Below are positions 1-39,609 of a stretch of 39,609 bases of DNA, in pieces. Numbering within the stretch: the stretch's first letter is position 1; the number at the start of each line of letters is the position of its first letter. The position numbers and the translations under genes are program-made. This DNA comes from Burkholderiales bacterium (GTDB taxonomy: Bacteria; Pseudomonadota; Gammaproteobacteria; Burkholderiales; Burkholderiaceae_C). Below the pieces are notes generated by a model that saw only the letters and a list, made by a program, of their open reading frames with translations, was not told where the DNA came from and made no database searches. The stretch spans positions 1 through 39,609 of the forward strand of contig JAGWLR010000026.1 in assembly GCA_028864885.1 (NCBI GenBank). Reading direction: 5' to 3'.

Positions 1-1
1 C

Positions 2-124
2 GTTGAGCACCACAACACAGACCCCAAGCCGTTCATCTGGACCAAGAGCGCTCGCGACATCCTGCAGAAGGTCATTCGAGCGAACTCAAAGATAAGTTCC
101 AAACAAAGTGAAACACTACACTAG
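2..124 (+). CDS. IS630-type transposase, C-terminal end (partial)
   Basis: The first 41 codons of the window form an open frame that enters from the left edge and stops at TAG 122-124. The residues include HNTDPKPFIWTKSA followed by a helical tail with ILQKVIRAN. This is the usual C-terminal signature of IS630-family DDE transposases, where a peptide of the form N-x-P-KPFxWTxxA precedes the last helix. The catalytic part lies outside the window, so I cannot say whether the element is intact. No clear terminal inverted repeat could be paired because the other end is missing. The call rests on motif recall only. Confidence 0.7.
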   Translation, partial: VEHHNTDPKPFIWTKSARDILQKVIRANSKISSKQSETLH

Positions 125-272
125 GACATAAGCCCCGTTTGACATCTTCAGGTACGCCGGACGAAACATCAGAGTAGAAACATGTGCGGTTCAGTCACGT
201 AGTGATCCGGGCATGCCTGCAATATCGCGTTGGCATCAAGGCGACCAGTGAATCACTGAACAAACTCCTCAG

Positions 273-360
273 CGCTACCTCGATGGCTCTGAATATCGGT
301 AGCGTGTTTCTCTGAACTCACGCAACCGCTGACGTGGACGCTGGCGGCCGGCACGTCAGC
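273..360. other. Two inverted repeats in the gap after the transposase
   Basis: The gap from 125 to 355 contains no convincing gene. It holds two perfect dyads: CGCTACC 273-279 with GGTAGCG 298-304, and GCTGACGTG 328-336 with CACGTCAGC 352-360 (9 bp, 15-nt loop). The second overlaps the stop codon of the EamA gene (356-358, minus strand) and could act as a transcript-end hairpin. No T-run follows on the minus strand, so it is not a classical intrinsic terminator. An insertion-sequence end is an alternative explanation. Confidence 0.4.
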
Positions 361-1291
361 ACGGTCGCCTGCCCGCCACCGCACGACGCGGCCAGACGAT
401 CGCGTTGTGCAAGACCGTGGATGAAAGCACCCCGGCGATGATGAGCACCGCGCCAATCCATTGCGCGGCCACCAGGTGATCCCCTTTCAGCACGCCGATC
501 AAGGCCGCGAACAAGGGCACGAAGTTCATGAAGATCGACGCCTGAGCCGGCCCCACGACCTTGACCCCGCTGTTCCACCACATATAGGCCAGCACCGATC
601 CAAAAATGGCCATGAAGGCGATTGCCAGGGTGCTACCCAAAGGCGGGGCGGCCAGGAAATCAGGTGCGGTGGCCAAGGCAAAACCGATCATGAGGATGGC
701 GCCGCCGATGATGGTGCTGCCTGCAATCTGCAGGGGCGACACCCCTTTGACGAATCGCTGCGGCAACACGGAATACACCGACCAACACAGCGCCGCCATG
801 AACACCAGCGCGTCGCCAGCCGACAAGTGCAGGCCCAGCAAGGCGTGCAGCGAGCCCCCGCTGACCACCACCGCCACACCGCTCATGCCCAGCACCAGCC
901 CCAGCACTTGCAAAAAACTGGGCCAGCGCCGATTGATCAAGGCCGCAAACACGGTAGTCAGCGCTGGCGACACCGCCACGATGAGCGCCCCATTGACGGC
1001 CGAGGTGGCCCTCAAGCCAAAGAACAAACCCGTATTGAACCCGAACACTCCGACGGCCGACATGATGCCCAGCACCCAGGCATTGCGTTGAATCGCGCGC
1101 CAGGACCAGCCCTCCACCCAGCCAATCAGGGGCAGAAAGATCGCAGCCGCCAAGGCAAATCGCCAAGCAGCGGCGGCCAACGGCGACATGAAACCGACGA
1201 CATAACGGCCCGCGTGGAACATGGCCCCCCAGCACAAGGCTGTGAGGATCAGGCGGCCGTAAACCAGGGGAAGGGATGGAGTCTTGTTCAT
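356..1291 (-). CDS. EamA/DMT-family inner-membrane transporter
   Basis: A 311-residue, highly hydrophobic protein starting MNKTPSLPLVYGRL. It has the usual ten-helix layout of the drug/metabolite transporter superfamily: two EamA repeats, the first about residues 10-145 and the second about 155-295, with typical repeat-end text such as GSVLAYMWWNSGVKVVGP and FVPLFAALIGVLKGD. Members export amino acids, metabolites or drugs; the substrate cannot be read from sequence. The reading frame stays open 70 codons upstream, but that stretch lacks membrane-protein character and would overlap the divergent LysR gene, so the ATG at 1291 was chosen. The gene is divergent from the LysR regulator, which probably controls it. 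Confidence 0.85.
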   Translation of the reverse strand: MNKTPSLPLVYGRLILTALCWGAMFHAGRYVVGFMSPLAAAAWRFALAAAIFLPLIGWVEGWSWRAIQRNAWVLGIMSAVGVFGFNTGLFFGLRATSAVNGALIVAVSPALTTVFAALINRRWPSFLQVLGLVLGMSGVAVVVSGGSLHALLGLHLSAGDALVFMAALCWSVYSVLPQRFVKGVSPLQIAGSTIIGGAILMIGFALATAPDFLAAPPLGSTLAIAFMAIFGSVLAYMWWNSGVKVVGPAQASIFMNFVPLFAALIGVLKGDHLVAAQWIGAVLIIAGVLSSTVLHNAIVWPRRAVAGRRPC

Positions 1292-1302
1292 GTGGGCACT
1301 AT

Positions 1303-1319
1303 GATCGCACGCGGCGATC
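1303..1319. promoter_or_regulatory. LysR-type T-N11-A operator
   Basis: GATCGC 1303-1308 and GCGATC 1314-1319 are perfect inverted arms with a 5-bp centre. Within them AT-N11-AT matches the LysR-type T-N11-A consensus. The dyad lies 11 bp upstream of the EamA start and 36 bp upstream of the LysR start, the expected place for a site that autoregulates the regulator and controls the divergent target. Assignment to this particular regulator is inference. Confidence 0.55.
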
Positions 1320-1355
1320 GTCACAAGCACCCACTTGCAAAAAGGCTTTCCATAA

Positions 1356-2297
1356 ATGAAAAACCAGAGGGCAGATCTTTCCCCAAACGGGTCAGAAATC
1401 CTTTCCACATTTGACTGGAATGACCTGAAATACTTCCTCTCGGTCGCGCGCGAGGGGGGCTTGTCGAAAGCCGCGCTGCAATTGGGCACCAGCGCCTCCA
1501 CGGTCTCGCGTCACATCAGCGCCCTCGAAGCCCGTTTGAAGGTTCGCTTGTTTGTGCGCCTGACCACGGGCTACCTGCTGACCGATGTCGGCAGCGAACT
1601 GTACGAACAAGTGGCCGAAGTGGAGCGCAGCACGCTGGCCGTGGCACGTGGCAGTGCGGCAGTGGGCGAAAAGGAGTCGGTCACCGGGCTGGTCAGGCTG
1701 GCCACCGCCGATAGCGTGGGCACCTTTGTGCTGGCCCCTCACCTGGTGCAGTTGCGCCAACGACATCCCGGACTGAGGATCGAGCTGCTTCTGGGGCACG
1801 CCCAGGTCGACCTGAGCCGACGCGAGGCCGATCTGGCCTTGCGCATGCTCGACGCCGCCAACCCCCAAGGCCACCCGGATCATGTCATGCACCGCATCAC
1901 CACCGTGCCTTTCGGCCTGTACGCATCGCCGGCCTTCATCAGCCAAGCGCAGGCGCAGTCGCCCGATGCGTGGCGCACGATGGACCACATCGGCTGGGAC
2001 AGCGGTTGGCGGCACCTGCCCCTGGCGCAATGGCTCGCACGCACCTTCAGCCGTCCGGCCGTGGCCAGCAGCAACAGCATGACGGCCCACTTCGAATTGA
2101 TCCGCAGTGGGGCAGGCATCGGCTTGCTGCCCCGCTACATGGCCGCACGTGACCCCAGCCTGATCCACATCCCGGCCGAGGGCCCGCCCGAACGTGAACT
2201 GTGGCTGATCTATCACCGTGATCTGCGGGGCAGCAAACGGGTTCAGGCCGTCCGGCGATTTGTTGAAGAGGTGATTCCCTCCGCCATAGGCGGATGA
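1356..2297 (+). CDS. LysR-family transcriptional regulator
   Basis: 313 residues, the usual LysR length. The N-terminal winged helix-turn-helix starts at FDWNDLKYFLSVAREGG (about residue 19) and contains the recognition helix text LGTSASTVSRHISALEARL. The remainder is a periplasmic-binding-protein-like effector domain (about 105-305). The variant HTH (WNDLKYFLSVAREGGLSKAA) is typical of the subgroup beside exporters and oxidoreductases in Betaproteobacteria. It is divergent from the EamA transporter with a T-N11-A dyad between them, so the likely role is effector-dependent control of that exporter plus autoregulation. An imperfect short hairpin (TCCGCC-ATA-GGCGGA, 2280-2294) overlaps the gene end. 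Confidence 0.9.
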   Translation: MKNQRADLSPNGSEILSTFDWNDLKYFLSVAREGGLSKAALQLGTSASTVSRHISALEARLKVRLFVRLTTGYLLTDVGSELYEQVAEVERSTLAVARGSAAVGEKESVTGLVRLATADSVGTFVLAPHLVQLRQRHPGLRIELLLGHAQVDLSRREADLALRMLDAANPQGHPDHVMHRITTVPFGLYASPAFISQAQAQSPDAWRTMDHIGWDSGWRHLPLAQWLARTFSRPAVASSNSMTAHFELIRSGAGIGLLPRYMAARDPSLIHIPAEGPPERELWLIYHRDLRGSKRVQAVRRFVEEVIPSAIGG

Positions 2298-2347
2298 CCA
2301 TCAAGGTTATCTCGCCCTGGGTAGCATGAAGCGGGCACACCTCAAGC

Positions 2348-2558
2348 TTGCTGCATTGGGCTGGCGAGGTCGACCCACTCAAACAACTGGCCCTGAAAAA
2401 GGCCCTGCTGGTGGCAGCGGTGGAGCTGGCCGGAGATTCACCGATGAGGTACGCCAGCGAGAGGCGTACTACACCTCAGGCGGCATCTGATTTCGGGCGG
2501 CCAACCACCAGAAGTGTTGGAAGCCACCCTGCGTGAAATCGCGCAGCAGACGGCCTGA
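2348..2558 (+). pseudogene. Probable decayed gene remnant
   Basis: The 276-bp gap before DUF3297 carries coding-like pieces in different frames. The segment from about 2360 reads EVDPLKQLALKKALLVAAV, and one ending at TGA 2556-2558 reads ISGGQPPEVLEATLREIA. Both look like protein with normal codon use, but frame changes separate them and no start with a ribosome site is visible. I do not recognise the family. The simplest reading is a frameshifted, truncated gene; the alternative is chance open frame in GC-rich DNA. Confidence 0.25.
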
Positions 2559-2573
2559 GGCGCGAGCAGCGCT

Positions 2574-2822
2574 TTACTTGTAAAACGCTTCGACCTGGCC
2601 CTTGAGGGTGATCGTCAGGGACTTGCCCTTGCGGTCCACCTTGTTGCCGACAGGCACCTTGATCCAGCCTTCGCTCATGCAGTACTCCTCGACATCAAAG
2701 CGCTCTTTGCCATTGAAACGAATGCCCACATCGTGCTGGAACACGGCGGCCACATGATGCGGGCTGCGCGGGTCAATCGAGAGGCGGTCGGGCAAGGCGG
2801 GGGCCTGGGTCGTGTCGTTCAT
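2574..2822 (-). CDS. DUF3297 family protein
   Basis: 82 residues containing LPDRLSIDPRSPHHVAAVF, then GIRFNGKER and SEGWIKVPVGNKVDRKG, ending in VEAFYK. These are the conserved blocks of the small DUF3297 proteins of Proteobacteria, matched over the full length. The function is unknown and no signal peptide or membrane segment is seen, so it is probably cytoplasmic. It lies 56 bp downstream of the anti-sigma gene on the same strand and might be read from that operon, although DUF3297 genes are usually found alone. Confidence 0.9.
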   Translation of the reverse strand: MNDTTQAPALPDRLSIDPRSPHHVAAVFQHDVGIRFNGKERFDVEEYCMSEGWIKVPVGNKVDRKGKSLTITLKGQVEAFYK

Positions 2823-2878
2823 GATCAGGATGCGGTTCGTCTATCGGAATGAGGCCGCATTTTCGCCGGTTTTGCCGA

Positions 2879-3085
2879 TCACGACGACGACTCATCGGGC
2901 GGCGTGTACAGGACCCGATCCTTGTAATCCTGCAAGATGCCATCCAGGCGAGCGTCGTTTTTGGTAAATGCCCGGCAATACGGGCAGATCAAGCGATGCG
3001 AGGTGGCTCGCAAGCGTTCGGGCAGGGATGCTTTTTCGAGTTGCCCCGAGGTCAACTTGAAGATGTATTCCTGGCAGGTCATCAT
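2879..3085 (-). CDS. Small zinc-finger (ZAS-type) anti-sigma factor
   Basis: 68 residues. Cys4 and the motif H30-x3-C34-x2-C37 (HRLICPYC) match the zinc-binding anti-sigma (zf-HC2) pattern. There is no membrane segment, so it would be a soluble cytoplasmic sensor. Redox or metal ions could release the sigma factor by acting on the Cys/His site; this is inferred from ZAS proteins. The start at 3085 is favoured because AAGGAG lies 7 nt upstream and the ATG overlaps the sigma-factor stop (ATGA). It is the last gene of the bufferin-like operon and the obvious partner of the sigma factor encoded just before it. Confidence 0.7.
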   Translation of the reverse strand: MMTCQEYIFKLTSGQLEKASLPERLRATSHRLICPYCRAFTKNDARLDGILQDYKDRVLYTPPDESSS

Positions 3086-3654
3086 GGCGCCTCTCCTTCA
3101 AACCAGCTCTGGTTCAGGCACATCTGGATTTGTTTACGGGCCCGGCTCAGGCATTGCCAATAATCGGTCTTGGTCAACCCCAAGGTGACACAAATTTCTT
3201 CGGGCTCGCATTCGAGAAACTCTTTCATGCTGAACACGCGGGCTGGCTTGACTGGCAGCTTGTTGACGCAGACATCGACCACCTGAAAGAACTGTTCGGT
3301 CTGCAGTTGCGCGTCCGGGCGGCTCCAGGCCTGGGGTGCCACGCTCTCGACCCAATGCCCGCGATCGTCAAACAGAACCTGGTCGAGATCATCCGAAAAA
3401 GCTTCGCTGTAGCCCACCTCAGGACGGTATTTCAGGCGCAGGCGATCGGTGATCTTGTGCTTGAGGATGCCGAAGAGGTAACGCCGGGGCTCCACGCCCG
3501 CCAGCGTGGCAGGGTCGATCCCGAGCAGCGCGGCCAATGCGTCTTGCACGGCGTCCTCAGCGTCCTCGCGAGGCTGCAGATGCAGCTGCGCGAACCTCAA
3601 CATCGGCCCGCGCCATTCGCGGGCCCACTCAGCCAGATCCAGGGTTAGGGTCAT
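3082..3654 (-). CDS. ECF-type RNA polymerase sigma factor
   Basis: 190 residues, the size of a minimal two-domain ECF sigma factor. Region 2 spans roughly 15-75 (HLQPREDAEDAVQDALAALL then RRYLFGILKHKITDRLR). Region 4 spans roughly 120-180 and contains the helix-turn-helix text EPEEICVTLGLTKTDYWQ followed by SRARKQIQMCL. It overlaps DoxX by ATGA at its start and the anti-sigma gene by ATGA at its end, so the three are translationally coupled. Sigma/anti-sigma pairs are usual companions of DUF692/DUF2063 peptide cassettes, where they switch the operon on under metal stress. That role here is inference from neighbours. Confidence 0.85.
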   Translation of the reverse strand: MTLTLDLAEWAREWRGPMLRFAQLHLQPREDAEDAVQDALAALLGIDPATLAGVEPRRYLFGILKHKITDRLRLKYRPEVGYSEAFSDDLDQVLFDDRGHWVESVAPQAWSRPDAQLQTEQFFQVVDVCVNKLPVKPARVFSMKEFLECEPEEICVTLGLTKTDYWQCLSRARKQIQMCLNQSWFEGEAP

Positions 3655-4148
3655 GTGGTGACGGGTTGCAGTGCCGAACGATTTGCCCGGCACAACCAGG
3701 CATCCAGCGCGTATTTTCCTGCACCTTGCGTCAACACGGCAAACAACATGATGGCGAGCATCAATGGGACCTTGAACCCTTGGCCCGCGTCGGTCTCGAT
3801 CTGGTTCCAGCCGGCCCAACCCAGATCAAAGTGAACTGTGTACACCGCCACATAGGTGATGAACAGCAGCCCCATGGCCGCAAAACGGCTGAACAGGCCC
3901 AGGATCATGGCGCTGCCGAAGACCAGCTCGCCCACGCCCGCCACCACCCAGTTGGCATCCACGGGCAGCCATCGCACGACGGCCGGAAAGTCGAGCTGCG
4001 CGAACCAGTCCGGCGCATGCACACCGCCCGACAGCTTGATGTAGCCGGCCATGATGAACTCCTGTGCCACCCACAGGCGCAAGCCCAGCAGGCCCAGGTC
4101 ACGAATCATCTCCAGCGCTTTCTCGCGCCACAAAAGCAAGGAATTCAT
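3651..4148 (-). CDS. DoxX family membrane protein
   Basis: 165 residues with four hydrophobic helices: about 18-38, 66-88 (VVAGVGELVFGSAMILGLFS), 90-110 and 128-145. The text LWVAQEFIMAGYIKLSG followed by GELVFGSAMILGL is typical of DoxX. GGAGA upstream supports the start at 4148, which sits 50 nt inside the DUF2063 gene. DoxX proteins are the fourth member of gig/hvf-type cassettes (DUF2282 or Cys-rich peptide, DUF692, DUF2063, DoxX). The biochemical role is unsettled; a redox or quinone-related function in the inner membrane is often proposed. Confidence 0.88.
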   Translation of the reverse strand: MNSLLLWREKALEMIRDLGLLGLRLWVAQEFIMAGYIKLSGGVHAPDWFAQLDFPAVVRWLPVDANWVVAGVGELVFGSAMILGLFSRFAAMGLLFITYVAVYTVHFDLGWAGWNQIETDAGQGFKVPLMLAIMLFAVLTQGAGKYALDAWLCRANRSALQPVTT

Positions 4149-4380
4149 CTTTCAGATCTCCATAAAAATGCGATCGCCATTGCGATTGGCGAACAAAGGC
4201 TTCGATCAAGGTTCGCCAGGCCTCATCGCCCAGCTCCGCGCGCACCTCGGGAAAGTGCGCTTCGATCATCTGGCTCGCGCCCAGGTAAACCAGGTGGCGG
4301 TACACCCGCAGGCCGGCTTCGGTGTAGCCCGCCGGCACCACGTCGGTTCGGCCCCTTACGTAGTCGTAAAAGTCAGACAT
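4099..4380 (-). CDS. Short DUF2063 protein (HvfC/BufC N-terminal domain only)
   Basis: 93 residues starting MSDFYDYVRGRTDVVPAGY. The core LRVYRHLVYLGASQMIEAHF, then RAELGDEAWRTLIEAFVR and DEFLAFV, match the N-terminal helical domain of DUF2063 proteins, the partner that recruits the peptide substrate to the DUF692 enzyme. Usual family members are about 250 residues, so the C-terminal domain is absent. The frame ends 50 nt inside DoxX, an overlap that suggests a past deletion or a naturally minimal partner. The start overlaps the DUF692 gene by 25 nt. I infer that it still works, because the frame is clean and the N-terminal domain is complete. Confidence 0.75.
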   Translation of the reverse strand: MSDFYDYVRGRTDVVPAGYTEAGLRVYRHLVYLGASQMIEAHFPEVRAELGDEAWRTLIEAFVRQSQWRSHFYGDLKDEFLAFVARESAGDDS

Positions 4381-5135
4381 GCCAACTCCCGATTGAGGGT
4401 GTGCACATCCGGCACATCGTTGTCCCACTCCAGCAGGATGGGAACACCCAGCCGTTCATGCAATTCGCGCGCGGCCTGCACTGTGGTCTGTTCCACCGGC
4501 TGGCTGTGTGTGTCGATGTACATGCCGAAGCGTTCGTCCCACTCGTGTCCTGCCACGTGCAGGTAGCTCACCCGGCCCAGATCAATGTGCTGCAAGAAGG
4601 CTGCGATGTCGTGCCCGCCGTGGTTCTTGTGGTTGACGGCGATGTTGTTGAGGTCCAGCAAAATCTGGCAATCGGCGCGTTCGGCCACCGCCGCCAGAAA
4701 GTCGGCCTCGGGCATGGTGCCGACGTTGGTGTACCAGGTGCTGTTTTCGATCGCCATGCGGCGCCCCAGCACATCCTGCACCCGCCGAATGCGATCACTG
4801 ACTCGAGCCACCTCCGACACCGTGAACGGAATCGGAAACAGGTCATACAGCTGATGCGCGTCCCCACTGGCCGCCAGGTGATCGGAGTAATGCTGCCCGC
4901 CGATGTCGTCGATCAAGCCCTTCAACTCGCGCAAAAAGGCCTCGTCGATGGGGGAGTCGCCCCCCAGGTTCAGCGACACGCCATGCAGGTGGACGGGACG
5001 CCCCGAGTCGATCAGCTCATACAGGCGGGTTCGGTCGCGGCGAATCCAGTTCTCTGGCACCACCTCGAAAAAATCCGCCTGCACGGCTGACATGTCCCAG
5101 TCGGCCATCTCGCGGCGATATCCCAGTCCAGCCAT
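4356..5135 (-). CDS. DUF692 multinuclear non-haem iron oxidase (MNIO), HvfB/BufB type
   Basis: 259 residues, a little shorter than the typical 270-290. The TIM-barrel text is complete and the metal-ligand segments of DUF692 are visible: HYSDHLAAS, AIENSTWY, LLDLNNIAVN, LHVAGHEWDE, IDTHSQPV and LLEWDNDVPDV. These carry the conserved His, Glu, Asp and Asn residues. Family members (MbnB, TglH, ChrH, HvfB) oxidise Cys residues of small peptides, in HvfB-type systems to oxazolone/thioamide groups that bind copper. The start at 5135 has AGGAGATCACC before it and lies 14 nt after the Cys-repeat peptide gene, its probable substrate. Confidence 0.88.
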   Translation of the reverse strand: MAGLGYRREMADWDMSAVQADFFEVVPENWIRRDRTRLYELIDSGRPVHLHGVSLNLGGDSPIDEAFLRELKGLIDDIGGQHYSDHLAASGDAHQLYDLFPIPFTVSEVARVSDRIRRVQDVLGRRMAIENSTWYTNVGTMPEADFLAAVAERADCQILLDLNNIAVNHKNHGGHDIAAFLQHIDLGRVSYLHVAGHEWDERFGMYIDTHSQPVEQTTVQAARELHERLGVPILLEWDNDVPDVHTLNRELACLTFTTT

Positions 5136-5149
5136 GGTGATCTCCTGGT

Positions 5150-5419
5150 TTACTTCTTGGAGCAGGAAGCGTCCTTGGCAGGCTCTTTCTTCGAGCAGGA
5201 GGACTCCGGCGTGGGCTCGGACTTCTTCGAGCAAGAAGCTTCTTTCTTGCTGCAGCTGGCTTCCTTGGAGGCCGGATCCGCAGCAGCGACGGCTTGCTGC
5301 ATGGCACGAACCTTTTTGCTGCAAGAGCCTGCACCGCACTTTTTCTCGGCGGGCGTACCAGCCCAGGCAGAAGTAGCGAGGACAGCAGCGGCGAGGGTGG
5401 CGATGGACTTGATGTTCAT
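5150..5419 (-). CDS. Secreted Cys-repeat peptide, candidate bufferin/HvfA-like MNIO substrate
   Basis: 89 residues. Residues 1-20 are a Sec signal (MNIKSIATLAAAVLATSAWA). The mature part has six Cys (28, 33, 56, 63, 75, 86). The pentapeptide SCSKK occurs five times (32-36, 55-59, 62-66, 74-78, 85-89), the last one at the exact C terminus, and there is one CGAGS element at 28-32. Low complexity, an N-terminal signal and position just before DUF692 and DUF2063 genes fit HvfA/bufferin-type copper-binding RiPP precursors. Family members usually carry EGKCG repeats; only CGAG after EKK recalls that here. The start at 5419 is favoured because it opens the signal peptide. Confidence 0.75.
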   Translation of the reverse strand: MNIKSIATLAAAVLATSAWAGTPAEKKCGAGSCSKKVRAMQQAVAAADPASKEASCSKKEASCSKKSEPTPESSCSKKEPAKDASCSKK

Positions 5420-5573
5420 GATGGGTTCCTGTCGGTTAAGAGCATGCACACCGTGTGCACACTGACTCAGTCGGAGCCCAAGCTGATTCCTGACAAGAAA
5501 TTTGTAAATTTTTTGAAACCAGGCAGGCGATACTTGCCATCAGACCTGACGAACGACCTGAGGAGCGCCCCAT
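5420..5573. promoter_or_regulatory. Divergent promoter region with a perfect palindrome
   Basis: This 154-bp gap separates the Cys-repeat peptide gene (minus) from the cytochrome gene (plus). TGCACAC 5445-5451 and GTGTGCA 5453-5459 form a perfect dyad about 30 bp before the peptide start. On the minus strand a GGAATC element occurs further upstream (near 5494-5499), reminiscent of ECF -35 boxes of GGAAC type, with GTC about 19 bp on. On the plus side GACCTGA occurs twice, 12 bp apart (5543-5549, 5555-5561), the second running into the AGGAG ribosome site. All functional roles are inferred. Confidence 0.3.
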
Positions 5574-6068
5574 ATGAGAAAAACTACTCGAACAGCCGTG
5601 CGCCTGCTCGGTCTGGCCGCCGTGTCCGCAACCGTACTGGCGGGATGCGCCATCGAATGGACCAACCGACAACCCGCGAAGGAAATGGCGCAACTGGCCA
5701 CCCCACCGGGTTCGATCTACACCGGGTGGCGCGTGTTTCAGGAAAAATGCGCCAGTTGCCACGGTAGCAGTGGCCAGGGTACGGACAAGGCCCCCAACCT
5801 GCTGATGCGAGTGCAAGCCATGGGCCCCAAGCAATTTATCAGCGTGGTGCTCAAGCGATACGACTGGGGGCTGCCGGCCGCGCGGGTGAAAGGTGACACG
5901 GCCACCATGGACACCTTGGTGGAATCCATTCTGGAACGCAAGGAAGGCGCCGTTGAGATGCGCGCCTGGGAGGGCGAGCCCCGAGTCACGGCCCACATCG
6001 CCGACTTGTATGCCTATCTGTCGGCTCGCGCCGATGGGCGCCAGGGTGAAGGCCGCCCGAACCCCTGA
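5574..6068 (+). CDS. Lipoprotein monohaem cytochrome c
   Basis: 164 residues. A lipobox VLAGC ends at Cys25, so the mature protein should be membrane-anchored in the periplasm. The haem site C59-A-S-C62-H63 (EKCASCHGSSGQGTDKAPNL) is followed by a class I cytochrome c fold, with a possible axial Met in VEMRAWEG and a C-terminal helix HIADLYAYLSARADG. It probably carries electrons in a respiratory or detoxifying chain; no partner enzyme is adjacent. AGGAG lies 8 nt before the ATG. It is divergent from the bufferin-like operon and only 3 bp from the convergent gene at 6072. Confidence 0.88.
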   Translation: MRKTTRTAVRLLGLAAVSATVLAGCAIEWTNRQPAKEMAQLATPPGSIYTGWRVFQEKCASCHGSSGQGTDKAPNLLMRVQAMGPKQFISVVLKRYDWGLPAARVKGDTATMDTLVESILERKEGAVEMRAWEGEPRVTAHIADLYAYLSARADGRQGEGRPNP

Positions 6069-6071
6069 GCC

Positions 6072-6458
6072 TCAGCCCATCTGACGCCAGGTCTCGATGC
6101 AATGCTCGGCCAAGGCGGTCACCCAGTCCGAGCCTTCGGGATCAAACGCGATCCCGAAACGGGGGCTGATCACGAATCCGGCCCGGGCAAAGGCCTCGGG
6201 ATCGCGTTCGCGCACAAAGCGCATCAGCCCCCTGAACGGCACGTCCTCCTGGCCGAAATAAAGAACAGGGGCACGCTTGGTGATTTCCTCCAGGCGGCCA
6301 CTGTCCTGAAACCGGTAGATCTCGCCACCGTAGTCCAGTTCGTTCAAGCCCACGCCATTGCGCGCAGTGTGCTCAGGGGCCCCTTTGAGGTGGATGATGT
6401 CTGCAGCTGAACTGCTGAAGGACACCCCATCGACTTGAACGAAAGGGTACAGTTTCAT
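6072..6458 (-). CDS. Conserved hypothetical protein coupled to FMN reductase
   Basis: 128 residues starting MKLYPFVQVDGVSFSSSAAD, with later text LNELDYGGEIYRF, LMRFVRERDPEAF and GIAFDPEGSDWVTALA. No signal peptide or membrane helix is present. I recall similar unnamed proteins in Proteobacteria but cannot name the family; the pattern of short beta strands and surface-exposed charges recalls small SMI1- or immunity-like cytoplasmic proteins, which is only an impression. The start at 6458 overlaps the stop of the upstream FMN reductase (ATGA), so the two are translationally coupled. Confidence 0.7.
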   Translation of the reverse strand: MKLYPFVQVDGVSFSSSAADIIHLKGAPEHTARNGVGLNELDYGGEIYRFQDSGRLEEITKRAPVLYFGQEDVPFRGLMRFVRERDPEAFARAGFVISPRFGIAFDPEGSDWVTALAEHCIETWRQMG

Positions 6459-7036
6459 GCACCGCTCGAAGAAGCACCCCCGGCGCCAACCCGCTGCACC
6501 CAAGCATCAAACGCGGTGATGAACTTCGACAAGAACTCGCGGGTGTGGTCGCTGGCGAGTTGTCCTGCATCATCAAACGATTTGTTGATGCTGCCCAGAT
6601 AAGCCTCGGGCTGCTGCAGCATCAAGACATTCAAGAACACCAGCGACTGTCGCAGGTGATGGTTGGCGCCAAAGCCACCGATCTGCCCCGGCGAGGCACT
6701 GATCACCGCCCCCGGCTTGCCCGACCAGACACTGTGCCCATAGGGACGCGAGCCCACATCCAGCGCGTTCTTGAGCGCAGCCGGCACCGAGCGGTTGTAC
6801 TCCGGCGTGATGAAGAGCACCGCATCCGACGCCCTGATCTCGTCTCTGAAGCGGCTCCAGGCAGCGGGCGGACTGGCGTCCAGGTCTTCGTTGTAAAAGG
6901 GCAGATCCGCGATCTCGACCACACTCAACTGCAACGAGGCGGGAGCCAGTTTCTGCAATGCCAGCGCGATCTTGCGGTTCCAGGATTCCTTGCGCAAACT
7001 GCCAACCACCACCGCCACCTTGTGAGACTGAGACAT
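6455..7036 (-). CDS. NADPH-dependent FMN reductase (chromate/quinone reductase type)
   Basis: 193 residues with a flavodoxin-like fold. VAVVVGSLRKESWNRKIA is the phosphate-binding loop, FITPEYNRSVPAALKNALD is the hallmark of the NADPH-dependent FMN reductase family, and PGQIGGFGANHHLRQSL follows. Such enzymes (YieF/ChrR group) pass electrons from NAD(P)H through FMN to quinones, chromate or azo compounds. Two ATGs are possible; the one at 7036 lies 7 nt after AAGGAG, whereas the one at 7042 is only 1 nt from it, so 7036 is preferred. A Gly/Ala/Ser tail (VGAGGASSSGA) ends the protein. Confidence 0.88.
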   Translation of the reverse strand: MSQSHKVAVVVGSLRKESWNRKIALALQKLAPASLQLSVVEIADLPFYNEDLDASPPAAWSRFRDEIRASDAVLFITPEYNRSVPAALKNALDVGSRPYGHSVWSGKPGAVISASPGQIGGFGANHHLRQSLVFLNVLMLQQPEAYLGSINKSFDDAGQLASDHTREFLSKFITAFDAWVQRVGAGGASSSGA

Positions 7037-7116
7037 GGACATGCTCCTTGTGAATCGTGAGGCACGGCACCCTTAAGATGGCACCCGCGTGGATTCCATC
7101 TTAAGAGGAATTGCTC

Positions 7117-7437
7117 ATGCGCCGCATGCTCCATTTGATGCCCCTGCTCATGGCTGCCCTTTTGGCCTTGGCCGCGCAGGCTGCAAGCCAAAGTTGATCG
7201 TTACGCCGTTCTGCCCCCGAGCAATCGGCGCAGTCTGCGTGGCAGATCTCGGTGCAAGGGCGGCTGCTGTGGGTCCACAGTCAGCCAAAACCATGCGAGG
7301 GCAGTCGTTGGACTGAATCAAGAAAGCAAACGGTCAATATTTGTTTCCTTGAACTACTGCATCACCCTTCAGCCGAAGTCACATTGCAGATCAACAGCTT
7401 GCGAGTTTTTTGGTGCGGACTATTTATTTGCGGATAA
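7117..7437 (+). pseudogene. Signal-peptide-only ORF, probable decayed exported protein
   Basis: Within the 437-bp gap between the FMN reductase start and the PepSY stop, an ATG at 7117, preceded by AAGAGGAA, opens a 26-codon frame with a convincing Sec signal (MRRMLHLMPLLMAALLALAA, then QAASQS) that stops at TGA 7195-7197. Beyond it, short coding-like pieces continue in other frames, for example RYAVLPPSNRRS and WQISVQGRLLWVHSQPKPCE. This fits an exported-protein gene disabled by frameshifts. The family is not recognisable. A functional 26-residue peptide is the alternative. Confidence 0.35.
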
Positions 7438-7473
7438 GTTCTAATTCAGTACCGCACTATGGCCAATCGGGCT

Positions 7474-7785
7474 TCAATCGGGGTTTGGCCCTTCGAGTGA
7501 ATTTTCCAGGACGTTGCCAGTCTTGGCGTCGACACCCACTTCCTGTGTGGCCTTGCCGTGGCGAATGTCAAATGAATATCGCAGGCCACTGCCACCCTTT
7601 TCGCGCTCCAGCTCTTCATCGACGATCTTGCCCGGGTGGGCCTTCAGTGCAATGGCCCGCGCCTGGATTAAGGTGACTTTGGCGTCCTTCGCAAATTCCT
7701 CTCCGGTATAGGCCAGCGCGGGGCTTGCCGCCGCGGCCAACAAAATGCCGAGCAAGATGGCGGTGGATGATTTTGATGCTGTCAT
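7474..7785 (-). CDS. PepSY-domain exported protein
   Basis: 103 residues. The signal peptide covers about 1-25 (TAILLGILLAAAASPALA). One PepSY domain follows: VTLIQARAIALKAHPGKIVD, then ELEREKGGSGLRYSFDIR and EVGVDAKTGNVLE. PepSY proteins of this size lie in the periplasm and often accompany QseBC/PmrAB-like two-component systems or metal-response genes. No such kinase pair is next to it here, but a PmrA/QseB-like tandem box lies in the divergent promoter region at 7948-7965. It is divergent from the RND efflux operon. The start at 7785 opens the signal peptide. Confidence 0.88.
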   Translation of the reverse strand: MTASKSSTAILLGILLAAAASPALAYTGEEFAKDAKVTLIQARAIALKAHPGKIVDEELEREKGGSGLRYSFDIRHGKATQEVGVDAKTGNVLENSLEGPNPD

Positions 7786-7874
7786 GATGGGTTTTCCTAT
7801 CAAGTGGTTGAACGTCGGGTTGGCAAGTTTGTGCAACCCGTGGCAATCACTTTCTGGGACCAGAATTAGGCCAT

Positions 7875-7965
7875 CCTTAGCATGCCAAGGAATGTTTGCT
7901 CAATCTCGCCGCACATAATTGAGTTGATGCCAAGAGCGAAGGGTGCACCTAAGTCAGGCCTAAGT
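7875..7965. promoter_or_regulatory. PmrA/QseB-like tandem box and palindrome in divergent promoter
   Basis: CCTAAGT occurs twice in the same orientation at 7948-7954 and 7959-7965, exactly 11 bp apart. This gives CCTAAG-N5-CCTAAG, close to the CTTAAG-N5-CTTAAG sites of PmrA/BasR/QseB-type response regulators. An imperfect palindrome CCTTAGCATGCCAAGG lies at 7875-7890. Both sit between the PepSY gene and the efflux operon starting at 8015, so either could control both units. The regulator is not encoded nearby. Confidence 0.45.
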
Positions 7966-8014
7966 TTGGAAAACTAGGCTTAATATTCATGCATCTTTCC
8001 GGTCCACGTTGCGC

Positions 8015-9412
8015 ATGTCCTTTGTTACACCATCGATTTCGAAAGCCTTGACTGTGCGATCAAGGGCTAGGCCCTTTGTGGCATTTGTCCTGATTCAGTT
8101 GGCCGGTTGCGCGAGCTATCAGGCCCAACCTTTGCCGCAAACTCCGACAGCGCAGGTGGCTCTGAAGCACCTGACGATCGACGTATCCAGCTTGCCGCGC
8201 GGGCCGCTACGTCGTCATCGATTCGATCCGTCAGATGGGCTCGATGAGGACGAAGTTGCCATGTTGGCCGTGGCCAACAACCCGGACCTGCGGCTGGCTC
8301 GAGCAGACTTGGGCGTCGTCCATGCGCAGGCTTATGCGGCCGACCTGCTGCCCGACCCACAACTCAACTTGACGAGAGATTTTGCCGCCCCGGCAGTGCC
8401 CGGCACGGTGTCTGCATTCAGCTTGGCACCCAGCGTTGACCTCGCTGCCCTGATCGCCCACCCTGCCGTGCAAGACGCGGCCCGCTCAGAAGCGCGGCGC
8501 GCCAATCTGACCTTGCTGTGGCAAGAAGAACAAACCATTACTCAGGCGCGGCTACTGTTCACTCGCGCCATCTTCCAGTCTCGGCAGGTCCATCTGCTGG
8601 ACCAAACCCGGGCGGTGCTGGATGCCCGCAACCAGCGGGCCCAGGCGGCTTTGGCGCGCGGTGACCTGACACAAGATGTTTACGCTCCTTTGAGGGCGGC
8701 ACTCGAGGACACCGAGAAGCAACGCAACGACCTCGAACGCCAGTCCAACCAGATGCGGCATGAATTGAACGCATTACTGGGCCTGGCGCCAGCCATCAAC
8801 GTTCCTCTGATTGCCGGCCCCGCCTCTGCACCGCTGAATCAGCCGGCGCTCGATGCGGCGTTGCGTGATCTGCCACGACGACGCGCTGATCTGCTGGCGT
8901 TCGCCGCAGGCTACGCATCACAAGAAGCGCGACTGCATCAGGCAGTGCTGGCGCAATTTCCCATTCTCAATCTGGGCCTTTCGCGTGCCCGCGATACCGC
9001 CGGGCTCTACACGAGCGGGTTTGCGGTTGGTTTTACCTTGCCGCTGTTCAATCGCAATCGCGGCAACATCGCCATCGAACAGGCTACCCGCGAACGCATG
9101 CGCATCGAATACCAAAACCGGCTCGACCAGGCCCGCTCAGAGATTGATCGGCTCGAGCAAGATCTCACACTGGCCCAGGCGCAATCCGAACGCCTGAGCA
9201 CCAGCCTGACTGGTCTGGAGGCCGTGGATGCGCAAGCCTCGACAGCTCTGCATGGCGGGCTTATCGACGTTCTGGCCAGCAGCAGCGTGCATCTGGCACT
9301 GCTAGCCAAGCGCGCCGAATGGCTGAGTCTGCAAGAAACCATCGCCGAGCAGCGCATCGCGCTGGCCGCCCTGTTGGGCACCGACCCCGAACTACTGCAA
9401 GGACAGCAATGA
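8015..9412 (+). CDS. Outer-membrane factor lipoprotein of an RND efflux system (TolC family)
   Basis: About 465 residues. The N terminus has a lipoprotein signal ending IQLAGC. Two OEP repeats follow, with typical text LAVANNPDLRLARADLGVVHAQAYAADLLPDP, split by long helices rich in Ala, Gln and Arg, and ending ALAALLGTDPELL. It should form the trimeric outer-membrane channel for the adaptor and pump encoded next. ATG 8015 was chosen over an in-frame TTG at 8009; no strong ribosome site is visible for either. It overlaps the adaptor gene by ATGA. Confidence 0.88.
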   Translation: MSFVTPSISKALTVRSRARPFVAFVLIQLAGCASYQAQPLPQTPTAQVALKHLTIDVSSLPRGPLRRHRFDPSDGLDEDEVAMLAVANNPDLRLARADLGVVHAQAYAADLLPDPQLNLTRDFAAPAVPGTVSAFSLAPSVDLAALIAHPAVQDAARSEARRANLTLLWQEEQTITQARLLFTRAIFQSRQVHLLDQTRAVLDARNQRAQAALARGDLTQDVYAPLRAALEDTEKQRNDLERQSNQMRHELNALLGLAPAINVPLIAGPASAPLNQPALDAALRDLPRRRADLLAFAAGYASQEARLHQAVLAQFPILNLGLSRARDTAGLYTSGFAVGFTLPLFNRNRGNIAIEQATRERMRIEYQNRLDQARSEIDRLEQDLTLAQAQSERLSTSLTGLEAVDAQASTALHGGLIDVLASSSVHLALLAKRAEWLSLQETIAEQRIALAALLGTDPELLQGQQ

Positions 9413-10491
9413 GCGATGCCTTCTCCACCAAGGCTGCGCGCCACGTATCGTACCCATTTAAGCGGGTGGTATACATGTTGACAATCGGTCTGTTGCTCGG
9501 CGGAGTGCTGCCGAGCGCCGTCGCAGCAGAACCTGAACCCAGTGTGTTGGTGCAGACCCAGCTGCCGCAACAGCGCACGCTGGCTCAGCGGGTCATGGCA
9601 TATGGCACAGCGCAGGCCCCACAGGGAGCCGCGAAGTCGATTAACTCAGCGCGTCCGATGATGGTCGAGCGGCTGCTGGTAGCCGTCGGGCAGCAGGTTG
9701 CAAAGGGCGCGGTACTAGCCGAGCTGGTGGCCGATCCACAAAGCGTCGCGGCCTACCGGCAGGCGCAATCAGCACTGGCGCTGGCGCGCGGCGAAGTGGA
9801 GCGCACCCAGCACCTGCTGGCGGTTCAGCTGGCGACACAATCGCAGTTGGCGACGGCGCAGAAAAACCTGGCCGATGCCCAGGCTGCCCTGGATGCCCAG
9901 AGGGCTTTAGGCGGCGGCGCGACACGCGAGACGCTTCAGGCGCCGTTCGATGCCGTGGTAACCGCCATCAGCGCCGTACCCGGTGATCGGATCGCAGCCG
10001 GTGCCAGCCTGCTGCAAGTCTCACGTAAGCAAGGCCTGCAGATGGTCGTGGGTGTGGAACCTGCCGATGCCCACATGGTGCACACGGGCGACGCCACGCG
10101 CGTAACGCTACTAGACGGCAGTGCGACCTCGGTCGAGGGCGTCGTGAGTGAGGTGCGCGCTGGCGTCTACACGCCAGCGGGGCTGGTCGATCTCGTCATC
10201 CGCACGGCTGGGCCGGTCAATTGGCCAATCGGTGCGCGCGTGGCCGCTGACATCGGCGTGCGCAAGTTGAGCAGTTGGGCCGTCCCGCGCAATGCCGTGC
10301 TCTTTGACGCAAAGGGCGCCTACCTGTTTCAAGTACATGCAGGCCGTGCACGTCGAGTCGAGGTTCAACCTGGCATCGAAGTCGACGGATGGGTAGGGAT
10401 CAATGCCAAGCTGGCCGCTAACGAGCCCGTGGTCGTGCTGGGTAACTATGAGCTGGCAGACAACATGCTCGTGCGCGTGAGCAAGCCATGA
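9409..10491 (+). CDS. RND periplasmic adaptor (membrane fusion protein, HlyD family)
   Basis: 360 residues. A signal or anchor helix occupies about 22-42 (MLTIGLLLGGVLPSAVAA). Next come the biotinyl-lipoyl half (MVERLLVAVGQQVAKGAVLAEL), an alpha-hairpin of about 60 residues (AYRQAQSALALARGEVERTQ onward), the second lipoyl half (LQAPFDAVVTAISAVPGDRI) and a beta-barrel region. The hairpin is short, as in adaptors that meet lipoprotein TolC partners. No His/Met-rich metal site is seen. It overlaps both neighbours by ATGA, so the three parts are co-translated. Confidence 0.88.
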   Translation: MSDAFSTKAARHVSYPFKRVVYMLTIGLLLGGVLPSAVAAEPEPSVLVQTQLPQQRTLAQRVMAYGTAQAPQGAAKSINSARPMMVERLLVAVGQQVAKGAVLAELVADPQSVAAYRQAQSALALARGEVERTQHLLAVQLATQSQLATAQKNLADAQAALDAQRALGGGATRETLQAPFDAVVTAISAVPGDRIAAGASLLQVSRKQGLQMVVGVEPADAHMVHTGDATRVTLLDGSATSVEGVVSEVRAGVYTPAGLVDLVIRTAGPVNWPIGARVAADIGVRKLSSWAVPRNAVLFDAKGAYLFQVHAGRARRVEVQPGIEVDGWVGINAKLAANEPVVVLGNYELADNMLVRVSKP

Positions 10492-13400
10492 ACCAGCCCG
10501 CACAAGTGCAAGAAACCAATTGGGTTCAGGCGCACCGTCGCTCGATCCTGTGCCTGCTGGTGATGCTGGCGATGGGCGGCCTGATTGCCGCCTTCAATTT
10601 GCCGGTGACCTTGTTCCCAAATGTCGAATTTCCGCGTGTCGTCGTCACGCTCGACGCCGGCGACCGGCCTGCAGAGCAGATGGCCGCGCTGGTCACCGCG
10701 CCAGTTGAAGAAGCCGTGCACCGCGTGCCGGGTATTGTTTCGGTGCGTTCGACTACCAGCCGTGGCGGAGCCGAGGTATCCATCAACTTCGACTGGAGCA
10801 CCGACATCGCCAGCGCGGCATTGCAGGTCAGCGCCGCGCTCGGGCAGATATTGCCGTCGCTGCCTGCCGGCACGCAAGTTGCCACGCGGCGGATGGATCT
10901 GACGGTCTTTCCGATCATCGCCTACAGCCTGACCTCGCATGCGCAGTCGCCTTCGCAACTGCGCGAACTGGCTCAATATCAGCTGCGTCCGCTGTTGTCG
11001 AGCGTGCCCGGCGTCGCGCGGGTCACGGTGCAAGGCGGTGAAGTCGAAGAGTGGCAGGTGACCGTTGATCCTGCGCTGCTGCAGGCCAGGGGCTTGGCGC
11101 TGAGCGACGTGACCCAGGCGCTGTCGGCGGCCAACACCCTGGGCGCCATCGGACGCATCGAAGACCGCTACAGACTCTATCTGGTGATATCCGACAACCC
11201 GCTCGTGCACCTTGATGAGTTGCGGTCTCTGGTTGTGCGCACCACGCCCAGCGGCGTCGTGCGTCTGGGCGACGTGAGTCGCATTGAACGAGGCGTCATG
11301 CCACAGTGGCAGCGCGTCAACGCCGATGGGCAACCCGCCGTTCTGTTGTCGATCTACCAGCAACCCGGCAGCAACAGCGTACAGATTGCCGCCGACATCG
11401 GCAAGGCACTGGCCGAACATGCCGCACAGTTGCCGCCTGGCGTGAAGCTGGCCAACTGGTATGACCAGAGTCGTCTGGTGGTCAGTTCGGCAGCATCCGT
11501 GCGCGATGCCATCCTGATTGGGATCGGGCTGGCAGGCATGGTGCTGTATGCATTCTTGCGCAACGTGAAGATCACCCTAATTGCGGTGCTGGTGGTGCCG
11601 GCCGTGCTCGCAACCACGGTGGTGGTGCTGCAGGTGATGCACATGAGTTTCAACATCATGACGCTGGGCGGCATGGCCGCAGCGGTTGGGCTCATCATCG
11701 ATGACGCGATTGTGATGACCGAACACATTGTGCGGCGCTTGCGCGGCAGCGCCGCGGCGACTAGCAAGCATGAGTCCGTGATGCGTGCGGCCCTCGAGTT
11801 CGCCAAGCCCCTGGCCGGTTCGTCCGCTGCCACACTGGTCATCTTCGTGCCGCTGGCCTTCCTGACCGGAGTGACTGGCGCCTTCTTCAAGGCTTTGTCG
11901 CTCACGATGGCCGCCGGCCTGGCGATCTCATTTGTGGTGACCTGGCTGGCGGTGCCGATCCTGGCCGAGCACTTCTTGAGCGAGCGCGACGCCGAGCACG
12001 ACGAAGTGGGGCCTCTCACCGCCTGGGTTCATGCGCGCTATACAGCGCTGATGCAGGTTTTGCTGGTGCACCCTTGGTGGATCTTGGTTGGACTGCTGCC
12101 GCTGCTGGCGGGCGGGCTGCTGGCTTACAACCAGGTCGGCTCGGGCTTCATGCCATCGCTCGACGAGGGTGGATTCATCCTCGACTACCGAAGCGCGCCG
12201 GGCACCGCCCTCAGTGAGACCAATCGCTTGGTGCAGCAGGTCGAGGCCATCGTGCGTGCCACCCCCGAGGTGCAGACCTATTCGCGGCGTACTGGGACGC
12301 AATTGGGCGGCGGACTCACCGAAGCCAACGAAGGCGACATGTTCATCCGGCTCAAAGGACTGCCGCGGCGCCCCATCGACGAGGTGATGGATGACATCCG
12401 CACCCGGGTCAAAGCGCAGGTGCCGGGTTTGAGCATCGAGATGGGTCAGTTGATGGAGGATGTGATCGGCGATTTGACAGCGGTACCACAGCCCGTCGAG
12501 GTCAAAATCTATACCGATGATCCGGCGCAGCTGCAACTAGTGGCGGGACGCATCGCCCAAGCTATTGGCAGGATTCCCGGTGTGGTGGATGTGCGCGATG
12601 GCATCAATCCGGCAGGCGATGCGCTGGACATCCAGCTCGATCGCACGCGCCTGGCGCTTGAAGGCATGGATGCCGACAGCGTCACGCGCACCCTGTCGGA
12701 CGCCATCGGCGGCAATGTGGCCACCCAGGTGTTGCGCGGCCCGCAGATCATCGGTATTCGCGCCTGGGTTGAGGCGAAACAACGAGCCACGCCTGAAGAA
12801 CTGGGACAACTCATGCTGCGTGCGCCCGACGGGCACTTGTTTCCGCTACGGCGCGTGGCCACCATCAAACCCATCACCGGTCAGCCGCAGATCACCCGCG
12901 AAAATCTCAAGCGCATGGTCGCTGTGACAGCACGCATCAGCGGACGTTCCCTAGGTGCCGTGGTAGCCGACGTCAAAGGTGCGCTGGCAAAACCGGGACT
13001 GGTTCCCAAGGGGGTCTACACGTCACTGGGTGGCTTGTATGAACAACAGCAGATTGCCTTCAGGGGCTTGATCACGGTGTTTGTCGCGGCCATCGCGCTG
13101 GTGTTTTTGCTGCTGGTGTTCCTGTATGAGCGATTCAGCATCGCTGTGGCGATTCTGGGCATGCCCTTGCTGGCGGTCAGTGGCGTATTCCTTGGTCTAT
13201 GGGCAACCGGCATCGAGCTGAATATCTCGGCTATGATGGGACTGACGATGATCGTCGGCATCGTGACCGAAGTTGCGATCTTCTACTTCAGCGAACATCA
13301 GGACCTGATCGCCCAAGGCACCCACCCACAAGAGGCTTTGATTGCGGCCGGACGTAACCGGATGCGTCCGATCGCCATGACCACGCTGGCGGCAATCCTG

Positions 13401-13574
13401 ACGCTGTTGCCCTTGGCGTTTGCCCTGGGCCAGGGTTCGGCGATGCAGCAACCGCTGGCCGTGGCAATCATCGCAGGTCTGGTGGTTCAATTGCCTTTGG
13501 TGCTGGTGGTCATGCCGCTTATGTTTGACTTGATGCATGGGCACCCATGGAACCAACGCCGCAAGTCGGAGTAA
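10488..13574 (+). CDS. RND efflux pump, inner-membrane permease
   Basis: 1028 residues with the full RND layout: TM1 about 18-38, a large periplasmic loop, TM2-6 about 338-490, TM7 about 525-545, a second loop, and TM8-12 about 855-1010. TM4 carries an Asp pair at 405-406 (GLIIDDAIVMTEHIVRRL), the proton-relay site of AcrB-like pumps. It lacks the VDGAVV/VDAAIV variants typical of CzcA/CusA, so I favour an organic or mixed substrate over a heavy metal, though only weakly. It is the third gene of a coupled OMF-adaptor-pump operon, with no local regulator. Confidence 0.9.
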   Translation: MNQPAQVQETNWVQAHRRSILCLLVMLAMGGLIAAFNLPVTLFPNVEFPRVVVTLDAGDRPAEQMAALVTAPVEEAVHRVPGIVSVRSTTSRGGAEVSINFDWSTDIASAALQVSAALGQILPSLPAGTQVATRRMDLTVFPIIAYSLTSHAQSPSQLRELAQYQLRPLLSSVPGVARVTVQGGEVEEWQVTVDPALLQARGLALSDVTQALSAANTLGAIGRIEDRYRLYLVISDNPLVHLDELRSLVVRTTPSGVVRLGDVSRIERGVMPQWQRVNADGQPAVLLSIYQQPGSNSVQIAADIGKALAEHAAQLPPGVKLANWYDQSRLVVSSAASVRDAILIGIGLAGMVLYAFLRNVKITLIAVLVVPAVLATTVVVLQVMHMSFNIMTLGGMAAAVGLIIDDAIVMTEHIVRRLRGSAAATSKHESVMRAALEFAKPLAGSSAATLVIFVPLAFLTGVTGAFFKALSLTMAAGLAISFVVTWLAVPILAEHFLSERDAEHDEVGPLTAWVHARYTALMQVLLVHPWWILVGLLPLLAGGLLAYNQVGSGFMPSLDEGGFILDYRSAPGTALSETNRLVQQVEAIVRATPEVQTYSRRTGTQLGGGLTEANEGDMFIRLKGLPRRPIDEVMDDIRTRVKAQVPGLSIEMGQLMEDVIGDLTAVPQPVEVKIYTDDPAQLQLVAGRIAQAIGRIPGVVDVRDGINPAGDALDIQLDRTRLALEGMDADSVTRTLSDAIGGNVATQVLRGPQIIGIRAWVEAKQRATPEELGQLMLRAPDGHLFPLRRVATIKPITGQPQITRENLKRMVAVTARISGRSLGAVVADVKGALAKPGLVPKGVYTSLGGLYEQQQIAFRGLITVFVAAIALVFLLLVFLYERFSIAVAILGMPLLAVSGVFLGLWATGIELNISAMMGLTMIVGIVTEVAIFYFSEHQDLIAQGTHPQEALIAAGRNRMRPIAMTTLAAILTLLPLAFALGQGSAMQQPLAVAIIAGLVVQLPLVLVVMPLMFDLMHGHPWNQRRKSE

Positions 13575-13584
13575 ACCTAAAAAT

Positions 13585-13710
13585 TTATCCGTATATGTTG
13601 ATCTTCTCGGGCACGTGCCGGAAAGCGACGAAACTGAGCTTGAGCTTTTCGTAGCGCACGAGTAGTTTGCCTTCCTCTTTGTCGTGCCTTCTGGTCACAA
13701 TTCCGCCCAT
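13585..13710 (-). pseudogene. IS5-type transposase C-terminal remnant
   Basis: A 41-codon minus-strand frame ends at TAA 13585-13587. Its residues GKLLVRYEKLKLSFVAFRH match the C-terminal signature of IS5/IS427-group transposases (usually RRLxVRYEK followed by a hydrophobic helix). No catalytic part remains upstream because the divergent glycosyltransferase begins at 13709. It is probably the stump of an old insertion deleted together with neighbouring DNA. The call rests on about 15 residues, so it stays tentative. Confidence 0.4.
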
Positions 13711-14794
13711 GAGAATCGTTCACATCCTGCACAGTCACGGTTACGGAGGGGCCGAAAGCCACGTTCTGATTCAGATCGAAGGTCAACGCCAACGGGGCCA
13801 TGACGTCCTCTTCGTGGGCCCGCTCGATTCATGGCTGGGCGAACAATGCCAGCAGCGTCAGATCCCCGCCACTCACCTGCGGATGACCGGTCTGTTTGAC
13901 TTGCCTTCTCATTGGCGCTTGCGTCGACTGGTGCGCTCTTGGGCTCCGGACATTGTCCACGGCCATTTGGTCCGAGCCTCGTATTACGCTGGCTGGGCGG
14001 CCGGCAGCGGCCGAAGCAAGCCTGCCGCCATCAGCACGGCCCACACGACCAATGCCCTGCGTCACATGGAACGCTGCCGTCACATCATTGCCGATTCTGG
14101 GGCCATTCGCCAGAATTTGCTGACCGCCGGTTACCCGGAAGATCAGGTATCGGTCATTTTTACGGGGGTTCCACGTGCACCGGCTTTTGACCGCGAAGAG
14201 ATCCGTGCAGAACTGGGTCTCACGCCACGCGACATCGTGGTCGGACACGCGGGGCGCTTCATCCGCGACAAAGGGCAAGACCTGCTGGTGCAGACCATGT
14301 CCATGGTCCAGCATCCCCATGTGAAATTGCTGCTCATCGGCGACCCTCAAACCGAATTTGGCCGCCATGTTCAAAGTCTGCCTCAGGATCGCAACCGCTT
14401 GACTTACCTCGGGTACCGCTCTGATGTGCCTCGATTGCTGCGGGCCCTCGATATCTACATCCAGCCCTCGCGACGCGAAGGCTTGCCCTTGGCGATTTCC
14501 GAAGCGTTTGACGCCGAGTTGCCGGTCATTGCCACCACCGTGGGCGGCATGCCGGAGATCGTCCAGCACAACCGAACCGGTCTGCTGACCCCGCCCGAAT
14601 GCCCCGAGGCACTCGCTACAGCCATCGATTCCCTGGCCCGGGATCGTGACCAGGCGCGCGCATTAGCGCTAAGTGGCAAGCGCCTGTTTGAAGAACGCCT
14701 CAACGACCAGGTGATGGTTGATGCCACCTTGGCGCTTTATGACCGCGTCCTCGGCCAGCTCGCGCACGCCCGAGGCAGAACCGCTTCCAGTTGA
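13709..14794 (+). CDS. GT4-family glycosyltransferase
   Basis: 361 residues starting MRIVHILHSHGYGGAESHVL, the usual N-terminal acceptor-side motif of GT4 enzymes. The C-terminal nucleotide-sugar domain has GHAGRFIRDKGQDLLVQTM, the strand LLLIGDP, LTYLGYRSDVPRLLRALDIYI and the E-x7-E motif in REGLPLAISEAFDAELPVIA, followed by TTVGGMPEIV. The start is placed at MRIVH, discarding 14 upstream residues with no homology character. It should add a sugar to a lipid- or polymer-linked acceptor in envelope polysaccharide synthesis. No other polysaccharide gene is adjacent, and an IS5-type stump touches its start. Confidence 0.9.
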   Translation: MRIVHILHSHGYGGAESHVLIQIEGQRQRGHDVLFVGPLDSWLGEQCQQRQIPATHLRMTGLFDLPSHWRLRRLVRSWAPDIVHGHLVRASYYAGWAAGSGRSKPAAISTAHTTNALRHMERCRHIIADSGAIRQNLLTAGYPEDQVSVIFTGVPRAPAFDREEIRAELGLTPRDIVVGHAGRFIRDKGQDLLVQTMSMVQHPHVKLLLIGDPQTEFGRHVQSLPQDRNRLTYLGYRSDVPRLLRALDIYIQPSRREGLPLAISEAFDAELPVIATTVGGMPEIVQHNRTGLLTPPECPEALATAIDSLARDRDQARALALSGKRLFEERLNDQVMVDATLALYDRVLGQLAHARGRTASS

Positions 14795-14804
14795 GCAAGC
14801 CGGT

Positions 14805-15236
14805 ATGGGCAATGTGATCCTGAACCCGACGATGTCGTTGGGGCTAGGTGCCGAAATCAGCCCTGCAGGATGAAACCAGTCGCCCCGGGCTGCAGGAAAT
14901 CCGCGCTACGTCCAGCAAGACCCGGTCAGGGTGTACGCCGCTGAGGAAAACGCAACAATCCGTGACGACCGTATCAGCTCAGATTTACACAATGTGCTGT
15001 TCACATCAGGGAACCGAATCGGCTCCAACCTGCTCACATACAAGCCCGTTTTGGGTTTCATGGGGGGCACCAAACGCGAGATCTATCTGAGCTATGGCGT
15101 GGCCTACAACGACAGCCCCGACACGGTTCTGACCCTTCGCACTTACGGCTACAACAACCTCAATCGAGGCTCCAGTGCGATGTCCCCCTTTGGCTTCAAG
15201 GATGGCCTGAGTGTGACGTGCGAGAGGAGTTTCTGA
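14805..15236 (+). pseudogene. Unrecognised gene interrupted by an in-frame stop
   Basis: One frame runs from ATG 14805 to TGA 15234-15236 but is broken by TGA 14871-14873. The first part reads MGNVILNPTMSLGLGAEISP. The second, about 120 residues after the stop, includes NPRYVQQDPVRVYAAEENA, IRDDRISSDLHNVLFTSGN and GTKREIYLSYGVAYNDSPD, ending LSVTCERSF. Its composition (Asn, Tyr, Ser-rich) differs from its neighbours and suggests an extracellular or beta-rich protein. Translation might restart at GTG 14931. I do not recognise the family. Confidence 0.4.
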
Positions 15237-15259
15237 GGTCTTTATCGACCTGATCACCG

Positions 15260-15706
15260 ATGACCATCTCTGTCCTCGCCTGCCTCTTCCTGGTCCTGAT
15301 CTCCACCGTCCTGCACTACGAAGTCTTGCGAGGCTTGCACGGGGGACTGCCCGGCTTGTGCATCCCCCATCGGGCGAAGTTGCTGGTCGTGATGTTCGCG
15401 ACCTTCCTGACACATGCAACCCAGATGGCGTTGTACGGCGGAGCCTTCTATTCCCTGGTGCGGTGGCTCGGCGCAGGCACGCTCGATGGTTCGGCGGGCT
15501 TTTCGCTGTCGACGTGCATGTACTTTTCGGCGGAGACCTACACCTCACTGGGGTTTGGCGACCTCACCCCCGTCGGGCCGGTGCGCCTGCTGGCGGGGGT
15601 CGAGGCACTCAACGGCCTGCTGTTGATTGGCTGGTCGGCCTCGTTCATCCACATCGCGATGCAGCGATTCTGGACCCCAAGCGCCTCGGTCAGCGCCACC
15701 CGATGA
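15260..15706 (+). CDS. Single-pore potassium-channel-like membrane protein
   Basis: 148 residues with hydrophobic helices about 3-22, 40-62 and 107-130, plus a re-entrant pore helix about 85-97. The pore ends in TSLGFGDLTP, a variant of the K+ selectivity filter TVGYGD and diagnostic of the Ion_trans_2 family. There is no RCK/TrkA domain and no voltage sensor, so it would be a minimal channel assembling as a tetramer. A short relic precedes it and a metal-efflux accessory gene converges from the other side. Selectivity for K+ is inferred from the motif. Confidence 0.8.
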   Translation: MTISVLACLFLVLISTVLHYEVLRGLHGGLPGLCIPHRAKLLVVMFATFLTHATQMALYGGAFYSLVRWLGAGTLDGSAGFSLSTCMYFSAETYTSLGFGDLTPVGPVRLLAGVEALNGLLLIGWSASFIHIAMQRFWTPSASVSATR

Positions 15707-15733
15707 CGTTGACCGCATCCCCCGATCGGCCCA

Positions 15734-16201
15734 TCAGTGCGCGTGATCCATTGGCATGGACGCTGCGGGCTTGGGGGCCAGCGGCGTGAAGCGCGCCTGT
15801 TGCACGTCCTGCCCGGCCAGCTTGATGCTCACCACCGCCTTGATGCCCGGCAGGGAGGCGTAGTGCGCCGTGGCCTTGAGGCGATTGTCGCCATCTGGCT
15901 GCAATGGGGCACTCACCTTGGTTTTGCCCATCAACAAGGTCACGGTGCCCGTGGCCCCCTGCGTAGAGGCCGGCGTCCCCGCATGGTCGGTCACGTACAC
16001 CATCACGGGGTTGTCCTTGGCCTGGGCGCTGTCCTTCACCAGTACCAATTCAAGATGCTGGGGCCCGGCCATGCGCAATTGCCCGCCATGCGGTGCTGTC
16101 AGCGTATCCAGGTAGGCGTCGTCATGGGCCAGCGCCGGTGCCGACGCGGCACAGGCAGCCACCACAGCCATTGAGGCCCACAAGCCATTCCATCGTTTCA
16201 T
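15734..16201 (-). CDS. Exported accessory protein of the metal-efflux operon
   Basis: 155 residues. The signal peptide is about 1-25 (MAVVAACAASAPALA). The mature part opens HDDAYLDTLTAPHGGQLRMA and ends MPMDHAH, both His-rich and possibly metal-binding. The middle is beta-rich (HLELVLVKD, VMVYVTDHAG, GTVTLLMGKTK, LPGIKAVVSIKLAG), like periplasmic Ig-like folds. It starts 25 bp after the czcA-like stop, so it is the last gene of that operon. Similar small exported proteins end czc-type operons in Burkholderiales. A periplasmic metal chaperone role is inferred. Confidence 0.65.
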   Translation of the reverse strand: MKRWNGLWASMAVVAACAASAPALAHDDAYLDTLTAPHGGQLRMAGPQHLELVLVKDSAQAKDNPVMVYVTDHAGTPASTQGATGTVTLLMGKTKVSAPLQPDGDNRLKATAHYASLPGIKAVVSIKLAGQDVQQARFTPLAPKPAASMPMDHAH

Positions 16202-16226
16202 GAAAATCTCCTTCAGAGAGTTGCCA

Positions 16227-19200
16227 TCAGAATGACTGCTCACCGTGTTCTTGAAGCAGGCGCTCCAAGGGGGCACGGCCCCACAGCCAGAACATGAGCG
16301 GGGTCAGCACGGTATCCAACAGGGTCGAGCTGACCAAGCCACCAAAAATCACCACCGCCACCGGGTGCAGGATTTCCTTGCCCGGCGCAGCGGCAGACCA
16401 CAGCAAGGGCACCAAGGCAAACGCCGCCACCAGCGCGGTCATCAACACCGGTGTCAGGCGCTCCAGCGAACCCCGCACGATCATCGCGGTGCCAAAGGTT
16501 TCCCCCTCGTGGGCACACAGGTTGATGTAATGGCTGATCTTGAGGATGCCGTTACGCGTCGCGATGCCGGTGAGCGTGATGAACCCGACCAGGGCGGCGA
16601 CCGACAAGGGCTGGCCTGACAGCCACAAAGCCACCACACTGCCCACCAGGGCCAAAGGGATGTTGCCCATGATGATCGTCGTGAACACGATCGAGCGGTA
16701 ACGGCTGTACAGCACCATGAAGATCAGCAGCAAGGAGACCCCCGCCAGCACACTCATCAGGCGGGTGGCCTGCTCCTGCGCCTGAAACTGCCCTTCCAGC
16801 GAAGTGAAGTAGCCCTGCGGCAAAGGTGTCTTGTGCAGCTCGGATCGGATGCCCGCAATCACCTGTGCCATGTCACGGCCATCGGTGTTGGCCGACACCA
16901 CGATGCGCCGGCGGGCGTTTTCGCGCACGATCTGATTGGGCCCGTCGGCATCGTCCACGGTTGCCACCTGGCTCAAAGGCACACGCCCGGTGGGCGTCTC
17001 CACCAGCAGATGCTGCAAGCGCTCGAGCCCCCGGTCGGCGTCGGGCAGCCTCACCACCAGGTCAAAGCGTCTATTGCCATCGATGATCTGGGTGACCTTC
17101 TCGCCTTCGATTTCTTCTTGCAGGCTGCGCAGCAGGGCACCAGGCGCCACACCGAGGCGAGCCGCTGCGTCGTAATCGATGCGGATCTTGATCTGCGGGA
17201 TCAGCACCTGCTTTTCGATCTGCAGGTCGGTCACCCCCGGCACGTGCGACAAGCGGCCTTGCAGATCGCCAGCCAGGCCACGCAGGGTGTCGAGGTCATC
17301 GCCATAGATCTTGAGGGCGATTTGGGCCCGCACCCCTGACAAAATGTGATCCAGTCGATGCGAAATCGGCTGCCCCACATTGACCCACGCTGGCAAGACG
17401 GCCAACCGCGAGCGCAGATCCGCCACGATCGCCTCACGTGAGCGATCCGATGGCTTGAGGTCGACATCGAGCTCGGAGGAGTGCACCCCTTCGGCATGTT
17501 CATCGAGTTCGGCCCGGCCCGTTCGCCGCCCCACCTGGGTGACCTCAGGCACCGACGCGATGATCTGCTCGGCCATGGTCCCGATGCGGTTGGATTCCTC
17601 CAAAGAGGTGCCGGGATTGAGCATCAGGCTGATGGTCAAGGTGCCCTCGTTGAAGGGCGGCAGGAAGGATCGTGGCAGCCACCACAGCGAAGCCGCAGCC
17701 ACCGCCACCATCAACACCGCACCGCCCAGCAACCACCTGGCCCGAGAGAAAGACCATTGCAGCAAGCGCGTATCGAGCTGCTTGAGCCACCGCACCAAAG
17801 GCGAATCACCATGCTGCAACGATGGCAATTGGGGCAAGAGGTAATACGCCAGCACAGGGGTCACGGTGATCGACACGATCATGCTGGCCAGAATCGACAC
17901 GATGTAGGCCCAGCCCAGTGGCGTGAACAGCCGCCCCTCAATGCCTGGCAGCACGAACAAGGGCACGAACACCAGCACAATGATGACGGTGGCATACACG
18001 ATGGCCGAACGCACTTCCAACGTGGCCTTGGCAATCACTTCCATCACCGGCTGTGGCGTCGCTGACTGCCGGTTGAGCTGCAAGCGGCGCAGCACGTTTT
18101 CCACGCCCACCACGGCATCGTCGACCAACTCGCCAATGGCAATGGCCAGCCCACCCAAAGTCATGGTGTTGATGCTCATGCCCAGGTAGTGAAACACCAG
18201 CGCCGTCACCAACAAGGACAAGGGAATGGCGGTCAGGGAGATCAACGTGGTGCGCACATTCAGCAGAAACAGGAACAACACCACCGCCACCAGGATGGCC
18301 CCATCGCGCAAGGCCTCTTCCACGTTCGACACCGAGCGCTCGATGAAGTCCGCTTGCTTGAACAAGAAGCGTGGCGCCTCGACCCCGGCGGGCCGGTTGC
18401 GAGTCAGCTCGGCCATGGCCTGCTCTACCTCACGGGTCACCTTGACGCTGTCGGCGTCGGGTTGTTTCTGAACCGACAGGATCACGGCAGGGTGGGCGTT
18501 GTAGCTCGCATCCCCGCGCTTGGTGGCCGGCGCCTCCAGCACCGAAGCCACCTGCTTGAGCAGGATGGGCTGCCCGGCCTTCACCGCCACCACCAGGTTT
18601 TGCAGATCCACCAAGCGTGCTGTGCGGCCAATTTGCCGAATCAGATACTCGCGCCCGTTGTCCTGCAAGAAGCCGCCGCTGGTGTTGGATCCAAAGTCTT
18701 TCAACGCGGCCTGAATGACCTCGCGATCCAGCCCCAAGGCCTGCAGCTGGTCGGGCTTGATCTCGACCCGATACTGGCGGACCTCGCCGCCAATCGGGAT
18801 CACCTGGGCCACGCCAGGGATAGTGAGCAGACGAGGGCGGATCACCCAATCGGCATACTCGCGCACCTGCATGGGCGATGCCTTCTGTGGATCGGCGGGC
18901 AAGGCAATCAACAGGATCTCGCCCATGATGGAGGAGATGGGCCCCAGTTGCGGCACCACCCCTGGGGGCAGTTGCTCGCGGACCAGATTGAGTCGCTCAC
19001 TGACCTGCTGACGGTTGCGATAGAGGTCGGTGCCCCAATCAAACTCGACCTGCGTGACCGACAGGCCCACACCCGACACCGATCGCACCCGGCTCACACC
19101 CGGCATCCCGTTCAAGCTCGATTCCAGCGGCACGCTCACCAGCTGCTCGACCTCCTCAGGCGCCATGCCACCAGCTTCGGTCATCAGGGTCACCGTGGGC

Positions 19201-19331
19201 TTGTTCAAGTCCGGAAAGACATCCACCGGCATCTGGCGCACGGTCCACAAACCGTAAAACACCAGCAACAGTGCCACGCCCAGCACAATCAGGCGCTGCT
19301 TCAAGCTCGCATGGATGAGATGATCAAACAC
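16227..19331 (-). CDS. czcA: Heavy-metal RND efflux pump, CzcA family
   Basis: 1034 residues, the standard size of HME-RND pumps. TM1 (about 12-32) precedes QMPVDVFPDLNKPTVTLMTEAGGMAPEEVE, a CzcA/CusA-family hallmark. TM4 contains GELVDDAVVGVENVLRRL with Asp404-Asp405, resembling the HME3-like branch rather than the classic CzcA VDGAVV or CusA VDAAIV forms. The cation is therefore uncertain, but the whole operon is czc-like. It exports metal ions from periplasm or cytoplasm with proton antiport, joined to the adaptor (8 bp upstream) and the outer-membrane factor. The symbol denotes family, not proven substrate. Confidence 0.85.
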   Translation of the reverse strand: MFDHLIHASLKQRLIVLGVALLLVFYGLWTVRQMPVDVFPDLNKPTVTLMTEAGGMAPEEVEQLVSVPLESSLNGMPGVSRVRSVSGVGLSVTQVEFDWGTDLYRNRQQVSERLNLVREQLPPGVVPQLGPISSIMGEILLIALPADPQKASPMQVREYADWVIRPRLLTIPGVAQVIPIGGEVRQYRVEIKPDQLQALGLDREVIQAALKDFGSNTSGGFLQDNGREYLIRQIGRTARLVDLQNLVVAVKAGQPILLKQVASVLEAPATKRGDASYNAHPAVILSVQKQPDADSVKVTREVEQAMAELTRNRPAGVEAPRFLFKQADFIERSVSNVEEALRDGAILVAVVLFLFLLNVRTTLISLTAIPLSLLVTALVFHYLGMSINTMTLGGLAIAIGELVDDAVVGVENVLRRLQLNRQSATPQPVMEVIAKATLEVRSAIVYATVIIVLVFVPLFVLPGIEGRLFTPLGWAYIVSILASMIVSITVTPVLAYYLLPQLPSLQHGDSPLVRWLKQLDTRLLQWSFSRARWLLGGAVLMVAVAAASLWWLPRSFLPPFNEGTLTISLMLNPGTSLEESNRIGTMAEQIIASVPEVTQVGRRTGRAELDEHAEGVHSSELDVDLKPSDRSREAIVADLRSRLAVLPAWVNVGQPISHRLDHILSGVRAQIALKIYGDDLDTLRGLAGDLQGRLSHVPGVTDLQIEKQVLIPQIKIRIDYDAAARLGVAPGALLRSLQEEIEGEKVTQIIDGNRRFDLVVRLPDADRGLERLQHLLVETPTGRVPLSQVATVDDADGPNQIVRENARRRIVVSANTDGRDMAQVIAGIRSELHKTPLPQGYFTSLEGQFQAQEQATRLMSVLAGVSLLLIFMVLYSRYRSIVFTTIIMGNIPLALVGSVVALWLSGQPLSVAALVGFITLTGIATRNGILKISHYINLCAHEGETFGTAMIVRGSLERLTPVLMTALVAAFALVPLLWSAAAPGKEILHPVAVVIFGGLVSSTLLDTVLTPLMFWLWGRAPLERLLQEHGEQSF

Positions 19332-19339
19332 GGCTCACC

Positions 19340-20494
19340 TCAGCGGATTTGCGTCAGCAAGCTGGCTCCGCGTGACACCACGCGATCGCCCTCGTGCAGA
19401 CCAGACGTCACCACCACCTGCGTGGCATCCAGGGGTTCGAACCGAATCACTTGAGGACGGAAGCGCTCAGCGTCGGCATGCACCCACACCATGGCCTCAC
19501 CGGAAGCTGTCTTGCCCAACGCCTCACGCGGCAATGCCCAGCCCTGGACGGATTCGGCCGTCGTGGCGGTCACCTTCACGCTTTGGCCCACGGCCAGGGG
19601 CACAGCGGGTGAGATCACCTTGAATCGCACCGGCATGGCCTGTTCACGCAACTGCGCGCCCGTGCCTTGCCATTGCAACTGCACCACGCCACCCGGCACT
19701 GCCGCACTGGCCCGCGACAAGCTGCCAGCCCATCGCGTGTCGTACAACAAGGCCTCGATGACCAATCGCGCTGGATCGACTACTTCGAACAAGGTGTCCT
19801 TGCTGTCGACCACCTGCCCTAACTCGACTGAAGAAGCCACCACGACGCCGTCTACCGGGGCCCGCAAGGCCTCGGGCGCACGCAAACCATCGCTCAAAGC
19901 TGCACGCCGCTGGCGCAAGGCGTCTCGTTCCACTCGCGCCGATTCGATGTCCTTGCGCGCAATGGCGCCTTCGAGCTGTTCGTAACGCTGCACCCGCGCG
20001 TTGGCCAGGGCCAGCTGCGCATCGATGTCGGCCAAAGCGGACTGCTGGTTGCCACGATCCAGATTCGTCACGCTCGGCTGCAAATAGGCCAGGATCTGTC
20101 CTTTCTTGACGCGCTGCCCCAGCGCCGGCAAACCCTGCGGGCCCGCTTCGATGCGCCCCGCCTGACTGGCCTGCACTCGCCCACCGGCATTCGGGTCAGG
20201 GACCACTCGGCCATTCAGTTCAATCGACCGGGGGTGCGCTTGTTTCTGAGGCCTGACGGTGCGAATCTGCAGGCGATGCTGTACCGGCTTGGGCACCCAC
20301 AGGCTGCCGTCAGCCAGACGTGTCGGACGCGAATCACCGCCCACTGACGGCATCGACACCGCAGCTTTGGACTCTGCTTCGTCATGCGGCTCGTCACCAT
20401 GGGCCCATGCCACCGGGCTACCCACTCCGCACAGCCCCACCACAAAGGCGAAGGTGAGCCGTTGGCGTAGATTCTTGAAGCAATGCCTTGTCAT
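19340..20494 (-). CDS. czcB: Periplasmic adaptor of heavy-metal RND efflux, CzcB family
   Basis: 384 residues. The signal peptide (FAFVVGLCGVGSPVAWA) is followed by an acidic, His-bearing start HGDEPHDEAE. A lipoyl domain comes next, split by an alpha-hairpin (NQQSALADIDAQLALANARV onward) and closed by LRAPVDGVVVASSVELGQVV, then a beta-barrel and a membrane-proximal domain ending VSRGASLLTQIR. The text ELNGRVVPDPNAGGRVQAS is typical of CzcB-like adaptors. The start at 20494 overlaps the previous gene (ATGA); an upstream in-frame extension of 36 codons would run through that gene and was rejected. Confidence 0.85.
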   Translation of the reverse strand: MTRHCFKNLRQRLTFAFVVGLCGVGSPVAWAHGDEPHDEAESKAAVSMPSVGGDSRPTRLADGSLWVPKPVQHRLQIRTVRPQKQAHPRSIELNGRVVPDPNAGGRVQASQAGRIEAGPQGLPALGQRVKKGQILAYLQPSVTNLDRGNQQSALADIDAQLALANARVQRYEQLEGAIARKDIESARVERDALRQRRAALSDGLRAPEALRAPVDGVVVASSVELGQVVDSKDTLFEVVDPARLVIEALLYDTRWAGSLSRASAAVPGGVVQLQWQGTGAQLREQAMPVRFKVISPAVPLAVGQSVKVTATTAESVQGWALPREALGKTASGEAMVWVHADAERFRPQVIRFEPLDATQVVVTSGLHEGDRVVSRGASLLTQIR

Positions 20495-21051
20495 GCCTGT
20501 GCCTCCTCGCGCGGCTGACGACGCATGCGCCCCCCCGCCACCAGGCCCACCACGATCACGCCCAATGCCGTCAGCTTGGCCCAGGTGGGGGTGCGATGCC
20601 ACACGCCATTTGAAGTGCCGGAAGTGCCGCTGGCGGCCTGTGGCACCACCAAGGCCGCATCCAACAGATCGGCCCCGGCATCCGACTCGACCGTGATGGT
20701 CAAGGCATGACGCCCGGGATGGGCCAAGGCCCCAGCCGGCATCCCGTACACCCCCTCGCCTTGGGCCACGCCCTCCGCCTTGAAGCCGTCCGACTCGATC
20801 TCGATGTGCGCGCCCGACACGGGCTCGTTGCTGTCGGCTCGATCCAGATACACCGTCAACTCCGACGCGCCCAGCACCGCCACCAGCTCGAAATCATCTG
20901 ACTGGGCCACGGCTCGCGGCTGAACGGGCTGCGACAACACGGGCGCTGGCGCCTCGTGATCGTGGTCTTCGCCCCCATGCGCCCACACCGGGGTCGCCAC
21001 GACCAGGCCGCTCAGCCCCCACCCCCACAGTTGAACCTTCCACCTGTTCAA
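20491..21051 (-). CDS. Membrane-anchored His-rich exported protein in the efflux operon
   Basis: 186 residues. The signal peptide (LSGLVVATPVWA) leads into the metal-ligand-rich start HGGEDHDHE. A beta-sandwich-like segment of about 100 residues follows (FELVAVLGASELTVYLDRAD, VSGAHIEIESDGFKAEG, YGMPAGALAHPGRHALTITV), then a C-terminal membrane helix about 160-176 (LTALGVIVVGLVAGG) and a short basic tail. So it is probably held in the inner membrane with an Ig-like domain in the periplasm. It overlaps the outer-membrane-factor gene and czcB by ATGA, which argues for a stoichiometric role in the complex or in metal delivery. No named family is recognised. Confidence 0.7.
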   Translation of the reverse strand: MNRWKVQLWGWGLSGLVVATPVWAHGGEDHDHEAPAPVLSQPVQPRAVAQSDDFELVAVLGASELTVYLDRADSNEPVSGAHIEIESDGFKAEGVAQGEGVYGMPAGALAHPGRHALTITVESDAGADLLDAALVVPQAASGTSGTSNGVWHRTPTWAKLTALGVIVVGLVAGGRMRRQPREEAQA

Positions 21052-22301
21052 GGCAACACTCCTTGCGCCTGCAACAGGCGCGACACGGCCAACTCCAGGG
21101 CCACTTGCTGCTGTTTCACTGCCACGTCGGCTTCACGTTGTAGCGTCCGCGCTCGCAACAGCGAGGGCAAATCTGCTTCGCCCAGATCAAAGGCCCGCTG
21201 GGCCAGACGCCCGTTGTCCTCGCTCAGGCTTTGGCGCGTTTGGGCCAAGGCCAGTTGCTGCTGCGCCAACTGCCACGCCTGGTAGGCTTGGACGTACTCT
21301 TGCTGCACCTGACGTTGGATCAGGGCTTGCTCGGCTTCAGCCTGATTCAGTTCGGCCCGCACCTCGGCCCCGTCCTGGCGCGAGCGAGCGTCAGAGGCGA
21401 ACGGCAACGTCACCTTCACCCCCACCGCCTGGTGATAGGGCTCGAAAGCATCCGCTCGCTCGTTGGTCAAGCGCAGGGCCACCTCCGGGGCATCCCGTCG
21501 GCTGGCTTGCACCACCGCCAAGCGGCTCTGTGCCCAGTTCACGGTGGCCTGTGCCTGCAGCAGCAAGGGGTGGCTTGGCCCATCCCATGTCGGTGAGGGG
21601 GAAGACGTCAGCAACTCGGGGGACAGCACGGCAGGGGCCACCTCAGCGGTCAAAGCACGGAACTGCGCTTCAGCTTCTTGCTTCGCCTGCTCCGCCGCGA
21701 TCAGATCAGACTGAGCCGACAGCACCTCCACCTGTGCCAGGTTGGCATCCACCCGGGCCAGATCCCCTTTCTGGAACCGGGCCTGGACGGTGCTGGCCAA
21801 CGCCCGCGCAGATTCCAGACGGCTGCGAGCCAGCGCTTGGCTCTCACGTGCCAGCGCCACCGCCCACCAGCGTTGCCGAAGCTGCCCGGCCAGTTGCCAG
21901 CGCAACGCGACCGCACGCGCGGCTGTCAGATCCAGACGGCGCTGGGCCTCATCCTGGCGGGCGGTGCGCTGCGCCGGCAGCCAGATGGGGGAACTGAGCT
22001 CCACCTCCCACTCTCGACGGCCTTGATTCTGATTCAAACGGTCATTGCGCTGGCTCACCGACACCGCACCGGGGCCCGGCGTCCATCCATGGGCCAGATC
22101 CTGGGCAGCCTGGGCTTGTTCCTCTCGCTGACGCAAAGCCGCGGCTTGGGGATCGTGTGCCCAAGCCGCCTCCAGGGCAGAGCCCAGCCCTCCCGGCGCG
22201 GCTGCGGCGCAGGGCCCCCAGGCGGCCAGCAACAGGGCACCCCAGCCAACCCACCGAGGCCAAACCAAACACAAGCGAACGAACGGGCTGGACAATGACA
22301 T
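21048..22301 (-). CDS. czcC: Outer-membrane factor of heavy-metal RND efflux, CzcC family
   Basis: About 417 residues. A signal peptide (GALLLAAWGPCAAAA) precedes two OEP repeats: LEAAWAHDPQAAALRQREEQ with GGRREWE-like strand text, and a second repeat with long Gln/Ala helices ending ALELAVSRLLQAQG. CzcC-type TolC proteins provide the outer-membrane channel for metal RND pumps. Three ATGs are possible (22334, 22322, 22301); the one at 22301 (MSLSSPFVRL) was chosen because the two upstream ATGs fall near or in the regulatory dyad at 22337-22372. It is the first gene of the operon. Confidence 0.82.
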   Translation of the reverse strand: MSLSSPFVRLCLVWPRWVGWGALLLAAWGPCAAAAPGGLGSALEAAWAHDPQAAALRQREEQAQAAQDLAHGWTPGPGAVSVSQRNDRLNQNQGRREWEVELSSPIWLPAQRTARQDEAQRRLDLTAARAVALRWQLAGQLRQRWWAVALARESQALARSRLESARALASTVQARFQKGDLARVDANLAQVEVLSAQSDLIAAEQAKQEAEAQFRALTAEVAPAVLSPELLTSSPSPTWDGPSHPLLLQAQATVNWAQSRLAVVQASRRDAPEVALRLTNERADAFEPYHQAVGVKVTLPFASDARSRQDGAEVRAELNQAEAEQALIQRQVQQEYVQAYQAWQLAQQQLALAQTRQSLSEDNGRLAQRAFDLGEADLPSLLRARTLQREADVAVKQQQVALELAVSRLLQAQGVLP

Positions 22302-22336
22302 GGGTTCATCTTGCACCGCCATGCCCAACCGCAACC

Positions 22337-22372
22337 TGACCGGAACATGACAATTTCGTCATGTTCCGGTCA
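22337..22372. promoter_or_regulatory. CopR/CusR/CzcR-type response-regulator box (15-bp perfect dyad)
   Basis: TGACCGGAACATGAC at 22337-22351 and GTCATGTTCCGGTCA at 22358-22372 are perfectly complementary, with a 6-bp centre AATTTC. The inner part TGACAATTTCGTCA differs by one base from the CopR/CusR core TGACAA-N2-TTGTCA. It lies between the divergent efflux operon and the czcR-like gene, so one site can serve both promoters. Binding by the neighbouring regulator is inferred. Confidence 0.75.
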
Positions 22373-22443
22373 TGCCCTAGCCAGCTTCCCACCTGTAAAG
22401 TGGGGACCGTTGACCACTCCACTCGCGCCGCTGTGCCATCCAC

Positions 22444-23127
22444 ATGAAGTTGCTCGTCGTCGAAGATGAAAGCAAAACCGGGGACTACCTGCGCCAAGGC
22501 TTGCAGGAAGCCGGCTTCGTGGTTGATCTGGCCCGAACCGGGCTGGACGGTCATCATCTGTCGCAAACCGAGGCCTATGACCTGATCCTGCTGGATGTGA
22601 TGCTGCCGGACGTGGATGGCTGGCGCATCATCCAGTCCCTGCGTGAAGCCGGCAAGCAAACCCCAGTGCTGTTCCTGACCGCCCGCGACAGCATCGAAGA
22701 CCGGGTCAAGGGGCTGGAACTGGGGGCCGACGACTACCTGGTCAAGCCCTTTGCCTTTGCCGAGCTGCTGGCGCGTGTGCGCACCTTGTTGCGCCGCGGC
22801 ACCCAGCCCGTGCACGCCGATCGCCTGCAGGTAGCCGATTTGGTTCTGGACTTGAGCAAGCGTCGCGCCACGCGCGCGGGCGTGCGGGTCAACCTCACCG
22901 GCAAGGAATTCGCGCTGCTGGAGTTACTGGTGCGCCGACAAGGCGAAGTGCTGCCCCGCTCCCTGATCGCCTCCCAGGTGTGGGACATGAACTTCGACAG
23001 CGACACCAACGTCATCGACGTCGCCATCCGGCGCCTGCGTGCCAAGATCGATGACCCGCATGAGGTCAAACTGATCCACACCATCCGCGGCATGGGCTAC
23101 AGCGTGGAGAACCCACTTGAAAGTTGA
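22444..23127 (+). CDS. czcR: Heavy-metal response regulator, OmpR/PhoB family (CzcR/CusR type)
   Basis: 227 residues. The receiver domain 1-115 has the acidic pair in VVEDES, phospho-acceptor Asp51 ([14 protein letters not shown]) and Lys101 (LVKPF). The C-terminal winged helix (about 130-225) has [20 protein letters not shown] and [16 protein letters not shown], close to CusR/CzcR. It should bind the dyad upstream and activate both the divergent efflux operon and itself in response to metal sensed by the kinase. It overlaps the kinase gene by 11 nt. The symbol reflects family and context. Confidence 0.88.
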
Positions 23128-24535
23128 ACCTCTGCCACGCCGGCCCATCTCGCTGACTTTGCGGCTGACCCTGTCGATTGCCGGCGTCATCATCCTGATT
23201 TTCTTGGGCCTGGGCTGGACCATCGAGCGCTCGCTGATGCGCCACTTTGCTCAGCAAGACGCCGAAGAGCTGGAGGTCGTGGCGCATTCGATTCAACATG
23301 TCATCAGCCACACGCCCACCCCGCTCACCCCAGCCCAATGGCAAAACCGCCTGAGCGCCGCCGTTCAGGGACACCACGGCATGTTCTACCGTGTGAGCGA
23401 CGCCAGCGGGCAGGTGTTGTTTCAGATGGAAGGCCCCAACCTCGCGCAACAACAGGCGCAGCACCCCGCCACCGATCAAGTTCATGCCGATCACCTGATC
23501 GAATGGGCCGAAGGTGGAGAACACTACCGGGGTGCGGTGCTCAGCCTCCCGCCGTCTGGCACGATGTCCGGACCGTATGGCGTTGTGGTCGCCACCGTGA
23601 TGAGCTTTCACGAGCACTTCCTGGGGGTCTACCGGCGAACCATCTGGGCCGCTACCTCGCTGGCCGCGGTGGTCGCCATCCTGGCCACCTGGCTGGCGGT
23701 CTACCGTGGTCACGCGCCGCTGCGCGACATGAGCCAACGCATCCGCGGCATCACGGCCAACCAACTGCACGTTCGACTCGACCCCCGAGAAGTACCGGTC
23801 GAACTTGAAGCCTTGACCGATTCCTTCAACACCATGCTGGAGCGGGTCGAACAAGATTTCCGCAAGCTCACCAACTTCTCAGCCGACATTGCCCATGAAT
23901 TGCGCACCCCGGTGACCAACCTGATCACCCAGACGCAGGTGCTGCTGACCAAGCCACGCGATGCCAATGCCTACCGCGAAGCGCTGTATGCCGGCCTGGA
24001 AGAGTACGAACGCATGGCCAAAATGATCGGCGACATGCTCTACCTGGCCCAAACCGATCACCATTTGATCAAGCCCGAACGCAGTGCCGTCGATCTGCGC
24101 AAAGAGATTCAGGATCTGTTTGAGTACTTTGAACCGTGGGCCGAAGAGCGATCGGTGTCGCTGCGCTGTGAAGGGCCGGATCTGACAGTTCAGGGAGATC
24201 GCCTGATGTTGCGCCGCGCGTTCAGCAACCTGCTGAGCAATGCCATCCGGTACACCCCAGACGGTCAAACTGTGACGGTCAACCTGAGCGCTGCCGAAGA
24301 GCATTTGAGCGTCAGATTCAGCAACCCCGGCCCCACCATCCCTGAGGAACACCTGCCACACCTGTTCGATCGCTTCTACCGCGCAGACCCATCACGCCAG
24401 CGCAACGGGGACGGAGCTGGCTTGGGATTGGCGATCGTCAAGGCGATTGTCGAAGCCCATGGTGGGCATATCTATGCAACGTCGTGGGAAGAGATCACTG
24501 AGTTCGAAGTCATCCTGCCGCATCCGACAAGTTGA
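23117..24535 (+). CDS. czcS: Heavy-metal sensor histidine kinase (CzcS/CusS type)
   Basis: 472 residues. TM1 about 16-34 and TM2 about 175-196 flank a periplasmic sensor of about 140 residues containing several His ([23 protein letters not shown]), plausible metal ligands. HAMP follows, then HisKA with His260 ([15 protein letters not shown]) and HATPase with [21 protein letters not shown] and [20 protein letters not shown]. The start is TTG at 23117, overlapping the regulator gene by 11 nt; the first internal ATG would remove TM1. It phosphorylates the adjacent regulator when periplasmic metal is high. Confidence 0.88.
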
Positions 24536-24561
24536 ACGGTCCACCCAGCGTCTTGGATGTG

Positions 24562-24586
24562 CCCACTGGCTGGAGTGGGTCAGCCA
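24562..24586. terminator. Possible hairpin between convergent genes
   Basis: In the 65-bp gap between the kinase and the convergent gene at 24601, CCCACT 24562-24567 pairs with AGTGGG 24574-24579, and alternatively TGGCTG 24567-24572 with CAGCCA 24581-24586. These are two mutually exclusive 6-bp stems. There is no T-run, so a role in ending transcription is weakly supported. Confidence 0.25.
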
Positions 24587-24600
24587 ATAGACCACGATGC

Positions 24601-25053
24601 TCAACGCTCGGCCTCCTTGCGCAGCAGTCGATCGACCCGCGCCTGGGCCCGGTTCTTGACCAGGAAACGCTCGAAGGCAGAAAAATCGCGCATCAACTGC
24701 TGTCCTTTCACAGAACAGCTCGACAGCCGATTTTGTTGTTCGGTTTTGCTCAGCGTGGTCCAGCGCTTTTCGGCGGCCTTGAGCATCTGGTCAGCCTCAG
24801 GGTTACGCAGGCCCTTTTTGTAAGCCTGAGCCACGAAGGCAAATCCCAACTCGGTGTCGGCCAGGATGGCGCGATCGCGGGCATCAGAGCGGGGTTGTGC
24901 TTGGCGCTCGACGACCCTCGCCTCAAACGCAGCTGCACAGTCAGACGCCTCAACGAAAAAGGGCGGAGGTGCCGGCGGCGCTGGCGGAGTTTCAGCCAGC
25001 GCCGTCGCAGACCATATCGTGGCCATGAAAGCAGTCAGCAAAACAATGCGCAT
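24601..25053 (-). CDS. Small exported hypothetical protein
   Basis: 150 residues. A signal peptide (MRIVLLTAFMATIWSATALA) is followed by a Pro-rich linker (TPPAPPAPPPF) and a helical domain with two Cys (in EASDCAAAFEARV and RLSSCSVKGQQL), probably joined as a disulphide in the periplasm. The tail is strongly basic (NRAQARVDRLLRKEAER). I do not recognise a named family; such Pro-linked, helical exported proteins are common and uncharacterised in Burkholderiales. It stands alone, convergent with the metal sensor kinase and co-directional with the phosphoesterase gene 42 bp upstream. Confidence 0.7.
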   Translation of the reverse strand: MRIVLLTAFMATIWSATALAETPPAPPAPPPFFVEASDCAAAFEARVVERQAQPRSDARDRAILADTELGFAFVAQAYKKGLRNPEADQMLKAAEKRWTTLSKTEQQNRLSSCSVKGQQLMRDFSAFERFLVKNRAQARVDRLLRKEAER

Positions 25054-25095
25054 GGGATGATGGTACTACCCCACGCGCCTTTTTGCTTACCCGGA

Positions 25096-26391
25096 TCAAT
25101 GCATCCAGTCGTCTTCGTCACGACGGCCGTGACCCTCTGCAAACAAGTCTGACATCACTTGCGTGTTTTTGTCACAAGCGTGATTCAGGCAGGGCAGATT
25201 GAAACCCGACTCCAGGCTGCGCAGCAGCGAGAAGTGGTCGTAGCTGGCCGCACTGCTGACTTTGTGGGCGCCGTAGTTGGTGTCCACAATCGTCATCACC
25301 TGGTTGTTGTTGGGCAACGTGCTGTAATCGTTTTCATCCCAGACCACCACGATGGCATTGCGGCCCTTGTGCCAAGCGGGCGAATGCTTGATCGAAGACA
25401 CGATTTCCTTCACGGTATTGTCACCGCGCTGAATCAAGGCCGGGTTCAAGCCTGCTTGCGATCCATCGCTTTTGGGGTCGTAGTTGCAGAATGCACCCGC
25501 ATTGCCACGGCCGTGCTGGTCATTGCATTGGTTCGGGGCGATGAACGACAGCGAGGGCACATGACCCGTGGCCAGATCGGCATACAGACCCTTGGGGCCA
25601 TTGAAGCCGACCATGTTGCGCATGCTGTTGGCCGGATCCATGCCTTCTTGCACGCTGGCGAAATACGCAAACGGGTTGTGCTTGGCCGCGTACAAAGCCA
25701 CCACATTGGCTTGCGACAGCGGCGGGTTCAGCGTGGGCTTGATCTGGCTGAAATCGGTGTGGTTGGTGAAATGGCCATCGCTGTAGTCAACGCCATCAGC
25801 GCCTTGGGCAGGCAGGTCTTCCTGATAGCTCTTCCAGCTCAGGCCAGCGCGCACCAATTGATCGGCAATCGTGATCCCAACGGTGTGAGGATCGGCCGGC
25901 ACCGAGCGCACGCCATCGATGTTGGCCTCACCGGGGGCACCCTGCACTTCGTTCACGGTGTCGATGGCGGGGGTGGTCGCGTCTGAGCCCATGCCAGCGA
26001 TCGGGCAGATCTTGCCACTGGGGGGGTTATCGGTGTTGGCCACACCGGAAACCAGGTTCGAGGAACAAGCCGTGTTGTGCCAGTCAGGTGCGTTGTCGCT
26101 TTGCACGCCGAAGTTGGAGCCACCCACGATTTCCAGATAGTTGGTCAGGCTGGGATGGCCGACAGCAAAGTAATGCGTGGCCAGATTGGCTGACTTGGCA
26201 TAGTGGTTGATGAAGGGGGCGTTCGGGTTGTTCAGCAATTGGCTGTAGCCATGGTTTTCCATGACCACCACGAACACGTGATCCAGGTGAGGAACGCCGT
26301 GGGGCACGGCGCCTTCAGCTGCGTGAACTTGAAGCGAGGTCATGCCGGCGACCAAGGCTGCTGCCGACAAAAGAGTGTGTTTGAACTTCAT
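25096..26391 (-). CDS. Secreted phosphoesterase (phospholipase C/acid phosphatase superfamily)
   Basis: 431 residues. The signal peptide covers about 1-24 (LLSAAALVAGMTSLQVHA). The catalytic start HLDHVFVVVMENHGYSQLL is the phosphoesterase motif with the metal-binding Glu-Asn, followed by HYFAVGHPSLTNYLEIVGG, where Ser/Thr acts as nucleophile in this superfamily. The second metal site is IVVVWDEND, and SYDHFSLLRSLESGF contains the late Asp-His. Members (AcpA, PLC-like, eukaryotic-type acid phosphatases) hydrolyse phosphate esters outside the cytoplasm. The start at 26391 opens the signal peptide. Exact substrate is unknown. Confidence 0.85.
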   Translation of the reverse strand: MKFKHTLLSAAALVAGMTSLQVHAAEGAVPHGVPHLDHVFVVVMENHGYSQLLNNPNAPFINHYAKSANLATHYFAVGHPSLTNYLEIVGGSNFGVQSDNAPDWHNTACSSNLVSGVANTDNPPSGKICPIAGMGSDATTPAIDTVNEVQGAPGEANIDGVRSVPADPHTVGITIADQLVRAGLSWKSYQEDLPAQGADGVDYSDGHFTNHTDFSQIKPTLNPPLSQANVVALYAAKHNPFAYFASVQEGMDPANSMRNMVGFNGPKGLYADLATGHVPSLSFIAPNQCNDQHGRGNAGAFCNYDPKSDGSQAGLNPALIQRGDNTVKEIVSSIKHSPAWHKGRNAIVVVWDENDYSTLPNNNQVMTIVDTNYGAHKVSSAASYDHFSLLRSLESGFNLPCLNHACDKNTQVMSDLFAEGHGRRDEDDWMH

Positions 26392-26595
26392 GGGATTCCT
26401 GCCTCCAAAAAAACATAGGGGGGAACAAAGCAGGGACGTTCCTGCAGCCGTCGACTCTAGAAACCGCACAAGTCGGATTCATGACGCACCGCTTGTGCGC
26501 CAACTGCTTTGTATTTCTTTACATTCCAAGGCCTTGCGCTTGATCGGCTAGAGTGGTGTGTCGTTCCTGTTTTTGTCTCTCGCCCGCACCCAACC
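26392..26595. promoter_or_regulatory. Divergent intergenic region with a spaced dyad
   Basis: This 204-bp gap separates the phosphoesterase gene (minus) from the gene at 26596 (plus) and holds no gene. CGCACAAG 26465-26472 and CTTGTGCG 26492-26499 are perfect 8-bp arms 19 bp apart. Their place between divergent genes fits an operator, but no known consensus is matched, and no PHO-box-like repeat was seen despite the phosphatase-type neighbour. Confidence 0.25.
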
Positions 26596-27270
26596 ATGTC
26601 CAGACTGACCGCCGAATGGCAACGCCTGTTTCAACTGAGCCCCGACAACGCGGCTTTGATGAGCCCAGAGGGACACGGTCGAGCCTTGGTCATCGAGTTC
26701 ACGGGGCCGGATGCCTGGCCCGCCTGCTCGGCCATCTGGGACCGCGCCCAGACAGAGTTCGGCTGGCCTGCGCCGGCCATCGCGGTCAACGGGCGCAATG
26801 GCTATCAGCTTTGGATGTCGCTGAAACGGCCAACGCCCGCGGCGCTTGCCCACGCCTGGGTGCGGCGGCTCGCAGCGCTGGCCCAAGGTCTGATCGAGGC
26901 CCGCTGCATTCAGATCCACCCCTCGTCGCCCGAACCCACCGCGCACGTGCCAGATTGGATCCAGGCCATCCCCCGGCAACAAGGCGAACAGGATCAGTGG
27001 TCGGCTTTTGTGACCCGTGACCTGACTCCGGTATTCGAAGACAGCCCCTGGCTCGACATCCCGCCCAGCCCCGACGGCCAGGCCGACTTGCTGGCGGCGC
27101 TGCAGAGCATCGACACCCTCGCCGTGCCCGAGGCAGACGAGGCTCCGGTGTTCAAGCCAGACCAGCAGCCCTCGCCTCGGCAGTTCCTGCTTCAGGTCAT
27201 GCACGATCCATCGGCCCCGCTGGCCTTGCGAATCGAAGCGGCCAAAGCACTCTTGCCCTATTCGCCCTGA
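26596..27270 (+). CDS. Unrecognised cytoplasmic protein with terminase-small-like C terminus
   Basis: 224 residues, no signal or membrane segment. The first 120 residues (MSRLTAEWQRLFQLSPDN, VIEFTGPDAWPACSAIWDRA, VNGRNGYQLWMSLKRPTPAA) could form an alpha/beta domain and mention no family I can name. The last 30 residues contain QVMHDPSAPLALRIEAAKALLPY, resembling a helical segment seen in some phage terminase small subunits and related hypothetical proteins. No other phage gene is nearby, so a prophage link is not supported. The start at 26596 is chosen on composition; the open frame upstream is not protein-like. Confidence 0.6.
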   Translation: MSRLTAEWQRLFQLSPDNAALMSPEGHGRALVIEFTGPDAWPACSAIWDRAQTEFGWPAPAIAVNGRNGYQLWMSLKRPTPAALAHAWVRRLAALAQGLIEARCIQIHPSSPEPTAHVPDWIQAIPRQQGEQDQWSAFVTRDLTPVFEDSPWLDIPPSPDGQADLLAALQSIDTLAVPEADEAPVFKPDQQPSPRQFLLQVMHDPSAPLALRIEAAKALLPYSP

Positions 27271-27276
27271 GGTCAA

Positions 27277-27319
27277 GTTAGGGAGACACGCCTTCATGGT
27301 AGCCCCCTAACCCTTGGGG
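27277..27319. promoter_or_regulatory. Overlapping dyads upstream of the haem-protein gene
   Basis: GTTAGGG 27277-27283 pairs with CCCTAAC 27305-27311, and CCCCC from 27303 pairs with GGGG 27316-27319. The two dyads share bases, so they exclude each other. They begin 7 bp after the stop of the preceding gene and lie about 135 bp before the start at 27455. They could end the first transcript or act as an operator for the second gene; sequence does not decide. Confidence 0.3.
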
Positions 27320-27454
27320 AGCACCATTCGACGCCGCACTCTATAGTCCCAAGCGCAGTCGTTCCCTTCTCGCGCAGTAAGCCCCTGGCCGTCAGGAGGC
27401 TGAATTCAGCATCACGGCTGCCTTGGGCATTCCTATCCACTTCAGGAGAGTGCA

Positions 27455-29179
27455 ATGTCTAAGTTTTCTCACTTGGTTTGGGGTACGGCGCTGGGCATCA
27501 GCCTCGGTGCCCACGCCCAACCCGTCCCCACCGATCCCTCTGGTGGCTGCCCGATCCCTGCAGCCACGGTGGCCAGCTTCTTTGAAAGTGGCGCGGTGTC
27601 ACTCAACGGTGTCGTCAAGCCCGCCGACAGCACAGTGGTCCCCGTCCCGAATTGCGGCTTCTTTGAATGGACCGAGCAGATGTTCTTGTGGCTGACCTCG
27701 CCAGCCCCCGCCCATTACGGTGGCGGCAGCCGGGTCATGTTCTCGCCGCAATTCTTCACGGTCACCCCCGAAGACGCCACCGGCCGTCGCACCTTCTTGC
27801 CCAACTCATCGGGCCTGCCCATCAACATGTTCTTGCGTGCGATGGAAACCGGCCCCCATGGCTTGCCCATCGTGATGTCGCGCACCGGGCAGGTGGTCGA
27901 AGTTCAAAAAGAACGGCGAGGGATGAAGCCGCCGGTCCTGCGCCTGCCCACTGGCAAGACCTTGCCGATCTCACGCATCAAGCAGGTCCGCATCAGCCCT
28001 GAAGGCCGGCTCGACTTCATCGGGGCCCGCGGCATCCAGATTAAGCCACGCATGCTGAAGCTGACACCGGCGGTGCGGCAACGCATCCTGATGGCGCCCG
28101 ATCATGCGGTTCGCATGGTGCCCATTGCCGCTTTCAAGTCTGCCATCCAGGCTCGCAAGATCATCATCAACAAGATTCCGATCTTCCTCGATCCAGCGGG
28201 CAACGTGATCGACGTGGAGCCAGGTCAAGCGGACAGCGGGGTGCTGATTTCGCAGGGCGGCTCACTGATCTACTACATCACCTCAGTCAACGATGTGTTT
28301 GCCTACCACCGCTCGATGCAGCCAGCGGGCGTGATCCCTTTCAACACGACCCTGAAGTTCCCGATGACCCTGGCCGACGTGAACCCTGTGGTGGCATTTG
28401 CCGCCAGCAAGGGCCACACCATCCAGGATCCCCAAGCCCTGGCCATCGAAACCAAATCGAGCTGGATCGAGGCCAGCGCCGTGTCGAACCCGGCGGACTA
28501 CATCCAGGTCAGTGCCGTGGTCCCCACCTTCAACAAAAGTGATCCCAACAACTGGGTTCCGAATGGACAGGCCACGGTCAAGCTGGTGATGGTGGGGCTG
28601 CACGTGGTGGGGTCGACCAATGGACACGGCGAGATGGTGTGGGGCACCTTTGAGCACCTGGGCAATGCTCCCAGCGCCACCTATGCCTACAACTCGACCA
28701 GCGGCCTCAAGACCGTGCCGCAAAACACCCATGGAACTTGGTTGTTCACGCCGGATGGCTCTGCAGGCCCCTTCAACACCACCGGCAACAGTTGGACGGG
28801 CACGGCCATCACCGGCACCCCGGTGGCCCCGGCAGCAATCTTGCGTGCCAAGCCTTGGGGCACCAATGACGGGGGTAATCCGGCCAATGCGGCGGGCTTG
28901 AACACCCAAGTGATTTCAGCTAATGCCAGCGTGATCTCGCAACTCGACCCGGCCGATGTGCGGCGGCTGTACTTTCAGTTGGGTACCACCTGGACCATTG
29001 GTGGTGCGGCACCGAACGGAGGCAATGAAGTGGGCACGAACCATTTGGCCAACGCCACGATGGAAACCTTTGCCCAAGGCACCACGCCTTCAGACCCGAG
29101 CTCGAACTGCTTTGCCTGTCATGGCACCAACACCGTGGTCGTCAGCCACGTTTATCCGGCCCTGAAGCCTTTGCCTTGA
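27455..29179 (+). CDS. Large exported protein with one C-terminal haem c site
   Basis: 574 residues. The signal peptide is about 1-22 (LVWGTALGISLGAHA). Most of the chain lacks a recognised domain: Cys31 and Cys67 may form a disulphide, a basic insert lies at about 150-215 (QKERRGMKPPVLRLPTGK, ARGIQIKPRMLKLTP) and beta-rich text follows (SGVLISQGGSLIYYITSVND). The only haem-attachment motif is C552-F-A-C555-H556, 19 residues from the end, with His565 as a possible axial ligand. AGGAGAG lies 4 nt before the ATG. The role is probably periplasmic electron transfer or catalysis; the family is known to me only as hypothetical cytochrome-like proteins. Confidence 0.7.
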   Translation: MSKFSHLVWGTALGISLGAHAQPVPTDPSGGCPIPAATVASFFESGAVSLNGVVKPADSTVVPVPNCGFFEWTEQMFLWLTSPAPAHYGGGSRVMFSPQFFTVTPEDATGRRTFLPNSSGLPINMFLRAMETGPHGLPIVMSRTGQVVEVQKERRGMKPPVLRLPTGKTLPISRIKQVRISPEGRLDFIGARGIQIKPRMLKLTPAVRQRILMAPDHAVRMVPIAAFKSAIQARKIIINKIPIFLDPAGNVIDVEPGQADSGVLISQGGSLIYYITSVNDVFAYHRSMQPAGVIPFNTTLKFPMTLADVNPVVAFAASKGHTIQDPQALAIETKSSWIEASAVSNPADYIQVSAVVPTFNKSDPNNWVPNGQATVKLVMVGLHVVGSTNGHGEMVWGTFEHLGNAPSATYAYNSTSGLKTVPQNTHGTWLFTPDGSAGPFNTTGNSWTGTAITGTPVAPAAILRAKPWGTNDGGNPANAAGLNTQVISANASVISQLDPADVRRLYFQLGTTWTIGGAAPNGGNEVGTNHLANATMETFAQGTTPSDPSSNCFACHGTNTVVVSHVYPALKPLP

Positions 29180-29795
29180 CAGGGCGGGGCTTCTTGCCTG
29201 CTTTGGCATCGGTCAAGGTCAAACTCTGATTGACCTGATCCAGCCAAAGCAGGGTCTCCATCTGCGCCAGAAACCGCCTGAGGTAATCCGGCGAGAGATA
29301 TCTCATCAAGGTGAGAGACCTCAACATCAAGCGATGCGAATTCAAAGGCCCTGCCTGCTCCGGCGCCCGACCCATCGCGCGATCCAGTTGCTGCTGCACG
29401 GCAATCTTCGACCATGCTTCGCTGAAGCGCCGCACGCTCTTCATCTGCGCCGGGTCAACTGCGTCCACCTCCAAACCTGATGGGGCGTCCTGCGTCCTCA
29501 ATGACTCGAGATAGGTCGTCAGCGAACGCAAAGGCGATTCGCTCGCCGCCTTGGATGGCAGGGCCAGATTCGTGTCGACACCGATGTGGGCTGTTTGGGT
29601 TTGTACCCGCTGCGCCAGCGCCTGCAGGCCCTCTTGCAAACGGGCATGCAGCAACCGCTGCACGGGCTCGGGCTGCGAAGGCAAACGCCGCGCCAGGGCC
29701 TGCAGTTGTTGCCAACGCATCGGGTCAAGCCGATCAGCCCCCACTTGCTGAAGGGAAGCCAGCGTCAACGGGGCATCGGGGGTGACCTCACTCAT
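29142..29795 (-). CDS. DUF2894 protein, fourth gene of the motor-like operon
   Basis: 217 residues, largely helical, no signal or membrane segment. It matches DUF2894: PMRWQQLQALARRLPSQPEP, VQRLLHARLQEGL near the N terminus; ESPLRSLTTYLESLR in the middle; RRFSEAWSKIAVQQQLDRAM and HRLMLRSLTLMRYLSPDYLR toward the end; then a basic Lys/Pro tail (KKPRPVKAKASG). The function is unknown. It overlaps the OmpA-like gene by 8 nt, so it is made together with the channel pair and is presumably a cytoplasmic component. Its 3' end overlaps the convergent haem-protein gene by 38 bp. Confidence 0.85.
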   Translation of the reverse strand: MSEVTPDAPLTLASLQQVGADRLDPMRWQQLQALARRLPSQPEPVQRLLHARLQEGLQALAQRVQTQTAHIGVDTNLALPSKAASESPLRSLTTYLESLRTQDAPSGLEVDAVDPAQMKSVRRFSEAWSKIAVQQQLDRAMGRAPEQAGPLNSHRLMLRSLTLMRYLSPDYLRRFLAQMETLLWLDQVNQSLTLTDAKAGKKPRPVKAKASGPDKRG

Positions 29796-30438
29796 GCGGC
29801 GCTGCCTGATTGTTGGTGGTGCGGGGCACGGGGGCCATCTCGACTCGGCGATTGAGCGCCCGGCCCTTCTCGTCGTCGTTCGATGCCACGGGTTGCTGCG
29901 AACCGAACGCGGCGGCGAACACCTGCGAGGCCGGCATGCCTTCTTCGATCAAAGCCCGCGTCACGGTCAGGGCCCGCTCGGCCGATAGCTCCAGGTTGTC
30001 GGCAAATCGGGTGCCATTGCGCAAGCGTTTGTCGTCAGTGAAGCCGCTGACCATCAACATCTCATTGTGATCCCCCAGGTACACCCGCAATGGCGGAATC
30101 AAGCTTTTCAAGAGCTGGCGACCATCGCTGCGCAACTCATCCGATCCGACATCGAACAGCACGCTGCCGCTGATGCCGATGCGGCCGTTCGTCAAGGTGA
30201 TGCGGCCCGATGCAAGCGGGCCAGCCAGTGCATGCTCCAAAGCGATCCGGCGTTGTTCTTCGATGTGGCGTTTTTCGACTTCTTCCTTCAGGCTCGACAT
30301 CAGGTCGATCTGCACCACCAGCACACCCACCAGGATCAGCACGAACGCGCCCAGCAGCCCGGACATCAGGTCGCCGAAAACAGCCCAGACCGGCGCCGTC
30401 TGCTCGACGGCATCGTCCCGATCGTCGAGCTCCATCAT
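29788..30438 (-). CDS. MotB/ZorB-like stator protein with OmpA domain
   Basis: 216 residues. A single helix about 24-46 begins FGDLMSGLLGAFVLILVGVL; Asp23 sits where MotB and ZorB carry the proton-binding Asp. A short helical linker follows, then an OmpA C-like peptidoglycan-binding domain (about 80-205): SGSVLFDVGSDELRSDG, VSGFTDDKR, NLELSAERALTVTRALIEEG, AFGSQQPVASNDDEKGRALN and RRVEM. The start is MM at 30438, overlapping the DUF802 stop (ATGA). With the DUF802 channel it should form an ion-driven complex fixed to the cell wall. Confidence 0.85.
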   Translation of the reverse strand: MMELDDRDDAVEQTAPVWAVFGDLMSGLLGAFVLILVGVLVVQIDLMSSLKEEVEKRHIEEQRRIALEHALAGPLASGRITLTNGRIGISGSVLFDVGSDELRSDGRQLLKSLIPPLRVYLGDHNEMLMVSGFTDDKRLRNGTRFADNLELSAERALTVTRALIEEGMPASQVFAAAFGSQQPVASNDDEKGRALNRRVEMAPVPRTTNNQAAPHE

Positions 30439-32453
30439 GCAGCGCTCCGATCCAGCTCAGTGGCCTGCTTGGCGTGCAAGTGGCGCAGGTCTTCCAAGAT
30501 GCCCTGCTGCGAGGCGATGCTGAGGTCGATCACCTCGCGGGCCTGGGCTACGTAGTAAGCCAGCTGCTCGTCACTGCGCGACAGGCTCTGCTGAATCGCG
30601 CCATCGATGCGCTGCAGGCTATCGATGAGTTTTTCGTTGGTGGCCTGGAACTGCCGCACGCCCTGGCCAAACGCTTCGCCCAAGCTGGCCAATTCGACGG
30701 CGCTGGCCGACACATGGGCGGCCACATCGTCGACCTTGTCGGTCTGGCCCCCCAAGGCTTCGCTGAACCGATGGGCAGCCTGCTCCATCACGCTGGAGGC
30801 CGAGGCCACCAAGGTCGACACCGACGCGCGCTGCTCGTCCGCCGCTTGCTGGATCGACTGCATCAAGGCCCGCAGCGTTTCCATCATCGAGGTCCGCTCT
30901 TCCAGCGCCAGGTTGTCACGCTCGGTGAGGCGGGTCATCTCTTGCCGCAACTGACCAATCACCTCGGCAGCGGCCTGTGGCACTTCGGTGGCCGTTTGCA
31001 GCAGGCGTGTCATCGGGGCCTCAAGCGCATTACCCAAGGTAGCCAGGTGCGTGGCCACCGCTGCCTGCAGCTCATCCAGTCGGTCCACCGACGCTTGGCC
31101 ACGCTTCGCCTCTTCGTCGCGCAGAGCCTGCAGCTCGGTACGCCACACATCGGCCAGTTGGTTCATGCGCTGGCCTTGCGCCTCGATCCAGGCCGATTCT
31201 GAATCCATCCGGGCACGCACCATGGCCTCGGATTGAGACACGAGCTGGGCCACATCCTTGAGCGTGTCGCTCACATGCGCACTGGCGCGCTCCGTGATCT
31301 GGCCCGCGCTGGTCTCCAGGCTTTCGCACACGGCCTTCTGCTGATCCAACACCTGGGCGCCCACGCGCTGCCATTCATCCACCAGGGTGGATGACAAGGT
31401 GAGCAAGGATTGCGTCCAGGCGGCCAGTTGCTGCTGTAGCGAAGCACCCCACGTGTCGTTGACCGTGCGCACGGCACCGTCCAATTGCGTAGCAAGCCCT
31501 TGCAACTGTGCCTGGGTGGTGTCCAACAAGCGCTGATGGGTAAGCTGCGCATGCTGCGCCACTTGCTCCATGGCCGAGGCCACCACAGGTTGAATGCTCT
31601 CACCAGCCGCACGTGCACCGGCCTGCAAGCTGTCATGCAGCACCCGACCCACGGCCTGAGCCAATTCGCGATAAGCGCCCGATGCATCCTGATGGAATTG
31701 CTGTTGCTGGGTCAGCAAATGCTGATTCAACTGCTCGGCCCGGCGATCCATGCCGTCCATCATGGATTGCAGGCGATCAACGATGATGGGCATGGTTTGC
31801 GCCTGCACCTGCAAGGCCTTGAAGGTTTCCTGGCGCTGATGCACTTGCGAAAAGCGCTGAAACACCGTGGCAATGCGGGCATCCAGCTGGCGCACCACAT
31901 CGAGCCGCTCACGTCGGCTGATGGCCGCCATCAGGCCCAGCATGGCCGACGTGGCCACCCCGGCCACCGAAGTGCCAAACGACAAGCCCAAGCCCTTGAT
32001 GGGCGCTGACAGGGCGCCACGGATGGCTTGCAAATCCGTCGAGCCTTCGAGCGCGAACACGGCGCCCTTGAAGGTGGCCACCATGCCCAAAAATGTACCC
32101 AGCATGCCCAGCATCACCAGCAAACCCACGAGGTAAGGCGTCAAGGCCGGGCCCGGCAAGCCCACGCGCTCACCTTCGATGCGCAGACGCACCGATTGCT
32201 GCAAGACCGGAGGCACCTGGCTCAACCAAGCCCCCAAGTCTTCCACGGGGGTCAAGGCCTGCGACACCGCCGCAGCCAGATTCGAGGTCGCTTCGCGGAA
32301 CCGCTTCAGCTCCAAGGCCCCGATCAGGTACACCCCTGCAATCACCAGCGACATCGTCAAAGCCATCCAGCTGTAGCCAATGAAGCCCACCGCCACCCAA
32401 GCCACGGCCGTCAGGCCCAGGGCGAAAATCGCCGCCATCACAAATCTGTTCAT
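30435..32453 (-). CDS. DUF802 protein: MotA/ZorA-like channel with a long helical tail
   Basis: 672 residues. N-terminal helices lie at about 5-25 and 29-48. A MotA/TolQ/ExbB-type pair follows: TM3 about 106-127 with LVMLGMLGTFLGMVATFKG and TM4 about 153-178 with GLGLSFGTSVAGVATSAML. From about residue 185 to the end the chain is Gln/Glu/Ala-rich and predicted helical, about 480 residues in the cytoplasm, with DUF802 text near the C terminus. ZorA of Zorya defence has the same order (channel, then intracellular tail). It starts 4 bp after the DUF3348 stop and overlaps the OmpA-like gene by ATGA. Confidence 0.85.
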   Translation of the reverse strand: MNRFVMAAIFALGLTAVAWVAVGFIGYSWMALTMSLVIAGVYLIGALELKRFREATSNLAAAVSQALTPVEDLGAWLSQVPPVLQQSVRLRIEGERVGLPGPALTPYLVGLLVMLGMLGTFLGMVATFKGAVFALEGSTDLQAIRGALSAPIKGLGLSFGTSVAGVATSAMLGLMAAISRRERLDVVRQLDARIATVFQRFSQVHQRQETFKALQVQAQTMPIIVDRLQSMMDGMDRRAEQLNQHLLTQQQQFHQDASGAYRELAQAVGRVLHDSLQAGARAAGESIQPVVASAMEQVAQHAQLTHQRLLDTTQAQLQGLATQLDGAVRTVNDTWGASLQQQLAAWTQSLLTLSSTLVDEWQRVGAQVLDQQKAVCESLETSAGQITERASAHVSDTLKDVAQLVSQSEAMVRARMDSESAWIEAQGQRMNQLADVWRTELQALRDEEAKRGQASVDRLDELQAAVATHLATLGNALEAPMTRLLQTATEVPQAAAEVIGQLRQEMTRLTERDNLALEERTSMMETLRALMQSIQQAADEQRASVSTLVASASSVMEQAAHRFSEALGGQTDKVDDVAAHVSASAVELASLGEAFGQGVRQFQATNEKLIDSLQRIDGAIQQSLSRSDEQLAYYVAQAREVIDLSIASQQGILEDLRHLHAKQATELDRSAA

Positions 32454-32457
32454 TGCT

Positions 32458-33219
32458 TTACTCTGATCTCGCTTGGATCTCGTTTTGGTAGGCCTCGATC
32501 AAGCCCACCACGGGCAAGAGGCGGGCCGTCATGTCGGCCGTCAGGATGTCGCGCCAGTCTTGTTGGAACCCATGCAACCAGGCTCCGGGCTGGCGCCAGG
32601 TCTTGGGGTCGTCTTCCGCCTGCGTTGCCTTCAACCACGCCTTGTGCGCCTGACGTCGGCTTTCAAATCGCCGCTCCAGATAGACCGGGACGGTGGCCAG
32701 CAACTTTTGCTCGCGCGCGCCCAGCATCTGCTCCATCACCGCATCCATCGCAGCCAATTGCCGCAACGCCGACGAGCCGCGGGACAGCACTTGCCGTACC
32801 TGGCCCCGCAACTGGCTGATCTTCAACTCAAATCGACGCTGATGATCCAGATAAGCCTGGAAATAGTTGCCGTAATCCACATCGTCGACGTTTTGCACCT
32901 CGACCGGCAGACGATCGCGCAGGCGCTTGTCCACTGCGGTACGCGGCTCGGGCAGGGTGAAGCCAGCCGTCAATGCTTCGCGGGCTCGCTGATAGAACTC
33001 GTCCAGCGCCAGGGGCAAATCGCGCGACGGCGCGCCCCCCTGGCGGGCAAAGGCCTGGATCGATTGCAAGGCGGCCTCCAACCGAACCGTGTCAAACGCC
33101 GTCAGCCAACCGCTCAGGCGCTCAGCAAAGTCCTGCCGGGGCGTTTCCACGTCCAGGCTGGCCCATTCGCCTAGCAGGCGAACAAGCCGAGGGTTGCTGA
33201 GGGTGCGGTGTGCATGCAT
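32458..33219 (-). CDS. DUF3348 protein, first gene of the motor-like operon
   Basis: 253 residues, helical and cytoplasmic by composition. Text fits DUF3348: NPRLVRLLGEWASLDVETP, FAERLSGWLTAFDTVRLEAA, YFQAYLDHQRRFELKISQLR, AMDAVMEQMLGAREQKLLAT and a conserved ending with WLHGFQQDWRDILTADMTAR and LLPVVGLIEAYQNE. The function is unknown. I recall this family almost only beside DUF802 and OmpA-like genes in Beta- and some Gammaproteobacteria, so it probably binds the channel complex or its tail. It leads the operon; the promoter must lie in 33220-33290. Confidence 0.85.
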   Translation of the reverse strand: MHAHRTLSNPRLVRLLGEWASLDVETPRQDFAERLSGWLTAFDTVRLEAALQSIQAFARQGGAPSRDLPLALDEFYQRAREALTAGFTLPEPRTAVDKRLRDRLPVEVQNVDDVDYGNYFQAYLDHQRRFELKISQLRGQVRQVLSRGSSALRQLAAMDAVMEQMLGAREQKLLATVPVYLERRFESRRQAHKAWLKATQAEDDPKTWRQPGAWLHGFQQDWRDILTADMTARLLPVVGLIEAYQNEIQARSE

Positions 33220-33292
33220 GCCGTCGAACGCGCATCGGGTTTCTGGGGCGCCAATTATGAAGGCTCACGTGCCCCTGCATCCCACAAAGCAA

Positions 33293-33316
33293 AAAACCGT
33301 CCAAGTGGACGGTTTT
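33293..33316 (-). terminator. Rho-independent terminator
   Basis: AAAACCGTCC 33293-33302 and GGACGGTTTT 33307-33316 form a perfect 10-bp stem with a 4-nt loop. Read on the minus strand, the hairpin is followed by T residues (TTTTTTGC), the classic pattern for the end of the PEP-CTERM gene that stops at 33355. The plus-strand copy also ends in TTTT and could work in both directions. It insulates the motor-like operon from the upstream gene. Confidence 0.85.
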
Positions 33317-33354
33317 GAGGGGCGGTTCTTCGATCCGCCGCAGGAGTCTGGCTG

Positions 33355-34149
33355 TCAGGTCGCGCGACGACGGCGAGCCAAGGCGCCCACCGTGGCCAGC
33401 CCGGCCAACATCAAAGCGTAGGTCTGAGGTTCGGGCACGGGTGCCACACTAAGCGAGATCCGATAAACATCCTGATCTGCAGTCAATCCGCTGTGAAAGG
33501 TGTAGCCCGCGGCCGTGGTCAGCCCGTTGTAGGCAGAAAACTCGGCAAAGTTGTGGGCAATGACCGAGTTTTGAGGGGCTCGCAATACCGCATTGCTGCC
33601 GGCAATGAAAGCCGCCGTGGCGGGATCAAACACCTCTGAGCCTGCGTCCCAAAGGTCTCGTGCCTTGACGGTGATGCTGCTGATTTGCAGATGTCCCGCT
33701 GCATCAAACAAGGCGTTCGCCGTGCTGCCGGCGTTGCCCAGGAAGAAATCATTGCTGGGCACCACCATCGCGGCGTAGTTGAAATAGCGGTTTTGGTTGG
33801 TATCGAGGGTAAAGGTCTCAGAGGCAGATTGGCCCGGTGTCAGGATGCCTCCGACACGACCGTGCACGATAGACGGATAGTGGGCCGTCAGGTTGTCGTG
33901 CCACTGCACACCTGCCCCCAATTCCGCGATCGAAATGAGTTCTGGGCTGGCCACGTCGCCAATTTGGAAGCCGGGGTAAGAACCGTCGTGAAACGCCACG
34001 TTCAACGGTGCGATGGCCACGCTGTTGTCGGCCACCAGGCTGTCAACGTGAACCATCAACTTGACAGTCGCTGCGTGAGAAGACAGCGCCGCACAGGCCA
34101 ACACAACGGTTGCAGCCATCTGGGTGGGGTGAAGCTTGACTTGACTCAT
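33355..34149 (-). CDS. Spondin-domain PEP-CTERM exported protein
   Basis: 264 residues. A signal peptide (MAATVVLACAALSSHA) precedes a bacterial Spondin_N-like domain (about 28-150): LNVAFHDGSYPGFQIGD and ISIAELGAGVQWHD are its typical blocks. The C terminus VPEPQTYALMLAGLATVGAL with a final RRRR tract is a PEP-CTERM sorting signal: a Pro-Glu-Pro motif, a membrane helix and basic residues, processed by exosortase. The protein should reach the cell surface or exopolysaccharide matrix. AAGGAG lies 6 nt before the ATG at 34149. A clean terminator follows. No exosortase gene is in the window. Confidence 0.88.
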   Translation of the reverse strand: MSQVKLHPTQMAATVVLACAALSSHAATVKLMVHVDSLVADNSVAIAPLNVAFHDGSYPGFQIGDVASPELISIAELGAGVQWHDNLTAHYPSIVHGRVGGILTPGQSASETFTLDTNQNRYFNYAAMVVPSNDFFLGNAGSTANALFDAAGHLQISSITVKARDLWDAGSEVFDPATAAFIAGSNAVLRAPQNSVIAHNFAEFSAYNGLTTAAGYTFHSGLTADQDVYRISLSVAPVPEPQTYALMLAGLATVGALARRRRAT

Positions 34150-34265
34150 TGAAATCTCCTTGAAGGTAAAAGGCACAAGCCGTGCCCTTCAGCCACTCTA
34201 GGAAGACAAGTTCAACAGCCCATCATCAAATGTTCACGAATTCTTCAACATGAAAGAAGGCCTCG

Positions 34266-35741
34266 TTACAAGGGCAAGGCAAACATGAATGCGGCCCCTT
34301 GCCTGTCTTGCTGATCCAGAAACTCCACCACACCATCGTGCAGCTGCACGATCTTTTGAACGATCAGCAGGCCAAGCCCCCCACGCTGGGCGGGCGGGTT
34401 GCCGCTCAACACAGATGGACGGTGGAACAGATCCTGGCGCCGCTCAGCGGGAATGCCCTCGCCTTCATCCTCCACGGTCACGGTCACCTGTCCCGAGCGA
34501 GTTGCCACCGACACCCTCACCATGCCTTGGTTCGGACTGTGACGCAAAGCGTTGTCCAACAAATTGGTCAACACCCGCTCCATCAGCCCCAAATCGGCCT
34601 CGACGCTGGGCACGGTCTCTGGCAAGTCGGCCACCAAGCGCACCTGCTTTTCCTGTGCGACCAGTTCAAACTTCTGGAACACGTCTTGGATGAGATCGGT
34701 GAGCAGAAAGCGCTCTTTCTCCAGCCGAATGCCACCGTATTCGAGTCGGGCCAATTCAAACAACTCTTGCGCCAGTCGCCCCACCTTACGGCTTTGCGCG
34801 AGCGCCCTGGCCAAGTAGCGTTGCCGCTCTTCAGCTGACAATTGCTGATCTTTCACAGCCAAGGTTTCCAGGTAGCCGTGCAGCGCCATCAAGGGCGTCC
34901 GCAAATCGTGAGAGATATTGGCCACCACCTCGCGGCGTTGCTCGTCTTTTTTCAACAAAGCCTGCCACTGCAGCACCAGCCGGGCAGACATGCTTTGGAA
35001 GGCTGAACGCAAGCACCCCACTTCATCGGCCTCAGGGTGGTGCGATTCGACCTGTTGCAAGGCGTCAGACAGGGCCAGTTGTTCCACGCCTTTGCGTTCG
35101 ACTTCTTGTACCGTAGCCGTCAAATCGCGCAAAGGCCGTGTCACCCAACGAAAGGCCGCCACCCCGGCAAACACGCCCCCCATCAAAACCAGAGTCAATG
35201 CGACCAGGGTAGACGTCCACGCGCGATGCGCAACGTTGTTTGCAGCCAGGGCCGCATGGTCTTCGCCCAGCAAAACCACATACACATAGCCTCGGGTGAC
35301 GCCCCCTTGCGTCAAAGGCGCAACGCTGAACACGTTAGGCTGTTCGGGGTGGCGTGGGTCGTCGCCCAAGATGGGCAAGGGTGCCCCCCGCAGATATTCG
35401 CGAACCGGCTGAAGGCTCACATGCGTCAATTTGACCCGTCCCGGTGGCGCCAGATGCGCAGCCACCCGCCCATCCATATCCAGCAAATACACCTCGATGC
35501 TGGGATTGACCACCATCAGCATGTGCAGCAAATCCTTCAACCCCTCAGGACTCAACCCCTTCTGTCCAATCAGTTCGCTGTTGGCTGCAATGTGTTGCGC
35601 CAATTTGTACGACAAGCGCTGGGTCAGGCTTTGCTCGGTCTGCTCGCTCTGCGCAAACTGTATCCAGGTCAACACGCCGCAGCAGGTCACCAACAGGGCG
35701 GCAAACACCGCAATCAGCCGCTGCGTGAGGTTCCACTTCAT
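34266..35741 (-). CDS. Sensor histidine kinase of a second two-component system
   Basis: 491 residues. TM1 about 9-27 and TM2 about 176-197 enclose a periplasmic domain of about 145 residues with beta-rich PAS/dCache-like text (NPSIEVYLLDMDGRVAAHL). HAMP follows (RWVTRPLRDL), then HisKA with His278 (VVANISHDLRTPLMALHGYL) and HATPase (MERVLTNLLDNALRHSP, VEDEGEGIP, QRGGLGLLIVQKIVQLHDG). The start at 35741 overlaps the regulator stop (ATGA). The signal sensed is unknown. The layout resembles kinases of envelope-stress or metal-response pairs, but no target dyad is seen nearby. Confidence 0.87.
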   Translation of the reverse strand: MKWNLTQRLIAVFAALLVTCCGVLTWIQFAQSEQTEQSLTQRLSYKLAQHIAANSELIGQKGLSPEGLKDLLHMLMVVNPSIEVYLLDMDGRVAAHLAPPGRVKLTHVSLQPVREYLRGAPLPILGDDPRHPEQPNVFSVAPLTQGGVTRGYVYVVLLGEDHAALAANNVAHRAWTSTLVALTLVLMGGVFAGVAAFRWVTRPLRDLTATVQEVERKGVEQLALSDALQQVESHHPEADEVGCLRSAFQSMSARLVLQWQALLKKDEQRREVVANISHDLRTPLMALHGYLETLAVKDQQLSAEERQRYLARALAQSRKVGRLAQELFELARLEYGGIRLEKERFLLTDLIQDVFQKFELVAQEKQVRLVADLPETVPSVEADLGLMERVLTNLLDNALRHSPNQGMVRVSVATRSGQVTVTVEDEGEGIPAERRQDLFHRPSVLSGNPPAQRGGLGLLIVQKIVQLHDGVVEFLDQQDRQGAAFMFALPL

Positions 35742-36469
35742 GCCGCCCCACCCTCTGTGGCCCACTGAACGGGAACCAGCTTGTAACCCACGCCCCACAC
35801 GGTCAGGATCCGACTGGGTTTGGACGGATCGTCCTCGACCTTGGATCGCAGCCTGTTGATGTGTGTGTTGACCGTGTGTTCGTAACCATCGTGCTCATAG
35901 CCCCACACCTGATTGAGCAGATCCAATCTGGAAAACACCTTGCCAGGATGCCGGGCAAAAAAATGCAGCAGGTCGAACTCTCGAGGGGTTAACTCCAGCA
36001 CTTTGCGCTGCAACGAGGCTTCTCGGGCCACCGCATCGATCCGCAGGTCTCCGAGCGAGATCAACGAAGCTTCCCCTTGCCGGGGTTTTTCCAACGCCTC
36101 GACGCGGCGTAGCAAAGCTCGAACCCGGGCCACCAACTCGAGCACAGAGAAGGGCTTGGACAGATAGTCGTCCGCCCCCAATTCCAGGCCCAGGATGCGA
36201 TGCAGTTCGCTGGATCGCGCGCTGATCATGATGATGGGCATGTAGTTGGCCAGGCTTCTGGCGTGCCGGCACACTGCCTGCCCATCCACTTCGGGCAGCA
36301 TCAAATCGAGCACCATCGCATCCCAGTGGGATTGATCCAGCAAACGCAGGGCCGACGCGCCATCCAACACGTGCGTCACCGCATAGCCTTCGTCAGACAG
36401 ATGCAGGCGAACGATCTCGCCGATATGGGGATCGTCCTCCACCAACAAAACTTTCTTTTGCCGCTCCAT
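35738..36469 (-). CDS. OmpR/PhoB-family response regulator
   Basis: 243 residues. Receiver domain: acidic pair in LLVEDDPHIGE, phospho-acceptor Asp55 (AMVLDLMLPEVDG) and the Lys in LSKPF. The winged-helix domain has LTPREFDLLHFFARHPGKVFSR and HTVNTHINRLRSKVEDDP, ending GVGYKLVPVQ. The recognition helix text (YEHTVNTHINRLRSK) is common to PhoB-like proteins. It leads a two-gene unit with the kinase. Targets are unknown; the adjacent PEP-CTERM gene is a possibility only because of closeness. Confidence 0.88.
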   Translation of the reverse strand: MERQKKVLLVEDDPHIGEIVRLHLSDEGYAVTHVLDGASALRLLDQSHWDAMVLDLMLPEVDGQAVCRHARSLANYMPIIMISARSSELHRILGLELGADDYLSKPFSVLELVARVRALLRRVEALEKPRQGEASLISLGDLRIDAVAREASLQRKVLELTPREFDLLHFFARHPGKVFSRLDLLNQVWGYEHDGYEHTVNTHINRLRSKVEDDPSKPSRILTVWGVGYKLVPVQWATEGGAA

Positions 36470-36535
36470 GGGGCCAGAGTGTGCCTGTCATTTGTGGATG
36501 ATGGCACTCCCTAAAGTTCAACGTTTCGTGACAAT

Positions 36536-36693
36536 TCAGGGGCGCCCCATCAATTGCGCGAGTTTGCGCGACAGCACCAGCCCAATCTCATTGCCCCCGA
36601 ACTTGCGCGTCATTGACAGATCCACCTGCCAAACGCTTCCAAAATCCGGGCTTGATCTGCCTGGGCAATACCCATTCCCTGATCGCTGAGACG
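36536..36693 (-). pseudogene. Frameshifted relic of a hybrid histidine kinase ATPase domain
   Basis: Minus-strand text reads RLSDQGMGIAQADQARILEA in one frame (G1 box with DxGxG, then F box), changes frame by one base and continues QVDLSMTRKFGGNEIGLVLS, then RKLAQLMGRP and TGA 36536-36538. This is the pattern F-x-Q-x-D-x-SMTRKFGGxGLGLxISRxLxxLMGG of hybrid sensor kinases, with decayed G2 glycines (GGNEIG). The rest of the kinase is missing on both sides. It occupies part of the 366-bp gap beside the active two-component system. Confidence 0.65.
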
Positions 36694-36702
36694 ACCTCTC
36701 GC

Positions 36703-36834
36703 TCACCAGTAAATCGTCAGAGACGAATAACTCTTATTGGCCGTGACGCTGAAGTCCCACACAGGGCTGACACCAGACTGAGCAAGCGCATAAAAGGGCT
36801 CATCGCGGTTGCTGAATAAGGTCAAAACGGTCAA
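36703..36834 (-). pseudogene. C-terminal stub of an unidentified gene
   Basis: Between the kinase relic and the membrane-protein stop, minus-strand text reads LTVLTLFSNRDEPFYALAQ and continues VSPVWDFSVTANKSYSSLTI before YW and TGA 36703-36705. It has no start and no upstream continuation because the neighbouring gene ends at 36836. The alternating polar/hydrophobic text and final Trp recall beta-strand ends of outer-membrane or secreted proteins. It might also be chance open frame. I do not recognise a family. Confidence 0.3.
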
Positions 36835-36835
36835 T

Positions 36836-37669
36836 CTACCCGACCAAGGACATGAGCCAACGCGCCACGCCATGCCACAGAGCTGTATCGCTTAGCGGTA
36901 TCTTCAGCAGCTGTACTGCCACTGCCGTTCCACCGGCCCACCAGTAGGCGGGATGTACAGCGCCACGGTTGCGGCGGTCATGCACCATACCTGCCACGAT
37001 AAAGAGTAGGCTCAGCAGCGCCGGCGGCAGTACCGCAATGACAGGCGGCGGTGGACCGGGCAGCCCCGCAATACCTACGTTGCCCTGGAAAGGCGGCACA
37101 TGGCCGCCCATCACGATGTAGGCGATGAACAGCCGGGCAATCGCCGCGTCCAAAATCACAGCGGTGGCGGCAATCATGAAGCGCTTGTGCCATTCGGGGC
37201 GTCGCAGATTGACCAATGCTGCGATCACAAAACCAGCGAAGCACAGCAGTGCTGCCAACGGCACCACCATGAAGGCTTCGCCAGCTTGGGCATGGCCGGC
37301 TGCGGTGGCGCGCAATCCCGAGTTGATGGCGGTCAAGATCCCGAAGATGGTCATTGCCGTGGCGAGCGACACGCCGATCAGCCCCATTTCGCGGTGGCGC
37401 GCGACACTGCCCGACACCGCCAGCCAAGACTGCAAGATCACGAACAAGGTCCAGCCAAAGAACAGCAAGGCGTGAATGGCAATCACGACGATGTGCTCAG
37501 GCACGCCTTGAGAAAGGGGCACCCAGAACGTGGGAGCAAAACCCAGGAAGGCCGTGGCTGCCATAGCTAGGGCTGTCCACAGGTAGAAGCGCGACCGACG
37601 GGCCTCGGCCGAAGGCGGCATCGCAACTCTTGCGTGCATTTCTGGCGCCTGGGACATGGATGCAGCCAT
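36836..37669 (-). CDS. Seven-helix inner-membrane protein, unknown function
   Basis: 277 residues with about seven hydrophobic helices (about 28-50, 58-82, 96-116, 131-156, 165-190, 205-227, 236-256). The text RHREMGLIGVSLATAM and WHKRFMIAATAVILDAAIA, with paired His near helix starts, resembles DUF2306/cytochrome b561-like small membrane proteins. Haem binding is not shown. AAGGGA precedes the ATG at 37669. It is followed downstream by gene relics and stands alone, so its pathway is unknown. Confidence 0.75.
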   Translation of the reverse strand: MAASMSQAPEMHARVAMPPSAEARRSRFYLWTALAMAATAFLGFAPTFWVPLSQGVPEHIVVIAIHALLFFGWTLFVILQSWLAVSGSVARHREMGLIGVSLATAMTIFGILTAINSGLRATAAGHAQAGEAFMVVPLAALLCFAGFVIAALVNLRRPEWHKRFMIAATAVILDAAIARLFIAYIVMGGHVPPFQGNVGIAGLPGPPPPVIAVLPPALLSLLFIVAGMVHDRRNRGAVHPAYWWAGGTAVAVQLLKIPLSDTALWHGVARWLMSLVG

Positions 37670-37788
37670 TGGGATTCCCTTACTCTCGTGAGGCTGACAG
37701 CTTACCTCCGACGAGGCCGTCGCAACAAGCGCAGACGATCACCAAGCCAAGATATTTTTCGACCGCTTCTGGATGCGCCCTACCCCGC

Positions 37789-38202
37789 TTAGCTCAAAGC
37801 GCCTTTGAGCATGCCCATCAGGCCACCGACATCCTGCTGAGCGGGCACCTGACCGTTTGGTGTCATCTTGTCGATGATCGAAGGCAGCAGTTGAGACAGA
37901 TGACTTGCCACGTCCTGCGTTGAAAGACCCAGTTTCTGAGCAATACCTTGGATATGCTCTTCGCCAAGAACCGCTTGAATCTGCTCAGGACTGATCTGTA
38001 AGTTTTGCCCGGAGCCGACCCAGGATGCAATCACGCTGCCCAGGCCCTGCTTCTCAAAGGCCCCGATCAGTCCACTCACGCCTCCGACTTGAGGATTGTT
38101 CAGCAGGCCAGAAACGGCATCTAGCAAGCCTGCATGATGCTCTGCACTCACGTTTGAAATTGAACCGAGCAAATCACCCGCGATTGAATCAAACAGTCCC
38201 AT
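37789..38202 (-). CDS. YidB family protein (DUF937)
   Basis: 137 residues opening MGLFDSIAGDLLGS. The core NNPQVGGVSGLIGAFEKQGL, SVIASWVGSGQNLQISPEQI, VLGEEHIQGIAQKLGLS and LSQLLPSIIDKMTPNGQVP is the standard YidB/DUF937 sequence. The function is unknown; the family is small, helical and cytoplasmic. GAGGTGAACC before the ATG at 38202 supports the start. It is transcribed alone. Confidence 0.92.
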   Translation of the reverse strand: MGLFDSIAGDLLGSISNVSAEHHAGLLDAVSGLLNNPQVGGVSGLIGAFEKQGLGSVIASWVGSGQNLQISPEQIQAVLGEEHIQGIAQKLGLSTQDVASHLSQLLPSIIDKMTPNGQVPAQQDVGGLMGMLKGALS

Positions 38203-38339
38203 GGTTCACCTCATCTACGAATCGGTTGTATGGCCAAGCTGACAAGCCTGGATGTGGCCATAGTCTATGCGCATGCTCCTTTTCATCCAAATTTGGATTA
38301 AAGACTTGAAGCATCACTTTCACTCAGTCGAGCCCTCTC

Positions 38340-38384
38340 ATGAAGCGCGCTCTGACCATCTTCGCTATCTCGTTGCTCGCCTGA
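38340..38384 (+). other. Fourteen-codon signal-like ORF in intergenic gap
   Basis: The 292-bp gap 38203-38494 holds only ATG 38340 opening MKRALTIFAISLLA and stopping at TGA 38382-38384. It looks like the start of an exported-protein signal peptide cut short, similar in style to the Spy-like gene beginning at 38495 (MKRHLMIIASGMLL). It may be a relic of a duplicated start or a leader peptide. No ribosome site is evident. Confidence 0.2.
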
Positions 38385-38494
38385 TGGCCCTCAAGCTCTG
38401 CCAAGTTCCTTGCGATGCATCAATTGCATTGGTGCCGTAACAGTTGCACCATGTGGGCTCACTTTGACTTTAAAAAAGCAGAAAGGATCGCCCC

Positions 38495-38956
38495 ATGAAA
38501 CGCCATCTGATGATCATTGCGTCAGGGATGCTGCTTGCCAGTGCCGCGCTGGCCCAACCCTATGGCATGGGTGGGGGCATGATGGGCGGCGGCGGGATGA
38601 TGGGCGGTGGCGGTTATGGCATGGGCCCCGGCATGATGTGGGGCGGCTATGGTGGTGATGCCCTGGCGGGCCTGGATCTCAGTGCCGATCAGCGCAAGAA
38701 AATCGCCGCCATCCAGGATGAGGTCAGCAAGAATCACTGGAAGCTGATGAGTGCCATGCACGAGCAGGGCTATCACATGTATGGTGGCTTTGGCCCTGGC
38801 ATGCTGGACGAGGCAGCCGCACGCAAGTCATTCGATTCGATGCAGGCCACCCAAAAGGCGATGTTTGAGTTGTCGTTGGATGCGCGCAAGCGCATTGATG
38901 CCGTGCTGACCAAAGAGCAACGCGATCAGCTTCGGCGCAGTTGGTCGCAGCGCTGA
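38495..38956 (+). CDS. Spy/CpxP-family periplasmic chaperone, Gly-Met-rich
   Basis: 153 residues. The signal peptide is 1-20 (MKRHLMIIASGMLLASAALA). Residues 21-52 are a Gly/Met-rich tract (PYGMGGGMMGGGGMMGGGGY) that could bind Cu(I) through Met. The helical Spy/CpxP part follows with the LTxxQ-type motifs LDLSADQRKKIAAI and LTKEQRDQL, ending SWSQR. Family members protect periplasmic proteins under envelope or metal stress. It fits the metal theme of the window but is far from the efflux operon and has no visible shared box. Confidence 0.85.
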   Translation: MKRHLMIIASGMLLASAALAQPYGMGGGMMGGGGMMGGGGYGMGPGMMWGGYGGDALAGLDLSADQRKKIAAIQDEVSKNHWKLMSAMHEQGYHMYGGFGPGMLDEAAARKSFDSMQATQKAMFELSLDARKRIDAVLTKEQRDQLRRSWSQR

Positions 38957-38959
38957 GCG

Positions 38960-38994
38960 CCCCCTGCGATCTGGGGGATTGGCCCGACGGGCCA
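38960..38994 (+). terminator. Two stacked hairpins after the chaperone gene
   Basis: CCCCC 38960-38964 pairs with GGGGG 38973-38977, and TGGCCC 38980-38985 pairs with GGGCCA 38989-38994 (3-nt loop). They begin 4 bp after the stop at 38956. Tandem GC-rich stems without a clear T-run may pause or end transcription before the gene at 39050. Confidence 0.4.
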
Positions 38995-39049
38995 TCCCTG
39001 CCATGCTTTGCCTCCGTGGTTACCGTTAAGACTACGACACGGAGGATCT

Positions 39050-39379
39050 ATGTTCCCATGGCTATGGTTGTGGGCCCCCCAGTTGCATCTACCCTGGAGC
39101 GGGTCCGTCGAGCAGGACATTCACCCCAACACCAACTGGTTTGCCCAGAACATCAAAGGGCAATCAGGCGATGCCGAGATTGAGCGCGTGGCGTTTGCCA
39201 TTGCTTCTTACGGCAAACAATTAGGCCTGATCACCGAGGTGCTGATCGCCACCGCAGAGCAATCCGCTGCGAAATCCGGACCGCTGTCTGACGAAGCTGC
39301 ACAAGCCCTGCAACGGCTCAAGGACATCAAGCAGGCGATTGATGCGGTGAAGCCATCGTTGAAGTCAGTGCTAACCTGA
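39050..39379 (+). CDS. Small hypothetical protein
   Basis: 109 residues starting MFPWLWLWAPQLHLPWSGSV. The Trp-rich hydrophobic start could dip into the membrane but is not a cleavable signal. The rest is a soluble helical segment (FAIASYGKQLGLITEVLIAT, LQRLKDIKQAIDAVKPSLK). GGAGG lies 5 bp before the ATG, a strong start. I do not recognise a named family; short proteins with this PWSGxVxQDI text are known to me only as hypothetical in Betaproteobacteria. Confidence 0.65.
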   Translation: MFPWLWLWAPQLHLPWSGSVEQDIHPNTNWFAQNIKGQSGDAEIERVAFAIASYGKQLGLITEVLIATAEQSAAKSGPLSDEAAQALQRLKDIKQAIDAVKPSLKSVLT

Positions 39380-39514
39380 TCGCCTCGCGATGAAGCGCTA
39401 TGCGTCTTCACCAGGTTAAGCGCGGGTGTGTCGTAGCGAATGCGATGGCCTGCCGCAGAATGTGGCAGGGTATGGAGCCCCAAAGCAGTAGACACCAAGC
39501 CAAGGAGCACTCTG

Positions 39515-39609
39515 ATGAAAAAGTATCTTTGCGTCTTCACCGGCACGCCCCACGCAATGGAAGCCTGGATGGCCTTGTCTGAAGACGAACGGCAAACGCG
39601 GCAGACTCA
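39515..39609 (+). CDS. Start of a YCII-like hypothetical protein (partial at window edge)
   Basis: Thirty-one codons run off the right edge, beginning MKKYLCVFTGTPHAMEAWMA and continuing LSEDERQTRQT. AAGGAG lies 8 nt before the ATG. The start resembles small YCII-related or DUF proteins (KYLCxxxGTPEAMAAWMALP). The sequence just upstream (39390-39416) holds an alternative, four-base-shorter version of the same start, suggesting local duplication. The remainder is outside the window. Confidence 0.6.
   Translation, partial: MKKYLCVFTGTPHAMEAWMALSEDERQTRQT

What the first reader, a model, noticed from the sequence alone, without database searches (positions are those of the whole stretch)
29142..33219. 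MotAB/ZorAB-like motor with two unknown partners (DUF3348-DUF802-OmpA-DUF2894)
Four coupled minus-strand genes encode a helical protein (DUF3348), a four-helix channel of MotA/TolQ/ExbB type with a cytoplasmic tail of about 480 residues (DUF802), a single-helix stator protein with an intramembrane Asp (Asp23, FGDLMSG) and an OmpA peptidoglycan-binding domain, and a second helical protein (DUF2894). Channel plus long tail plus OmpA partner is the layout of ZorAB in Zorya anti-phage defence, but ZorC, ZorD and ZorE are absent and the two DUF proteins take their place. The set could be a wall-anchored, ion-driven machine that passes force or a signal along the tail, either for defence or for another surface-sensing job. 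Gene overlaps of 3-8 nt argue for a single complex.
Basis: partly seen in the sequence, partly recalled or inferred. Interest (0 to 1): 0.85.

Follow-up and report, generated by a model that had tools for sequence, protein, structure and literature searches.

The report
Zorya type III phage-defence motor
Four neighbouring bacterial genes match Zorya type III, a known anti-phage defence built like a tiny ion-driven motor, and comparing relatives shows that its long inner rod changes length mostly in whole helical turns and ends in a nearly invariant tip.

Summary
In detail: four minus-strand genes (29142-33219) encode DUF3348, a MotA/ExbB-type channel with a long tail, a MotB-like OmpA protein (Asp23) and DUF2894. 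All four match PADLOC's Zorya type III models. So: a new member of a known kind.

Observed here: (1) the genes are inseparable (same 34 of 120 family genomes) and share a history that differs from the species'; (2) no fifth neighbour recurs in more than 9 of 34 loci; (3) the ZorA tail varies over twofold in length but ends in a near-invariant tip; (4) channel-to-tip distance is quantised at 3.645 residues (63 distinct lengths, Rayleigh 0.61, 0 of 2000 randomisations), unlike four control lengths; (5) DUF2894 has a basic tail.

Likely mechanism: a wall-anchored motor acting through a phase-locked rod on tip-docked partners without a recognisable nuclease. Docking and effector action are inferred.

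The parts
32458..33219 (-). DUF3348 protein (ZorG in PADLOC-DB; ZorF in the text of PMC8565338 and PMC11890865), 253 aa, all-alpha
   Evidence: PF11828 E 8.5e-58; ZorG3 E 3.8e-61; AF2 pLDDT 84.7, pTM 0.75, nine helices
30435..32453 (-). ZorA (type III; 'DUF802 protein' in relatives), 672 aa: MotA/ExbB/TolQ-type channel plus long helical cytoplasmic tail
   Evidence: ZorA3 E 1.6e-245; profile hit to type I ZorA 8vvn_C E 9.9e-6; hhalign to type I ZorA prob 94.9 of 100
31905..32144 (-). ZorA residues 104-183: most conserved channel segment (LVGLLVMLGMLGTFLGMV ... KGLGLSFGTSVAGVATSAMLGL)
   Evidence: invariant columns in 17 aligned relatives; block means of the top-residue fraction 0.79-0.94 over residues 101-180 in 109 sequences
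30498..30590 (-). ZorA residues 622-652: near-invariant tail tip (QSLSRSDEQLAYYVAQAREVIDLSIASQQGI)
   Evidence: mean top-residue fraction 0.86 over residues 621-640 in 109 sequences; tip motif in 34 of 34 and 74 of 76 ZorAs; in 15 loci from further genera one search's narrower pattern matched 14, the 15th (L311) having QAK for QAR; absent in 4 of 4 ZorA-like proteins not of type III
29788..30438 (-). ZorB: one membrane helix with Asp23 and an OmpA/MotB peptidoglycan-binding domain, 216 aa
   Evidence: ZorB3 E 2.1e-105; PF00691 E 6.5e-16; phmmer hits to MotB (best 6ysl_A E 1.4e-12) and, weaker, to 8vvn_B (E 6.9e-4), the MotB-like chain of the type I entry
29142..29795 (-). DUF2894 protein (ZorF in PADLOC-DB; ZorG in the paper text), 217 aa, all-alpha with basic C-terminal tail
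   Evidence: PF11445 E 6.3e-44; ZorF3 E 5.4e-56; AF2 pLDDT 76.8, pTM 0.40; basic tail in 98% of 106 sequences
33293..33316 (-). 10-pair terminator-like hairpin just upstream of the operon, between it and the PEP-CTERM gene
   Evidence: 3 terminator-like sites found in the region, 3.2 expected, so weak on its own

Best explanation
The locus is a complete Zorya type III anti-phage system (DUF3348, ZorA, ZorB, DUF2894). ZorA and ZorB form a MotAB-like ion-driven motor in the inner membrane, anchored to peptidoglycan by the OmpA domain of ZorB, with ion passage through Asp23. Infection that disturbs the wall is thought to engage ZorB and let ions through, turning the ZorA ring (published model for types I and II, carried over by homology). 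In type III the ring carries a continuous, nearly straight helical rod whose length evolves mostly in whole helical turns, so the tip keeps its rotational register to the motor. I propose that the near-invariant tip docks the DUF3348/DUF2894 pair, which takes the place of the nuclease modules of types I and II and stops infection without a recognisable nuclease of its own, probably by acting on nucleic acid through the basic tail of DUF2894. Shown here by sequence: membership, the inseparable four-gene unit, the quantised rod length, the near-invariant tip, the basic tail. Taken from the literature: protection by another type III member; motor stoichiometry and the sensing model for types I and II. 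Inferred: rotation in type III, tip docking, the effector action. My confidence is about 0.95 for membership, 0.85 for a defence role of this copy, 0.5 for tip docking and 0.3 for nucleic acid as target; the figure given for this explanation is for the membership-plus-defence core.
For: PADLOC type III models for all four proteins, E 3.8e-61, 1.6e-245, 2.1e-105, 5.4e-56. Homology to type I ZorA by profile. [quoted passage not shown] coli (PMC8565338, passages). DUF3348 and DUF2894 in the same 34 of 120 family genomes and the same 23 of 397 phylum genomes, with four further weak single hits. Gene order in 34 of 34 and 73 of 80 loci. Accessory behaviour: 22 of 42 genomes of the genus have it, at least 5 changes forced on an rpoB tree of 29; in 30 genomes (29 genera) rpoB-tolQ rho 0.764 against rpoB-ZorA 0.22, and 0.59-0.75 among the four operon genes. 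Rod: channel-to-tip distance quantised at 3.645 residues, R 0.608, 0 of 2000; four control lengths R 0.06-0.08 at that period; hydrophobic period 3.655-3.66. Tip motif. Basic DUF2894 tail, median +6 in the last 22 residues, 98% of 106 at +3 or more. In Burkholderia cenocepacia only the first one or two genes of Zorya III changed expression on phage infection (PMC12584637, passage); direction not given there for Zorya III.
Against: The PADLOC type III models describe exactly such genes, so a match shows family, not activity; nothing here tests defence by this copy. No defence-island context: 10 neighbouring window ORFs gave only weak PADLOC hits to generic kinase or response-regulator parts, and no neighbour recurs in more than 9 of 34 loci. 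The system sits on chromosomes or large replicons (the 15 plasmid records listed of 27 are 366 kb or larger) and was not found on phages; a type III Zorya is cited as conserved in at least 90% of genomes of Ralstonia solanacearum (PMC13064858, passages), which would also fit a housekeeping role. rpoB-ZorA agreement is low but not nil (0 of 1000 permutations as high), tolQ-ZorA is 0.323, and fast evolution of the operon genes (median distances 1.03-2.0 against 0.36 and 0.59) may lower such figures. Presence in the genus is clustered on the tree (2-4 of 500 shuffles as low). Docking at the tip is unproven. ZorB also has a mildly basic C-terminus (median +3). The DUF2894 model is of low confidence (pTM 0.40).
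Confidence: 0.85

Rival explanations
1. A vertically kept envelope or surface-sensing machine (housekeeping) that only looks like Zorya; protection seen in E. coli is a by-product of overexpression.
For: No defence island seen around it; chromosomes and large replicons, 20 of 27 plasmid records predicted non-mobilizable; no phage-borne copy found; a type III Zorya listed as highly conserved within R. solanacearum (PMC13064858).
Against: Present in only 34 of 120 sampled genomes of the family and 22 of 42 of the genus; tree unlike the species marker, while the housekeeping relative tolQ follows it (rho 0.764 against 0.22); published plaquing reduction for another member.
Confidence: 0.1
2. Defence acts by ion leak: ZorAB opened on infection dissipates the ion gradient and DUF3348/DUF2894 only regulate the channel (PMC8565338 proposes that ZorF and ZorG regulate ZorAB, and cites the proton-channel idea).
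For: No nuclease-like family or solved-fold match in DUF3348 or DUF2894 and no widely shared fifth gene; proposal read.
Against: Does not by itself explain a long rod with quantised length and a near-invariant tip far from the channel; in types I and II the rod is needed, and ZorE is a nickase effector in type II (PMC11890865, passages).
Confidence: 0.25
3. The tip recruits a host nuclease or nucleoid protein encoded elsewhere, so that type III borrows its effector.
For: No nuclease recognised in the operon and no widely shared neighbour; near-invariant tip looks like a docking site.
Against: Spread over several families and activity in E. coli of a system described as ZorA, ZorB, ZorF and ZorG (PMC8565338) would need a widely conserved host partner.
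Confidence: 0.15
4. The length quantisation reflects only core packing of any long coiled coil, with no mechanical meaning for a motor.
For: Hydrophobic period (3.655-3.66) and length step (3.645) agree, as core packing alone would demand; PMC5344682 (passages) describes phase effects and periodic length rules in other coiled coils.
Against: Packing alone would not fix the tip sequence; but the two readings are not exclusive of each other.
Confidence: 0.5

Closest known systems
Zorya type III (Payne et al. 2021, PMC8565338; PADLOC-DB ZorA3/ZorB3/ZorF3/ZorG3)
   Same: All four genes, their families, and the layout of the zorAB pair flanked by DUF3348 and DUF2894
   Different: Nothing in content; this copy is from a genome of probably the genus Aquabacterium (see full report). 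The quantised rod and the tip motif were not in the passages I read of the two Zorya papers.
Zorya type I (ZorABCD; solved chains 8vvn)
   Same: ZorA channel core and long tail, ZorB with Asp and OmpA domain
   Different: ZorC (EH_Signature) and ZorD (SNF2/Mrr) are replaced by DUF3348/DUF2894, for which hhalign finds no relation to two ZorCs; the tip motif is absent in the two type I ZorAs checked
Zorya type II (ZorABE)
   Same: ZorAB motor
   Different: No ZorE gene beside it; two DUF proteins instead. ZorA2 model match only E 1.2e-4, and NCBIfam ZorA_2 35.4 bits against a cut-off of 100
MotAB / ExbBD / TolQR motors
   Same: Channel core with about four membrane helices and a one-helix partner with an Asp; MotB-type OmpA domain
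   Different: Long rod, no flagellar or Ton/Tol partner in the operon; PF01618 is not reported for this ZorA at E <= 1, and the six tolQ-family matches in the genome do not include it

Membership tests
Zorya type III | ZorA homologue (MotA/ExbB/TolQ channel with long tail) | tested here: met
   ZorA3 E 1.6e-245
Zorya type III | ZorB homologue (MotB-like, OmpA domain, intramembrane Asp) | tested here: met
   ZorB3 E 2.1e-105; PF00691. [FS]-x-D-[LVM]-M found in 33 of 34 and 72 of 75 relatives; the 4 misses come from my start calls, and their upstream codons carry the Asp
Zorya type III | DUF3348 gene beside zorAB | tested here: met
   PF11828 E 8.5e-58, PADLOC E 3.8e-61
Zorya type III | DUF2894 gene beside zorAB | tested here: met
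   PF11445 E 6.3e-44, PADLOC E 5.4e-56
Zorya type III | Anti-phage activity | not testable with these tools
   Published for a Stenotrophomonas nitritireducens system (PMC8565338, passages); nothing known for this copy
Zorya type I | ZorC and ZorD genes beside zorAB | tested here: not met
   No ZorC/ZorD match among the four proteins or 10 neighbouring window ORFs; the rest of the genome was not searched for them
Zorya type II | ZorE (nickase) gene beside zorAB | tested here: not met
   No ZorE match among the four proteins or 10 neighbouring window ORFs; the rest of the genome was not searched for it
Zorya (any type) | Peptidoglycan binding by ZorB and 5:2 ZorA:ZorB assembly | not testable with these tools
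   OmpA domain present; N-x-x-L-S-x-x-R-A motif in 32 of 34 and 72 of 75 relatives, the others having S for A; no complex could be predicted

The most novel reading that the evidence does not exclude
Type III Zorya is a force-transmitting defence machine without a nuclease: a peptidoglycan-anchored ion motor turns a straight, phase-locked five-helix rod whose near-invariant tip holds the DUF3348/DUF2894 pair, and DUF2894 grips nucleic acid through its basic tail, so that infection is stopped by mechanically engaging DNA rather than by cutting it.
Probability: 0.13. Interest if true: 0.85.

Novelty: new member of a known kind. Interest (0 to 1): 0.45.

Why it matters
The locus is one more instance of a published defence type, but type III looks little studied: in the library searched, five papers hold one of four spellings of its name, I read passages of all five, and only PMC8565338 reports a test of protection in them. 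What stops the phage is open, since no nuclease is recognised in the operon. The analysis turns this into direct tests: a near-invariant tip of about 30 residues to mutate, a rod whose length should work mainly in steps of about 3.65 residues, and a basic DUF2894 tail to remove. If rod phase matters for defence, that would argue that Zorya motors transmit rotation or shape change along the rod.

Tried and rejected

Analyses replaced: one search used wrong rpoB frames for some genomes (redone); crashed; one search used wrong tolQ frames (redone); one search crashed at its last step, a mid-rod anchor, after printing the controls used here. Rows dropped: L036 (ZorA frame not intact in the called ORF) and the tail tests; of the 34 family genomes, 32 were given to the rpoB search (G050 and G103 left out) and 30 gave a usable locus; L144 (N run) and L114 (frame broken) lack a readable tip; of 129 loci examined, 111 had both motifs readable and no unknown residue, 18 were dropped. 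Weakness of the controls: lengths of ZorB, DUF3348 and DUF2894 depend on my start calls, and the tip-to-end control has only 18 distinct lengths within 38-67, so it has little power.
Full report
What is there. Four genes on the minus strand, in transcription order DUF3348 (32458-33219), channel protein (30435-32453), OmpA protein (29788-30438) and DUF2894 (29142-29795), are present as described. The junctions are a 4-nt gap, a 4-nt overlap and an 8-nt overlap. A terminator-like hairpin lies between the upstream PEP-CTERM gene and the operon, but such sites are no commoner than chance in the region. The window is contig 14 of a 3.54 Mb draft with one ZorA match. Its genus is probably Aquabacterium: the contig of L160, titled Aquabacterium sp., is 114,255 bases long, as is contig 4 of G031, a genome of the window's genus.

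What it is. PADLOC profiles for Zorya type III match all four proteins: ZorG3 E 3.8e-61 (DUF3348), ZorA3 E 1.6e-245, ZorB3 E 2.1e-105, ZorF3 E 5.4e-56 (DUF2894). The ZorA core profile finds the solved type I ZorA chain (8vvn_C, E 9.9e-6) and aligns with a type I ZorA (L337) at probability 94.9 of 100. ZorB matches MotB structures and, more weakly, 8vvn_B. Payne et al. 2021 (PMC8565338; [quoted passage not shown] coli. Mariano et al. 2025 (PMC11890865; passages read) repeat the definition, and describe for types I and II a ZorA5B2 complex, a pentameric cytoplasmic rod, peptidoglycan binding by ZorB and the need for ZorB D24, which by position corresponds to Asp23 here (my inference). Both papers call DUF3348 ZorF and DUF2894 ZorG; PADLOC-DB labels them the other way round. 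Other papers that name the type: in Burkholderia cenocepacia the first one or two genes of Zorya III changed expression on infection (PMC12584637, passage); it is annotated in a Variovorax (PMC11953036, passage) and listed as highly conserved in Ralstonia solanacearum (PMC13064858, passages).

An inseparable, accessory unit. In 120 genomes of the family, DUF3348 and DUF2894 occur in the same 34 genomes; in 397 genomes of the phylum, in the same 23, apart from one weak DUF3348 hit (E 4e-4) and three weak DUF2894 hits (E 7.3e-5 to 1e-3, one just at the cut-off) in other genomes. All 34 family loci have the order DUF3348-ZorA-ZorB-DUF2894 on one strand; so do 73 of 80 loci from genome contigs, and the 7 exceptions lie at contig ends. 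On plasmids, ZorA and DUF2894 each hit 27 of 72,556 records with the same genus counts. Flanking genes are not widely shared: the best cluster reaches 9 of 34 loci. Within the genus 22 of 42 genomes carry the operon, and on an rpoB tree of 29 genomes presence needs at least 5 changes forced by well-supported branches, although it is clustered (2-4 of 500 shuffles as low). Over 30 genomes from 29 genera, patristic distances of rpoB and tolQ agree (rho 0.764), but rpoB agrees little with ZorA (0.22), ZorB (0.168), DUF3348 (0.175) and DUF2894 (0.095); tolQ gives 0.20-0.34 with them; the four operon genes agree among themselves (0.59-0.75). The low figures are mostly still above permutation, and the operon genes evolve faster, which may lower them. 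The unit is thus inherited together, along a path that differs from the species'. The same comparison inside the genus is uninformative because the tolQ control fails there (0.178).

No nuclease in sight. Beyond their own DUF family, the 50 relatives scanned for each DUF protein give only scattered weak Pfam hits, in at most 2 members each. AlphaFold2 models are all-alpha (DUF3348 pLDDT 84.7; DUF2894 pLDDT 76.8 but pTM 0.40). Foldseek finds nothing at E <= 0.001. hhalign shows no relation to two ZorCs. DUF2894 ends in a basic tail: median net charge +6 in the last 22 residues over 106 distinct sequences, +3 or more in 98%; DUF3348 has -1 and ZorA 0, but ZorB has +3.

The rod. Across 109 ZorA sequences the middle of the tail is poorly conserved, while residues 621-640 of the window protein are as conserved as the channel (mean top-residue fraction 0.86). 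The tip motif R-[SH]-D-[ED]-Q-[LP]-x-Y-Y-V-x-Q-A-[RK]-[ED] is in 34 of 34 family ZorAs and 74 of 76 complete contig ZorAs; the two misses are an N-filled and a frame-broken sequence. In 15 loci from further genera (some in other families), 13 show the commonest form and L311 and L312 a form with substitutions (QAK in L311; RHD and VEQ in L312); the tip is absent from 4 of 4 ZorA-like proteins not of type III. Two of these four lie in type I operons: for L337 ZorC and ZorD are confirmed by Pfam; L338 has a ZorC 31% identical to it and a ZorD-like ORF judged by eye. Without any alignment, the distance from the channel motif to the tip, taken from 111 of 129 loci (109 distinct sequences; 63 distinct lengths, 369-898 residues), is concentrated at one phase of a 3.645-residue period (R 0.608; jittered null mean 0.224 and 0 of 2000 as high in the band 3.55-3.72; 0 of 400 over the range 3.0-4.3). 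Counting each distinct length once reduces, but does not remove, relatedness among sequences. The family set (31 lengths, R 0.614 at 3.64) and the contig set (37 lengths, R 0.805) each show it; they share at least two genomes. Four lengths that should not show it do not: tip to C-end, and total lengths of ZorB, DUF3348 and DUF2894 (R 0.06-0.08 at 3.645); these controls have limits, told under Tried and rejected. The hydrophobic pattern of the tails has nearly the same repeat (mean power 16.9 at 3.66, at most 1.36 in shuffles; 70% of 105 sequences peak within 3.60-3.68); the window protein alone peaks at 3.60. Indels between relatives peak at 4, 7, 11, 15, 18, 22, 25, 29, 33, 36, 40, 44, 51, 54, 58 and 62 residues, i.e. 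near multiples of 3.64, but there are also many of 1-3 residues and a scatter of others, and the list depends on alignment. A repeat close to that of an undistorted alpha helix suggests a nearly straight bundle (general knowledge). Periodic length rules are known for SMC arms (PMC5344682, passages), there with steps of about 100 residues.

How it probably works. By homology the motor is peptidoglycan-anchored and ion-driven; this rests on work on types I and II in the cited paper and is inferred here. What the type III data add is that evolution lets the rod change length but mostly keeps the register between channel and tip, and the tip itself. The simplest reading is a continuous rod that presents the tip, in fixed orientation, to partners that do not vary in kind; the only partners always present in the operon are DUF3348 and DUF2894. 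I therefore propose docking of that pair at the tip, with DUF2894's basic tail acting on nucleic acid. Docking and target are inference; core packing alone could also demand whole-turn changes.

Limits. No assay, no complex model and no whole-genome motif search could be done. Hu et al. (reference 37 in PMC11890865) was not held. Searches for Zorya literature were made, in an open-licence library only; absence of the rod and tip observations from print is not claimed beyond the passages read.

Noticed in passing
PADLOC-DB models vs PMC8565338 / PMC11890865: The names ZorF and ZorG are swapped between the papers (DUF3348 = ZorF, DUF2894 = ZorG) and PADLOC-DB 2.0.0 (DUF3348 = ZorG, DUF2894 = ZorF); PMC8565338 also writes 'zorBC' where zorAB seems meant.
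   Followed up: partly
window 27455-29179 (+): 574-aa ORF without any Pfam match at E <= 1 that has a C-F-A-C-H haem-binding-like motif near its end and overlaps the 3' end of the DUF2894 gene tail-to-tail by 38 nt.
   Followed up: no
window 8009-24535: Two RND-type efflux sets (ACR_tran at 10488-13574 and 16227-19331, each with HlyD and OEP genes) and a CusS-like sensor kinase at 23117-24535.
   Followed up: no
window 34266-36469 (-): Histidine kinase and response regulator just upstream of the PEP-CTERM gene that precedes the operon; weak PADLOC hits there look like generic two-component matches.
   Followed up: partly
L339 (NZ_CP029211.1) 9850-15393: Aquabacterium olei plasmid pTB101 carries the closest plasmid copy, also with a PEP-CTERM gene upstream, but that gene aligns with the window's essentially only in the sorting motif.
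   Followed up: yes
Corynebacterium glutamicum control genome: The DUF2894 Pfam model rings over its cut-off in this control genome; not examined, may be a chance or compositional match.
   Followed up: no
G031, G120, G137 (same genus): An ExbB/TolQ-like gene lies about 8-8.5 kb from the operon in these three genomes, which form one clade on the rpoB tree, so probably shared descent of the site.
   Followed up: no
DUF2894, window protein residues 145-172: A strongly conserved segment P-x-N-A-G-P-L-N-S-H-x-L-V-L-R-S-L-x-L-M ... S-P-D-Y-L in 50 aligned sequences, without a known relative among solved structures by profile; role unknown.
   Followed up: partly
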